Assembly (NCBI GenBank): GCA_021852275.1
Contig: JAJZNX010000202.1
Coordinates: 1 to 53,684, forward strand
Direction of reading: 5' to 3'
Length of the DNA: 53,684 nt
From: Planctomycetota bacterium
GTDB lineage: Bacteria; Planctomycetota; Phycisphaerae; WQYP01
This document shows positions 1-53,684 of the stretch, piece by piece. The first letter of the stretch is position 1. The number at the start of each line of letters is the position of its first letter. The notes beneath the pieces were generated by a model. The model was not told the DNA's origin. It ran no database searches and worked only from the letters and a program-made list of their open reading frames with translations. Both the position numbers and the translations under genes were made by a program.

Positions 1-3000
1 CGTTGCTGATTTCCGGAAGTTTGCTGAGCGTCCGGAGCGGGCTGATGCGAATGGTTTTGGTCATGGCCGCCGGCAAGCTGATGATGGATTTCGCCGGCAT
101 GCGCCTGCCATTGCTGATAATGCGGCAATTCCGCAAGTTCCGGGGAATGATTGAGGCCATTAAGCACATCCCTGGCCATCTGCATGTGTTCCAGAGCCGC
201 CTGCTGATATTCCTGGGAAGCAGGCTGATTGTGCTGGGCCTGGGCCTTGGCGGCACGGATTTGCTGCGAGGCGGCCCGCCGCATCTGCTGGCGAACCTGG
301 GCCATGGTTTGCGCGATATCCGGTGCGCCTTGCCGAGCCTGTTTTTTTATTTGGGTTGCAATCTCTGTAGATTTATTGATGGCGGAGGCGATTTTCTTTT
401 GTCGGGCATGAATGGCCGTGGAATTCAAGGGTTTAAGATCGGCAATGGCGCGGGCAGTCTGGGCGGCCAGCGCATCCTGGCGACGGGCCAACTTCCGCAC
501 GGCGCGGCTGGTTTGCCGAGATTGCCGTTGCAGGGCCTGGTATTGATGCAGCAACTGGGTCTGATGTTGCGCAGCGCTGCGTAGTTTGGCGGCGGCCTGC
601 ACGAGCAAGTTACCACCGGCGGGCACCAGTTGATGCAAGACATTATGGGCGGCGAGTTTGGCGGCCGCACGGGCAGCCTGTAACTTGGCTTGTTGGGCCG
701 GCGAAGGATTTTCGTTCAGCATCTGGTCGGCCTGCTGACGAATGGCATCAGCGACCCGGGCCGCATGCTCCAGGGCGTCAGCGGGCACGGTTTTCTGCTG
801 CAGCCCGGCCAGAGCCTGCTGCACACGATCTGCAAGATGATTGGCAATGACTTTATTCTGCAACGCCTGCTGCCGGGCGGCCTGTTCCTGCGACGATTGC
901 GCCTGGCGCGAAAACCTCTGGAGTTGCCCGGCCTGAGCACGCAAAGTGGAGGCGATATGGCGCTGGGCTTCAAGGCCTGCGGCATTGTTGTTTTGCTGGA
1001 GGTTATTAACCGCAGCCTGCATCATGGCGGATGTCAGATGCGGCGCATGAGCGCGGTGCAACTGCTGTGCATGGCTGTGATTGAGCTGGGCAATCGCTTG
1101 ATTGAGCACCTGCTGTTGCGCCGCCAACGCCCGAAGTTTTTGCTGCTCGCTCACCACATGAAGCGCCGCCTGCAAGCGGGTATTGGTGTGCTTTTGCGAC
1201 TGAATAATGTCGGTTATGCGTTGCGAGAGCTTTTTGAGCTGGGGCTGAAGTTTATCCGCCTCCGGCGTTTGCAGCACCTTGTTTTGATGCAGCAATCCCT
1301 GGAGTTGCCGGGCGGCCTGCTGCTGTAAACGGCTAATGGCCGGTGTTGTTCCAGTAGCCGCTAAAGCATGGGAAATATGAGATTCCTGTTGGGCCAGTTG
1401 GGCCAGGGATTTCTTTAACCTTCTTTGCAGGGCAATGTTCTGATTGTCGGCAATAAAACGGTGCATCAGGTGCTGAAGTTGGGATCTGGCCTGGACGAGA
1501 TCCTGCCGACTTTGAGCCGCCAGGAACTGGCTTTTTCCCGGTTGATTGGCATTAAACCTGGCCTGGGCCATGGCGTTAGCGGAGCGGCGCAAAAGACCGC
1601 GGGCTATTTTGTTCGCCTGGGTCGCGATATCGCCATAATCGGTATGGACGAACTGGTGCGTTTTGGTGGCGAGATTTCGGCTGACCGCAGCGATATTGTT
1701 TTTTACCTGCGATGCGAGCTTGCGGAAATATGGCGAGAGCGCAGCCTGATGCGGTTGACCGGCAATCTGGGCCGCCAACCCCTGCTGTTGCTGAATCATC
1801 TGCATCGCCTGCTGGATGGCGGCCTGCAGGGCGTGCTGAATTTTTTGATCCTGCCGGGCCTGATAACTCTGTTGCAATCCTGGATCAATGATAAATTCAT
1901 GGAGCGACGTTTCGGTGACATGTTCAACCGGTTCCGCGTTATCGATGGCTTGTAGTTGATAGTTCAACCGGGCAGGGTGCAACAATGGCCATTGCTGCAA
2001 CATCCGGGCAATGGAGACCATCCATTGCCCTCTGAAGGTGGAAACATTCCGAGATCCCATCGGTATGGAGAAAGTGCGCGGAGCGGAACCATCCACGGAA
2101 ACAAATGCGTTGATGGCGGTGAGGCGAAACTGGGCCGAGGCCCGAAACACCACAGGCACATGATCGTCGGGGCGTACATGAATGGTTTGTGCGGGTTGAA
2201 TGATTCGGATGGCCGGCGGTAGAGAAGGTAAAACGACAATGGGCCATTGATTGCGGCCCACATTGCCGATGCGATTATTATTCAGCAAAGCAACACGATA
2301 GCTGGTGGTTTTCCACAAAGTGAAAGTGGCCTGATACACTTGCAAGCCCACCGGAGTAAGCGGCAGCGTTTGCGTGGTGGACGTGCCGGGTGCCAGGACC
2401 AGGGCACTTTTTTTATTCAATGGTTCGGTGGTGTGGATTATCACCTGCACCTGGGTCCCCTGCAATCCGGTAAGAGAGCCGCTGTCACTGCGCACAATTT
2501 TGGCAGGCAGATGCGAGTAGGCAGGATACGTGTAATGCTTTTCATAAAGCGTAATCGCCGGACGGGCAATGACCTTCACGGCATACCATGCCGACGCTCC
2601 GTCCGCGGTGACAATACGATACTGAAAGCTGCTTTGATTGTCGGCAAAATCATGCCGAAAGGACCTGGGACCAATGCGGGTCATGGCGGCGGTGGAGCGT
2701 TGACCATGGGCATAGAGGGCCTCCACGGAAACACCGGCGTCATTTACAGCAAAACGGGCGCGCGGCGGCGCAGGGAAAAACGCCTGAATGGAAACTGCAT
2801 CTCCCTGCCCGATGGCGACATTGCCGGGCTGCACCCGGATATTCTGGTTTACAGGTAAGACCGCAGCCCACGGCTCTATCGCCTGCTTAAGCCCACGGGC
2901 GACCAGCCCCGGCATCAGCAGGCCAATGACCAGCCACGCTAAAATCAACGGCGCACAATAAAGTACCCATCGCCCCAGCACGCCCAGTGAAACAGCACGC

Positions 3001-3449
3001 TGCGGGTCCATGGTTTGGGCATCCGCCGCGGCCTGACCAATGACATGGTCCACCAGTTGGCGGGAACCCAGCAGAGCATCCTGCCGGCGCCGCACAAATT
3101 CCACCGCGGTCAGAAAACGCTCCTGCGATTCGGGCGTGGCAATATCCATGCTGGTGGCAGCCTGGGCGATATCCAACGGAATCAGCGCCGGACGGAGCAA
3201 CCGAATGGACGTAGCAAGTATGATTCCCCAAGACAGTATGGTCAACCCCCAGCGCACGATAAAAGGCATGCCGGGGAACCGCCCCAAAAGCAAGGCCGCA
3301 GCCAAAGCTACTGCCATAGTAATGGCCGCAACTTTGGTCAGAGCAATGGCGATGCGCACGACGCGATGTCGGCCCGCAACAGCGCGCAACGGCCGATGAA
3401 GGCGTTCGGACATTTCCGTGAATTCTGGAAGTGGAGGTACTGCCGACAT
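1..3449 (-). CDS. Large Gln/Ala-rich coiled-coil membrane protein (DUF4175-like), 3' end beyond window
   Basis: The reading frame stays open from an ATG at 3449 to the left edge (>1,149 codons), so the C-terminus is missing. An AGGA lies about 8 nt upstream of the ATG. Three hydrophobic segments lie in the first ~190 residues (about 33-55, 63-80 and 165-185). A periplasmic-looking beta-rich part follows, then from about residue 480 a very long helical stretch dominated by Gln, Ala, Arg, Leu and His, probably coiled coil. It is the last visible gene of the MoxR/DUF58/VWA operon, 111 nt behind the VWA/GATase-like gene. Large proteins of this kind (DUF4175-like) occur in such operons in planctomycetes; that family link is from memory. 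Biochemical role unknown. A scaffold or sensor for the MoxR/VWA system is inference. Confidence 0.7.
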   Translation of the reverse strand, partial: MSAVPPLPEFTEMSERLHRPLRAVAGRHRVVRIAIALTKVAAITMAVALAAALLLGRFPGMPFIVRWGLTILSWGIILATSIRLLRPALIPLDIAQAATSMDIATPESQERFLTAVEFVRRRQDALLGSRQLVDHVIGQAAADAQTMDPQRAVSLGVLGRWVLYCAPLILAWLVIGLLMPGLVARGLKQAIEPWAAVLPVNQNIRVQPGNVAIGQGDAVSIQAFFPAPPRARFAVNDAGVSVEALYAHGQRSTAAMTRIGPRSFRHDFADNQSSFQYRIVTADGASAWYAVKVIARPAITLYEKHYTYPAYSHLPAKIVRSDSGSLTGLQGTQVQVIIHTTEPLNKKSALVLAPGTSTTQTLPLTPVGLQVYQATFTLWKTTSYRVALLNNNRIGNVGRNQWPIVVLPSLPPAIRIIQPAQTIHVRPDDHVPVVFRASAQFRLTAINAFVSVDGSAPRTFSIPMGSRNVSTFRGQWMVSIARMLQQWPLLHPARLNYQLQAIDNAEPVEHVTETSLHEFIIDPGLQQSYQARQDQKIQHALQAAIQQAMQMIQQQQGLAAQIAGQPHQAALSPYFRKLASQVKNNIAAVSRNLATKTHQFVHTDYGDIATQANKIARGLLRRSANAMAQARFNANQPGKSQFLAAQSRQDLVQARSQLQHLMHRFIADNQNIALQRRLKKSLAQLAQQESHISHALAATGTTPAISRLQQQAARQLQGLLHQNKVLQTPEADKLQPQLKKLSQRITDIIQSQKHTNTRLQAALHVVSEQQKLRALAAQQQVLNQAIAQLNHSHAQQLHRAHAPHLTSAMMQAAVNNLQQNNNAAGLEAQRHIASTLRAQAGQLQRFSRQAQSSQEQAARQQALQNKVIANHLADRVQQALAGLQQKTVPADALEHAARVADAIRQQADQMLNENPSPAQQAKLQAARAAAKLAAHNVLHQLVPAGGNLLVQAAAKLRSAAQHQTQLLHQYQALQRQSRQTSRAVRKLARRQDALAAQTARAIADLKPLNSTAIHARQKKIASAINKSTEIATQIKKQARQGAPDIAQTMAQVRQQMRRAASQQIRAAKAQAQHNQPASQEYQQAALEHMQMARDVLNGLNHSPELAELPHYQQWQAHAGEIHHQLAGGHDQNHSHQPAPDAQQTSGNQQ

Positions 3450-3466
3450 TTAAAAGTCCTTAGAGC

Positions 3467-3499
3467 CAGGCGGAAACACGAATCGAGTCTTTCCGCCTG
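3467..3499 (-). other. Intercistronic hairpin, 10-bp perfect stem
   Basis: CAGGCGGAAA at 3467-3476 pairs perfectly with TTTCCGCCTG at 3490-3499, leaving a 13-nt loop. It sits in the 111-nt gap between the VWA/GATase-like gene (ends 3561) and the large coiled-coil gene (starts 3449). No T-run follows on the minus strand, so it is not a standard intrinsic terminator. An mRNA-processing or stability element, or a protein-binding site, is possible. Confidence 0.45.
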
Positions 3500-3560
3500 T
3501 TATTCTAACGTCCAATCGCATAAATCATTCCATCCACATGCCCCCATGATGGCGTTTATT

Positions 3561-6548
3561 CTAGACAATGCCATTACGTTTGCGAATAATCCACTCCACC
3601 ATCACCACCAGCGTAAAGAGAATCAGAAATATAAATTGCAGCAGCTTGGTGTAAAAGCTGTGCGGATTACCGAAAAATCCGGACTGTTCCGGAATATGCA
3701 GGGTTCTTTTAAGGTTCGGTATTTGCCTGGCCAGTAAGGCTCCGAACGGTCCGGGCAAAGCGATACCATTACCGGCGGCTGCAATTCGCAGCATTTGCGC
3801 CGGGTCACTGGCAGTATCCAACATTTCCAAATCCGGCCGTGGTCGGATCCAAAAGGGAAGAGATTTCACAGTGGCGGTCGGGTCGTCTTTGAGCAGCAAA
3901 CTCACCGGCGGACCGCGGAGCGTGAGCCGGTAGTGGCCTGATGATAGCCCACTGATGGAGGCTTCATAAAATCCGGGGGAGCCGGGTACACCAATCATCC
4001 TGGCGGATGCTACGACCCCACCGGAAGGTGCCGCCGCATTAACCGGAGATGGAATTTTCCGGACTATCGCCCGGAACGCCAGGCCTGTTTCCGGCAGTAG
4101 ATTTTCTCCCAGAACACGCGCCCGGACGCGCACCATTCGCCCCATCCGAAAAGTATGATGGTTCAAACCGAAGCGAACGTACCGTCCACCGGCGGGCAGT
4201 TGTGACCCAACTGCCCAACGCAGAACCTGGGACCATAAGACGTTTTGGAGGTTGTCCCCCCCCACCTGCCGCAGCCGCCAACTTTCGTCGCTGGCCAGAT
4301 ACAACACCCGCCCAGAACCCACGGACATGGTTGCCAGCAGCGCCCGGTGTTTGGACGTCAGACCGTTATGAGCGACATTGGCCCCCGGGTCTCCAATAGC
4401 CCATAGCACACGGGCGGCGGGCTTGACATCCGTTTGGCGGCTGTGCCAGTACCAACGCGGCATATTGCGCCACAACTGGGCGTTGTGCCCGTGGGTTAAA
4501 CCAAACTGGCCAAAACTGGAACTTAAGCCTTCCGCAGTGAGTTGCGGCACAAAACCCCGCCGAAACTGCTCTTCGAGTACGGCCGGAGACCAATGGCTGG
4601 TCGGCTTGACCGGCAACAAGGATTGCAGCGGCATACCGATGTAGTCTCCCGGCATGTGCTCAGGACCGGCGATGAGCACCAGTGCCGCACCGCGATTTTT
4701 AACCGCAGCCACAATCGCCTGTTGATCGGCGACATTGAGCACGCGCGGCGGTACATCGCCGATAATAATGAGGTTGTAAACCATCCACTGCTTTATCGTT
4801 TGCGGCAGAATTTGCGCCAGATAGCTGGGATTTTTGGGAAACGCCTGCAACGCCGGCGGCGCCTGGATTCCCGGAATTTTTACGGGATGCAGAAGAATGG
4901 CCTGCAGGTGTACCCGCGGATTGCGGGAAAAATATTTGACCAGATATTGATAATCCCATCCCGGCTGGTCATCCACCAGCAGCACCTGCAGCTTATCGCG
5001 CCGCACCGTCACCCGAAAATGCCGCACCGTACCCATGCGATTGAGCACTCCCGGAATGGGCAGAATATGGATGGTATACCGATAGCCCCCCGCCAGCGGT
5101 GGATGATCTTTAAAGGCTACAGGCTCAAGCACATCCGGACTATGAGCCTTGATAACTTTAGACTCCAGGAGTTTTTTTCCGCGTAGAAATTCCAACCTCA
5201 CTACCTTACCGCTCAAACCGGTAATATGAATAAGGGCGGTAGCCTTCACTACGGAATGTTTATATATCCAACCGGGAGCTTGAATCTGTTTAATCGTGGC
5301 TGCCGGCGCCGCTTTGTCCGAACCTACCACCAGGGTAAAAACTTTCATGCCGCGTACGGCCAGAAGGCGGGCAATTTCCGCCGGGGCAGGCCCCGCATTT
5401 TGTCGCCCGTCCGAAACAACGACCACGCTGGAAGCCCGGCCATTGGCTGCGCGCTGGGCCACGGCTTGAAGCCCGGCGGCGATATTGGTCTGCTTGGCCG
5501 TTGAGGACATCGCGCTTTGCAGCACCTGATTGGCATTGACAGGCGTTAAAGTGCCGGCCGCCACACCACGGGTGCCGAAACTTACCACCCGCACCCGATA
5601 GCGTTTGTACAACTGGGGAAAAGCCACCTGTGCCTTCGGCGGGCGGTAGCTCAAAACAGCCTGCGCCAATTCCGAGCGCGTCATCATGCCCACCCGGGCC
5701 AAAGCCTGCGACACCTGCTGATTTCCGGCGTGAGTCGCCAGGAAAGCGTGATCCTGCCGATTGGCAGCGGCATTTAAATTCTGCAACACCAGATCCATGT
5801 TGATGCGCATGGCCCGCCAGGGAAGCGTCTGCTGCGGCAGCGAATTTTTAGCCTGTTGAACCTGTTTGATGATGGTAGTCATCATCGCTTGCAGCCGAAT
5901 TATTCCAGCGTGTAGAGCGGCACTTTCCTGATGGCCTAAACTCGTGCTCAGGCTACCCGCCACCGCCTGAAATTGGTTTCGCCAGGCACGCAGCCGATGA
6001 AGAAATTGCTGATCCACGTGTGATGCCGCCAATCCGATACTAAAACGGCTGCGGCGCTGCAACTGGGCAAAACGCGAAAGCTCCTGACTTAAAATGCTCA
6101 GACGGGCCAGGTCCATATCCGTCGAGTCGGACCACACGCCTGGGGAGATATAACCTAATTGACAAGCCCAACGCAACTGCGCCACGTGTGAACCCTGTGG
6201 ATCGGTCAGGGCCATCGACTGGCTGCGATCCAGCACCAACCAGAGTGTGCCGGCGGAATGAACGTCATGCGTCCAGCGGAGAGTGGGCCGTAAAAGGAGC
6301 AGCACCAGCAGGAGGACCAGAGCCAGGCGTAAAATCAAAAGTAACACCAGCGTTCGCCGGGGCACCAGGGATTTCTGGGCCTGATACAAATAGACAATCA
6401 AGCCCATGCAAACCACTGCGGCCAGTATGATGAGCCAAAGACCAAGGGCCGGCAGCACCGAAAGATGCCAGCCGGAATTACCCGCTGTTTTAGCGGCCGA
6501 TTCGACTGCGGCGCTGGCTGCAGTTGTTGCTTGCATGGCAGTGCTCAT
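3561..6548 (-). CDS. VWA-domain membrane protein with GATase-like domain
   Basis: 995 residues. Two hydrophobic segments lie near the N-terminus (about 28-50 and 60-83), followed by a VWA-like stretch with an intact MIDAS start, DRSQS. A central region with ALVLIAGPEHMPGDY resembles the class I glutamine-amidotransferase-like domain found in planctomycete VWA proteins. A C-terminal transmembrane helix and basic tail (WIIRKRNG) end the protein. I chose the ATG at 6548 because GGGAG lies 9 nt upstream; the TTG at 6557 directly abuts that sequence. It follows the BatA-like gene by 54 nt. It probably works with MoxR and the other VWA proteins at the cytoplasmic membrane; substrate unknown. Confidence 0.8.
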   Translation of the reverse strand: MSTAMQATTAASAAVESAAKTAGNSGWHLSVLPALGLWLIILAAVVCMGLIVYLYQAQKSLVPRRTLVLLLILRLALVLLLVLLLLRPTLRWTHDVHSAGTLWLVLDRSQSMALTDPQGSHVAQLRWACQLGYISPGVWSDSTDMDLARLSILSQELSRFAQLQRRSRFSIGLAASHVDQQFLHRLRAWRNQFQAVAGSLSTSLGHQESAALHAGIIRLQAMMTTIIKQVQQAKNSLPQQTLPWRAMRINMDLVLQNLNAAANRQDHAFLATHAGNQQVSQALARVGMMTRSELAQAVLSYRPPKAQVAFPQLYKRYRVRVVSFGTRGVAAGTLTPVNANQVLQSAMSSTAKQTNIAAGLQAVAQRAANGRASSVVVVSDGRQNAGPAPAEIARLLAVRGMKVFTLVVGSDKAAPAATIKQIQAPGWIYKHSVVKATALIHITGLSGKVVRLEFLRGKKLLESKVIKAHSPDVLEPVAFKDHPPLAGGYRYTIHILPIPGVLNRMGTVRHFRVTVRRDKLQVLLVDDQPGWDYQYLVKYFSRNPRVHLQAILLHPVKIPGIQAPPALQAFPKNPSYLAQILPQTIKQWMVYNLIIIGDVPPRVLNVADQQAIVAAVKNRGAALVLIAGPEHMPGDYIGMPLQSLLPVKPTSHWSPAVLEEQFRRGFVPQLTAEGLSSSFGQFGLTHGHNAQLWRNMPRWYWHSRQTDVKPAARVLWAIGDPGANVAHNGLTSKHRALLATMSVGSGRVLYLASDESWRLRQVGGDNLQNVLWSQVLRWAVGSQLPAGGRYVRFGLNHHTFRMGRMVRVRARVLGENLLPETGLAFRAIVRKIPSPVNAAAPSGGVVASARMIGVPGSPGFYEASISGLSSGHYRLTLRGPPVSLLLKDDPTATVKSLPFWIRPRPDLEMLDTASDPAQMLRIAAAGNGIALPGPFGALLARQIPNLKRTLHIPEQSGFFGNPHSFYTKLLQFIFLILFTLVVMVEWIIRKRNGIV

Positions 6549-6602
6549 ATCCTGCAACTCCCTGCGGACAGCCTCGCACCCGCCGATGGTCCGCGCATAG
6601 AC

Positions 6603-8828
6603 TTAGACCTTGGCATTGGACACCTCCTGCGGCACGGCCGCCAGAGGCGACGTCAGCAACCGACGACACAACAAGACCTCACCAATCAGCATGGCCATCA
6701 CCAGCAGAACCAGCCACGGCCAAAGATCCACGCCCACCAGCACACTGCTAAGCACACCGGGAATTTGCGCCGGTTTGATCACGCCTTTGATATAGTGCTG
6801 ATGGGTCAGCCAACTCAGATCGGCCTTGGAAACAAGCTGCGGATCCAACGCACTGGAATCAATGGCGACACTGTAATATACCGGCTGCGGAATGGCCACC
6901 GGTTTAAACACCGCCTGATATAATCCCGGTAACTGGGTGTGATTATAAACCATCAGGTATTTACCTTCCGCGGTAATTTGCGGTTGCACTGCGACTGCAA
7001 CCCCCGCCGGATTGATGATTTTAGCACTTTGCACGGTGGGCTTCACCGGCCCGGTCCAGACAATGGCATCACCAGGTTTTAAAAAGTGCCTCCGGGTATG
7101 TTGATTACCGCCCAGCGCCAGGGCATAAACGCATTGATCGACCAGAGGAACAAAACTACCGGCGGCGGTGGGCCAATCATTCCAGGAACCATCTACAGGC
7201 GTAGACCAGATCACGACCTTGCCGCCTTCAATGCCCACAGCTTTTTCGAGAATAATCGGATCTCCCCCGGCGGTTGCCAGCAGAACTTTCACCAGCGGGC
7301 TGGCTGGCGTAAGCTGCCACCATTTCGACAGAGTAACGCCCACAATCATGTTGCGGTTCAAGGCTGCCAGAATATGAACTATGGAATTACCAGGCTGTTT
7401 AATTACCAGCATGGGACTGGTGGAAGCGTGTACCAGCGGCCCCAGGCCGGCCACCGAAAACCCTGCCGCAGGTAAGGCCTGATTCACAAATGACGGCGTG
7501 GTGTTTCGGCCCAAAATAAACCAGACCCCATGACCGGCGCGGGCATAATCACCAAGGTTTGCCAACAGCCGCTGCGGCATGGCGACCGGATCGTTGACAA
7601 CTACGACTGCGTAGTGTGCAAGCTGCAGGCTTTGCGCTGTAGAAATGCTTACCACCCGCGGCTGAATCAAGGCCTTGCGGGCCATTGCTGAAGAAAATGG
7701 CTGCATGGCCGCCTGCAAAAAGCGGCTGGCCCTGAACCCCCCGGTGTTCACCGCCTGACTATCAACAATAAGCACTGGAAGATGTCTGCGAACGTGGACG
7801 GAAGCAATCGCATGGTTATCTGCGGACAAAGCGTCATGCACATCGGCCTGTACCTTCACCCAGTGAGATCCGGCATTGTTGAAACGATAACGAAAGGTAA
7901 TCGTCTGCGACTTGCCCGCAGCCAGGTCAGCGATAATCCGCTCTGTGACCATTTTACCGTTGACCAGAAAATGGACAGGCACGTGCGACAACGGCAAGGG
8001 TCCGGAATTGCTGATGCTCACGGAAAGCCGCACCGGACGACCTACACCCACCAGCGCCGGCTGAATGTGAATGGATCCGACGGATAAATTGGACAAGGTC
8101 GGGGTGACGTGCACCGGCACATCGTAAACCAGTATTTTCCCCGGGCCTGACGGGCTGCGACGCATGAATTGCCGCCATAGCGAAGGATGGTCCACCTGCC
8201 ACGAAATCGCCCGCTGGTTGGATAACACCAGAATCACTTTCTGAAAATTACTGCCGCGGTTGACCATACGCCGGGCCATAGAAATGGCGGCGGGAATGGA
8301 AGAACCGGTGAGACCTGGTGGCTGGTGGCTCAGCGGGCGGAGGAATTGCCGCCGTAACGCTGCTTGATCTGAAGCAAGGACGGGCAATTTGGAAAGCGAC
8401 ACCGGCCGGTGTTCCGCCAGAATGACCGACAGCGTGTCCGCCGGGCGCAACAACGTCATTACGCGGCGCAGAACCTGTGTTTGTTTCTGGAAGTTGGTCT
8501 GCCCGCTGCCTCTTAAGCCGGAGGAAATGGAGTGGTCCATCACCACAGCAATATCGCTGGTGGCATGGGAGGAAAACGGATTCAGGTGTCCAGCCCCGAG
8601 TATCGGCCGGGCCAGCAAGAATGCCAGAAGAGCCAGCAGGGCAATGCGCAGCAGCAATAGCAACCATTCTTCAATGGTGCGCCGACGTCGTTGCTGAATG
8701 GAAGACTCTTCCAGAAACATCATCGCTCCCCATTGAACAGGCGTAGTGCGATGACGGTGCAACAGATGAATCACTATCGGCACACCGGCAGCCAGCAGTC
8801 CCAGCAGCAAAATCGGCATTTCAATCAT
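6603..8828 (-). CDS. BatA-like aerotolerance-family membrane protein with VWA domain
   Basis: 741 residues. The N-terminus has the BatA layout: a short hydrophobic helix, then IHLLHRHR, a conserved WGAMMFLEES stretch and a second hydrophobic segment near 57-80. A VWA domain follows with MIDAS motif DHSIS. The middle is beta-rich (CARDB/Ig-like in look), and the protein ends with a transmembrane helix at about 705-725. Its ATG overlaps the stop of the DUF58 gene (TGATG), pointing to translational coupling. The family (BatA N-terminal domain) is associated with MoxR ATPases and envelope stress in Bacteroides; the role here is inferred. Confidence 0.82.
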   Translation of the reverse strand: MIEMPILLLGLLAAGVPIVIHLLHRHRTTPVQWGAMMFLEESSIQQRRRRTIEEWLLLLLRIALLALLAFLLARPILGAGHLNPFSSHATSDIAVVMDHSISSGLRGSGQTNFQKQTQVLRRVMTLLRPADTLSVILAEHRPVSLSKLPVLASDQAALRRQFLRPLSHQPPGLTGSSIPAAISMARRMVNRGSNFQKVILVLSNQRAISWQVDHPSLWRQFMRRSPSGPGKILVYDVPVHVTPTLSNLSVGSIHIQPALVGVGRPVRLSVSISNSGPLPLSHVPVHFLVNGKMVTERIIADLAAGKSQTITFRYRFNNAGSHWVKVQADVHDALSADNHAIASVHVRRHLPVLIVDSQAVNTGGFRASRFLQAAMQPFSSAMARKALIQPRVVSISTAQSLQLAHYAVVVVNDPVAMPQRLLANLGDYARAGHGVWFILGRNTTPSFVNQALPAAGFSVAGLGPLVHASTSPMLVIKQPGNSIVHILAALNRNMIVGVTLSKWWQLTPASPLVKVLLATAGGDPIILEKAVGIEGGKVVIWSTPVDGSWNDWPTAAGSFVPLVDQCVYALALGGNQHTRRHFLKPGDAIVWTGPVKPTVQSAKIINPAGVAVAVQPQITAEGKYLMVYNHTQLPGLYQAVFKPVAIPQPVYYSVAIDSSALDPQLVSKADLSWLTHQHYIKGVIKPAQIPGVLSSVLVGVDLWPWLVLLVMAMLIGEVLLCRRLLTSPLAAVPQEVSNAKV

Positions 8829-9775
8829 CAGCAGCGTCTCTCATACATACGCTGGGCCAGATAAGCCGTCAGCGCCTGATCAAAAGGCTCTTTGGTATTG
8901 AGTACAGCCCGGCTGATGCGCAACGAGTTGGCAGCTTCATGAATGGCCGCCATGTGTTCCCGCAGTCTGGCCATGTACCCGGCGCGAACCAGGGAAGGAT
9001 CGAGCCGCAACTGGTGGCTGTTGCGTTCCAGATTTTCAAAAAGCGTCCACTTCCGGAAGGGAAAATTTATCTCATCATCGGCCATCACGTGCAGAAGCAG
9101 CAGTTCATGCCGGCGATGGCGAAAATGATGCAAGGCCTGAATAAAGGCCTCGGTTTTCTCAAAGCAATCGCTGATCAAAATTACCAGCCCCCGGTGGCCG
9201 ATACGCTCCGCGACTTCATGGAGCCGCTGGGCCAGCGAAGATTCACCGCCGGATTCGGATTCTTCCAAAGCCTCAATGATGTTCATCAGATGCGACGGTG
9301 CACTGCGCGGGGGGATAAATTTTCGAATCTGGTTGTCCAAAGTGATCAGGCCCACCGAATCCTGCTGCCGCAGGGCCAGGTACGCCAGACAAGTCACCAG
9401 AAACTGGCCATAGCGCATTTTGCTCAGCGGTTCATTGACGCCACGGTACTTCATGGATCCACTGACATCCAGCACAATATGCGCCTGCAGATTGGTATTG
9501 ACTTCGTACTGCTTGATATAATAACGATCGGCCTTGGCAAAAACCCGCCAGTCGATGCGTTTGATGTCGTCACCGGGCACATATTGACGATGCTGGGCAA
9601 AATCAATGGCAAAACCCAGGTGCGTGGACCGATGCAAACCCTGCACGTACCCGTCCATAAATTGCCGGGCCACCAGTTCCAATCGGCGGATCCGGCCCAG
9701 TGCTGCCGGATCCAGCAGGCTCGACGGTGCAACCCGCACCGCGGCCGGAGATAATGTTGCGTTTTCAAGTGCCAT
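8828..9775 (-). CDS. DUF58 / VWA-like protein
   Basis: 315 residues from the ATG at 9775; a GTG six bases earlier is the alternative start. The DUF58 core is visible (YVPGDDIKRIDWRVFAK, then YYIKQYE), followed by a VWA strand with MIDAS motif DVSGS. DUF58 proteins are the usual partners of MoxR AAA+ ATPases, and here the gene lies 75 nt downstream of moxR and overlaps the BatA-like gene. No membrane segment is seen, so it is likely cytoplasmic or peripheral. It may act as adaptor between the ATPase and the membrane VWA proteins; this is family knowledge, not tested here. Confidence 0.88.
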   Translation of the reverse strand: MALENATLSPAAVRVAPSSLLDPAALGRIRRLELVARQFMDGYVQGLHRSTHLGFAIDFAQHRQYVPGDDIKRIDWRVFAKADRYYIKQYEVNTNLQAHIVLDVSGSMKYRGVNEPLSKMRYGQFLVTCLAYLALRQQDSVGLITLDNQIRKFIPPRSAPSHLMNIIEALEESESGGESSLAQRLHEVAERIGHRGLVILISDCFEKTEAFIQALHHFRHRRHELLLLHVMADDEINFPFRKWTLFENLERNSHQLRLDPSLVRAGYMARLREHMAAIHEAANSLRISRAVLNTKEPFDQALTAYLAQRMYERRC

Positions 9776-9850
9776 GGTCACCCGTAATTACATGAAGCTG
9801 ATCGTCAGCATGCCGATGTTGCCGGAGCAGTGGATTCCTCCGGCCGGGCA

Positions 9851-10948
9851 TCACACGGTCGCCGCCAAAGAAGAAGCCCCCTGCGATCGCGGTATCTCGC
9901 GCAGCAGCCGATCAATGATCTTGTCACTGCTCAAGCCCGCCGCTTCCGCACTAAACGTGGTGAGAATCCGATGGCGCAGCACGGGATGGGCCATCTGCGC
10001 AATATCTTCCGTTGTAACATGGACCCGGCCGTGCAGAATTGAACGGGCCTTACCCGCCATAATCAGGTAGATACCCGCCCGCGGCCCGGCCCCCCATTGA
10101 ATCGATTCGCGGATAAACGCCGGCGCATCTTTTTCATGGGGGCGCGTGGCCCGCACCAGATCGCGGGCATAGGCATACACATGATCCGCCACCGGAACAC
10201 GCCGAACAATTTGCTGGAGTTGAATCACTGCCGCTGCATCCAGCAGCTTGTTCACGGCCGGACGATAATTGGTAGTCGCCTGCTTCATGATCTGCACTTC
10301 TTCATCCGCAGTCGGGTAATTCACCACGGTCATGAACATGAACCGGTCCAACTGGGCTTCCGGCAGGGGATAGGTACCTTCCTGCTCAATCGGGTTCTGT
10401 GTGGCCAGCACAAAAAATGGTTCCGGCAATTCATAAGTATGCTCCCCTGCGGTAACCCGGTGTTCCTGCATAGCTTCCAGGAGGGCGGCCTGCGTTTTAG
10501 GCGGGGTACGATTGATTTCATCCGCCAGAATCATGCTGGCAAAAATCGGGCCGCGTACAAATCGAAACGAACGCCGCCCCGTGGTGTGATCTTCTTCCAG
10601 CACATCGGTTCCGGTGATATCCGAAGGCATTAAATCGGGGGTGAACTGCACCCGTTTGAAGGGCAGATTCATGACATCGCTGATGGTTTTGACCAGCAGC
10701 GTTTTCGCCAAACCCGGCACGCCCACCAGCAGGACGTGCCCCTGGCAGAACATCGCGGTCACCACCTGCTCAACAACTTCATGTTGTCCCACAATAACCT
10801 TGCCGAGTTGCTCGCACATACTGCGATAGGCCCGTGCTAATTCTTCCACAGCCTGTAAATCCGAACCGGTTACACCTGCCCGTCCCGCCATGGAGGGCGG
10901 TTTAATAAGCGGGGAGATGGGCGTGCCAAGTGGTGTAGAGTCAGTCAT
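9851..10948 (-). CDS. MoxR-family AAA+ ATPase
   Basis: 365 residues. Walker A is GVPGLAKT near residues 76-83, Walker B is ILADE near 140-144, and the sensor region LATQNPIEQEGTYPLPEAQ is the MoxR hallmark. I chose the ATG at 10948 because AAGGA lies 7 nt upstream; an upstream in-frame start at 10981 would add 11 residues without a good ribosome-binding site. It is the first gene of the minus-strand operon. MoxR proteins act as chaperone-like ATPases that help mature or insert metal cofactors and VWA-containing complexes. The client here is not known. Confidence 0.93.
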   Translation of the reverse strand: MTDSTPLGTPISPLIKPPSMAGRAGVTGSDLQAVEELARAYRSMCEQLGKVIVGQHEVVEQVVTAMFCQGHVLLVGVPGLAKTLLVKTISDVMNLPFKRVQFTPDLMPSDITGTDVLEEDHTTGRRSFRFVRGPIFASMILADEINRTPPKTQAALLEAMQEHRVTAGEHTYELPEPFFVLATQNPIEQEGTYPLPEAQLDRFMFMTVVNYPTADEEVQIMKQATTNYRPAVNKLLDAAAVIQLQQIVRRVPVADHVYAYARDLVRATRPHEKDAPAFIRESIQWGAGPRAGIYLIMAGKARSILHGRVHVTTEDIAQMAHPVLRHRILTTFSAEAAGLSSDKIIDRLLREIPRSQGASSLAATV

Positions 10949-11261
10949 CCCAATTTCCTTTAAAAAGACCCTGTAAAACAACCCTTCAATACGAATCTAA
11001 ACGCATTTTACCACGCTTTATTGCTTAAGAGAGTGAATACCAAAACTAAATAAAAGGTGTAAATACAGTTGGACAGCGATGGTTGGAGCATTGGCCATCG
11101 GAAACCGACGTTATGGAGGTTGTGAAGTCCGCCTACTCGATGAGATACATTTCCACCTCCTTCGAGCAAGAGGTTACAATGGTTATGATGATGTATAGCA
11201 CAAGACAGAACATAGTTGCCGAATGCAGACCTAAAGTATACCTTTTGACGGAATGGTCAGA
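10949..11261. other. Intergenic region between divergent moxR and exonuclease genes
   Basis: About 310 nt, AT-rich close to moxR (roughly 10980-11060), where the minus-strand operon promoter should lie. I could not place a convincing -35/-10 pair. A 60-codon frame at 11083-11265 starts with TTG, has no good ribosome-binding site and overlaps the exonuclease start, so I do not call it. No tRNA-like structure was seen. Confidence 0.5.
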
Positions 11262-11771
11262 ATGATCAACTTTACCGCCATTGATTTTGAAACCGCCAAC
11301 TATGAACGCAACAGTGCTTGCTCACTGGCCATGATCAAAGTTATGGATGGGGAAATTGTGGACCGATGGTTTGCTCTGATCCGTCCCCCACCGGGCGACT
11401 TTATATTCACCTATCTGCACGGCATATCGCCGGAGGATGTCGCCAGCGCCAAAACCTTTGGTGAACATTGGCCTGCAATCCACATGTTCTGCAGTGACAC
11501 ACCGATGCTCGCCGCCCACAATGCGGCTTTTGACCGGGAAGTATTGCAGGCCTGCTGCCGGTATTATCACATTAAGCCGCCGCGTTATCAGTTTGTATGC
11601 ACGGTGCAGGCAGCCCGATGGGCCTGGCCCCGTTTACCGCGTCACACCCTCGACGCGGTCTGTCGCAAGGTGGACGTGCCACTTAACCATCATGATGCCC
11701 AGTCTGATGCCCATGCCTGCGCACAAATTTTACTGCGTACCATCAAAGCCGGATATCAGATCGGTTGCTGA
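11262..11771 (+). CDS. DnaQ-like 3'-5' exonuclease (DEDD family)
   Basis: 169 residues, a stand-alone exonuclease domain like the epsilon-subunit family. The first motif is AIDFETAN (D8, E10), the second is AHNAAFDREVL with D91, and the third is HHDAQSDAHA with the His and final Asp of a DEDDh enzyme. Two in-frame ATGs exist. 11262 gives the family-typical start MINFTAID and sits 9 nt after GGA; 11253 directly abuts that sequence. It is a single gene facing purM, 32 nt apart. Likely degrades single-stranded DNA or RNA ends in repair or turnover; the exact substrate cannot be read from sequence. Confidence 0.88.
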   Translation: MINFTAIDFETANYERNSACSLAMIKVMDGEIVDRWFALIRPPPGDFIFTYLHGISPEDVASAKTFGEHWPAIHMFCSDTPMLAAHNAAFDREVLQACCRYYHIKPPRYQFVCTVQAARWAWPRLPRHTLDAVCRKVDVPLNHHDAQSDAHACAQILLRTIKAGYQIGC

Positions 11772-11803
11772 TGAAGGCTGCCTCCGGCCAGGAGCCTGTT
11801 GTT

Positions 11804-12886
11804 TCAGATCCATTCAAACTGACTTGCACCGTCGGCCTTTTTCACTTTACCCAAGAGGTACGGCGTTTCGCCCAACGTTCGCAGGTGAGCCATAATGGGT
11901 CTGGCGTAATCCGGCCTGACCACAATGCAAAATCCGATGCCCATGTTAAACACGTTGAACATTTCCTGCTCATCCACGGGACCGTTTTTCGCCAGCCAGG
12001 TAAAAATCGGCGGAACAGGCCAGGCATCCCGGCGCAGTCGCACGCCCAAGCCATCCGGCAATACCCGCGGCAAATTGCCGGGCAAACCCCCGCCGGTAAT
12101 ATGGCTCATGGCCCTGACGACATGCTTCACCTTGTATTTTTTCAGCAGGGACATTACCGCTTTAACATAAATTCGCGTCGGCTTGAGCAACTCTTCGCCC
12201 AGAGTGCATCTGAATTCCTGAATAAAATCACCCGGAGAAAGGTGCAGCTTGTCAAAACATATCTTCCGGACCAATGCGTAGCCATTGGAGTGAATACCGC
12301 TGCTGGCCAGGCCAATAACGCTATCGCCGATCTTGACTTCTGAGCCATCTAAAACCTTGTCCCGTTCGACCACCCCCACGGCAAAGCCGGCCATATCAAA
12401 TTCGCCCGGTGCATAAACAGCAGGCATTTCCGCGGTTTCGCCGCCCAGTAGAGCGGCCCCGGCTTCCACGCAACCATCGGAAATACCTTTGACCATTTCC
12501 GTGGTCGTGGCTGGATCCAGCTTATGCAAAGCCAGATAATCAAGGAAAAATAAAGGCTCTCCACCCTGCACGACCAGATCGTTAACGCTCATGGCCACCA
12601 AATCGATGCCCACAGTGTCGTACTTTTTCATCTGGGCGGCGATTTTTATTTTAGTCCCCACCCCGTCGGTACAGGCAATAAGCACCGGCTCGCGATAATT
12701 GCGGGCGAAAAGCTTTTCGTTGAAGTCCAAGCGGAAAAGCCCGGCGAAAGCTCCATACTTACCCAACACCCGTGGTCCGTACGTTCGAGCACAGAGGTGT
12801 TGTATCTGGTCGACCATTTCATCGCCGGCGTCAATATCGACGCCGGCCTGTTTGTACGTGAGATTGCCAAGTTTCTGCTTTTTCAT
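11804..12886 (-). CDS. purM: Phosphoribosylformylglycinamidine cyclo-ligase (AIR synthetase)
   Basis: 360 residues, close to the usual ~345. It begins with the PurM pattern TYKQAGVDIDAGDEMV and carries CTDGVGTKIKIA, the VAMSVNDLVVQGGEPLFFLDY region, LLGGETAEMP and GLASSGIHSNGY, all characteristic of PurM. The enzyme closes formylglycinamidine ribonucleotide to aminoimidazole ribonucleotide with ATP, step five of de novo purine synthesis, in the cytoplasm. It lies 66 nt downstream of the small membrane-protein gene on the same strand and could share its transcript. No other purine gene is visible nearby. The ribosome-binding site before the ATG is weak. Confidence 0.96.
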   Translation of the reverse strand: MKKQKLGNLTYKQAGVDIDAGDEMVDQIQHLCARTYGPRVLGKYGAFAGLFRLDFNEKLFARNYREPVLIACTDGVGTKIKIAAQMKKYDTVGIDLVAMSVNDLVVQGGEPLFFLDYLALHKLDPATTTEMVKGISDGCVEAGAALLGGETAEMPAVYAPGEFDMAGFAVGVVERDKVLDGSEVKIGDSVIGLASSGIHSNGYALVRKICFDKLHLSPGDFIQEFRCTLGEELLKPTRIYVKAVMSLLKKYKVKHVVRAMSHITGGGLPGNLPRVLPDGLGVRLRRDAWPVPPIFTWLAKNGPVDEQEMFNVFNMGIGFCIVVRPDYARPIMAHLRTLGETPYLLGKVKKADGASQFEWI

Positions 12887-12952
12887 CGGGCGAGAGTGTA
12901 GCAGAATATTTGCCGCCTTGCGAGTGTGCGGACCAGCCGCTGAATGCCGGCT

Positions 12953-13525
12953 TTATCGCGTGTTGTGCATCGCCATGAAAAACTCATTCATGGCCGCATG
13001 CATCTGCGGATTCCCGCTGCTCAGGCCGCGGGCCATCATCTGCGGAAGCCGGGCGGCGAAATTACCGCCAGGTCCATGGCCGTGGCCGTGGCCGGGGCCA
13101 TTGTTGCCATTTTGCGGATGGGCGGCCTTCCACCTGGCATGCATTTTCTTAAAGCGGGCTTTCATCTGGCGCACCACCGCCTGTTGCTGGGTCGGAGTGG
13201 CACGGGCAAAGGCGAGCAAAAAAGCCTCGAAATGAGCCCGGCGATTTTGCCACATGGCGCGCCGCTGCGCCGGGGTCATCGTTCGCCATGCAGACCGATT
13301 AAAATGATGGCCGGGGTGAAACATGGGAAATTGCAGAGGTTTACCGGCATTTTGCGCCATAATTTTGGCGACTTCCGGCGAAAGCCCCGCCGCCCGCACC
13401 GGACTGGTAAAAAACATGCGTCCGTAAACCACTAAAACAGCCAGCACCAGCAGCGCTAATACAATCAAGGATCGCGAGTTGCGGCTGGACTGCTTCAGGC
13501 GGTCGATTATTCCGATTTTGGGCAT
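12953..13525 (-). CDS. Small single-pass membrane protein, unknown function
   Basis: 190 residues. One transmembrane helix lies near residues 19-37, followed by an extracytoplasmic, Met-, His- and Arg-rich helical region (RRAMWQNRRAHFEAFL) and a flexible stretch with repeated GH pairs (GHGHGHGPGG, near 147-156). AGGAG lies 7 nt before the ATG at 13525. It follows the prepilin-like gene by only 24 nt, so the two are probably co-transcribed. The arrangement loosely recalls Spy/CpxP-like or DUF3106-like helical proteins, but I do not recognise a family. The His/Gly run could bind metal; this is a guess. Confidence 0.65.
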   Translation of the reverse strand: MPKIGIIDRLKQSSRNSRSLIVLALLVLAVLVVYGRMFFTSPVRAAGLSPEVAKIMAQNAGKPLQFPMFHPGHHFNRSAWRTMTPAQRRAMWQNRRAHFEAFLLAFARATPTQQQAVVRQMKARFKKMHARWKAAHPQNGNNGPGHGHGHGPGGNFAARLPQMMARGLSSGNPQMHAAMNEFFMAMHNTR

Positions 13526-13549
13526 AAATATCTCCTTTTAGCCATTGTT

Positions 13550-14287
13550 TTAATGCCAAGTGGGTGCCGGTTGTGAAGTGACACCATTCACCTGCGTGAT
13601 ATCCCGGGCCGTACCGACATGCCAATCCGCAAACAAAACATTGGCGGAGGTAAGCTGCCAGGCCGGACCATGAAATGGATACATATCTGCCAGAACCCAA
13701 GTACCCGCGGCAGAAAGCAACTGGTAGACATCAATAGTATGGTTCGGGGGCCCTATTTTCCAATTCTGAATGACATCGCCGGAAAGCCCCATGTTGTATT
13801 GGTAACTGGTTCCTTCGGCAGCAAAATAAGAGGGGTAAGTCGTGGAAGAACCAGCAGGAGTGAACGCGTTCATATCTGCCGGGCACAACCACGCCGCCGG
13901 ATTACCATGGTCGTTGATCGGCGGCACCCAATTGGGAGTGGGGATAGTTGCCGGCGGTGGTACCTTGCCAATCACACATTGGATTGGCGGTGGGTCGGTC
14001 ACCACGATACCCTGATCGGTAGTGATGGAGTAATTGACAGTGGGCATCATCGGCGAAACCGGGAAAATGTTATTGCTGTCCTCCTGAAGATATTCCTGAA
14101 ATTCCTGTCCCAGGCTATGCAGGTTTGCCTGGCATGCGATTTGTGCAGCTCGCTGCCTTGCCGCCGCCAACGCCGGCAATAACAGGCCGATCAGCAAAGC
14201 GATAATAGAAATGACCACCAACAGTTCCACCAGGGTGAAGCCATGCCCCTGCCTCGGGCCGGGGTTCGATAAACGGATATTCTTCAT
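13550..14287 (-). CDS. Type IV prepilin-like protein (planctomycete DUF1559-like)
   Basis: 245 residues. The N-terminus has a class III signal, [18 protein letters not shown], with cleavage expected after the Gly and methylation of the following Phe, then a hydrophobic helix. The C-terminus carries [12 protein letters not shown], similar to the H-x9-DG end of planctomycete pseudopilin-like proteins. AGAGG lies about 11 nt before the start. It is followed by the small membrane protein gene. Such proteins are numerous in planctomycetes and are thought to form type II secretion or pilus-like assemblies; no secretion gene is adjacent. Confidence 0.87.
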
Positions 14288-14799
14288 AGTCTTATAATCC
14301 TCTAATATTATCCAACAGCCTCAAAACACAAATCCACTGCATCATACAACCGCATGTGTACCAAGCACACACGACCCTGCACACAGAACCAGCAGCGACA
14401 CACCTTGATAGTAAAACGTCTCTTATTCACTAAAGTTGCAGCAAGCCGCGGATGGCCACACAACACTGCCTGAACGCCCACAGCTTTGGCCAATTCGCAG
14501 CGGTCATATTACTGTAACCAAATCCACCGCAAGCGAGAACGATCTGCGGCTGGCAGGACTTTTTGAGAACCGATCTCCAATGGCAATGCCCCACCTGTTT
14601 CCGCCGGACCAGCCAAAAGGCCAAACATCGGCCACACTAAAAGTTGACCACCGGATGTTGAGATTAAGAATCGCCTCTATTTTATCTTATTTATCATTGG
14701 TTCCCCTTGTCAGCCAACCTTTGCTATAATAAGAGCGTAGTTATGAGGTGTCCGCTGCCACTGGAAAAACGCAGCGTTTAGAAATGGAGAATAACACCC
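14288..14799. other. Intergenic region between divergent prepilin and BI-1 genes
   Basis: About 510 nt without a supportable gene. Frames of 97 codons (+, 14436) and 61-64 codons (-) have no convincing ribosome-binding site or recognisable product. The right end holds an extended -10 promoter candidate for the BI-1 gene. The rest could hold the prepilin promoter or a small RNA, but nothing specific was seen. Confidence 0.5.
14722..14730 (+). promoter_or_regulatory. Extended -10 promoter candidate for BI-1 gene
   Basis: TGCTATAAT matches an extended -10 (TGnTATAAT). A TTGTCA at 14707-14712 is only 12 nt away, too close to be the -35, so the element would rely on the extended -10. The coding start is about 70 nt downstream. 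Confidence 0.5.
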
Positions 14800-15525
14800 A
14801 TGAGTCAATTTTCAAATTCCGGCTATAACGACGCCCTGGTTCCATCCGAACAGGCCGATGTCATTGCCCAACGCCGGTTTATCAGCAAAGTTTTCGCCTG
14901 GATGACGGTAGGGCTTTCGGTTACAGGCATTGTGGCTCTGTTGGTATCCGGCAATAAGGCCGCTAATCAATTTGTGAATGGCAGCCCACTTACCGGCATT
15001 ATTCTGCTTGTCCTTATGTTCGGGCTGATTTTTGCTATCCGCGGTGCGGTAGCTAAATTGCCGGCCATCACGGCCACGCTGTTATTTCTACTTTTCAGTG
15101 CGGTCATGGGAGCGGCGCTATCGTCGATTTTTCTGGTTTACACAAGAACTTCGATTTTTGAAGTGTTTTTTATCTCCGCAGCCACCTTCGGCAGTTCGGC
15201 CGCCTATGGGTATATAACGCAGCGAGATTTGACTTCCTTGGGCCATCTTTGCGGCATGGCACTCTGGGGAATTATCATCGCGATGCTGGTGAACTTCTTC
15301 ATGCAGAACTCGGCCTTGCAATACCTTATCAGCGTCATTGGGGTATTGGTGTTTGTGGGGCTCACGGCCTACGACACCCAGAAAATCAAGTACATGTATA
15401 TGGCAGGTCCTGATGGCTCACAGGCTAATGAGAAGGCCTCCATTATCGGAGCCTTGACGCTGTATCTTGACTTTATCAACATTTTTCTTTTCCTCCTGCA
15501 GATGCTGGGGCAGCAGCGCGATTGA
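14800..15525 (+). CDS. Bax inhibitor-1 (BI-1/YccA) family membrane protein
   Basis: 241 residues, typical for the family. After a short hydrophilic N-terminus the protein is almost entirely hydrophobic, with about seven transmembrane helices. Family-like stretches include FISKVFAWMTVGLSVTG at the start, the central AAYGYITQRDLTSLG and the late LTAYDTQKIKYMY, which holds the conserved Asp of the BI-1 pore region. GGAG lies 11 nt before the ATG. Family members form pH-sensitive Ca2+ leak channels or bind FtsH-type proteases in bacteria; which applies here is unknown. It stands alone, upstream of ilvB by about 190 nt. Confidence 0.92.
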   Translation: MSQFSNSGYNDALVPSEQADVIAQRRFISKVFAWMTVGLSVTGIVALLVSGNKAANQFVNGSPLTGIILLVLMFGLIFAIRGAVAKLPAITATLLFLLFSAVMGAALSSIFLVYTRTSIFEVFFISAATFGSSAAYGYITQRDLTSLGHLCGMALWGIIIAMLVNFFMQNSALQYLISVIGVLVFVGLTAYDTQKIKYMYMAGPDGSQANEKASIIGALTLYLDFINIFLFLLQMLGQQRD

Positions 15526-15578
15526 AATAAGACTTGCATTCAAGCAGGATGGCGCGCATAATGTTGATTGCAACGGCA

Positions 15579-15617
15579 CACCTGCCTGCCTGCGGGCTTT
15601 GGTGGGTGGGCCTTTTT
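15579..15617 (+). terminator. Possible intrinsic terminator after BI-1 gene
   Basis: CACCTGCC (15579-15586) can pair with GGTGGGTG (15601-15608) using two G-U pairs, with an inner GCC/GGC stem, followed by GGCC and five Ts. The structure is imperfect. It could end the BI-1 transcript or act as an attenuator in the ilvB leader. Confidence 0.3.
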
Positions 15618-15716
15618 CGTAAGAAAAGCGACGGCTTGGACCGGCGCAGGTGTAATTCGCCATCGGCGGACGCTTGCTAACCTGGCCAAGGCAGTCGAAG
15701 TTGTTGAAAGGTTTTT

Positions 15717-17639
15717 ATGTCTACTTCCACTTCCCCTATCGGGGCGGGGGCGAATGCGTCTGCCGCCAAAACTACATCCAAGTCCAATGCCACCAACGCG
15801 ATCGGCGCTCCACCGGCGCACCGTACGGGCAGCATCGTGGTGGAAAATGCCGCGAAAGCGACGGAATCCATCGCCAATGGATTGCCGGTTCTGGGGCGAC
15901 CCACTGGCAAAACGGACCGCTTTAACGGCATGACCGGTGCCCAGATACTTTTACAGATGTTGCTGGAGCACGGGGTTACGGATGCATTTGGTTATCCGGG
16001 TGGAGCAATCTTGCCCACGTTTGACCAACTCTACGAAAAGCAACTGAATTTTATTCTGGTGCGGCATGAACAGGGTGCCGGCCACATGGCTGATGGTTAC
16101 GCACGCGCCACCGGCAAACCGGGCATTGTGATTGTTACCAGCGGCCCTGGTGCCACCAATACCGTTACCCCGCTGGCGACAGCATACATGGATTCCATAC
16201 CCATGATCGTTTTTTCCGGCCAGGTGCGAAGCTACCTGATCGGTAACGATGCCTTTCAGGAGGCGGATGTTACCGGCATCACACGACCGGTGACGAAACG
16301 AAATTACCTGGTGAAAAATGTGCGCGATCTGCCACGTATCATCAATGAAGCGTTCATTATCGCCACAACGGGCCGGCCTGGTCCGGTGCTGGTGGATTTG
16401 CCGGTGGATGTGACTACGGGAAAAATTGAGGATGCAGTGGATGATACGCCATATCTGCCAGGTTACAAAATATACAAGGCTGGCCACAGCAAAATGGTGA
16501 AAGCCGCGGCGGATTTAATTAATGCCTCGGAACGTCCGGTGTTGTACGTGGGCGGAGGAGTGATTCTCAGCCAGGCGTGGCCGCACGTGCGTGAAATTGC
16601 CCGTAAAGGCAACATTCCCACCACTACGACACTTCTGGGTCTGGGGGCCTTTGATGAAAACAGTCCGCTTAGCCTGCACATGCTGGGCATGCACGGCAGC
16701 GCGTATGCCAATTATGCGGTGCAGGAAAGCGATTGTCTGATAGCCGTGGGTGCACGCTTTGACGACCGTGTTACGGGCAACCTGAAACTCTTTGCGCCCA
16801 AGGCGAAAATCGTGCACGTGGATATTGACCCTTCCAGCATCAGTAAAAATGTGAAAGTGGATGTGCCAGTGGTGGGTGACGCATGCCTGTGCCTGGAAGA
16901 AATGCTGGGCTACATTGAACCGCGTCCACGCAGTTCGTGGCTCTCGCAGGTGGCCCGATGGAAGGTGTCTTTCCCATTTGCCTATAAAGACGATACCGAG
17001 CTTTCCAAGCCGCAGGCCATCATCGAGGCCATTAACAAAGTGACCGGCGGAAAAGCGGTGTTCACGACAGGCGTGGGTCAACACCAGATGTGGGCGGCGC
17101 AGTTTGTGCGCTGGAGTGTTCCGCGAAGCATGATTACCAGCGGCGGTCTTGGCACCATGGGCTTCGGCCTGCCGGCGGCCATCGGCGCACAGGTCGGCCG
17201 TCCGAATGAGTTGGTGATTGATATTGACGGCGATGCCTCCTACATCATGACGGCGATGGAGCTGGCCACCATGAGCCAGTACAACCTGCCGGTGAAAGTG
17301 GCAATATTGAACAATCGCTTTCAGGGCATGGTGCGGCAATGGCAGCAACTTTTCTATAAAGGCCGATTTTCGCACAGCGAAATGGTGAACCCGGATTTTG
17401 CGGCCATGGCGGAAAGCTTTGGCATCCGGGGTCTGCGCTGCCATCGCAAGCAGGACCTGATTCAATGCGTGGAGGAAATGGTGAACCACCCCGGCCCGTG
17501 TGTGGTGGATTTCCTCTGTGAAACGGATGAAAATGTGTATCCAATGGTGGCCAGTGGAAAAGGGCTCCATGAGATGGAGCTGGGCATTGTCGGCTGTGCA
17601 GCGCCCAACAGCGATCGGGAAATGGGAACGTTGGCCTGA
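15717..17639 (+). CDS. ilvB: Acetolactate synthase large subunit
   Basis: 640 residues. It carries the TPP-enzyme signatures: RHEQGAGHMADGYARATGKPG with the catalytic Glu, the DAFQEADV region, and the TPP/Mg2+ motif starting IDGDASYIMTAMELA and ending at LNN. It joins pyruvate with pyruvate or 2-oxobutyrate in branched-chain amino acid synthesis. Compared with the family there are about 65-70 extra N-terminal residues rich in Ser, Thr, Ala and Gly before the conserved domain begins at NGMTGAQILLQ. GAAAGG lies 5 nt before the ATG, and no better internal start is obvious. The small subunit follows after 104 nt. Confidence 0.96.
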   Translation: MSTSTSPIGAGANASAAKTTSKSNATNAIGAPPAHRTGSIVVENAAKATESIANGLPVLGRPTGKTDRFNGMTGAQILLQMLLEHGVTDAFGYPGGAILPTFDQLYEKQLNFILVRHEQGAGHMADGYARATGKPGIVIVTSGPGATNTVTPLATAYMDSIPMIVFSGQVRSYLIGNDAFQEADVTGITRPVTKRNYLVKNVRDLPRIINEAFIIATTGRPGPVLVDLPVDVTTGKIEDAVDDTPYLPGYKIYKAGHSKMVKAAADLINASERPVLYVGGGVILSQAWPHVREIARKGNIPTTTTLLGLGAFDENSPLSLHMLGMHGSAYANYAVQESDCLIAVGARFDDRVTGNLKLFAPKAKIVHVDIDPSSISKNVKVDVPVVGDACLCLEEMLGYIEPRPRSSWLSQVARWKVSFPFAYKDDTELSKPQAIIEAINKVTGGKAVFTTGVGQHQMWAAQFVRWSVPRSMITSGGLGTMGFGLPAAIGAQVGRPNELVIDIDGDASYIMTAMELATMSQYNLPVKVAILNNRFQGMVRQWQQLFYKGRFSHSEMVNPDFAAMAESFGIRGLRCHRKQDLIQCVEEMVNHPGPCVVDFLCETDENVYPMVASGKGLHEMELGIVGCAAPNSDREMGTLA

Positions 17640-17743
17640 ATCCATCTCATCTGCGCTTTCAGCATCCGACATTGGCGCGGCAACCAGGCAAAACGAAGGG
17701 GCCAGGCGGGCTTGCTGAAGGCTTAACCTTCAAGGAGAATTTC

Positions 17744-18352
17744 ATGCGTCATATTTTAACTGCTACGGTAATGAACGAACCCGGCGTGCTGGCCCATGTT
17801 GCCAACATGTTTTCCGCCCGGGGATTTAACATTGATTCGCTGGTGGTCGGCCGAACCGAAGATCCCAATTTTTCGCGCATGACTATTGTGGTAAGCGCCG
17901 ACGAACGCACCCTGGATCAGGTGCGCAAGCAACTGGCTAAAATTGTTACCGTGGTAAAAGTGCGCGACTACAAGGAAACACCATACGTGTCCAGGGATCT
18001 GATGCTCATCAAGCTCAGCGCCGCGGCCAGCAGCCGCAGTGAAATTATTGAACTCGCCGCCCTGTTCCGAGGTCGCGTTGTTGATGTGGGCATGAGCAGC
18101 CTGATGGTGGAACTTTCCGGTGAAGAAGAAAAACTCGATGCCTTTGTGGAATTGGTGCGTCCCTACGGAATCCGCGAATTGGCGCGCACGGGCGTGATTG
18201 CCATGTCTCGCGGAGGGGCTACCAATGCGGGAACAGACGAGGAAGGCCGAACCGATCAGCGCCCCGCCACAGCCCGACCTGCGGTTCGCCAGCCTGTGCC
18301 TGCCAAACGGCAGCCCAGTCAACAGGAACTTGAAGCCACTCCTCCGGGGTAA
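17744..18352 (+). CDS. ilvH: Acetolactate synthase small (regulatory) subunit
   Basis: 202 residues from the ATG at 17744, chosen because AAGGAGA precedes it; an upstream in-frame start would add 24 unconserved residues. The first ~75 residues form an ACT domain (MNEPGVLAHVANMFSARGFN, then IDSLVVG), and a C-terminal domain follows to about residue 160. The ACT domain binds valine for feedback inhibition and activates the large subunit. The last ~40 residues are Arg-, Pro- and Gln-rich, an extra tail not typical of the family. The two subunits form an operon. Confidence 0.95.
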   Translation: MRHILTATVMNEPGVLAHVANMFSARGFNIDSLVVGRTEDPNFSRMTIVVSADERTLDQVRKQLAKIVTVVKVRDYKETPYVSRDLMLIKLSAAASSRSEIIELAALFRGRVVDVGMSSLMVELSGEEEKLDAFVELVRPYGIRELARTGVIAMSRGGATNAGTDEEGRTDQRPATARPAVRQPVPAKRQPSQQELEATPPG

Positions 18353-18490
18353 CACCCGGTATGCACCTTAAGGGAATTTCCGGGTATACTGGTCTGCCGC
18401 GACCGGTCTGCACGCAGCTTCGGCCGAGGCCAGGTGATGGCATAAATTCCAGTGCGTTGGCGAACGACACAGGAAAGGCAAAAGTCACCG

Positions 18491-19666
18491 ATGAATGACC
18501 GTGAACGTTTTAACGCGACCATGCACTACCAACCGCGGGATCGCAGTCCCATCTGCGATTTTGGGTTTTGGCCGGAAACCATCGACGGATGGCACCGCCA
18601 GGGTTTGCCCGTCTGGGTTACCGGCGGACACGATACCACACACACTGATAAATTCTTCGGCATGGATTTATACAATGGCGGCCCCTCGCCAAACGTGTGT
18701 CTTTACCCCGCATTTCCGGCAACGGTGCTGGAAGATCGCGGTGATCATGAAGTGGTGCAGCAGGGCGACGGCGTGCGCGTGTTGCGTAAAAAATATATGG
18801 GTTCCATTCCCACCCACCTGGGCCATCTACTGGTGGACCGCGATAGCTGGAACGCGCACTACAAACCTAAACTGGACCCGGCCACGCCCGGCAGATTCCC
18901 CAGCGGACCGGACCTGGATCAGGCAATTAAAATATGGACCGACCCGCACCGCTCCACCCCCTGTGTGGGCTGGGGAGGCAGTTTGTTTGGATGGCTGCGC
19001 GACTGGATGGGGATGGAAAATATTGCCCTGGTTCCGTATGACGACCCGGCGTGGTTTGAAGAAATGGTAACCACCCTGGCCGATGTTATTGTGGCGATGC
19101 TGGGCCGGGTGTTCGCCACCGGGGCCAAGCTGGACGCCATCAGTATGTGGGAGGACATGTGTTTCAATTCCGGACCACTGCTAAGCCCGCCTTTTTTCAA
19201 AAAGTACCTGGTACCGCAATACCGGCGCATTACGGATCTGGCCCGCAGGCACGGCGTGGATGTGATATGGGTGGATTGCGACGGGAAAATTGATGATTTG
19301 CTGCCTTTATGGCTGGAAGCCGGCGTGAACTGCATGTTTCCCCTGGAAGTAGGCACCTGGCAGGCGGACCCCGTGCAATATCGAAAGCACTACGGCCGTG
19401 AACTTTTAATGATGGGCGGATTTGATAAACACATTCTGGCCCGCAGCAAGAAAGATATTGAACACGAAGTGCATCGGTTAACGCCCCTGGTGGAAGAGGG
19501 TGGCTTTATCCCCTTTGCCGACCACCGGGTGCCGCCGGATGTACCGCTGGAAAATTATATGTATTACCTTGAGCAGGCACGGCGATTCTGGGGAAAAAAT
19601 CATTCCAGCCTCAAGCCCATCGGGAAGCTTGATGCGATCAAAGAAAACTTATCGCCGCAGAAATAA
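18491..19666 (+). CDS. Uroporphyrinogen decarboxylase-fold protein, methyltransferase-like
   Basis: 391 residues from the ATG at 18491, preceded by AGGAAAGG about 12 nt upstream. The start MNDRERFNATMHYQPRDR is typical of UROD-superfamily proteins in methyl-transfer clusters (MtaA/MtbA-like group). Other family-like parts are AISMWEDMCFNSGPLLSP and GVDVIWVDCDGKIDDLLP, near the barrel C-terminal side. True UroD would be in heme synthesis, but the adjacent RACo-like activator, 66 nt downstream, points to corrinoid-dependent methyl transfer. The classical zinc-binding His/Cys set of MtaA is not clear here. Substrate unknown, and no corrinoid protein gene is nearby. Confidence 0.8.
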   Translation: MNDRERFNATMHYQPRDRSPICDFGFWPETIDGWHRQGLPVWVTGGHDTTHTDKFFGMDLYNGGPSPNVCLYPAFPATVLEDRGDHEVVQQGDGVRVLRKKYMGSIPTHLGHLLVDRDSWNAHYKPKLDPATPGRFPSGPDLDQAIKIWTDPHRSTPCVGWGGSLFGWLRDWMGMENIALVPYDDPAWFEEMVTTLADVIVAMLGRVFATGAKLDAISMWEDMCFNSGPLLSPPFFKKYLVPQYRRITDLARRHGVDVIWVDCDGKIDDLLPLWLEAGVNCMFPLEVGTWQADPVQYRKHYGRELLMMGGFDKHILARSKKDIEHEVHRLTPLVEEGGFIPFADHRVPPDVPLENYMYYLEQARRFWGKNHSSLKPIGKLDAIKENLSPQK

Positions 19667-19732
19667 ACCTATCGACTGACTTGGCGGTCTGGCGATGGAA
19701 CCGTTCGTGTTGTGTTAAGCAGGCGAGAATTG

Positions 19733-21652
19733 ATGAATCACCCACCTGTTTCACTGAATATTGAAATCCCCACTGGAACGCGAACTGTTTTGCTGGATCA
19801 GAACCAGCAAGTGCTGCCACTGACGGAAGTATTGCGTCATTTCGGGTTGCCGCTGAATACCCGCTGTGGCCAGCGCGGAAAATGCGATGGCTGTCTGGTG
19901 GATTTGCTGCAGGGAAAGTTGATCCACCTGGTGAATGGTGAAACAATTAACGCCGGGAATCCGTTATTATCCGTGCGGGCCTGTGAATATCGCGTGGCGG
20001 ATCCGCAGAACTCCCCGCGCGAATTACGGATTTGTGTGCCGGCCAGATCCCTGCTGGCTTATGAGCCGCAGGTGCTCAAGGATTACCGCATCAGTGTGCC
20101 GTTTTCCAACTTTCCGTTGTGGCAGCAGATTCCGGTGCAGCGGCAAGAGCCTGATGAGCACAGCGCCACGGTTGACGGGGCGGCCCACTATCTGAAACAA
20201 TCTTTGGGTTTGCGCTCTACACCGATTGTTACCACCGCAGCCCTGCAACAGTGGAACCAGAAGCGGGGAGTCTCCAAGGTTTGGGCTGTCCTGCAATATC
20301 AACCATCCGGCTGGTCGATTACCGCATTTGAACACGAGCCTGTCAGGCAGCCATTGGGAGCGGCCATCGATATCGGTACCACCACTGTGGTGGCACTGCT
20401 GGTGGATTTGAGCACCGGCCAGGTGCTGGCACAGGCGGCGAATTTTAACGGGCAGATTAACCTGGCTGATGATGTTGTTACACGCATATCTTTATGCGGG
20501 CAGGATCCAACCATGATTGCACGCATGCACGAGGCTATCTGTGAGGACACGATTGTGCCGTTGCTGCGGGAAACATTGGAAATCGCCCGGGTTCCAGCGG
20601 ACACACCACTGCAAGCGGTGGCGGTAGCGGGTAATACCACCATGCAGCATTTGTTTGCTGGAGAGGATCCTTCCGGACTGGGCACGGTGCCGTTTACGCC
20701 CATATTTCTGGAGTATCTACATTTAAACGGCCCCAGGGTATTTACCGCCACCAAGAATGGGGCTGCACCGGCCCAAACCGTTCATCTTCTGCCATCACCG
20801 GCTGCTTATGTGGGAGCCGATCTGGCCGCTGGTATTCTGGCCTCCGGGCTAATTTACGATGATGGCCCATCGCTGCTCATTGATATTGGCACCAATGGAG
20901 AAATCATCTTCAAAAAGCAGGATTTGCTCCTGGGCTGCGCCACCGCCGCCGGCCCAGCCTTCGAAGGTGCCGGGCTGGCCTGCGGCATGCGAGCTGGTGA
21001 TGGAGCTATTGCCTACGTACACCTGAAGACCGATCCGCTGCAAATTCAAACCCGGCGAATTGGTGAAAATGGGTATGCCGCCGGATTGTGCGGCTCGGCT
21101 TATGTGGATTTTCTGGCGGAAGCCCGCCGCATCGGCCTGATCGATACGATGGGCCGCTTTGATCTTCAAGCCGTGCCGGACGCCCAGGCCCACATGATTG
21201 CCTGGCGGCCACGTCGCGGTTCAGTGGAAGACCGGGCGATGGTGCTGGCTTATGGCCAAGCCAAACGCCCCATAGTTGTGGCGGAAGCGGATATTGCTGG
21301 GCTCTTATCATCAAAAGCCGCGATTGCCGCAGGAATTATGATTCTGATGAAGCGGGCCGAGGTGACGCCGGCGCAGATTAAACGCGTATATCTGGCAGGC
21401 GGTTTTGGAACTTACATGATTGCCGCCAATGCCATCGCCTGCGGACTCTTGCCGGGCTTTACCCCAGAGCAAATAGTAGCCGTAGGCAATACCTCCCTGG
21501 CGGGAGCGTACCTTTCGCTGGTTGATGCATCCGCCATGGATGAAATCCGCCGCCTCGCCCGGTGCGTCCAGACCCTTGAATTGAATCTGGACCCCGAATT
21601 TGAGACCACGTATATCGATCAACTGGCTCTGCCGGAGGTCCAGCCAAACTAA
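19733..21652 (+). CDS. RACo-like corrinoid activation protein ([2Fe-2S] + DUF4445/ASKHA)
   Basis: About 639 residues. The N-terminal ferredoxin domain has CGQRGKCDGC and a later Cys in RACEY, fitting a plant-type [2Fe-2S] cluster. The C-terminal two-thirds is the DUF4445/ASKHA ATPase fold: GAAIDIGTTTVVALLVDL, DIGTNGEI and LAGGFGTYM are phosphate- or adenosine-binding-like motifs. RACo proteins use ATP to re-reduce inactive Co(II) corrinoid in methyltransferase systems. I chose the ATG at 19733 (AGGCGAG five nt upstream) over a GTG at 19712. It follows the UROD-fold gene, supporting a joint role in methyl transfer. Confidence 0.88.
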   Translation: MNHPPVSLNIEIPTGTRTVLLDQNQQVLPLTEVLRHFGLPLNTRCGQRGKCDGCLVDLLQGKLIHLVNGETINAGNPLLSVRACEYRVADPQNSPRELRICVPARSLLAYEPQVLKDYRISVPFSNFPLWQQIPVQRQEPDEHSATVDGAAHYLKQSLGLRSTPIVTTAALQQWNQKRGVSKVWAVLQYQPSGWSITAFEHEPVRQPLGAAIDIGTTTVVALLVDLSTGQVLAQAANFNGQINLADDVVTRISLCGQDPTMIARMHEAICEDTIVPLLRETLEIARVPADTPLQAVAVAGNTTMQHLFAGEDPSGLGTVPFTPIFLEYLHLNGPRVFTATKNGAAPAQTVHLLPSPAAYVGADLAAGILASGLIYDDGPSLLIDIGTNGEIIFKKQDLLLGCATAAGPAFEGAGLACGMRAGDGAIAYVHLKTDPLQIQTRRIGENGYAAGLCGSAYVDFLAEARRIGLIDTMGRFDLQAVPDAQAHMIAWRPRRGSVEDRAMVLAYGQAKRPIVVAEADIAGLLSSKAAIAAGIMILMKRAEVTPAQIKRVYLAGGFGTYMIAANAIACGLLPGFTPEQIVAVGNTSLAGAYLSLVDASAMDEIRRLARCVQTLELNLDPEFETTYIDQLALPEVQPN

Positions 21653-21689
21653 ATCCGACCCATGAACCCTTCCGGAACCGTCATTACTT

Positions 21690-22703
21690 TTATATGCCGA
21701 CCAGCGTCTTTGTCCGCAACCTGTACACCAGCCAGGAACCCAGCCACACCGTCGCAGTCAACAGCACAAATCCGGCACCTACAAACACAAAATGACTATT
21801 GATAATGGCTACCCATGATCCCGTCCGGGGTGACAAAATTCCCCAGATTTCAATGATGCCGATCCCCATGGCCATCACGATGGTGGTCAGAGTCATGGCG
21901 GCGTTGTAGTACCTGGCACCACGTGGCGTGGTGAGCGCCCAATTACAGGCGGAAAGAATAAGGATATTATCCAGGGAATCCACCAGACTCATGCCCGCGG
22001 CAAATAAAAGCGGAAATAACAGACAATACCAGAATGGCATACCTTGTGACGCCGTCCCTGCGGAAATAATTAAAATGGCCACTTCGCTGGCGGTATCAAA
22101 ACCCAGGCCAAACAGAAATCCAACGGTAAACATCTTCCAGTTGTTGTCCACCAATTTCAAGACCGGGCCTAACAGGGGAGTCAGCAGTCCACCGGAAAGA
22201 TTCGTTTCCACCTGCTGGTTGTTTCCAGTTTGCTCCCCGTCTCGCCACATTTTCGCCTGCCGCCAGGAATGATACAGCCCCCAGAAATTCGCCCCCCCCA
22301 CCGCCAGCAGCAGCGCGGCCGAAACCACCCCGCCAAAAACCGTTCCGAATTTCAGCAATCCTGAAAGTGAGTGGCTCACTCGACTGACGCTGACAATAAG
22401 CAGCAAGGATAAACCTACCACCACCGTGGAATGCCCCAGAGAAAACATCAATCCAACGGAAACTCTCTTCTTTCCAGCAGAAAGCAACCGACGGGTTACG
22501 CCGTCAATAGCCGCAATATGATCCGCGTCCAGAGCATGACGAAGCCCGAAGACATACGCCGTTGCAGCCAAGGCCACCAAAGCCGCATGTTTATAAAACA
22601 CCAGCCCTACCACCACCCACAGGCCCAGGCTCCAGAGAGTCAGGAGGGCCAAGAGCCATAAGCCAGCCGCCTTTACTTCAAGGTTGCGCCGGATGAGTCT
22701 CAT
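21690..22703 (-). CDS. NicO/NiCoT-family nickel or cobalt transporter
   Basis: 337 residues from the ATG at 22703, with AGGGG 8 nt upstream. The family signature RHALDADHIAAIDG (H56, D61, H62 as HX4DH) lies in the second hydrophobic segment, and LGFDTASEVAIL and AGMSLVDSLDN match later conserved motifs. About eight transmembrane helices are visible, with a His/Gln-poor cytoplasmic loop near the middle. It imports Ni2+ or Co2+ across the inner membrane. It converges on the RACo-like gene (37 nt apart) and lies 112 nt downstream of hppA on the same strand. Cobalt uptake for corrinoids is an inference from context. Confidence 0.92.
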   Translation of the reverse strand: MRLIRRNLEVKAAGLWLLALLTLWSLGLWVVVGLVFYKHAALVALAATAYVFGLRHALDADHIAAIDGVTRRLLSAGKKRVSVGLMFSLGHSTVVVGLSLLLIVSVSRVSHSLSGLLKFGTVFGGVVSAALLLAVGGANFWGLYHSWRQAKMWRDGEQTGNNQQVETNLSGGLLTPLLGPVLKLVDNNWKMFTVGFLFGLGFDTASEVAILIISAGTASQGMPFWYCLLFPLLFAAGMSLVDSLDNILILSACNWALTTPRGARYYNAAMTLTTIVMAMGIGIIEIWGILSPRTGSWVAIINSHFVFVGAGFVLLTATVWLGSWLVYRLRTKTLVGI

Positions 22704-22815
22704 GATGTTTCCCCTTATGCGCCGGGACACAAGCCTTGCCCCATGTTGATCAACGCACTGCCCGCGCCCCTACGTCTGGGTTCACCAGCAATCGCCATGC
22801 AAAGGCCCGGGACGA

Positions 22816-25434
22816 TTATTCACCCTCCAGATGCTTTTCAATTTCCACCATGGCACGGGTTTCGTGTTTAGACCGATAGACCGCCCAGGCAATAATCACA
22901 ATGGAGATCACTCCAATGGTTGGCGCAATCCAGGAGTGGGAGCTTAGCTGGTTAATAGCACCGGAGGGCAGGTAAGTCTTTTCCGTTTTCCATAGAGAGG
23001 CGTCAAACGGCAGCATCAACGGAACAGCCAGCAGTGCCACCATATTCATTACCTTCAGCAGAGGGTTAATGGCGGGGCCGGCGGTATCCTTCAGCGGATC
23101 GCCCACCGTATCACCGGTAACCGCGGCTTTGTGTCGCACGGAGCCTTTGCCTTTGTTTTCGGCGGCGCTCCGCGGTTCATCCTCGATGGTCTTTTTGGCG
23201 TTGTCCCATGCGCCTCCGGCATTGGCCATGAATACCGCCATCAATTGGCCGGACAAAATAGCTCCCGCTAAAAATCCAGCCAACGCCACAACACCCAGCA
23301 GGAAACCGACCAGTAATGGAGAAAGAATGGCCAGGAAACCCGGACCGATTAATTCGCGTTGGGCCGTGGATGTACAGATATGTACCACGCGGCCATAGTC
23401 AGGTTTCTTTTCACCGCTCCAGATTTTTGAATCACGGAACTGCAACCGACATTCCTTGACAATTAAAAATGCTGCCCGTCCCACCGCCCGAATGGTCATG
23501 GAACTAAACAGAAAAGGAACCGCACCGCCCAGCAGCAATCCCACCAGCAGTTTTGGACTTGCCACCGTCATAATGCCGGACACGGCTCGATATGCCGTTT
23601 CCGCGACTCGGGCGTGATCAGACATGCCTCCGGTAGCCACCAGGGTGATAAATGCCGCAAATAAACTAACCGCGGCAATCACAGCCGAACCAATGGCGAT
23701 GCCTTTGGTGAGGGCTTTGGTGGTATTGCCGGTAGCATCAAGATCAGCCAGCACCTGGCGAGCCCGCGCATAATTGGCCTCCCCCATTTCTTCGCGATCA
23801 TAACCCATTTCGCCGATACCATTGGCATTATCCGCCACCGGACCGAACACATCCATACTCAAAGTGTTGCCGGCCAGCGTGAGCATGCCAATACCCGTCA
23901 TGGAGATGCCATAAGCCACAAAAATCGGATTGGTACCCATGAAGATCAGGCTGCTGGCGGTTACGCAACACGCAATGATAACGATAGCACTCACGGAGCT
24001 TTCCATACCTACCGACAATCCGGTGATAATGTTGGTAGCCGAGCCTGTGGAGCAGGCTTTGACCATGGAATCCACGGGAGGCTCGTGGGTACCGGTGAAG
24101 TATTCCGTAGACAAGTTCAGGGTCAAGGCCAGAATAATGCCAACCAGTGTGGCTTCTGCCGGACGCATATCCAGTCCGTGAATGCCGAAGTTGGCCCACC
24201 ATGGAGAACTATTCATAACGGCCTGCAGTCCAGCTACATGTGCGATAGCCACACCATTAAACCGCAGATACCAGAAGCCTACCGCCAGAAAGCCCACCGT
24301 GCTAAGGACCGCTCCGAGGCGATAACCACGGTTAATGGCCCCCATGGCTGCAGCATCGTTGCCGGTATGAGAGGCACGAACACTGAACGTTGCAATCATA
24401 TCTGAACACACGCCCACGCCCCGGACCAACAATGGGAAAATCATGCCGATATGACCGAAGCTGGCCCAGCCCAGGATCATAGCGGCCACCATGGTAACTT
24501 CATAGCTTTCAAAAATATCCGCAGCCATGCCTGCACAATCGCCGACATTGTCACCAACATTGTCCGCGATGGTAGCCGCGTTTCGCGGATCATCTTCAGG
24601 AATATCCTTTTCCACCTTGCCTACCAGATCCGCCCCAACATCCGCCGCCTTGGTATAAATTCCACCACCCACACGCATGAACAAAGCCAGCAGTGTTCCA
24701 CCAAATCCAAAGCCCAGCAGTGCCTCTGGGGCGCGATTGCCAAAATACATAAAGATGGTGGTTGCTCCGATCAATCCCAATCCATCATTGAGCATGCCAG
24801 TAACCGTGCCGGTCCGATAGCCAAGCTGCAATGCTTTACCAAACCCTTGTGGAGCCGCTGCCGCCACCGCCAGGTTTCCTTCCGTCGCCATCAACATACC
24901 AACGGTTCCCACCGCCATGGAAAACAGTGAGCCCATTAAAAAGGCAACACCACGTCCGAGCGGCAAATTCCATCCCGCAGCACTGGTCCAACTGGCGGTG
25001 GCCACCAGCACCAGTGCAATAAGACCGATTAATGGAAGCAAGGTTTTCCGTTGTCTTCTCAAATAGGCAATGGATCCTTGTCGAATGGCCGATGCCACCT
25101 CCTGCATTTTGGCTGTACCACGATCCGCCCTCTTGATCAGACGGATTAAAAATGCTGCATAACACAAACCCGCTATCGCGATGAGTAATACCAGAATCAA
25201 CGCAACCCGTTCCGGAACAGTAAAACTGGGGGTATATAGAAATCCGAAAGGATGAAACTCACCCGTGACAGATCGAACAGAATGGCTAATCATTCCGCCT
25301 TTCACCGGCGGATATTCCTGCTGGGTAATGCCTATGTAAATGGCCAAAAAACCCGCCAGTACGAACGCCATGACCGTACTTTTGGCATGACTCAAAAAAA
25401 ACTTTTTCCAGTCGTTGACGCTTGTAAAGGTCAT
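22816..25434 (-). CDS. hppA: Membrane-bound proton-translocating pyrophosphatase
   Basis: 872 residues from the ATG at 25434, which has AAGGAGA six nt upstream; an extra 36 in-frame upstream codons look non-coding. The substrate site is intact: DVGADLVGKVEKDIPEDDPR, DNVGDNVGDCAGMAAD and GDTVGDPLKDTAGP. About 16 transmembrane helices are expected. In GNTTKALTKG, Lys573 and Thr576 occupy the positions that distinguish K+-independent enzymes (K+-dependent ones have Ala at the Lys position), so H+ pumping without K+ is predicted. It is longer than the usual 650-800 residues because of a longer N-terminus and loops. It couples PPi hydrolysis to membrane energisation. Confidence 0.96.
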   Translation of the reverse strand: MTFTSVNDWKKFFLSHAKSTVMAFVLAGFLAIYIGITQQEYPPVKGGMISHSVRSVTGEFHPFGFLYTPSFTVPERVALILVLLIAIAGLCYAAFLIRLIKRADRGTAKMQEVASAIRQGSIAYLRRQRKTLLPLIGLIALVLVATASWTSAAGWNLPLGRGVAFLMGSLFSMAVGTVGMLMATEGNLAVAAAAPQGFGKALQLGYRTGTVTGMLNDGLGLIGATTIFMYFGNRAPEALLGFGFGGTLLALFMRVGGGIYTKAADVGADLVGKVEKDIPEDDPRNAATIADNVGDNVGDCAGMAADIFESYEVTMVAAMILGWASFGHIGMIFPLLVRGVGVCSDMIATFSVRASHTGNDAAAMGAINRGYRLGAVLSTVGFLAVGFWYLRFNGVAIAHVAGLQAVMNSSPWWANFGIHGLDMRPAEATLVGIILALTLNLSTEYFTGTHEPPVDSMVKACSTGSATNIITGLSVGMESSVSAIVIIACCVTASSLIFMGTNPIFVAYGISMTGIGMLTLAGNTLSMDVFGPVADNANGIGEMGYDREEMGEANYARARQVLADLDATGNTTKALTKGIAIGSAVIAAVSLFAAFITLVATGGMSDHARVAETAYRAVSGIMTVASPKLLVGLLLGGAVPFLFSSMTIRAVGRAAFLIVKECRLQFRDSKIWSGEKKPDYGRVVHICTSTAQRELIGPGFLAILSPLLVGFLLGVVALAGFLAGAILSGQLMAVFMANAGGAWDNAKKTIEDEPRSAAENKGKGSVRHKAAVTGDTVGDPLKDTAGPAINPLLKVMNMVALLAVPLMLPFDASLWKTEKTYLPSGAINQLSSHSWIAPTIGVISIVIIAWAVYRSKHETRAMVEIEKHLEGE

Positions 25435-26051
25435 AGAGGGTCTCCTTAATCTGAATACCGGGCACAGCACCCCTGGAGCCGCGTTCGGTTCATCACGGTA
25501 CGTAATACCCGCCTCAACCCAAGCCAGGGCGGAACCTCTCACGCACTTACTTACTTCTAGAGTTAAGCCAGGATGGTGTCAATATATGATGGCTCCTCCC
25601 CCGCCGGCCTGTTTTCAGGACTGGGCGGCATTGATCACCGCGGCAACACGGACTGCTGTTCACAAACCACGTCTGGAGAGAACTCTGTGCGCCTGCCCCT
25701 TGCGCCGCAGATTTCAGTTGGACTCCTGATCTGGGAGCGCAATCGGCGAGGCTCCCGGGATGGCGTTCTCGCGAGGCCAATACCCTTATCAACATTAGCG
25801 ATCTGCAACATCAGCCACCTGCATTAAACATACGTATTAAGACCTTGATGCCACCGGAATTGCCGGCAGAGTCGTGTATGTGTCCCACCTGACAACCATC
25901 CCCCCCGCGACCATCTCACTTCTTCTTCAGTTCCTGCAAACGTCCGCCAATTAGGAAATTTACCTATTATCAATAAGGGTAAGACCCTACATCACATCCA
26001 GTGATTGTCCTATAGGCATACACCCGATGTTTCGGCGATACTTACTTTTGT

Positions 26052-26087
26052 GCAGTGGCCAACAGCAGCATGGTGCAGCAGTGGCCA
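26052..26087 (+). repeat. Direct repeat GCAGTGGCCA, two copies 26 nt apart
   Basis: GCAGTGGCCA occurs at 26052-26061 and 26078-26087, start-to-start 26 nt. It lies upstream of the ArsR gene, just left of the TTGCG array. It could be a second regulator site or chance. Confidence 0.4.
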
Positions 26088-26097
26088 GGCATGTGTG

Positions 26098-26142
26098 ATT
26101 GCGACATACTTGCGTAGTTTCGCAATTAAATACAATCGCAAC
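26098..26142 (+). promoter_or_regulatory. Inverted TTGCG half-site array, candidate ArsR operator
   Basis: ATTGCGA (26098-26104) and TCGCAAT (26120-26126) form a perfect 7-bp inverted repeat. A second forward half-site, TTGCG, lies at 26110-26114, and a second reverse one, TCGCAA, at 26136-26141. The four sites span about 43 nt and end directly before the ArsR gene start. An ArsR dimer would fit such an arrangement. Binding is untested. Confidence 0.55.
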
Positions 26143-26159
26143 GGAAGATGGAGTTGCTG

Positions 26160-26621
26160 ATGTTAGCCCGGATGAATGATGAGATGTGCGAAGTCATGTG
26201 CGAGTTCTTCTCGCTGCTGGCCCATCCGAACAGAATCCGGATGTTCTGCGCTCTTCAGCATGGTCCACAAACAGTATCAGCACTGGCGGAACAATCACAA
26301 ATTTCTTTGCCCAATGCGTCTCAACATCTGCGCGTTATGCGTCAAAACGGAGCGTTGACCCACGTGAAACGGGGCCAGCAGGTGTTTTATCAGATCGCCG
26401 ATCCCCGATTTATCCAGGCCGCCGAAATCATTCGGGATACTTTGCTGGAAAAAGTCCAGGGTCATGCTCGGCGGACGGCCCAGGGCACGGTGTACCGCAA
26501 GAACCCGCGGCCACAGTCGCAATTGGCCCGGCCAGCCACTCTCTCCATGGCCACCAAAGCGCACAATCTACAGAACCGTAACAATGTTATACCTCTATTT
26601 AAGAAGGAGTTTTCATTATGA
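26160..26621 (+). CDS. ArsR/SmtB-family transcriptional regulator
   Basis: 153 residues from the ATG at 26160, preceded by GATGGAG six nt upstream (an ATG at 26148 is possible). The winged helix-turn-helix is clear: LAHPNRIRMFCALQHG, then TVSALAEQSQ, the recognition region LPNASQHLRVMRQNG and a wing KRGQQVFYQI. Cysteines lie at 10, 14 and 30; there is no pair matching the alpha-2/alpha-5 cysteines of BigR/SqrR-type persulfide sensors. About 50 C-terminal residues extend beyond the usual domain. The stop overlaps the tusA ATG (ATGA), so it heads the sulfur/Hdr operon. It probably senses a metal or sulfur signal and represses its own operon. Confidence 0.9.
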   Translation: MLARMNDEMCEVMCEFFSLLAHPNRIRMFCALQHGPQTVSALAEQSQISLPNASQHLRVMRQNGALTHVKRGQQVFYQIADPRFIQAAEIIRDTLLEKVQGHARRTAQGTVYRKNPRPQSQLARPATLSMATKAHNLQNRNNVIPLFKKEFSL

Positions 26622-26872
26622 CCACCGAAGAATTAACCGCCATAACACCGGACAAGGTGATTGATGCACGCGGCACCGCATGTCCAGGCCCGCTGCTGGA
26701 AGCCAAAAAAGGTATCGGTGCAGTGAAAGTAAGCCAGATCATTGAAATCAAATCCAATGACCAAGGCTCACGTAAAGACATCAGTGCATGGTCCGGCAAA
26801 ATCGGCCATGAATTTCTCGGATTTATTGAAGCGGATGGCCACGACCGGTTGTTTGTACGTCGCAAAAAATAA
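26618..26872 (+). CDS. tusA: TusA-type sulfur carrier protein
   Basis: 84 residues, the normal size. The family motif ACPGPLLEAKK holds the persulfide-carrying Cys22 in CPxP context. AAGGAG lies 9 nt before the ATG, which overlaps the ArsR stop. TusA passes sulfane sulfur as a cysteine persulfide between enzymes in the cytoplasm; in sulfur oxidisers it occurs with DsrE proteins and Hdr-like complexes. Here it precedes MvhD- and HdrA-like genes, with DsrE2 at the end of the same gene run. The direction of sulfur flow cannot be told from sequence. Confidence 0.93.
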   Translation: MTTEELTAITPDKVIDARGTACPGPLLEAKKGIGAVKVSQIIEIKSNDQGSRKDISAWSGKIGHEFLGFIEADGHDRLFVRRKK

Positions 26873-26913
26873 CCGCCGTATCTGCTGAAATACAGGTAAT
26901 ATCGAGGTGCTGT

Positions 26914-27402
26914 ATGGTTGCCACCTTTACTCCTAAAATATTGGTTTTAGCCACAGAACGATGTGCCTATCCCGGCGCAGATGCCGTAGGCAAAGCCCAT
27001 CTGGAATACGGTTCCAACGTCAGTGTGCTGCGTGTGCCCTCACCGGTACTGTTTCCGATGGACTTTTATCTGCGCTGCTATGCGCGGGGAATAGACGGCA
27101 TACTCATCGCCGCCTGCGGCTCCGACTGCCCGTATCGTGGTGCTTATGATCGCCTGGCCGCGCGCATTGACAAACTCACTGCCGTGATGAAGCGTGAGGG
27201 ACTGGAAATTCAGCGAATTCGCCTGACTGCCATTTGTACGGTGTGCATCAAGGCGTATCTCAAGGAAGTTGGTGAACTTAATGATAAATTGCTCAAGCTG
27301 GGACCGGTTGATCGTGCCAAGGCCGCCGCCATTGAGCAAATATGCCGGCGGCAACTCAGACCCGCGGCTGCGGTTGCGGTGGTCGAACCCGTCAACGCAT
27401 GA
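26914..27402 (+). CDS. MvhD/FrhD-like iron-sulfur subunit
   Basis: 162 residues. It matches the MvhD family in layout: an N-terminal CAYPGADAVG, DGILIAACGSDCPYRGAY in the middle and a helical C-terminus. Cysteines lie at 17, 55, 68, 72, 108 and 111. The usual first Cys of CxWC and the Cys of RxPCSG appear replaced (Thr/Ala and Ser), while a CTVC pair is added at 108-111, so the cluster ligands are probably rearranged. In methanogens MvhD links hydrogenase to HdrA; in QmoB it is a C-terminal domain. Here it precedes two HdrA-like genes by 15 nt. GAGGTG precedes the ATG. Confidence 0.85.
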   Translation: MVATFTPKILVLATERCAYPGADAVGKAHLEYGSNVSVLRVPSPVLFPMDFYLRCYARGIDGILIAACGSDCPYRGAYDRLAARIDKLTAVMKREGLEIQRIRLTAICTVCIKAYLKEVGELNDKLLKLGPVDRAKAAAIEQICRRQLRPAAAVAVVEPVNA

Positions 27403-27417
27403 TGAAAGGTGGATGTC

Positions 27418-28812
27418 ATGGTAGCAATGGAGAAACAGATTCATACGGATGTACTGGTCGTTGGCGGCGGCATCGCCGGCATCCAATCCGCCCTGGACAT
27501 GGCTGATCAGGGATTTAAGGTCATCATCGTCGAGCGGCAATCCAGCATCGGCGGCCAGATGATTGCCTTAAGCAAAGTCTTTCCCACTTTGGATTGCGCC
27601 AGTTGCATCACCACACCCAAAATGTCCGCGGCGGCTCATCATCCCAATATTCAATTGATGGTCAATACCGAAGTGAACCAGATTGAAACAATCGGTGCTG
27701 GACAGCAGGTTACTGTGACCCGCAAGGCGACTTATGTGGACCCGGAAAAGTGCATCGGCTGCAGGCTATGCGAGTATGCCTGCGAAATTGAATATCCCGA
27801 CCCTTTTGAACTGGGATTGGGGGCCATACGGGCCATTGCCATTCCCTTTACCAACGCCATTCCTCAAAAGGCGGTGCTGAACCCGGATTATTGCACCACC
27901 TGCGGACTATGCGCCAGGGCCTGCCCTACCGACGCCATCGATTATGCCCAGGAGCCGCAAACCTTTACAATTCACGCCGATACGGTCATCGTGGCTTCCG
28001 GTTTTGCGCTTAACAGTCTGAATGTAAAACCTCAATACAATGCGGCACAAAGTAAGAATGTCATTTCACCCTTGACTATGGAGCGGCTGCTGGCACCGCA
28101 CGCTCCATACGGCCGGGTGCTGCGACCTTCGGACGGCAAGATTCCCACCTCCATCGCATTTGTTCAGTGCGCCGGATCACGCGATGAAACCATTGGCGTC
28201 CCCTATTGTTCGCGCGTTTGCTGCATGTATGCCATCAAGCAGGCCATGCTGCTTTCCGGCGCGTTGCCGATGGCCGATATCACCATTTACTACATGGATA
28301 TCCGGGCTTTTGGTAAAGGTTACGAGCAGTTCTACCAGAATGCCAAGGCCATGGGAATTAACTTTGTGCGCGGCAAAGTTGCACGTATTGAATCCGCTCC
28401 GAACGATGATATGCTGCTGCACGTTGAACTGACCGAAGAAGCAGTTGATCCCTGCCGCCAGCAGCGCCATGACCTGGTCGTCCTGGCCCAAGGCATGCTG
28501 CCGCAGTGGAATGTCTCGGAGCATTCATCGCTGCAGCGCGAATCAGACGGCTTTGTGGCCTCACCCGACGTGATCAATCCAAGCGCCACCAACCTGCCGG
28601 GTATTTTCTCCGCCGGTACCGCATCAGGCCCTAAAGATATCGTTGATACGATTACCGAATCCGGAGCGGCCGCCATGGCCGCCCGCCGTTATTTACATCA
28701 ACAAAAAGGCGATAAAAACCCGGACCTCTCAACCGATAAGGCGGCGGTTCACCTTGTTCAGCGAGACGCGGGAGAAATCCGTGACGGCCAAACCGTCCAA
28801 GCCGGGCTTTGA
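27418..28812 (+). CDS. HdrA/QmoA-like FAD iron-sulfur protein
   Basis: 464 residues from the ATG at 27418, with AAAGGTGG five nt upstream. An N-terminal Rossmann motif VVGGGIAGIQSALDMA binds FAD. Between about 110 and 170 lies an inserted ferredoxin with two intact CxxCxxCxxxC sets (C112-C122 and C159-C169). A CASC pair is at 60-63. A second FAD-domain half follows. Compared with HdrA it lacks both the N-terminal Cys-rich domain and the C-terminal ferredoxin. It is directly followed by a second HdrA-like gene that has those parts but not the insert, suggesting a QmoA/QmoB-style heterodimer. Predicted cytoplasmic electron transfer. Confidence 0.88.
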   Translation: MVAMEKQIHTDVLVVGGGIAGIQSALDMADQGFKVIIVERQSSIGGQMIALSKVFPTLDCASCITTPKMSAAAHHPNIQLMVNTEVNQIETIGAGQQVTVTRKATYVDPEKCIGCRLCEYACEIEYPDPFELGLGAIRAIAIPFTNAIPQKAVLNPDYCTTCGLCARACPTDAIDYAQEPQTFTIHADTVIVASGFALNSLNVKPQYNAAQSKNVISPLTMERLLAPHAPYGRVLRPSDGKIPTSIAFVQCAGSRDETIGVPYCSRVCCMYAIKQAMLLSGALPMADITIYYMDIRAFGKGYEQFYQNAKAMGINFVRGKVARIESAPNDDMLLHVELTEEAVDPCRQQRHDLVVLAQGMLPQWNVSEHSSLQRESDGFVASPDVINPSATNLPGIFSAGTASGPKDIVDTITESGAAAMAARRYLHQQKGDKNPDLSTDKAAVHLVQRDAGEIRDGQTVQAGL

Positions 28813-28823
28813 AAGGAGATCCG

Positions 28824-30680
28824 ATGAATACGATCAACAACAGCCAACATGACCACCAGGAGCCTCGCATCGGCGTTTATATCTGCCGCTGCGGTGGAAA
28901 TATTTCCGACGTGGTGGACGTTGAGCGCGTCGCGGAGGTGTCCCGGCATATACCCGGCGTGGTGGTGGCCAAAGTTCACACTTTTTGCTGCAGTGACCCC
29001 GGCCAAAACACCATCAGCCAGGATATTCAGGCAGAAAAGCTCGACCGGGTGGTGGTGGCATCCTGCTCGCCATTTCTCCATGAGTTGACATTTCGCGGAG
29101 CGGTGCAGCGAGGCGGTCTGAATCCGTACCTCTACGAGCATGCGAACATTCGCGAGCAAGGTTCCTGGGCGCATAAACATGATCCCGCGGGAGCCACCGC
29201 CAAATCCATTCGCATGATTGCCGCGGCTGTGGGCAAATTGCAATATTCCACCCCACTGGATCAAATTCGGCTTCCCAATCATCGCAAGGCACTGGTCATC
29301 GGCGGCGGCATCGCCGGCATGAAGGTCGCTGCCGATCTGGCCGGACGCGGCATTCCGGTGCTGCTGGTAGAATCCAGCGGTCGTCTCGGCGGACGGTTAA
29401 ATCAATGGAATCGGGTGTTTCCAACGGATACCCCCGCCGGCCAACTGGTTACTAAACTCCTGGCCCAACTGGATGCAAACCCGCTGGTGGAAATACTGTT
29501 GAATTGCAAAGTCACCGCGGTTACCGGTTTCGTCGGCAGCTTCCAAGTAACCATTGAAGGACCGCTTGGGCCGTCTGGAGCTATGACCACCACACAAACC
29601 ACCATCGGCGCTATTGTCATGGCCACCGGCTTTAAACCCTATGTTCCCGACGATGGTGAATTTCTCTACAAAAAAGATCCGGGCGTAGTAACAATGCCCG
29701 AATTCATTGACCTGATGCGCGGCCAGCCGACTGGCACCGGCGAACTGGTTTACAAAGGCAGAACCATACGCAGCGTCGCATTTCTGCACTGCGTCGGCAG
29801 TCGGCAAATTGATGGCGTGCATACACCGCGGGCCGATGGAAAAATCAATACTTACTGCTCCCGTGTCTGCTGTACGACCACGTTGCAGCAGGCCATTGCA
29901 GCCAAAGAGCGTTTTCCTTCTCTACAGGTGTACGACCTGCATCAGGATATTCGCACCTATGGCCGCGGGCACGAAGATTATTACGTACGGGCCGGCAAGG
30001 CTGGAGTCGTGTTTTTCCGTTATCACGGCGACGAAATACCGCGCGTCACGCCTGCGGACGGTAAACGCCCTGCTGAACCATCATTGCACATCACTTTTAA
30101 GGATTACCTCACCTGGGGTGAAGAGTTAACCCTGGATGTGGATATGCTGGTACTGGCCGTGGGCTTAATGGCCGGCGACATCCCCGATCTGATCAATATG
30201 TTCAAACTCCCGGTCGGGGAAGATCGCTTCATCCAGGAAATTCACCCCAAGCTGCGACCGGTCGAAATATCCGTTAATGGCGTTCTGTTGGCCGGAACCG
30301 TGCAGGGACCGATGAATATTGAAGAAACGCTTAACGCCGCCGGAGCGGCCGCGGTCAAGGCCAGCGCCATGTTCCTGAAAGATGTGGTGGAATTAAATCC
30401 TTATGTAGCCCAGGTTGATACCGATCTTTGCCAGGGTAGTGGAGCCTGTGTTACCCAATGCGAATATGACGGAGCCATCGCCATGGTTGAAACCCAGGTA
30501 AACGGTAAGACTGTGCGGCAAGCCAAAGTGAACCCGGGCTTGTGTGTAGGTTGCGGGGCCTGTGTGGCGGTATGCCCCACCCGGGCGATTAATCTTAACG
30601 GCTGGCGACTGGATCAATACGACGCCATGGTTGATGGTCTGACGGCGGAAATTCCAGAGGTGGCCGCCGCCACGAGTTGA
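28824..30680 (+). CDS. HdrA/QmoB-like FAD iron-sulfur protein
   Basis: 618 residues from the ATG at 28824 (AAGGAG upstream). The N-terminal domain has GVYICRCGGNISDVV, VHTFCCSDPG and VVVASCSPFLHE, as in HdrA. A Rossmann motif VIGGGIAGMKVAADLAG starts near 158. No ferredoxin is inserted in the FAD domain. Two ferredoxin motifs end the protein: C574, C577, C580 and C584 are complete; in the first, CQGSGACVTQC, Ser539 stands where the second Cys ligand belongs. QmoB carries an MvhD domain at its C-terminus, here a separate gene upstream. Likely partner of the preceding protein. Confidence 0.88.
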   Translation: MNTINNSQHDHQEPRIGVYICRCGGNISDVVDVERVAEVSRHIPGVVVAKVHTFCCSDPGQNTISQDIQAEKLDRVVVASCSPFLHELTFRGAVQRGGLNPYLYEHANIREQGSWAHKHDPAGATAKSIRMIAAAVGKLQYSTPLDQIRLPNHRKALVIGGGIAGMKVAADLAGRGIPVLLVESSGRLGGRLNQWNRVFPTDTPAGQLVTKLLAQLDANPLVEILLNCKVTAVTGFVGSFQVTIEGPLGPSGAMTTTQTTIGAIVMATGFKPYVPDDGEFLYKKDPGVVTMPEFIDLMRGQPTGTGELVYKGRTIRSVAFLHCVGSRQIDGVHTPRADGKINTYCSRVCCTTTLQQAIAAKERFPSLQVYDLHQDIRTYGRGHEDYYVRAGKAGVVFFRYHGDEIPRVTPADGKRPAEPSLHITFKDYLTWGEELTLDVDMLVLAVGLMAGDIPDLINMFKLPVGEDRFIQEIHPKLRPVEISVNGVLLAGTVQGPMNIEETLNAAGAAAVKASAMFLKDVVELNPYVAQVDTDLCQGSGACVTQCEYDGAIAMVETQVNGKTVRQAKVNPGLCVGCGACVAVCPTRAINLNGWRLDQYDAMVDGLTAEIPEVAAATS

Positions 30681-30702
30681 TTTTCACACAGGAGATTTTG
30701 TC

Positions 30703-31059
30703 ATGTCTGCCAAAACACTCACTGCAGAACAGAAACAGTCGTTGGCCGCGCTGCGCAAGCGCATGGGTGGTATCAGCGAGGAAAAACGCGCCCGGCTCAA
30801 GGAACAAACAACCATCCGAAAGGCCATTCGCGAAGCGCTGGCCAAAGGTCCTGTTACTGTGCCGGAACTGGCATCCGCCACTCAATTCCCGGCGCAGCAG
30901 GTTTTCTGGCATCTCATGGGCATGAGAAAGTACGGCCTGGTGCGCGAAGTCGGCGATGCGGACCCATACGTTCGTTACGGCCTGGTTGAAAGCGATAAAC
31001 CGGCAGTACCGGAGAAAAGATCCCTCCAAGGCACAGCGGCACCGAGTTCTGCTCATTAA
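30703..31059 (+). CDS. Small winged-helix-like protein in Hdr operon
   Basis: 118 residues, with AGGAG eight nt before the ATG. The N-terminal 45 residues are strongly charged and helical. The middle (GPVTVPELASATQFPAQQV, then FWHLMGMRKYGLV) looks like a helix-turn-helix with a wing. No cysteine or membrane segment is present. It lies between the second HdrA-like gene (22 nt) and the QmoC-like gene (24 nt), so its expression should match theirs. It could be a transcription factor, an assembly factor or a protein-protein adaptor. I do not recognise a named family. Confidence 0.75.
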   Translation: MSAKTLTAEQKQSLAALRKRMGGISEEKRARLKEQTTIRKAIREALAKGPVTVPELASATQFPAQQVFWHLMGMRKYGLVREVGDADPYVRYGLVESDKPAVPEKRSLQGTAAPSSAH

Positions 31060-31083
31060 CATGGTATTTCAGGAGGTCCAGCC

Positions 31084-32235
31084 ATGACCACACAACTCCA
31101 TAAGACACTCCACGAAGAGATGCATTTCTTTGGTGGCAAAGACGTGGATTTATGCATGAATTGCGGAACCTGCACCGTCATTTGTCCCCTGGCACGGGAC
31201 GAAGGCGGCACGTTTCCAAGACGCATCATCCGCCTGATTCAGACCGGCCAAAAGCGCCTGCTGGTTAAAAGCCTTGATCCATGGCTGTGTTATTATTGCG
31301 GAGATTGCTCGGAAAACTGCCCGCGCCAGGCCAATCCCGCCGAAACCATGATGGCATCGCGCCGATATCTGACCTCGCAATATGATTGGACCGGTCTGGC
31401 CCGACTATTTTATAAATCTGCTCTGATGGAAATTCTGGCCATTGTGCTGGTGGGCCTTTTCGTCACTGGCCTGTTTGTGTGGTTTCATGGCCCCATGGTG
31501 CTTACCTTACCCGTCCAGCTCAACACCTTTGCCCCGGTCAAGTGGGTTGAATTAGGTGACTGGATCATGGCGGGCACACTTTCATTTTTCCTGCTGACCA
31601 ATGCCGCACGCATGGTCTGGAACACGCTGGACGGAAAACAAATGTTTGGCATTTCCCCCCTGATTTACTTCAAGGCCGTTCCGGTCTTTTTTGATCATAT
31701 GTTTACCCAGCGGCGATCACGCCAATGTGGATCCACCCGCAGCCGGTCCTTCTGGCTCAAACATCTGCTGCTGGTCAGCGGTTACCTGAGCATGCTGGTA
31801 TTGGTGCTGATACTGTTGCGCTGGTTCCAGACCGACCGAATTTATCCGATCTACAATCCCCAGCGACTGTGGGGTTATTACGCCACCCTGGCCCTTTTAT
31901 ACCCCACCGGAGCATTCCTAATTTCCCGCTGGCGCAGAAAGGAACCCATTCATTTTTTCAGTGAAGCCAGCGACTGGATATTTCTGGTCATGCTGTTTTT
32001 GACTGCGCTTACCGGCATCATGGTCAGCCTGGCCCGCGTCAATGGATTCCCCATGACTACGTATGTGATCTATGTTATTCATCTCTCCATCGCCGTGCCC
32101 ATGCTGGTGGTGGAGGTGCCCTTCAGCAAATGGTCCCATTTGTTATATCGCCCCTTGGCGATGTATCTGGTCAGCGTCAAAAAGGCTGCGGCGGCGGTTT
32201 CACTCAAAACACAACCGGAGGCCGCCACTGCCTGA
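31084..32235 (+). CDS. QmoC-like HdrC-HdrE fusion, membrane iron-sulfur protein
   Basis: 383 residues. The first 85 hold two [4Fe-4S] motifs: CMNCGTCTVICP (C24-C34) and CYYCGDCSENCP (C69-C79), as in HdrC. Six hydrophobic segments follow, at about 115-140, 158-178, 220-245, 262-283, 297-318 and 322-345, resembling cytochrome b of HdrE/NarI. His residues in KHLLLVSGY and YVIHLSIAVP could be heme ligands. This is the QmoC layout, so it should pass electrons between the cytoplasmic HdrA-like proteins and the quinone pool. No HdrB (CCG-domain) gene is in the window. Confidence 0.9.
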   Translation: MTTQLHKTLHEEMHFFGGKDVDLCMNCGTCTVICPLARDEGGTFPRRIIRLIQTGQKRLLVKSLDPWLCYYCGDCSENCPRQANPAETMMASRRYLTSQYDWTGLARLFYKSALMEILAIVLVGLFVTGLFVWFHGPMVLTLPVQLNTFAPVKWVELGDWIMAGTLSFFLLTNAARMVWNTLDGKQMFGISPLIYFKAVPVFFDHMFTQRRSRQCGSTRSRSFWLKHLLLVSGYLSMLVLVLILLRWFQTDRIYPIYNPQRLWGYYATLALLYPTGAFLISRWRRKEPIHFFSEASDWIFLVMLFLTALTGIMVSLARVNGFPMTTYVIYVIHLSIAVPMLVVEVPFSKWSHLLYRPLAMYLVSVKKAAAAVSLKTQPEAATA

Positions 32236-32295
32236 TTGCGGCCAGAAAGGTTTGGTACGCCATGCGTATAATTCTTGATTTGAAAGGAGCTTCTT

Positions 32296-32853
32296 ATGAC
32301 TGTTCTGGAAACATCTGCATTGGAGGAAAAGCTTTCCGCCCTAACCACTCGTGTGGAATCTCTGGAAAAGTCCGCGGGAAATGACCATCTGGCCCTGGGC
32401 GTGATGAGCGGAAACCTGGATACCACCATGGCGGCGTTTATTATCGCCCTGGGGGCTACTGCGTATGATGTGCAAGTGGATATGTTCTTTACATTCTGGG
32501 CTATTGCCGCACTGCGCGATCCTAAAAAGGCCGCACGCAAGGGATTTCTGGACAAAATGTTCGGACTGATGTTACCGCGCGGAGCCAGGGCTTTGCCACT
32601 CTCCAAACTGCAAATGGCAGGGGTTGGCCCCAAAATGATTCGCGCGGTCATGCAGCAGCGCGGCGTAAAATCGCTGGAAGGCTTAATAAAGGATGCCGGG
32701 GAACTTGGGGTTCGCATTCATATATGCGAGATGTCCATGAATGTCATGGGCTTCAAACCTGAAGAAATGATTGATTATCCCAATTTGGACTATGTTGGGG
32801 TGGCCACCTTTATTAAATTGATCGGTGAAGCCAAACAGGCATTTTTCCTGTAA
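32296..32853 (+). CDS. DsrE2-family sulfurtransferase-like protein
   Basis: 185 residues, with AAAGGAG before the ATG. A coiled-coil N-terminus (about 8-27) precedes the DsrE2 core: AAFIIALGATAYDVQVDMFFTFWAI, shown here only as its parts AAFIIALGATAYD and FFTFWAI, then LPLSKLQMAGVGP and IHICEMSMNVMG. The single Cys144 corresponds to the persulfide-accepting Cys of the family. DsrE2 proteins are often encoded with TusA and rhodaneses and may anchor or relay sulfane sulfur at the membrane. Here it closes the TusA/Hdr gene run, 60 nt after the QmoC-like gene. Confidence 0.9.
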   Translation: MTVLETSALEEKLSALTTRVESLEKSAGNDHLALGVMSGNLDTTMAAFIIALGATAYDVQVDMFFTFWAIAALRDPKKAARKGFLDKMFGLMLPRGARALPLSKLQMAGVGPKMIRAVMQQRGVKSLEGLIKDAGELGVRIHICEMSMNVMGFKPEEMIDYPNLDYVGVATFIKLIGEAKQAFFL

Positions 32854-33005
32854 ACTATAGTCACCAGGCCATTGGCCCTGGAGCTAATGGCGTGGTATCA
32901 TCGCTGTTTCGTGGTTCACGCGGCGGCGGGAACGAGGAGGTACCGATCGGCTTTTTCTGATTACCTGGCAATTTCGGGCAGTGCAGCCTAAGAGGATCTG
33001 ATTTT

Positions 33006-34013
33006 ATGGATATGACCACCAATTATCTCGGGATGCAACTTGTAAATCCGTTAGTTGTCGGGTCTTCGCCCATGACTGCCGACCTGGACATGGTCAAGCG
33101 CCTGGAGGACGCTGGTGCGGCGGCGGTCGTCATGCACTCTCTTTTTGAAGAGCAAATTCGCCGTGATAGCCGGTCTTCCGTTTACTACCGTGAAATGTAC
33201 GCCGATAGCTATAGGGAAGAACCCGGCCTGATGCCCACCCCGGAAGAATTTCTGCTTGGCCCTGATGAGTATCTTGAACAGATCCGCCGCATTCGCCAAG
33301 CTGTTAAAATTCCCGTCATTGCTTCCATCAACGGTATCACCGCCGGTGGCTGGGCGGAATATGCCAAATCCATTGTTCAGGCCGGTGCCCATGCCATTGA
33401 GTTAAATGCCTACCGCCTGGCCACCGAACTAACCGTTACCGGCAATCAACTGGAAGAGGATACGATAGCGGCCATTAAGTCCGTGCACCTGCAGGTCAAC
33501 ATTCCCATGGCCGTTAAACTTTGTCCGTTTTATTCTTCATTGCCCAATTTTGCCCTGAAATTGGCCGACATAGGAATTCAAGGCCTGGTTCTTTTTAACC
33601 GCTTTTATCAACCGGATATTGATCCGGAAACACGAACCGTTCTGCCCCGCGTTACCATCTCCGATTCCAATGAACTGCTGCTGCGGTTGCGCTGGATTGC
33701 CATCCTGGATGGCCGCCTGGATGTGGATCTGGCCTGTTCCGGTGGCGTACATACCCATCTGGATGTGATTAAAGCAATCATGGCCGGGGCCAATGTCACG
33801 CAAATGGTTTCCGCTTTGCTTAAGCATGGCCCGACACATTTAACTCGCATACGGGCGGATATGGAACAATGGCTGCAGACTCACGGATACCCATCCATCC
33901 GTAAGTTGCACCGCTCCATGCAGGGTGTTGAAGGTGTGGATCCTCAAGCCCGCGAACGTGCCAACTACATGCACGTGCTGCAAAGCTGGCACTACAGCAG
34001 ATCGGATCGATAG
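33006..34013 (+). CDS. Dihydroorotate dehydrogenase-like FMN protein
   Basis: 335 residues. It begins MTTNYLGMQLVNPLVVGSSP, typical of the PyrD-like TIM-barrel family, and has PVIASINGITAGGW, AVKLCPFYSS and GGVHTHLDVIKAIMAGA, which form an FMN-type phosphate-binding pattern. Members annotated 'dihydroorotate dehydrogenase-like' often lie beside ferredoxin-dependent enzymes and need not act in pyrimidine synthesis. No pyr genes are nearby. It lies 152 nt after the DsrE2 gene, a larger gap than within the operon, so it may be co-transcribed or have its own promoter. AGAGGA precedes the ATG. Confidence 0.88.
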   Translation: MDMTTNYLGMQLVNPLVVGSSPMTADLDMVKRLEDAGAAAVVMHSLFEEQIRRDSRSSVYYREMYADSYREEPGLMPTPEEFLLGPDEYLEQIRRIRQAVKIPVIASINGITAGGWAEYAKSIVQAGAHAIELNAYRLATELTVTGNQLEEDTIAAIKSVHLQVNIPMAVKLCPFYSSLPNFALKLADIGIQGLVLFNRFYQPDIDPETRTVLPRVTISDSNELLLRLRWIAILDGRLDVDLACSGGVHTHLDVIKAIMAGANVTQMVSALLKHGPTHLTRIRADMEQWLQTHGYPSIRKLHRSMQGVEGVDPQARERANYMHVLQSWHYSRSDR

Positions 34014-34077
34014 TCCACCAGCCAAACAGCCGCTCCCGCTCGACCAAAAATGATTGATATATCAACGGCCGACCAGC

Positions 34078-35193
34078 CTAATAGCTGCGGTGCCGGAAAA
34101 GCCAGGTCGCAACTGAAAGAGTGATGGCTGCGATGAGAGCCATCGGCCACATCTGCCCCACCAGCAAGTGCCAGGGAGTAGCTTGTAAAAATACCCCACG
34201 TAAAATCACCATAAAATAACGCAATGGGTCGGCCAGCGTAATCCACTGCACCCATTGCGGCATATTGGCGATCGGCGTGGTAAAGCCGGATAAAATAATC
34301 GCCGGGACCAGGAACAAAAATGCCCCCAGAAGCCCCTGCTGCATGGTGGCGGATATAGCCGATATCGCCAGCCCCACCCCGATGGCGGCCAGCACAAACA
34401 ATACTGTGCCCGCATAGAGCGTCAACAGGTTGCCCAGCAGCGGTACATCAAACCACCACACCGCGGCCACAATCATCACGGTAGCCTCGGCCATACCAAT
34501 GATAAATCCGGGCAGCGCCTTACCCAACAAAATTTCCACCGGCGTAAATGGCGTTACCAATAGTTGATCAAACGTTCCCTGCTCGCGCTCGCGTGCTACC
34601 GAAAGTGCGGTCACCAGCATGGTCACCACCAGCGTCAGCAATCCCACAATGCCGGGCACAACAAACCACTGGCTTAACAGGTTCGGGTTAAACCAGGCAC
34701 GGGTTACCAGTTGCGCTGGTGGCCCGGCAATATGGTGGTCCGCATCCCAATGCAGATTAAACGCCACGATGATATCTCGCACATAACCCAAGGCGATCAG
34801 GGCGGTGTTGGAATTGCGGCCATCGACAATCACCTGCACGCTGCCCGATCGGCCGGAAAGCAGATTGCGGCTGAACTGCCGCTGAATATGGACCACCACC
34901 AGCGCCCGGCGATTATCAATGAGTGGGGCTATCTGCTGTTGGTGCGTAATCACGGCCACACGATGGAAATATGGTGATCCATGAAAATCCGCCAGCAAAT
35001 CGCGGGCCGCGCCGCCAGTATCTTCATTATAGACCGCATAGGGTACACGGGTTAAATCGTACGTGGCCGCGTAGCCAAATACCAGAAGCTGCACCAGCGG
35101 CGGAACGATGATGACAAACCGGCTTTTTTTATCCTTCAGCAGGGATAAAAATTCCTTGATCATCAAGGCCAGTATTCTCATAATCGCGGCCAT
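34078..35193 (-). CDS. ABC-2 type exporter permease (YbhR/YhhJ-like)
   Basis: 371 residues. A first transmembrane helix (FVIIVPPLVQLLVFGYAA) is followed by a large periplasmic domain to about residue 170, then five hydrophobic segments including the ABC-2 signature region (EREQGTFDQLLVTPFTPVEIL). It is the last gene of the exporter operon, four nt after the sister permease. The two permeases plus the double ATPase and HlyD protein match E. coli YbhGFSR. Such exporters move drugs or lipids; the substrate is unknown. A second in-frame ATG lies 12 nt downstream. Confidence 0.9.
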   Translation of the reverse strand: MAAIMRILALMIKEFLSLLKDKKSRFVIIVPPLVQLLVFGYAATYDLTRVPYAVYNEDTGGAARDLLADFHGSPYFHRVAVITHQQQIAPLIDNRRALVVVHIQRQFSRNLLSGRSGSVQVIVDGRNSNTALIALGYVRDIIVAFNLHWDADHHIAGPPAQLVTRAWFNPNLLSQWFVVPGIVGLLTLVVTMLVTALSVAREREQGTFDQLLVTPFTPVEILLGKALPGFIIGMAEATVMIVAAVWWFDVPLLGNLLTLYAGTVLFVLAAIGVGLAISAISATMQQGLLGAFLFLVPAIILSGFTTPIANMPQWVQWITLADPLRYFMVILRGVFLQATPWHLLVGQMWPMALIAAITLSVATWLFRHRSY

Positions 35194-35197
35194 GCGG

Positions 35198-36349
35198 CTA
35201 TTCCAATCTCTTGTGGCTTTTACGACGGGTCAGCCCCAGAAAAATAATTACCATGACCGCCAATGCCAGGGCGTTGGGCCAAAGAACCGGCCATACATCG
35301 CCGGCCAAAAAAATCGTGTGCAAAATAGACACAAAGTAACGCGCTGCCAAAACATGGGTAATAATCTGAATTACACGCGGCATGGAGGAAATATCAAAGA
35401 TAAATCCGGAAAGAATAAACGCCGGCAGAAACGTGGTGATAATGGCTACTTGCGCCGCTACAAACTGATTTTTGGTGACGGTGGAAATCAGCATACCCAT
35501 ACCCAACGCCGCCAGCAGAAACAGCGATGACGCCAGAAACAAAAATCCCACCGAGCCGCGCAGCGGCACATGAAAGACAAACACCGCCATCAAAACAGAA
35601 AGCGCCATTCCACCCATGCCCAGAAGATAATAGGGAATCAGTTTTCCCAACAGCAGTTCCGGCAGCCGCACCGGAGTAACCAGCAGCGCTTCCATGGTGC
35701 CGCGCTCCCATTCGCGCGCCACCACCAGGGCTGTCAATAGCGCCCCGATCAAGGTCATGATGACGGCAATAAGTCCGGGAACCAGAAAGTTGCGACTACG
35801 CACCTGGCTGTTAAACCAGATCCGTTGCTCGATGTGTACCGTAAACGGTGCCGGTTTGCCCTTTTCGGCCGCCCGCTGCGATGCCCACCCTTCCCAGGCA
35901 TTTTGCACGTAACCGGAAACCAGCCGGGCATTATTCGCATCTACACCGTTAAGAATCACCTGAATGGCAGCCCCGCCCGGTTGAGTTAAATCCCGGGAAA
36001 AATTGGAGCGCAAGCACACGATGCCATCCACCCGCCGGTGCATAAGGGCCCGCTGTGCCTGCTGCATGGTGGCCATCATCACAGGCCGGAAATATGCGGA
36101 TCCCTGTAACCGGGCGGCAAATCCATAGCCGTCCGGTCCGGGTTTTTCCAGCACCACAGCCATGGGCACATGCATCGCATTGAGTGATACGCCGTAACCG
36201 AAAAGCAGCAGCAGCACTACCGGCATCACAAAGGCAATGGCAATACTGCTGGGATCACGGATAATCTGCAGAAACTCCTTGCGAATCAGCCCACGCAGCC
36301 GCCGCGGACGACCCCTCGTTGAAACCGGCATGGGCGGCATCATCGCCAT
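35198..36349 (-). CDS. ABC-2 type exporter permease (YbhS-like)
   Basis: 383 residues from the ATG at 36349, which overlaps the stop of the ATPase gene (TGATG); a TTG three nt earlier is less likely. The layout mirrors the next gene: N-terminal helix (SIAIAFVMPVVLLLLFGYGV), a periplasmic domain of about 130 residues, then five transmembrane segments with EWERGTMEALLVTPVRLPELL. The pair would form the heterodimeric membrane domain of the exporter, powered by the fused ATPase upstream. Confidence 0.9.
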   Translation of the reverse strand: MAMMPPMPVSTRGRPRRLRGLIRKEFLQIIRDPSSIAIAFVMPVVLLLLFGYGVSLNAMHVPMAVVLEKPGPDGYGFAARLQGSAYFRPVMMATMQQAQRALMHRRVDGIVCLRSNFSRDLTQPGGAAIQVILNGVDANNARLVSGYVQNAWEGWASQRAAEKGKPAPFTVHIEQRIWFNSQVRSRNFLVPGLIAVIMTLIGALLTALVVAREWERGTMEALLVTPVRLPELLLGKLIPYYLLGMGGMALSVLMAVFVFHVPLRGSVGFLFLASSLFLLAALGMGMLISTVTKNQFVAAQVAIITTFLPAFILSGFIFDISSMPRVIQIITHVLAARYFVSILHTIFLAGDVWPVLWPNALALAVMVIIFLGLTRRKSHKRLE

Positions 36350-38163
36350 CAAGCCACCTTCCGCTGTGATGAATCAATAAGATGAATAAAGGCGTCTTCC
36401 ATGGTTGGATTGGTATTGGCGAGTGTGGAGGCGCTGTGGCGTATTTGCGAGGGTGTTCCCATGGACAGAATCCGGCCCACGGCCATAATGGCCAGTTCAT
36501 CGCAGTATTCTGCTTCTTCCATAAAATGGGTGGTCACCATGATGGTAACGCCGACATCGACCAAGGCATTGATACGGTGCCAGAATTCGCGGCGGGCCAA
36601 CGGATCCACACCCGAGGTCGGCTCATCCAGAAATAAAATATCCGGCTTGTGCATCAGTGCCGCCGCCAATGCCAGCCGCTGTTTGAAGCCCAGCGGCAGT
36701 CCGCCGCTGTTCATATCCGCCACCGCGCTAAGCCCAAATTCCCCCAACACGTCATCAATGCGACGGCTGCGATTGCGGCCCATCAGCCCATACGCACTGG
36801 CAAAAAAACGCAGGTTTTCCATAACACTCAAATTGCCGTAAAGTGAAAACTTTTGCGACATATAACCAACGCGACTCCGGGCCACGGCCCGCGCCGTTCT
36901 TAAATCGTATCCAGCTACACGCAGCATACCTCCACTGATGGGCAGCAGCCCGCATAACATGCGAAACGTGGTGCTCTTCCCGGCTCCATTGGCCCCCAAC
37001 AATCCAAAGATTTTCCCTGGTGCTACGCTGAAGCTGATGTCGTGTACGGCATAAAATGCCCCAAATTGCTTGGTAAGGTTTTTAACTTCAATCACCGGTC
37101 CCGCGGCTTTGGCCGGAGGAACAATGGTTTTTACCATCGCCACCGGTGCTGCCGGCGGGACAGCCGCCGGCTTTGCGGATGGCGTTGGTGGCGGTTCGCC
37201 TTTCCCTACACGCAGCGTATCGACAAAACTGTCTTCAAACCTCGGCGGCACCGGCACCAGCACCGCCCCGGGAAATGCCGCCGTAACCTGTTTTTGCGCC
37301 TCCGCGGTGCGACTTAAGACCACCCGCACATCATCACCGATAATTATCGCATCCACTACCTCAGGCCGCTGAGCCAGTTCACGCATCAGTGTGCGTCTGG
37401 TGATTCCTGGTACGCGCATCTGAAAGGTCCGCCCGGTAAGCGGCTGGGTGAATTGGTCTGGCGGTCCTTGGTGCAGAATCCGCCCTTCGCTCATCAACAC
37501 CACATCGCGGCAGCGCTGGGCTTCATCCAGATATGCCGTGCTTAACAGCACGCTGACTCCTTCGTTTTCCACCAAGCGGTACACAATGGCCCACAGCTCC
37601 CGCCGCGATACCGGATCCACGCCCACGGTCGGTTCATCCAGCAGAATCAAACGGGGCGAGCGAACTAAGGCGCAAGCCAGCCCCAGCTTTTGCTTCATGC
37701 CGCCGGAAAGCCGTCCTGCCAGCCGCCCCCGAAACGTCTCCAGATTTGTCATACGCATCAGTTCGCCATAGCGTTTTGCCCGATCACGCGGAAGAACGCC
37801 CTGCAGATCCGTGTACAAATCCAGATTTTCCTGCACGGTTAAATCTTCATACAGGCCAAAACGCTGCGGCATATAACCGATGGAGCTTTGCACGGATTGT
37901 GGATCTTTACCCACATCAATACCCAATACACGTATTTCTCCGTCATCGGGCCGCAGTAACCCCGCAACCAGGCGCATCAGAGTGGTTTTGCCGGCCCCAT
38001 CAGGGCCGATCAAACCCATCACCGCTCCGGGCTGCATGGTAAAACTCACCGCCTGCAGCGCGCCGATCAATCGTTTGCCCGCATGAAAGCTCTTGCTGAC
38101 ATTTTTTAATACCAGAACATCGGGAACCGACGTCATGGGCGCGATGGCGGAGGTGGCGGACAT
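36349..38163 (-). CDS. Fused double ABC ATPase (YbhF-like)
   Basis: 604 residues with two nucleotide-binding domains. Domain 1 has Walker A GPDGAGKTT, signature LSGGMKQKLGLA and Walker B LILLDEPTVGVDP. Domain 2 has GANGAGKST, a degenerate signature LPLGFKQRLA and ILFLDEPTSGVDP. The domains are joined by a Pro/Ala/Lys-rich linker near 300-340. The same degenerate second signature is, from memory, seen in YbhF. GAGGTG precedes the ATG, and the gene begins 3 nt after the HlyD stop. It supplies ATP-driven power for the two permeases. Confidence 0.95.
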   Translation of the reverse strand: MSATSAIAPMTSVPDVLVLKNVSKSFHAGKRLIGALQAVSFTMQPGAVMGLIGPDGAGKTTLMRLVAGLLRPDDGEIRVLGIDVGKDPQSVQSSIGYMPQRFGLYEDLTVQENLDLYTDLQGVLPRDRAKRYGELMRMTNLETFRGRLAGRLSGGMKQKLGLACALVRSPRLILLDEPTVGVDPVSRRELWAIVYRLVENEGVSVLLSTAYLDEAQRCRDVVLMSEGRILHQGPPDQFTQPLTGRTFQMRVPGITRRTLMRELAQRPEVVDAIIIGDDVRVVLSRTAEAQKQVTAAFPGAVLVPVPPRFEDSFVDTLRVGKGEPPPTPSAKPAAVPPAAPVAMVKTIVPPAKAAGPVIEVKNLTKQFGAFYAVHDISFSVAPGKIFGLLGANGAGKSTTFRMLCGLLPISGGMLRVAGYDLRTARAVARSRVGYMSQKFSLYGNLSVMENLRFFASAYGLMGRNRSRRIDDVLGEFGLSAVADMNSGGLPLGFKQRLALAAALMHKPDILFLDEPTSGVDPLARREFWHRINALVDVGVTIMVTTHFMEEAEYCDELAIMAVGRILSMGTPSQIRHSASTLANTNPTMEDAFIHLIDSSQRKVA

Positions 38164-38166
38164 GAT

Positions 38167-39204
38167 TCACCTCTGCGTAGCCGGAGCCGTCGCGGATTGG
38201 CTCACGTGGGATGTCCCCAGTGGAATAATCACCGTGGCCGGCATACCCAGGCGCAGTTGATTATCCGGATTATTCACGTATACACGCACCTGATAAACCA
38301 AAGAGGTGCGTAGTTGCGGGGTTTCAATGGATTTGGGGGTAAATTCAGCAGCCGGAGAAATATATCCAATCCATCCCGCATAATTTTTGTGATAGCTGTC
38401 CGTGTGCACGGTGGCCTTCATCCCTTCGTGAATTTTTCCCAAGTCCGTTTCCGGCACATAAACGCGCACCCACACCGGATTTATTAAAGCCAGCGTGAAA
38501 ACGGGGGAACCGGGCGAGGCCATATCGCCTGCTTCCAGAATCCGATTTTCCACCACCGCGTTACACGGGGCGTAGAGCCTGCATTCGGCAAGATTCCTTT
38601 GTGCCAGCGACAGTTTCGCCTCATCCGCCTGCAATGTTGCCTGCGCCGCACGGATGTCTTCTTTGCGCGGCCCTAAAATACTCAACCGTAGCGTCTCTGC
38701 CGCAACATGCACTTTCGCGGAATCCTCCCGGGCAATGGCAATCGCGTCATCCAAAGCCTGCCTGGTAATATCCTGCTGCTTGATGAGTCGGCGCAGACGT
38801 GCCAGATGAATCTGGGCATTATGAGCCGTAGCTATTGCCGCGGCTAAATCAGCGCGATCACGGGCGATTTCCTCCGGGCGTGACCCCGCCACCAGCCGAT
38901 CCACCACCTGCTGCTGAGCCGCCACCAACGCCCGATCCTGCTGAACCAGCGGAAGCAGCAGGCTGGTATCCATAGTGGCTACAAGCTGACCTTTTTTGAC
39001 ATAATCCCCCTCCTTTACTGCCAGAAAATTTATCCGTTGACTGCCATCAAACGCCAGTTGCACCTGGCGGATGTCTACATTTCCGTAAAGCACTATGTTG
39101 TTGTCAGAGGTTTTCCGATGTGTGTTCTTCCAAGCGTATATGCCGGCGGCAACAGCCCCAACGAGCACAACCAGAATAAAAAGCCGCAACACCTTTTTCT
39201 TCAC
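38167..39204 (-). CDS. HlyD-family periplasmic adaptor (YbhG-like)
   Basis: 345 residues. One N-terminal membrane anchor (LRLFILVVLVGAVAAGIYAW) is followed by a biotinyl-lipoyl-like strand (GNVDIRQVQLAFDGSQR), a coiled-coil hairpin of about 100 residues and the second lipoyl half with AGDMASPGSPVF. The GTG at 39204 has GGAC seven nt upstream; a TTG at 39210 is the alternative. As membrane fusion protein it should join the ABC exporter to an outer-membrane channel. The FadL-type gene lies 138 nt upstream. Confidence 0.92.
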   Translation of the reverse strand: MKKKVLRLFILVVLVGAVAAGIYAWKNTHRKTSDNNIVLYGNVDIRQVQLAFDGSQRINFLAVKEGDYVKKGQLVATMDTSLLLPLVQQDRALVAAQQQVVDRLVAGSRPEEIARDRADLAAAIATAHNAQIHLARLRRLIKQQDITRQALDDAIAIAREDSAKVHVAAETLRLSILGPRKEDIRAAQATLQADEAKLSLAQRNLAECRLYAPCNAVVENRILEAGDMASPGSPVFTLALINPVWVRVYVPETDLGKIHEGMKATVHTDSYHKNYAGWIGYISPAAEFTPKSIETPQLRTSLVYQVRVYVNNPDNQLRLGMPATVIIPLGTSHVSQSATAPATQR

Positions 39205-39342
39205 GACCAAAGTCCAAAGACACGCAGGACCATCCGAAACACCGCAGAAAATCGAGTTCTCAGTTGCCAGACTGGCTTCGCCATCGCACTATGATTTTAG
39301 GCTACGCTGGACTTGGCGGCAAGCAAAACATGTCTTGCAAGC

Positions 39343-40626
39343 TCAGAATCTATATCCAATCTGAAAACCAAATGAATTCTCCGCCAATGTCGCACTGGTG
39401 GCGGCTAATCCGGGTGCGAGCGGCCCGCCGTTGATCGTATTACTGAATGCGTGCATGTAGGCCTCGGTCAAGCTCCAGCCCATACCCAAAGTCTGCGTCG
39501 CACCCACCGTAATGGTGTTTTGGACTACCGCAGGCAGCAGAAGGTTGGATGCGGTATCGGAGGAACCGATGGGATTGGTTCCGTAGCTGTACCCGCCGCG
39601 AATCGCCAGCCACTTCGTTAACTGGTATTGAGTGCCGATGTTGAAAACCCATTCGTCATGCCAATGTGTGCGCATCACCACTTGATTGGTGCCCACCCAT
39701 GGACCATGCAGCGTAAGGGTATTAAGGGTGCTACTCCAGTTAATCCACTGACCTTCCAGGCTGATCGTCCAACGCCCGGTCGGATGAAAGGCTGCACCGA
39801 GAGCGATTTGCTGTGGATAATTAAGTGTAGTGCTGTATTGGCCGGCGTTGCCCTGCACACCATTAAAATTTTCTGTGGTTTCCTGCCAGGTCAGGGGAGT
39901 GAAAAAAGTTGGCGTTCTATACATCAATCCCACAGTTACATATTTGTTGATTTTGTGCAGCACCCCCAGCGACACGCCAGCTCCAAAGGCCGTGGATGGG
40001 CTCGCCAAATTAATGCCCACACCATTAAAAGTCTGCTGCATGGACATCTGTTCCAGAGAGATATTCACACCCAGACCGACTGACCAGTTCGGTGTTGGCT
40101 TCCAAGCCAAGGCTGGTGTCATGGAAAAGTATTGAATGTCGCTGTAAACCTGCACCGTTCCCATGGGGGTGTTGGGTTGCAGATAATTGACGCCCATGCC
40201 GGAAGTGGCAAACATGCCGCCGCCGAAATATAAATTCGGACCGAACGCCGGAGCAGACCATCCCACCGACGGAATGCCATAAAGATTACTGTGACTGCCC
40301 ACCTGACCAAAGCCGAAGTTGCTGCTTCTGGTGGGGTTGAACCATTCCGCCGAAAAGGCGGCCTGCGGCGGAATAAACGCCAATCCCGCGGGATTGGTAA
40401 TTGCGGTCATCGGATCTCCGGGGTCCGCCACCACAGCGCCGGCCATCCCAATTTCATATTGTCCGATCCCGATGAGTTGATAGCCGTCCGTAGCCCGGGC
40501 CGCCGGTGCCAACGCCCAAAGCGACAGCGACGCCGCCAGCGCCAGTGGTATAAATGGGCCAGCCAATCGAACCACAGAATTGGATTCTGCTCGCACGTGA
40601 TTGCCAGGTAGTTGAACGCTTTTCAT
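39343..40626 (-). CDS. OmpP1/FadL/TodX-family outer membrane protein
   Basis: 427 residues from the ATG at 40626 (GGAG five nt upstream). A signal peptide ends near APAARA (residue 45). Mature features are ANAP-like motif AITNPAGLAFI and alternating beta-strands ending in Phe (GFQIGYRF), as in outer-membrane barrels. FadL proteins carry hydrophobic compounds such as fatty acids or aromatics across the outer membrane. It heads the exporter gene run with a 138-nt gap, so it may be co-expressed with it. Whether it works with the exporter or in uptake is open. Confidence 0.9.
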   Translation of the reverse strand: MKSVQLPGNHVRAESNSVVRLAGPFIPLALAASLSLWALAPAARATDGYQLIGIGQYEIGMAGAVVADPGDPMTAITNPAGLAFIPPQAAFSAEWFNPTRSSNFGFGQVGSHSNLYGIPSVGWSAPAFGPNLYFGGGMFATSGMGVNYLQPNTPMGTVQVYSDIQYFSMTPALAWKPTPNWSVGLGVNISLEQMSMQQTFNGVGINLASPSTAFGAGVSLGVLHKINKYVTVGLMYRTPTFFTPLTWQETTENFNGVQGNAGQYSTTLNYPQQIALGAAFHPTGRWTISLEGQWINWSSTLNTLTLHGPWVGTNQVVMRTHWHDEWVFNIGTQYQLTKWLAIRGGYSYGTNPIGSSDTASNLLLPAVVQNTITVGATQTLGMGWSLTEAYMHAFSNTINGGPLAPGLAATSATLAENSFGFQIGYRF

Positions 40627-41057
40627 GGTAACTCCATTACCTAAAAAAAACACCAACACACCGGCAATCATTTTCCCCGGGTTGAAATTCCCAGGTATCA
40701 GGAAAAGCTATTGACTGTTCATAGGTTAATCACCGCAAACACACGTAAGAGTTTACCCTACACCTGGCACCCATTAGTGCGAACGCGATAATTGCACATC
40801 TACTTTTGATCGGTGAAGGGGCTATCAGTAAAAAACTCTGTACCATACGGATGATCCTTTTGGCAGCGGGTGCCGCTTGCTCCTCGCCGGCTGCCAAAAT
40901 GCCTGCCAAGTCTGGGCAACGCTGAAACGCTCAACAACCAGCCCGCTTCTTCCAACCGTCCAGCAGACAGACAAGTTTGGATGATGTTTACGGCATAAAC
41001 AGAATCCGACCACAGATGCTCATCGCCGCGAAACGAAACGGAGCACTATTTAGGATG
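40627..41057. other. Intergenic region between FadL and histidine kinase genes
   Basis: About 430 nt, same-strand genes on both sides. It holds the FadL promoter region (not resolved) and a 10-bp perfect inverted repeat at 40858-40899. A 62-codon minus-strand frame at 40825-41013 overlaps this repeat and has no recognisable product. Nothing else was seen. Confidence 0.5.
40858..40899. repeat. Inverted repeat TTTTGGCAGC / GCTGCCAAAA
   Basis: TTTTGGCAGC (40858-40867) and GCTGCCAAAA (40890-40899) are perfect complements around a 22-nt GC-rich loop. It lies about 160 nt after the histidine kinase stop on the minus strand. The A/T runs are part of the stem, so a bidirectional terminator is possible but not standard. 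A stable RNA structure or a protein site are alternatives. Confidence 0.45.
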
Positions 41058-42485
41058 TTATCGCGGCGATACCGGCCATTGACAACGAACGGTGGTGCCC
41101 TGGCCAGGCTGGCTTTCCAGAGAAACGGTTCCCCCCATAGCAGCGACCGCGTGTTTCACAATAGCCAAGCCAAGGCCGGTACCACGGTCTGCACCGCCCC
41201 GGCTGCGATTAACGGTGTAAAACCGCTCGAAGACTCGATCGCGATCCTCCGGGGCGATGCCGCAGCCGGTGTCCTGCACTTCCAGGATAATCGAGGTGCC
41301 AGTGGCGACATCCGGCGCGGATTTAGGCAAGGTGGCGGCCGCACCCGTCACAACCGTGCGCCAGCGCACCGCTACAAATCCGCTGGTGGTGAACTTAAGG
41401 CTGTTATCCACGAGGTTTTTGAGAATAAGCATGATCAGTCGCTCGTCGCCGCGAATGGACACTTCCGGTTCGACTGGACCCAACCGGAGTTCGATATGTT
41501 TTTGCTGGGCAAGGTGGCTGAACATCTCGACAATCATGTCATGAAGCCCTGCAGTATCAATAGGCTCCATCCGTACGACCGAACGGGGATCTTCCGCCCG
41601 GGATAAATCCAGTAAATCACGGACCAGCAACTGCAGGCGCAGAACATGTCCATCGATGATGGCCATGCAGCGGCGCAGAGTTGGTTCGTCGTCCATGCTG
41701 GTATCGGCAATGGTATCTACGGCGGCTTTGATGCTCGCCAGCGGGGTGCGGAGTTCGTGGCTGGCGTTGGCGACGAAATCGGTTTTCATCTGGACATTCT
41801 GAATGATTTCCGTCTGATCCTGAATAACCAGCAACATGCCCTGGCGTTTGCGATCGAGCATGACCGGAGCCACACCCAAATCTACGGTGCGAACCCGCCC
41901 GGAAATCATAAGCTTGATCCGATCACGAATGGGGTGATTTTCACGGCGAGCTGCGGAAATTAATTCCAGCACCGGAACTTGGGCCAGAAAATCGGTGTAG
42001 GGATCGCCGGTGCGGGTTTTACCGCCGCCGGGAAAGACCTCCTGGGCTTTTTCGTTGCAGACGGTGACGTGCATTTTTTCATCGGTGATGATCACGGGAT
42101 CACGAACCTGGCCCAGCAATGTCTGCAAATGGGCGAAAACCAAGCCAAGCTCTTCCTGGCCGCGACCGACTTGATCGACCAGTGCACCCATGCCGGCGGA
42201 AAGTTTTTTTTCCAGGTCCCCGGTGTTGGCACTGGAGACGGCTTTGCCGGCGGCAGGCTGTAGGGCATCGATCTTACTTAGAACAGATGTGAGGAATCGA
42301 CGGTGATTCCACCATAATATGGTCAAGCCGACCAAACTTAAGACCAGCAAAGCCAGCAATATGACGACCACGGATGGAAAAGCGGTGGCTACCGTGCTTA
42401 AATTTAATCCGTCATGCAGCAAAGCGAGTCCCAACCATCCGCGTGAGTCAACCAGGCCGCCAGATATCTTTTTCCAGCATGGCAC
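41058..42485 (-). CDS. PhoR-like sensor histidine kinase
   Basis: 475 residues. A transmembrane helix at about 37-58, a linker, a PAS-like domain at about 115-225, the phosphoacceptor motif NASHELRTPLAS with H243, and an HATPase with NLVDNSLKF, DTGCGIAPEDRDRVFERF and GTGLGLAIVKH. The layout and the PhoB-like neighbour match PhoR-type phosphate sensing. The start used is a GTG at 42485 without a clear ribosome-binding site, so the N-terminus is uncertain. It follows the response regulator by 52 nt and is probably co-transcribed. No pst or phoU gene is in the window. Confidence 0.9.
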   Translation of the reverse strand: MPCWKKISGGLVDSRGWLGLALLHDGLNLSTVATAFPSVVVILLALLVLSLVGLTILWWNHRRFLTSVLSKIDALQPAAGKAVSSANTGDLEKKLSAGMGALVDQVGRGQEELGLVFAHLQTLLGQVRDPVIITDEKMHVTVCNEKAQEVFPGGGKTRTGDPYTDFLAQVPVLELISAARRENHPIRDRIKLMISGRVRTVDLGVAPVMLDRKRQGMLLVIQDQTEIIQNVQMKTDFVANASHELRTPLASIKAAVDTIADTSMDDEPTLRRCMAIIDGHVLRLQLLVRDLLDLSRAEDPRSVVRMEPIDTAGLHDMIVEMFSHLAQQKHIELRLGPVEPEVSIRGDERLIMLILKNLVDNSLKFTTSGFVAVRWRTVVTGAAATLPKSAPDVATGTSIILEVQDTGCGIAPEDRDRVFERFYTVNRSRGGADRGTGLGLAIVKHAVAAMGGTVSLESQPGQGTTVRCQWPVSPR

Positions 42486-42537
42486 GAGGCAGCCATGATA
42501 GCGGATAAAGTCTATTATTGGGGCATACGCCGCAGTT

Positions 42538-43242
42538 TCAAGCCACCTGGTCTTTGGCTTCTAACAGACGGTAACCGACTCCGCGTACCGTATGGACCAT
42601 CCATTGAAATTCGCCGAGCTTACGCCGCACCGCCGTAACATGCACATCAATAGCGCGATCGGTAACAAAGACTCCGTTACCCATGACCCGGTCGGTCAGT
42701 TGATCGCGGGAAAGTACGCGTCCCCTGGCATTGGCCAGAGCCGTGAGCAGCTTAAATTCCGTGGGGGTGAGATTGATGGGTTTTCCTTTGAGGGTAATTT
42801 CATGGCGGGCCTGATCAATGACCATGGGACCGCTGTTTAAGATGGGTTGGGTCTGCTCGACAGAAGATTTGCGTCGGAGTACCGCAGCCACTCGGGCCAG
42901 CAGCACTTTCATGGAAAAAGGTTTGCTCACGTAGTCATCAGCACCAAGAGACAGGCCGACAATAATGTCCGTCTCTTCACTGCGGGCGGTGAGCATGAGC
43001 AATGGAATCGCGGTGGTTTGAGAATCACCCTTGAGTCGCGTGGCCACTTCCTGGCCGGTTAATCCCGGCATCATCAGATCAAGAATAATTAAATCCGGCA
43101 GGTGCTTACGCGCAATTTCCAGGCCGACCTTGCCGTCGTGGGCATAAAGCACCTCGTAACCGTTGCGCTGCAGGTTGAGACGAATCAGCTCCACCAGGTC
43201 CCGTTCATCATCGATTACCAGAATTCGCTGCTTACGTGTCAT
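42538..43242 (-). CDS. PhoB-like OmpR-family response regulator
   Basis: 234 residues from the ATG at 43242 (GAGGA six nt upstream); a much longer in-frame extension upstream looks non-coding. The receiver has D11/D12 (VIDDERD), phosphoacceptor D55 (LIILDLMMPG), T85 and K107 (YVSKPF). The C-terminal winged helix has LTPTEFKLLTALANARGRVLS, shown here in part as LTPTEFKLLTAL. It probably controls phosphate-starvation genes with the kinase downstream. It diverges from the HIT gene, sharing a 270-nt upstream region. Confidence 0.93.
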   Translation of the reverse strand: MTRKQRILVIDDERDLVELIRLNLQRNGYEVLYAHDGKVGLEIARKHLPDLIILDLMMPGLTGQEVATRLKGDSQTTAIPLLMLTARSEETDIIVGLSLGADDYVSKPFSMKVLLARVAAVLRRKSSVEQTQPILNSGPMVIDQARHEITLKGKPINLTPTEFKLLTALANARGRVLSRDQLTDRVMGNGVFVTDRAIDVHVTAVRRKLGEFQWMVHTVRGVGYRLLEAKDQVA

Positions 43243-43511
43243 GGGAAATCCTCGTTTACAACTGTTCACCTGTATAACATTGGCCGCAATGAGTAAAGGT
43301 GTCAAGATGCGGAAAAAATGTTTAACATTTTCTAAGCGCAAAGCTAACCAATTGCCTGTGATAAAAATCGTAGCTGGGTGGATGACCTTGTTGTGACCTT
43401 GCGATTGACGTAAAGTGGTGTTGGAAGGCCAGATGTATAATCGGGCAGCAACCATCAGAAGTGGAGTTAAACGCCAGGCTTGAATCCAGACCCAAATTTG
43501 AAGGAGAATTG

Positions 43512-43937
43512 ATGGAAGAAGGCTGTATTTTCTGCAAGATTGCTGTGGGAACAATTCCGTGTTTCAAAATTTACGAAGATGAGCTGGTGATAAGCTTTCT
43601 GGATATTGGACCGGTGGTCCTGGGCCATACCCTTGTCATTCCCAAAAAGCACTACAGGAACGTGCTGGATGTGCCTGCGGAAGTGATTTCCAGCATCAGC
43701 AGCCGTCTGCCGATGTTGGCCAGAGCGGTGATTTTCGTGGTGCAGGCACCGGCCTGCCATGTGTTGCTCAACAGTGGAGTCGAGGCGATGCAATCTGTCC
43801 ACCATCTGCACTACCATATTATTCCGCGAAAGCATGGGGACGGATTTGGCGTTCCTTGGCCGGCAGGACGACTGGACGCAGGGATAGGAAGGCAAATGGC
43901 ATTAGAAATCGCTGCAACGATACATCAATCGCGCTAA
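43512..43937 (+). CDS. HIT-family hydrolase
   Basis: 141 residues from the ATG at 43512, with AAGGAG five nt upstream. CIFCKI at the start gives the zinc-type Cys pair. The HIT motif HHLHYHIIP near 97-105 holds the catalytic histidine triad. Family members hydrolyse nucleotide phosphoramidates or dinucleoside polyphosphates. It is slightly longer than the ~110-residue core because of a short C-terminal helix. It is followed by the glycosyltransferase after a 166-nt gap, so it is probably a single-gene unit. Confidence 0.92.
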   Translation: MEEGCIFCKIAVGTIPCFKIYEDELVISFLDIGPVVLGHTLVIPKKHYRNVLDVPAEVISSISSRLPMLARAVIFVVQAPACHVLLNSGVEAMQSVHHLHYHIIPRKHGDGFGVPWPAGRLDAGIGRQMALEIAATIHQSR

Positions 43938-44020
43938 GTCCGAGCGGATAAGGCCGGTTAAGTGTTTTTTTGAACTACGTTTACAAGCCAGTTTGCAAAG
44001 CTATGTCCTCGGCAATAGAC

Positions 44021-44026
44021 TATAAT
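44021..44026 (+). promoter_or_regulatory. Candidate -10 box before glycosyltransferase
   Basis: A perfect TATAAT lies about 80 nt upstream of the start. The nearest TTGCAA (43993-43998) is 22 nt away, too far for a standard -35, so this is a weak call. Confidence 0.3.
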
Positions 44027-44103
44027 ACCTGGTTTATCGGATGACGTACCATGGATGGTTTTCACCGTGGTGAACCTCTTGGAGTTAAGGATTGTTTGCC
44101 GGC

Positions 44104-45669
44104 ATGACCGCTAACATGCACGATATTATGGTAGTTGCCTACTTAACGGCGCTGCTGATTTTGACCATTTATGGTATACACCGTTATTGGATGGTGATGC
44201 TATATTATCGCCATGGGCGTAAACGTCTGACAACGCCCGAAAAATTCACCCAGTTGCCCACCATTACGGTGCAACTTCCACTGTTCAACGAAAGATACGT
44301 TTCCCAGCGAGTGATTGAAGCGGCGTGTCAACTGGATTACCCGGCCGATAAACTCCAGATTCAGGTACTCGACGATTCGACGGACAATTCTGCGGCAATT
44401 GCGGAAGCAGTGTGTTGGAAGATGCGATCTGCGGGACACGACGTAGAATATATACATCGAACTAATCGCCAAGGATATAAGGCAGGGGCCTTGGAAAACG
44501 GGCTCAAAACGTGCAAAGGCGAATTTATAGCGATTTTCGATGCCGATTTTGTGCCCGAGCGCGATATGCTGATGCAGGCCATTCATCACTTTACGGCCCC
44601 TGAAGTTGGCTGCGTGCAGACCCGGTGGGAACACGTTAACCGGCGGCAATCCTTACTAACGCTGTGCCAGGCGATCTTCCTGGATGGCCATTTTATGATT
44701 GAGCACACCGCCCGTAACCGCGGGGGCCGCTTCATTAACTTTAATGGCACAGGCGGAATATGGAGGAAAACGGCAATTACGGATGCCGGCGGCTGGCAGC
44801 ACGATACGCTGACCGAAGATATGGACCTTTCCTATCGTGCACAGTTGCGACAATGGAAAATCGTATTTCTGCGGGATGTGGTTTCGCCGGCGGAGTTGCC
44901 GCCGGAAATTACTTCTTTTAAACAGCAGCAGCACCGCTGGACCAAGGGGAGCGCCCAGACGGCTATCAAAATTTTGCCGGGATTGATGTGGTCGCGTTTG
45001 TCGTGGCGCGTGAAAATTGAGGCGTTTTTTCATTTAACCTCGGGTGTGGTGTATCCGTCAGCGGTGATATTGGCGCTGCTGGTATTTCCAACTTTTTGTT
45101 TTGGCGGGCCAAGTCTTCTGTCGCCCAGTTCACCGCTGCTGTGGACGCTGATGATGAGCTTGTTTACGGTCATGACCTTTTCGGCGGCGACGTTTTATAT
45201 TGTAGCCCAGAAGGAACTGGGGGAAAATTGGGTGCGACTGCTACCGCTGGTACCGCTGTTAATGGCGATCGGTATGGGTATTTCTCTGGCTAACGCCCTT
45301 GCCGTCATCGGAGGCCTTTTCAGTCGAACAAGCGGCGAATTTTTGAGAACGCCGAAATATGGCATTTCCGCCGGGGATCACAAAAACCATTGGAAGGGAC
45401 GGGCCACGAGTTTCAGGCACCGTGGATCCCTGGTGGCATATCTGGAGGTTATCTTTGGGTTGTATCTGGTAGCGTGCATGGTGCTGGCGGTGGTACTGGA
45501 CCGGGCGATTCTTTGCCTGCCGTTTCTTTTTATTTTCGCATCCGGTTATTTTTACGTAGGCTTTTTGTCCCTGTACAGCCAATGGCTTTCTAAGCGCGGA
45601 GGTTCGCCGCCGACGGATTCGGACACGAGACTGCCGTTGGCGACGGATGTTATTCCGGCGATCCAATAA
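44104..45669 (+). CDS. Cellulose-synthase-like family 2 glycosyltransferase
   Basis: 521 residues. An N-terminal membrane helix (about 8-24), then a GT2 domain with D90/D91 (LDDSTDNS), DADF at 146, TED at 237-239 and the QxxRW motif (QQHRW, 275-279), all needed for processive beta-glycan synthesis. Four or five membrane helices follow. The layout resembles CESA-like or beta-mannan/glucomannan synthases (CslA type). The ATG at 44104 is used; a TTG at 44092 has better spacing to GGAG and is a real alternative. No cellulose operon partner (BcsB, BcsZ) is visible, so the polymer is unknown. Confidence 0.9.
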   Translation: MTANMHDIMVVAYLTALLILTIYGIHRYWMVMLYYRHGRKRLTTPEKFTQLPTITVQLPLFNERYVSQRVIEAACQLDYPADKLQIQVLDDSTDNSAAIAEAVCWKMRSAGHDVEYIHRTNRQGYKAGALENGLKTCKGEFIAIFDADFVPERDMLMQAIHHFTAPEVGCVQTRWEHVNRRQSLLTLCQAIFLDGHFMIEHTARNRGGRFINFNGTGGIWRKTAITDAGGWQHDTLTEDMDLSYRAQLRQWKIVFLRDVVSPAELPPEITSFKQQQHRWTKGSAQTAIKILPGLMWSRLSWRVKIEAFFHLTSGVVYPSAVILALLVFPTFCFGGPSLLSPSSPLLWTLMMSLFTVMTFSAATFYIVAQKELGENWVRLLPLVPLLMAIGMGISLANALAVIGGLFSRTSGEFLRTPKYGISAGDHKNHWKGRATSFRHRGSLVAYLEVIFGLYLVACMVLAVVLDRAILCLPFLFIFASGYFYVGFLSLYSQWLSKRGGSPPTDSDTRLPLATDVIPAIQ

Positions 45670-45774
45670 GCAGTCAGCACCGTATATAGGAGTGTGGAGC
45701 GTGGGTGGCGCAAATTGTGCAGGCATTGAATGAGTCTATCTGTAAAAGAGTTGATCTGCTTAAGGAGCTTATAA

Positions 45775-46329
45775 ATGGACAATCAAAAGAGCGTTTGGGG
45801 CATCATATTCTTGATGGCTATTATTGCGGCAGGCTTTGGCCTTGCAGGTATTTTTACCCCGGCGAAAGTGGTGGCTGCAGCCAAGCCAGCCAAACTTACG
45901 CCCGTGTATGTACACATGAACGGGTTTAATGCGTTTGTGGAGTCGGTGGTGGCAGTACGCCCCGGCCAACCGGTAGTTTTCGTGAATGAAGATACGGGCG
46001 TACATACAGTACAGGGCTATAATCCGATCACGGGTAAGGCACTCCAGTATCCGATGGGGATGCTGCTGGGTACTCCTGGCCCGGGCCATAAAGTGCATAC
46101 CTATACCGTGCGTTACAGCAAACCGGGGGTTTATTATTACTATTGCACCATGCACGCGGTACTGGAAAAAGTTTATAAAAACATGGTGCAGCCAGCCCAT
46201 CGGGTCGGGGTACATGGCTTTGCCGGGGCGATGGCAGGCATTATCATCGTAACGAAAAATCCGGCGATTCTTAAACAAAATGCACCCACTTGCCGCGACA
46301 AAATCCTCAAAAGCTATTTTGGCGGCTAA
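45775..46329 (+). CDS. Membrane-anchored cupredoxin-like copper protein
   Basis: 184 residues, with AAGGAG nine nt before the ATG. A hydrophobic N-terminal anchor or signal (about 7-27) precedes a cupredoxin fold: EDTGVHTVQGY with H77, then YYYYCTMHAVL with C124 and H127, which fit type 1 or similar copper binding. The next ligand is unclear: M137, H142 or H147 are candidates. A Met/His-rich loop (about 92-108) may hold more metal. Exported or anchored outside the cytoplasmic membrane. The P1B ATPase gene follows about 260 nt later, hinting at shared copper handling. Confidence 0.8.
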   Translation: MDNQKSVWGIIFLMAIIAAGFGLAGIFTPAKVVAAAKPAKLTPVYVHMNGFNAFVESVVAVRPGQPVVFVNEDTGVHTVQGYNPITGKALQYPMGMLLGTPGPGHKVHTYTVRYSKPGVYYYYCTMHAVLEKVYKNMVQPAHRVGVHGFAGAMAGIIIVTKNPAILKQNAPTCRDKILKSYFGG

Positions 46330-46558
46330 AGAACCTGGATCGGCTCTTACCACAAAGCATTGCTTGGTGCAGGCTGGCGGCGCGAACCCGGGGAATAACT
46401 CGGGCGTATGATATGGTAGTGGCTTATCGCCTTCGTGATTTTAGCCCCTCTATACAACAGGTGAAGTGCAACGCGTAATTGGCAAAGGGTCGCATGGAGA
46501 GGATGGTGGTAGAGAGCCGATAATAGACGCAAGGTTTGACCATGGGCCATGAGATTAT

Positions 46559-46567
46559 TGGTATGAT
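46559..46567 (+). promoter_or_regulatory. Extended -10 candidate for P1B ATPase gene
   Basis: TGGTATGAT matches an extended -10 (TATGAT at 46562-46567). A TTGACC at 46536-46541 lies 20 nt upstream, longer than the ideal 17. The gene start (46591) is about 24 nt downstream, leaving a short leader. Confidence 0.4.
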
Positions 46568-46590
46568 ACCGCGAGTAAACTGGAGCCAGC

Positions 46591-48699
46591 GTGGGTGATA
46601 TGAAAAATATTAACGATGCGGGGATGGAAACCGCGCTTCCAGCGTCTAAGGATGTTCATCATGGGCATAGCCATGAAGGACACGATCATCATCACAGTCA
46701 TGGGACACCAGAGGTCGAGGGAATAGCCTGCGCGTGCGGCAGCGAACACGGTAAGGGCGGCCACAGTCATGCGGGCGTAAACTTAAACATGCAGATGACA
46801 GTCATCATGCCGCTGACTGTGGTCTTTTTGTGTTTGTCGGCGATATTTTACTTTATCCCCAATGGTCGGGAGTTGTCCACAGGCTTGGCGCTTCTGGCGG
46901 TGGCGGTGGGCGGTGGACCGATTATATGGTCGGCTATCAAGGGCTTAGCCCGTGGGCGAACCAACGTCAATGAACTGGCTTCTCTGGGCATCACCGGTGC
47001 CCTGGTACTGGGTCTGCCGTTTGAAGCGGGGTTGGTGGCGCTTTTTATGCAGGTGGCCGCAGCCATTGAGGAAGTGGTGGTCGAAACCGCACAGAGAGCG
47101 ATTTTGGCCCTTCAGAACCTGGCTCCAGTGCACGCTCGCGTGCGCCGCGGGGATAAGGATGAGATCATTCGGGCGGAGGAACTGGCCGAAGGAGATGTCA
47201 TCATTGTGGCACCCGGCGAGCGGGTGGCTGGCGACGGTCAGATCCTCCGGGGTTCAACGAGCGTGGACGAATCGATGGTGACGGGCGAAGCGATTCCGGT
47301 GGATAAGGGTATCGGATCGACCGTATTAGCAGGTACGATCAACCTGACCGGTTCAGCGGAAGTTCGAGTGACGCGGGTGGGAGATCGCTCGTTTTTAAGT
47401 CAAACGATAGCCTTGGTGCGGCGAGCTCAGGCATTTCAGCCCCCCATCGTGCGTGCCGCCGACAAATTCTTTCAATTTTATACACCCATCATCCTTGGAC
47501 TTTCGCTGGTGGCGTGGTGGGTGAGCGGCCAACCTCTGCGTATGGTGGCGATGTGGGTGGTCGGGTGTCCGTGCGCGATGCTGCTGGCTTCACCGTTGGC
47601 GATTATCATGGCCATGACCCGGGCAAGCCGCAGCGGAATTCAGATCAAGGGCGGTCCGTCGGTGGAAGCCTCGGTGGGCATCGATACGGTGGTTTTTGAC
47701 AAAACGGGTACGCTGACCACAGGAATTTTCGGCGTAAGCGACATTAAACCGGCGGCCGGCGTGAGCGCCAATGAATTGCTGATACTGGCCGCCCGAGTGG
47801 AAAATCGCAGCAGCCACCCGCTGGCCCGGGCCATCACCGGGGAGGCCCGCCATCGCGGATTGGATTTCTCGGGGAACACCGATGTGACCATTCTGGAGGG
47901 CCTGGGAGTGGAGGGCGTGGTGAACCGGGAAACGGTGCGGGTCGGATCGTCAAAAATTATTTCCCCCGAACTTGCGGGCCAGACCGCGCACTATGACGCC
48001 ACCGATTCTGAGGTGCCTGTAGTGCCAGTGTATGTCACTTGCGGTGATAGGCTTATGGGGGCCATTCATCTGACCGACGGCATTCGGGCGGAGGCCCGCC
48101 GCACCATCCGCCGATTGCGGGCGCTGGGTGTGAAGAAGATCGTGATGATGACCGGTGATCGGCGAAGAACGGCCCAAATGGTAGGTCAAGCCGTGGGTTG
48201 CGACGATATCTACGCGGAACTGCTGCCAGCCCAAAAAGTGGAACTGGTGCGGCAGTTGCAGCGCGGCCACCATTGTGTGGCGATGGTCGGGGATGGGATC
48301 AACGATGCCCCATCGCTGGCCGCGGCCACAGTGGGCATTGCTCTGGGCGTTCGCGGTACCGATGCGGCCATCGAAGCGGCAGGTGCCATTTTGCTTAAAG
48401 ATGACCTGACCCGTGTGCCACTGCTGATTTACCTGGCTCGGCAGACACGCTCGGCCATCTATCAAAATCTGGGTATTGCATTGCTCATCGCCATAGCGGG
48501 AGCGGCCTTGGCGGCATTTGGCGTGTTGACGGTGGTGACCGCAGCGGCGGCGCACGTTTTGGCCGTGGTGCTTATTGCGGCCAACGCGGCGCGGCAATCC
48601 GGCAGTGTCGGTATCAACCGCAAACCACTCCCTACAACGCGTTCCGCGGATCCTGTGAGTGCGATGGTACCGGCTGCCGTAGCGGCGACGTCGGCCTGA
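46591..48699 (+). CDS. P1B-type heavy-metal ATPase with His-rich N-terminus
   Basis: 702 residues from a GTG at 46591 (GGAG five nt upstream). The N-terminus (about 22-60) is rich in HxH pairs and has a CAC site, but no classic HMA domain. Core motifs: TGEA (231), CPC (326-328), phosphorylated D370 in DKTGT, HP at 409-410 and GDGINDAP. The metal-specificity residues of the last helices are unusual: H655 with N665 (10 residues later, as in P1B-4 HEGGT), yet without EGGT, and with CPC not SPC. It exports or imports a transition metal across the inner membrane. It lies beside the cupredoxin gene. Confidence 0.93.
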   Translation: MGDMKNINDAGMETALPASKDVHHGHSHEGHDHHHSHGTPEVEGIACACGSEHGKGGHSHAGVNLNMQMTVIMPLTVVFLCLSAIFYFIPNGRELSTGLALLAVAVGGGPIIWSAIKGLARGRTNVNELASLGITGALVLGLPFEAGLVALFMQVAAAIEEVVVETAQRAILALQNLAPVHARVRRGDKDEIIRAEELAEGDVIIVAPGERVAGDGQILRGSTSVDESMVTGEAIPVDKGIGSTVLAGTINLTGSAEVRVTRVGDRSFLSQTIALVRRAQAFQPPIVRAADKFFQFYTPIILGLSLVAWWVSGQPLRMVAMWVVGCPCAMLLASPLAIIMAMTRASRSGIQIKGGPSVEASVGIDTVVFDKTGTLTTGIFGVSDIKPAAGVSANELLILAARVENRSSHPLARAITGEARHRGLDFSGNTDVTILEGLGVEGVVNRETVRVGSSKIISPELAGQTAHYDATDSEVPVVPVYVTCGDRLMGAIHLTDGIRAEARRTIRRLRALGVKKIVMMTGDRRRTAQMVGQAVGCDDIYAELLPAQKVELVRQLQRGHHCVAMVGDGINDAPSLAAATVGIALGVRGTDAAIEAAGAILLKDDLTRVPLLIYLARQTRSAIYQNLGIALLIAIAGAALAAFGVLTVVTAAAAHVLAVVLIAANAARQSGSVGINRKPLPTTRSADPVSAMVPAAVAATSA

Positions 48700-48836
48700 A
48701 CGTCTGGTGGCGGACAAACCCGGAATGGAACAACATGTATCCAGTGGATATATCTCATGGACAGTGTATACCCGACGAGAAGTCAACGCTAAGGATGCCG
48801 CCGGATGGATATTGCGACCAAAATGACCGGAGCATC

Positions 48837-48866
48837 ATGATGTTTGTGTTTGAGGTTATTGCTTGA
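48837..48866 (+). other. Possible minicistron overlapping the SPFH start
   Basis: Two tandem ATGs (48837 and 48840) have CGGAG four and seven nt upstream. The frame encodes MMFVFEVIA and stops with a TGA at 48864-48866 that overlaps the TTG start of the next gene. It could couple translation, act as a leader peptide, or hint that the real gene has a one-base frameshift. Confidence 0.35.
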
Positions 48867-50914
48867 AGAGATCTGAATTAATTGCTTTTTGGGTCTGGAT
48901 CGCGCTGCTGGCGGTAACGGTTTTTCTGGTCATTGGTGCGATTAAATATGGACCGGTCTGCTTTTGGGCCGGTGCGCTGGCGGCTCTTGGACAGGCCTTA
49001 CTTGCCGCCATGGCGTGGTGGGGCCTGCGGTTAAGTCGAGAGCAGGCAGCGCTGGTGGAGGAGGCTACCGTCCCGAAGCATTTGACGCCTGTCGCCCCGC
49101 TGGGCACTTTTCACATGAGCTACAGCGACGATGCAACCATACCCACACCGGTGGAAAAGCCGGCGACCGAACCGGATGAAATCATGTCTTTGGATACGGG
49201 TTTTCAGCGGGTCATCGTGGGTCTTTGCGGAATAGCGTTTCTGGCGCTGGCGGCGATTATCGGGTGGCTGGTGTACCGCAACTTTGCGGCGGTCACACCC
49301 GGCCACAGTATCGTAATTTCGCCGGTCCCCATCGATCCGGGTGCCGTCGTGGCGGTTGGCGCGTCATTGCTGGTTTATTTGATATTGATGTCGGCTACCA
49401 GAATCACCCGCGAGACCGAAGGCTACCTGGAGGCCACCAACAGCATTGTGTTGCTGGGTGTTCCGGTGATTGTAGTGGTGGCTGCCGGGGTATTGGCAGC
49501 CTGGGCCAACACCGCCTACGCGAGTCAAGGCGCAGCGATTGTGGTGGCGCTTATTCTGACCCTTCAGGCCTTGGAACTCTTGATTAATTCGATCGGCAGC
49601 CAGAGCGGCATGGACGAAATTGATCAGGACATGTCGGATCTGCAACGTCTGCCTCTGGTTCCGCTTCTTACCAGTGGCTGGATTACCGGGCTTAAGCTGC
49701 TGATGTCGGAAGTGCTGGGAATTGGCGTGGTCCGGCGCGATGAACCGGGACATCTGTCGCGACTCTTGCCGCGTGCCGTGATAGCCGGTGTAATCGTGGT
49801 GCTGCTGATGAGCACGTTGCATGTCGTGCCGACGGGTGATGTGGCGATCCGGGAACACCTGGGCGTCACCACCCCGGCGGAAATAAGCCATCCGTTGCAG
49901 CCGGGCCTGCACATCATGTGGCCCTGGCCGATTGATCGGCTGGAACTGATTCCGACGGAACAGGTGAAGGTGGTCACGGTCGGGACGGAGCAGCCGCATC
50001 GGTCCGCCTTGGGGCCTAATGCTTTCTCATTCTGGACTGAACATGAATCAATTCCAAACCGGGAGCTATTGACTGGAGATGTCAACGAAAAAGGGCATGC
50101 GGCTCCGCAATTGATGGATGGTTGGTTTAGCGCTTGGTGGCGGGTGAAAAATGCCAGCGATTTTTTCCAAAATGTATCCAACAGCAGAATTGTGGCGGTC
50201 GGCGGCATCACCGGCACGGGAACCAAAAAGGTATGGAGTTCCATGTATGACGCGCTGGTGCAGCAGGTTCTGTTGGAAGCTATTACATCCACGTTTGCGC
50301 AACATTCATTTCATCAGATTCGAGCCGCCGAAACGAGTCTGGTCGCCAATCAGATAAGAACCTACATGCAAAATCAGCTCGACTCAATGAAGACGGGCAT
50401 TGAAGTCATGGCTCTATCCATCAAAGACTTGCATCCGCCAGCGGGCCAGGGCAGCGTGATGACGGCGCAGGGTAAACAATTAGGCCCGGCGGCGGCGTAC
50501 GAAGCGGTGGTCTCGGCCAGGGAAAAGAAAGAAATGTTGATTGACAATGCTTCTGCCACCGCCACCAAAGACACGTTACTGGCGCAGGGGCACGCAGCAT
50601 CGATACTCTCAGATGCCGGGGCCTATGCTACTGATCGGGTCAGCGTGCAACAGGGCAAAGCCCAAGCCCTGGGTGCGCGTTCCCAAGCCTTTGCCGAGAA
50701 TGAAAACGCGGTGTCTTCGTGGGATTTCTTTGAATCGCTCAAGGGAATTTTCAACCGCGTGAACAAAGTGGTTCTAGGCCCGGATGTCCGACCACCACAG
50801 ATATGGCAAATAACCCGCCAGTCCGGCAGTGGTCCGCCACCGGCAATTCCCACGCAAATTACCGGTGGCGTGGGAACCAGCGGCGAAATGGCACCGGTTC
50901 CACGCGGTCGGTAA
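48863..50914 (+). CDS. SPFH/band-7 protein with multi-pass N-terminus (HflK-like)
   Basis: 683 residues, start TTG at 48863 (GAGG about seven nt upstream). Roughly five to seven hydrophobic segments occupy the first ~340 residues, then a band-7 domain starts near VPTGDVAIREHLGVTTP and continues with LQPGLHIMWPWPIDRLELIP, the HflK-type entry. A helical stretch with AREKKEMLIDNASA and a Pro/Gly-rich tail follow. Far longer than typical HflK (~400). It starts a run of three SPFH genes. SPFH proteins form ring or cage structures in the membrane that house proteases such as FtsH; no ftsH is in the window. Confidence 0.85.
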   Translation: MKRSELIAFWVWIALLAVTVFLVIGAIKYGPVCFWAGALAALGQALLAAMAWWGLRLSREQAALVEEATVPKHLTPVAPLGTFHMSYSDDATIPTPVEKPATEPDEIMSLDTGFQRVIVGLCGIAFLALAAIIGWLVYRNFAAVTPGHSIVISPVPIDPGAVVAVGASLLVYLILMSATRITRETEGYLEATNSIVLLGVPVIVVVAAGVLAAWANTAYASQGAAIVVALILTLQALELLINSIGSQSGMDEIDQDMSDLQRLPLVPLLTSGWITGLKLLMSEVLGIGVVRRDEPGHLSRLLPRAVIAGVIVVLLMSTLHVVPTGDVAIREHLGVTTPAEISHPLQPGLHIMWPWPIDRLELIPTEQVKVVTVGTEQPHRSALGPNAFSFWTEHESIPNRELLTGDVNEKGHAAPQLMDGWFSAWWRVKNASDFFQNVSNSRIVAVGGITGTGTKKVWSSMYDALVQQVLLEAITSTFAQHSFHQIRAAETSLVANQIRTYMQNQLDSMKTGIEVMALSIKDLHPPAGQGSVMTAQGKQLGPAAAYEAVVSAREKKEMLIDNASATATKDTLLAQGHAASILSDAGAYATDRVSVQQGKAQALGARSQAFAENENAVSSWDFFESLKGIFNRVNKVVLGPDVRPPQIWQITRQSGSGPPPAIPTQITGGVGTSGEMAPVPRGR

Positions 50915-50983
50915 TGTGATATTGCAGTATGGATGCAGGCAAGTAAATAGGGAAGGTTTCAAGGGTATCCTTGAGGATTACGC

Positions 50984-51925
50984 ATGAAAAAACTCACGAT
51001 TGGAATTATTCTGGTAGCGGTGGTCGGCGTGCTGTTTCTGGAACTGTTTACCTTTGTGGCGCGGCCTTACCAAACGGTGTTGATTGACCGTTTCGGGAAA
51101 ATTATCGCCAAACCTACCCGAATTGCCTACAACTGGTACCTGTGCTGGCCGACAGACAGAATTGTACGCATGGATATGCGGCTACACTTGTACCAGAGCG
51201 ATAACCGCGAGGTGAGCACGCGTGAGGGCGAGCCCATCAGCCTGCGCACCTTTGCAGTCTGGAAGATTGTAAATCCGGTGTTGTACTATCGGCGGCTGCC
51301 GGAGGGCACGCTGGAGGCCCAGCGATACTTAAATCAAAAAATTGAGGGACAGGTGCTCAAGGTGATGGGGCGTTATTCGCTGGATCAGCTTTTCAATGTC
51401 GATGCGGTTAAGATCAAGATGACGCAAGCTGAAGAACGTGTGCAGTCCCGGGTGAACCAGGACATGCAAAAGTTGGGATTGAAAGTGGTAAAGATAGGAT
51501 TTTCGCGGGTAACGTTTCCGCCGCGGGTGGCGGTGGCCGTTTATCGCCGTATGACCGCGGAGCGTGAAAAAATTGCGGATAAATATATCAGCGAAGGCGA
51601 AAGCCAGTCGCGTGCCATTGAGGCCAAAGGCGAAGCGGAAGCTGCGGAAATTCGTAGCACGGCGGATAAACAGGCGGAGGAAATTCGCGGCCAGGGAGAT
51701 GCTAAAGCCTACGCCATTCTGAATGCGGCGCAAAACACGCCGGCGGCGCAGGCGTTTTACCGCTTCTGGAAATCGCTGGAGTTGTTCAAAGCGTCGATGG
51801 GACAAAGCACCTACTGGGTTCTGACTCCGAATAACCCTATCACGGCACCTTTGTTTTCGCAGATGAAAATCATCGAGGGTAAAACGCCGGTCCACGCAAA
51901 GGCCGGACTTCCGGCCGGCAAGTAA
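50984..51925 (+). CDS. HflC-like SPFH protein
   Basis: 313 residues. One N-terminal membrane helix (about 4-24) is followed by the band-7 domain with VARPYQTVLIDRFGKII, shown here in part as RPYQTVLIDRFGKII, and a long charged helix with KYISEGESQSRAIEAKGEAEAAE, shown here in part as GESQSRAIEAKGEAEAAE, the SPFH coiled-coil signature. Size and form match HflC. It lies 69 nt after the large SPFH gene and 47 nt before the third. HflC pairs with HflK to cap FtsH in E. coli. Confidence 0.93.
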   Translation: MKKLTIGIILVAVVGVLFLELFTFVARPYQTVLIDRFGKIIAKPTRIAYNWYLCWPTDRIVRMDMRLHLYQSDNREVSTREGEPISLRTFAVWKIVNPVLYYRRLPEGTLEAQRYLNQKIEGQVLKVMGRYSLDQLFNVDAVKIKMTQAEERVQSRVNQDMQKLGLKVVKIGFSRVTFPPRVAVAVYRRMTAEREKIADKYISEGESQSRAIEAKGEAEAAEIRSTADKQAEEIRGQGDAKAYAILNAAQNTPAAQAFYRFWKSLELFKASMGQSTYWVLTPNNPITAPLFSQMKIIEGKTPVHAKAGLPAGK

Positions 51926-51972
51926 CCGGCGGGATACTTCGTTAAAACAACGACACACAAAGGTAATAGCCC

Positions 51973-53136
51973 ATGACGCAGACATATTCCGAAGAAGAAT
52001 TAAAAAAAACCGCAATGCCGTTGGAACTGCCGATACTCTCCGACGATGAGCCGGGCCAGCCGCAGGGCTGGCTTAGTGCCCAGCGGGTCCTGGCTTATTT
52101 TGTCATTGGCGTGATTATTGTCTGGCTGCTTAGCGGCTTTTATGAGGTTGGCGTGGGAGATGTCGCGGTGGTCGAGAGATTGGGGCAATACATCACCACG
52201 GGCCATGGCCAGACCCGGCTCTTCGAGCCAGGTCTCAATTATCATCTGCCGTGGCCGATCGACAAGGACTACATTATTCCATTACGCCAGGAGCACCTGC
52301 TGGAAGTGCAGGATTTTGATACCTCACCGGCCTCATATCTGGCGATCAAGAAATTATGGCTTCGCGAGGGACGCTCGCTACGGGTGTTTGACGCGATTTT
52401 TGATCCCTACGTCATCACCGGAGATAAAAATGTGCTGCATGTACGTATTGCGATTCAGTACCGCATCGATAATCCCGTGGACTACCTGACTTCCGTCTAT
52501 CAGGCACCTGGAGCGCAACCCAATGCCGGCCGCATCAACTTGATTCGGGCCTTGGCGGCGCATGTGTTGATCCGTAAAATTGCTTCAGCCACCGTGGATC
52601 AGGCCCTCTATTCCGGAAAAGCGGAATTGGAACGGCGACTTTACAGCGGCATGCGGCCCAACAGCGGTATGCAGGCACCCATGAACCAACTGGGCTTGGG
52701 CATTCAAGTCAAAAAGGTGCTGCTGGAATACGTGCATTGGCCGGCGGCGGTGGACAGCGCTTTTAATCAGGTGCTTACGGCTCGCCAGAAAGCGGCGGCG
52801 GAGGTGCAAAATGCGCTGCAACAGGCCAACCATAATACCACGGTGGCCCAGGGACAGGCGCAGGCCATTCTCAACCGGGCGGAGAGTCGGGCCAACCGCG
52901 TGGTGCAGGAAGCCACCGGCCAGATGCAGGAATTTTCCGCGATATATGCCCAGTACCGTAAAAATCCTCGCGTTATTTCGCTCAAGTTGCTTAGTGACGC
53001 CTTAAGCCGGGTGATGGGTTCGGTGGCGAGAGTCTTTATCGTGCAGCCACGCCAGCGACTGGTGTTGACTTTGCCCGCACCGCATCGACGGATTATTATG
53101 CCCACTTCGCCGCTGGGAACCGCCGGGTCGCGCTGA
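51973..53136 (+). CDS. HflK-like SPFH protein
   Basis: 387 residues. A hydrophilic N-terminus is followed by a membrane helix at about 39-57 (VLAYFVIGVIIVWLLSGFY), then the band-7 domain: VGVGDVAVVERLGQY and LFEPGLNYHLPWPIDKDYI. A helical segment rich in Ala and Gln and a short tail end the protein. It resembles HflK in size and in PWPID, a phrase also seen in the first SPFH gene. It closes the SPFH run; the next gene is an ABC ATPase 94 nt later. Confidence 0.92.
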   Translation: MTQTYSEEELKKTAMPLELPILSDDEPGQPQGWLSAQRVLAYFVIGVIIVWLLSGFYEVGVGDVAVVERLGQYITTGHGQTRLFEPGLNYHLPWPIDKDYIIPLRQEHLLEVQDFDTSPASYLAIKKLWLREGRSLRVFDAIFDPYVITGDKNVLHVRIAIQYRIDNPVDYLTSVYQAPGAQPNAGRINLIRALAAHVLIRKIASATVDQALYSGKAELERRLYSGMRPNSGMQAPMNQLGLGIQVKKVLLEYVHWPAAVDSAFNQVLTARQKAAAEVQNALQQANHNTTVAQGQAQAILNRAESRANRVVQEATGQMQEFSAIYAQYRKNPRVISLKLLSDALSRVMGSVARVFIVQPRQRLVLTLPAPHRRIIMPTSPLGTAGSR

Positions 53137-53230
53137 CGACCGGGTCTGGCGTGGCCGTGCGTTTCCGCCACACTGGGGTTATGATATTTGCCAGCGCCTG
53201 TAAAAAACATGCGCCGCTTGGAGTGTAAAA

Positions 53231-53684
53231 ATGGTCGCCGAATTTGCCGCTATTGAAACCCGCGACTTAACAAAAATCTATCCCGGCTTCTGGAAGAGCC
53301 AGCAGGTACAGGCCCTGACCAACCTGAATTTGCGTGTGCGCCAAGGGGAAATTTTTGGCCTGCTTGGCCCCAACGGCAGTGGCAAAACTACGGCCATCAA
53401 ACTGCTGCTGGGGTTGATTAACGCCACCTCCGGCGAGGCTTTGGTCATGGGTCAGCAGGCCGGCGATCACGATACCCGCAGACGGTTGGGCTATTTGCCT
53501 GAGGAAAGCTACCTCTACCGCTTTCTCAACGCCCGGCAAACCATGGATTTTTACGCTCGGCTCTTTAACATGAACCGGTCGCAGCGGCGTCAGGCCGTGG
53601 ATTATTATCTGGATTTTGTGGGTCTGGACCCGGCGGTAAGGGGGCGGCGAATCGGCACTTATTCCAAAGGCCAAACCCGCCGCG
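53231..53684 (+). CDS. ABC transporter ATP-binding protein, 3' end beyond window
   Basis: 151 codons visible, cut by the right edge. The ATG at 53231 has GGAG seven nt upstream. Walker A is GPNGSGKTT, the Q-loop region is GYLPEES, and a signature-like TYSKGQTRR is just reached at the edge. The sequence resembles ABC-2-type exporter ATPases (gliding/Nos type). Partner permeases are probably downstream. Confidence 0.93.
   Translation, partial: MVAEFAAIETRDLTKIYPGFWKSQQVQALTNLNLRVRQGEIFGLLGPNGSGKTTAIKLLLGLINATSGEALVMGQQAGDHDTRRRLGYLPEESYLYRFLNARQTMDFYARLFNMNRSQRRQAVDYYLDFVGLDPAVRGRRIGTYSKGQTRR

Follow-up and report, generated by a model that had tools for sequence, protein, structure and literature searches.

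A nine-gene run of a Planctomycetota genome combines the sulfur carriers TusA and DsrE2 with the subunits of a Qmo-like complex. On balance, this operon probably encodes a cytoplasm-facing membrane complex that exchanges electrons between TusA/DsrE2-bound sulfane sulfur and the quinone pool, and it looks like a relative of, but distinct from, the Qmo complex of sulfate reduction. Qmo/Hdr-type complexes and TusA/DsrE carriers are known already; we read the TusA-linked Qmo-like variant with a CxVC-type MvhD as new. Tentatively, it might even be a third quinone-linked route for sulfur on carriers, next to rDsr and sHdr. In uncultured Chloroflexota, Bacteroidota, Planctomycetota and Acidobacteriota, sulfur metabolism is commonly judged from Dsr, Apr, Sox and sHdr markers. 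Such scoring would miss the sulfur carriers and quinone-linked complex of this operon, as ten of the 15 family genomes with the cluster lack DsrC and 12 of the 14 tested lack AprA.

Organization of the gene run

The cluster was found in a Planctomycetota MAG (GCA_021852275.1) on contig JAJZNX010000202.1, whose 53,684 nt are the whole stretch of DNA analysed (the window). All nine genes are on the + strand, in the order ArsR, TusA, MvhD-like, QmoA-like, QmoB-like, winged helix, QmoC-like, DsrE2 and DHOD-like. Intergenic distances are -4 to 60 bases among the eight core genes and 152 bases ahead of the DHOD-like gene. The features are as follows:

26110..26125, strand unassigned (.): inverted repeat TTGCG-n6-CGCAA, a weakly supported candidate operator just 5' of ArsR
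26148..26621, +: ArsR/SmtB-type regulator, first gene, with a 4-base overlap with TusA
26618..26872, +: TusA sulfur carrier (Pfam, 62 bits; CPGP Cys22)
26914..27402, +: MvhD/FlpD-like subunit, CxVC type (68.7 bits, cut-off 22.3)
27235..27246, +: CTVC motif (Cys108, Cys111) of the MvhD-like subunit
27409..28812, +: QmoA-like HdrA (467 aa), FAD domain with dicluster insert, no C-terminal ferredoxin
28809..30680, +: QmoB-like HdrA, with HdrA N-terminal domain, FAD domain and C-terminal ferredoxin, no fused MvhD
30703..31059, +: small winged-helix protein, conserved operon member
31084..32235, +: QmoC-like subunit, HdrC-like 2x[4Fe-4S] part and cytochrome-b-like membrane part
32296..32853, +: DsrE2 (148 bits; Cys144)
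33006..34013, +: DHOD-like protein (PRK07565), accessory

Every gene named in the original prediction is present on the + strand with small gaps. The end that it gave, 34013, is a real coordinate but belongs to the ninth, DHOD-like gene, which it had left unnamed. Its statement that the window lacks HdrB, AprAB and DsrAB agrees with a profile scan of 29 window proteins, in which none of these was seen. The listed start codon of the QmoB-like gene is TTG, with an ATG 15 bases further in.

The ArsR protein is likely the local regulator of the operon. No sensing cysteine is shared among the ArsR sequences; at the sole column above 60%, 18 of 29 sequences have Cys, while the window protein has Phe. 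Among 17 loci scanned, repeats with similar half-sites lie 5' of ArsR in L029, L030 and L032; L027, L028 and L034 have no repeat with 6-base exact arms, and the window's own arms are of 5 bases. A scan of the window gave no excess of promoter-like sites (5 vs 7.3 expected) or terminator-like sites (7 vs 10.0 expected). In a fold comparison of the winged-helix protein, ArsR-type and Z-alpha winged helices tied (Z ~11). A DsrD-like role was considered for this protein, and no DsrD is among the 50 fold matches listed. The DHOD-like gene follows DsrE2 only in Planctomycetota copies (L027, L028, L029, L031, L034 and L123).

Conservation of the cluster and its subunits

The core order TusA-MvhD-QmoA-QmoB-(wHTH)-QmoC is present in 46 of the 54 loci whose upstream sequence is long enough, drawn from the best 80 of 194 relatives, and these 46 fall under eight phylum labels. 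Recurrence on this scale is far beyond chance. Relatives were found via QmoC, so the count applies to QmoC neighbours; the 26 of 80 loci with less than 4.8 kb upstream were excluded from it. The eight loci without the core order are L049, L065, L084, L091, L098, L104, L105 and L106, the last of which has the core genes plus one extra HdrA-like ORF and was counted as a miss. The winged-helix gene is absent in three of the 46 (L048, L069 and L076). L057 and L058, with identical coordinates and scores, are probably one organism. Greedy ORF choice may hide overlapping genes, as it initially did for the MvhD and winged-helix genes of L133.

A DsrE-family gene lies on the same strand within 3 kb of QmoC or TusA in 52 of the best 80 of 194 loci; of the 46 core-order loci, 40 have one within 3 kb. 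A YeeE-family gene occurs in 14 of the best 80 of 194 loci, always together with a second TusA, and one YeeE of the Anaerolineae set is thiosulfate-transporter-like. No YeeE was found in the 28 host-family genomes. The original prediction had proposed a search for the same order in other genomes, and the order recurs under the eight phylum labels. It had named two outcomes that would tell against it. One was that the order is a common, described QmoABC locus: it is common, but no description was found and it differs from Apr-linked QmoABC. The literature search that found no paper describing this operon left subscription papers and preprints largely outside its coverage. The other was that TusA and DsrE2 are unlinked in relatives, and here TusA proved linked and DsrE-family genes close by.

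TusA is encoded by 15 of the 28 host-family genomes, always as a single copy inside the cluster, and the 13 genomes without the cluster have no TusA (Fisher 2.7e-8, uncorrected for relatedness). For DsrE2, 14 of the 15 clusters hold one copy, G011 has an additional one and the other 13 genomes have none; five of these 13 genomes are less than 80% complete. Cys22 of the TusA CPGP motif is invariant (48/48), as is DsrE2 Cys144 (15/15).

The MvhD-like protein has the fold of MvhD (Z 18.6, rmsd 2.1 over 135 residues vs 5odc_D). The original prediction was silent on its altered cysteines. Among MvhD matches of at least 70 bits in loci L008 to L106, a set that excludes the genome of the window, the CxVC motif is present in all 47 that adjoin TusA and in none of the 14 in other settings, ten of which have the usual CxWC motif. 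CxVC is invariant in alignment A2. The usual MvhD cysteines a, b and c (CxxC, C and DC) are all present in 8/8 other MvhD vs 0/49 of the CxVC type. CxVC is a candidate thiol site that may stand in for HdrB. Because at least four cysteines are retained in the domain in 37 of 49 CxVC-type sequences, the motif could instead belong to a rearranged set of Fe-S ligands rather than form a redox dithiol. CxVC provides a distinctive marker at the sequence level and a site open to direct testing.

In the QmoC-like subunit, the cysteines are invariant across the relatives aligned, as are histidines H227, H333 and H352. The window QmoC scores 180 bits against NCBIfam qmoC (curated cut-off 300); the Apr-linked QmoC of L113 scores 259 and is likewise below it. 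With the QmoC proteins of G011, the window protein shares 46% identity (Apr-linked) and only 32% (TusA cluster). The operon could not be told from canonical Qmo by its QmoC alone. The window QmoA is 40-42% identical to HdrA vs 34% to Apr-linked QmoA. The QmoA-like and QmoB-like proteins each form their own supported clade (SH-aLRT 100), separate from HdrA and from Apr-linked Qmo, and the phylum groups of the two clades match; the tree analysis covers 47 hand-picked loci, with five short rows omitted, a single Apr-linked pair and SH-aLRT without bootstrap. Both clades also include L036, L091 and L097, which have no upstream TusA. A Fer4_20 + Pyr_redox_2 module is inserted within QmoA of L038 and L069, and an equal domain-match pattern occurs in L040 and L048. 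This module resembles pyridine-nucleotide oxidoreductases, which makes NAD(P)H a possible third partner.

Comparison with known systems

AprA, NIR_SIR and CCG profiles were run on 14 of the 15 cluster genomes (G017 was left out). AprA exceeded the cut-off in two of the 14, there on a contig other than that of the cluster, and DsrAB-type pairs were found in five; G008 has one extra NIR_SIR match. DsrC is encoded by seven of the 28 family genomes (5/15 with the cluster, 2/13 without). A Dsr-coupled system was rejected, since presence of DsrC in just five of the 15 indicates that the cluster does not need it. The original prediction had called for a search for AprAB, DsrAB and HdrB elsewhere. The four cluster-bearing genomes of the genus have no AprA over the cut-off, no DsrC and no DsrAB-type pair. 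G000 (82% complete) has no paired HdrB but does encode one HdrB-like ORF beside an HdrA on C1. Its other CCG matches are a 1045-aa ORF and a protein on C85, which was rejected as HdrB because its LUD-domain neighbour identifies the two as LutA/LutB.

Like canonical QmoABC, the operon encodes two HdrA-like subunits and a quinone-linked HdrC/cytochrome-b fusion subunit. In contrast, its MvhD is separate and cysteine-altered where the Apr-linked QmoB has a fused MvhD; the operon adds TusA, DsrE2, ArsR and winged-helix genes, and most carriers have no AprAB. According to the available part of PMC10504309, type II Qmo (Vulcanisaeta, Ammonifex) resembles HdrA more than it does type I Qmo; it also occurs, with unknown function, in organisms that have neither Dsr nor Apr. 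The QmoA of the window shows the same leaning towards HdrA over Apr-linked QmoA, type II being compared here by its description only. TusA linkage is not mentioned in that part of the description (PMC10504309). The operon may account for the type II Qmo found without Apr and Dsr there (PMC10504309).

The bacterial YTD cluster (dsrEFH type II) is described, in the parts of the sources available, as yeeE, tusA and three genes of dsrEFH type, with no HdrA/QmoC complex (PMC13293266, PMC9751629, PMC8780430); archaeal dsrEFH type II genes lie beside qmoAB or dsrMK, and reductive dsrAB is present in 73.9% of YTD-cluster genomes (PMC13293266, available part). The operon too has TusA and DsrE-family carriers, and its Anaerolineae loci also YeeE. 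However, the window operon has one DsrE2 only, its family lacks YeeE (0/28), and the 73.9% contrasts with DsrAB-type pairs in 5/14 operon genomes. The operon shares with sHdr an HdrA-type flavoprotein with TusA and DsrE carriers but has no HdrB and has a QmoC-like membrane subunit. HdrABC-MvhAGD and FlxABCD-HdrABC have the same HdrA plus MvhD architecture; by contrast, the operon MvhD has lost the usual cysteines and gained CxVC, and HdrB, hydrogenase and Flx genes are absent from the operon.

Proposed model and alternatives

The proposed model for the complex is as follows. The MvhD-like, QmoA-like, QmoB-like and QmoC-like proteins would form the complex, with the winged-helix protein as an accessory. 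DsrE2 and TusA would carry sulfane sulfur on their conserved cysteines. TusA may dock on the MvhD-like subunit, where the CxVC dithiol would form or cleave a persulfide in a two-electron step (TusA-SSH + 2e- + 2H+ <-> TusA-SH + H2S). Electrons would pass through FAD and [4Fe-4S] of both HdrA-like subunits, the HdrC-like domain and the b-type haem of QmoC to quinone. The cofactor sites are evident in the protein sequences; the path is drawn by analogy with Hdr and Qmo, and quinone reduction by the QmoC-like subunit is presumably inherited, given its homology. Tentatively, a re-purposed MvhD CxVC dithiol might replace HdrB such that an Hdr/Qmo-type complex acts directly on TusA-held sulfane sulfur; the respiratory complex would then be an undescribed one, spread over at least eight phylum labels. 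A point against the complex model is that genes sharing an operon occur together irrespective of function.

As to direction, our guess for the Planctomycetota is that electrons enter the quinone pool with oxidation of sulfide or a carrier thiol, a lean that follows from the haem-copper oxidases in 25 of 28 host-family genomes and from redox potentials, by which persulfide reduction by menaquinol is uphill. Both points speak against a cytoplasmic sulfane-sulfur reductase, possibly flavin-bifurcating or -confurcating, in which quinol and/or NAD(P)H or ferredoxin would reduce the sulfur on TusA to sulfide, the reaction serving as an electron sink. This reading is rather unlikely, though it has evidence of its own: the module within QmoA of L038 and L069 (lacking in the 467-aa QmoA of the window lineage), the thiosulfate-transporter-like YeeE of the Anaerolineae set, and the electron bifurcation by HdrA-type flavoproteins of methanogens. 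Also in favour of reduction, many carriers are Anaerolineae and Bacteroidales MAGs, and several of their isolate names start with Zod, which we take to denote the anoxic Zodletone spring set. That set is the subject of PMC9040765, as far as its available text goes. The distinct sulfane-sulfur oxidation or reduction system of the original prediction holds up in part, as a separate system in which sulfur carriers are connected with a quinone-linked complex of Hdr type.

A QmoABC of APS reduction or oxidation, canonical or type II, with TusA and DsrE2 as bystanders would explain the Qmo-like subunits, the 46% identity of the window QmoC to its Apr-linked counterpart in G011 and the known type II Qmo without Dsr and Apr (PMC10504309, available part). 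It is nonetheless improbable: AprA is below the cut-off in 12 of 14 tested cluster genomes, the operon QmoB has no fused MvhD, none of the 28 family genomes has TusA but no cluster, and G011 has a separate aprA-qmoABC locus (L113) besides its TusA cluster (L114), with the QmoA and QmoB of the two in different clades. Canonical Qmo was rejected on the absence of AprA in most carriers, this separate locus and the QmoA/QmoB tree. An sHdr-like route, with sulfane sulfur fully oxidized to sulfite, would have a parallel in Thermomicrobium, where an sHdr-like cluster comes with TusA and DsrE proteins (PMC6776052, available part). The layout hdrC1B1A-hyp-hdrC2B2, given in the available part of PMC12345210, means that two HdrB are required, and this route is accordingly very improbable. 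With two HdrB and two HdrC beside HdrA as the mark of sHdr, none was found in the operon and one HdrB-like ORF elsewhere in G000; sHdr was rejected as G000 has no paired HdrB.

It is also highly doubtful that TusA and DsrE2 merely deliver sulfur for complex maturation, tRNA or Mo cofactor and are not redox substrates. TusA has established roles in tRNA thiolation and Mo cofactor synthesis; against this explanation, neither protein is encoded by the 13 cluster-free family genomes (five under 80% complete), DsrE, TusA2 and YeeE are added in relatives, and the MvhD subunit is altered exactly where TusA is present.

Gene order and distribution of the operon

All of the genes from ArsR to DsrE2 named in the original prediction are present in the window (contig C143 of a 3.58-Mb assembly that is 82% complete). 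They lie in a single direction with intergenic gaps of -4 to 60 bases, and the run closes with a ninth, DHOD-like gene:

26148-34013, + strand: ArsR, TusA, MvhD-like, QmoA-like, QmoB-like, winged-helix (wHTH), QmoC-like, DsrE2 and DHOD-like genes

Related loci were collected with QmoC (the best 80 of 194 relatives), and the other subunits were located by a profile script. Gene order was counted in the 54 of these 80 loci whose upstream sequence reaches 4.8 kb or more. TusA-MvhD-QmoA is present in 47 of the 54, and ArsR also precedes TusA in 29. A search for the same order in other genomes had been proposed as a check, and the complete core TusA-MvhD-QmoA-QmoB-(wHTH)-QmoC was recovered in 46 of the 54. 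By record titles and taxonomy, these 46 core loci are labelled Planctomycetota, Chloroflexota, Bacteroidota, Acidobacteriota, Armatimonadota, Zixibacteria, Myxococcota or Krumholzibacteriota. Three loci (L036, L091 and L097) have QmoA-wHTH-QmoC neighbourhoods in which an upstream TusA was not seen; the upstream stretch is short in L036 and L097, and in L091 the three genes are preceded by QmoB and by an MvhD that lacks the CxVC motif discussed below.

The phylum was surveyed beyond the host family in 392 drawn genomes, with three candidates scored per genome. Besides the window's own genome, only G183 has a close QmoB (51% identity). Its cluster has the order ArsR-TusA-MvhD-QmoA-QmoB-wHTH-QmoC with an MvhD of the CxVC type and no match to DsrE2. 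Matches in the other 11 genomes stand at 35-41%. Within its phylum, the operon looks rare beyond the host family.

Elsewhere in the window, a RACo (corrinoid activator) protein lies behind a URO-D-type protein (18452-21652), a pair that resembles a corrinoid methyltransferase system; a TPP enzyme is encoded nearby at 15717-17639, as is a NicO nickel transporter at 21690-22730. Two window ORFs, 3561-6557 (998 aa) and 12953-13525 (190 aa), have no Pfam matches at 1e-6.

The MvhD-like subunit and cofactor sites

The motif [VI]C[TSA]VC is found in all 47 TusA-adjacent MvhD proteins, and also in the MvhD of three clusters that end at a contig edge (L054, L059 and L064). It is found in 0/14 MvhD from other settings, of which 10 have the usual CxWC and 4 have neither motif. 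The usual cysteines a, b and c occur jointly in 8/8 other MvhD vs 0/49 of the CxVC type. Four or more domain cysteines are kept in 37 of these 49; in 3 (two near-identical) the CxVC pair are the only ones. Cys108 and Cys111 are the sole invariant cysteines in alignment A2. The predicted MvhD model (pLDDT 85.7) has a strand at 102-106 and a helix at 112-129, with CxVC between the two. Its match to MvhD of the methanogen Hdr-hydrogenase complex spans 135 residues at Z 18.6; the first unrelated fold scores ten units lower. The motif counts and fold match together indicate that the MvhD fold is retained and its cysteine chemistry altered where TusA is the neighbour.

The cofactor sites of the other subunits are conserved. 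In QmoC, with loci lacking TusA included in the counts, the eight cysteines for two [4Fe-4S] clusters are kept in every sequence that covers the position (78 or 79 sequences), and His227, His333 and His352 in 79/79. In QmoA the cysteines of the insert ferredoxin are retained, as are the N-terminal HdrA cysteines and the C-terminal ferredoxin of QmoB. QmoA is 904-974 aa long in eight loci (L038-L042, L048, L069 and L076) labelled Acidobacteria, Armatimonadota, Zixibacteria, Myxococcota or Bacteroidota. The extra part in L038 (1824-4535) and L069 (1665-4397) is an internal Fer4_20 and Pyr_redox_2 module, similar to pyridine nucleotide oxidoreductases.

Five related Bacteroidota QmoC loci (L080, L084, L095, L098 and L104) encode two HdrA-like proteins and a usual-type MvhD, and by eye their next genes resemble hydrogenase small and large subunits. 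The input module looks as if exchanged, and these loci possibly encode a quinone-linked H2 enzyme.

Relation to Apr-linked Qmo and published systems

The operon is not the Apr-linked Qmo. AprA, absent from the window in the original prediction, was sought across the cluster genomes and exceeds the cut-off in just 2/14. Four genomes of the genus carry the cluster: G000 (the window's own), G002, G003 and G004. None of them has DsrC or an AprA above cut-off, and each has one sulfite-reductase-type protein at most; Apr/Dsr partners are absent from the genus genomes searched. In G001, the fifth genome of the genus (69% complete), neither TusA nor a QmoB match was found.

G011, one of the two genomes with AprA, carries an aprA-qmoABC locus (L113: aprA, two ORFs, qmoA, a qmoB that ends in an MvhD domain, qmoC) and, on a different contig, a TusA operon (L114). 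In an HdrA-core tree of 78 rows, the operon QmoA-like and QmoB-like proteins form two clades (SH-aLRT 100 each), both separate from L113 and ordinary HdrA. The same phylum groups occur in both clades, which fits subunits travelling together. The window QmoC shares 46% identity with the Apr-linked QmoC of G011 and 32% with the one from the TusA cluster of that genome; a separate system is therefore argued from QmoA, QmoB, MvhD and the carriers. The TusA-cluster QmoC of genus g8 (G011 and G018) is divergent, as if replaced (L114:7884-9281 and L116:1003-2400; 32% identity to window QmoC). G011, a Planctomycetota genome, also has a DsrAB-type pair and DsrC.

The component parts are already known. 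No description of the gene combination or the MvhD change was found in the literature collection searched. Type II Qmo (PMC10504309) may overlap with the operon. In PMC13293266, archaeal dsrEFH type II is reported next to qmoAB, and this is the nearest published hint of the operon.

Sulfur carriers and direction of electron flow

The sulfur carriers belong to the operon system. TusA is found in 15/28 host-family genomes, as a single copy beside the MvhD/QmoA of the cluster (broken off by contig ends in G017 and G026), and is absent from the other 13. DsrE2 is found in 14 of the 15 cluster genomes (exception G017; one extra copy in G011) and in 0/13 without the cluster. The TusA-cluster association has a Fisher's test value of 2.7e-8, with relatedness ignored. 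Genus g2 repeats the pattern, with four genomes having the cluster and four lacking it (two of the latter less than 80% complete).

In 52 of the 80 loci (the best of 194), a same-strand DsrE-family gene is found no more than 3 kb from QmoC or TusA; this includes 40 of the 46 core loci. In 14 of the 80 a YeeE-family gene is present together with a second TusA, and one of these YeeE proteins reaches 288 bits with a thiosulfate transporter TsuA model, below the cut-off of 400. A cytidylate-kinase-like gene lies 3' of QmoC in two loci (L037:5287-6942 and L039:10370-11590), flanked by two DsrE genes in L037.

Gene content, linkage and conserved cysteines are established here, as is the MvhD fold in its predicted model. 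The proposed model is as follows. TusA-bound sulfane sulfur would be the substrate, CxVC would provide a thiol site in the place of HdrB, and electrons would reach quinone via QmoC. Alternatively, the complex may work in the reductive direction; the NAD(P)H-type insert in the QmoA of some carriers and the likely anoxic habitats of carriers other than the host are compatible with this. In the host lineage, haem-copper oxidase genes occur in 25/28 family genomes and could allow electrons to be passed on to an oxidase.
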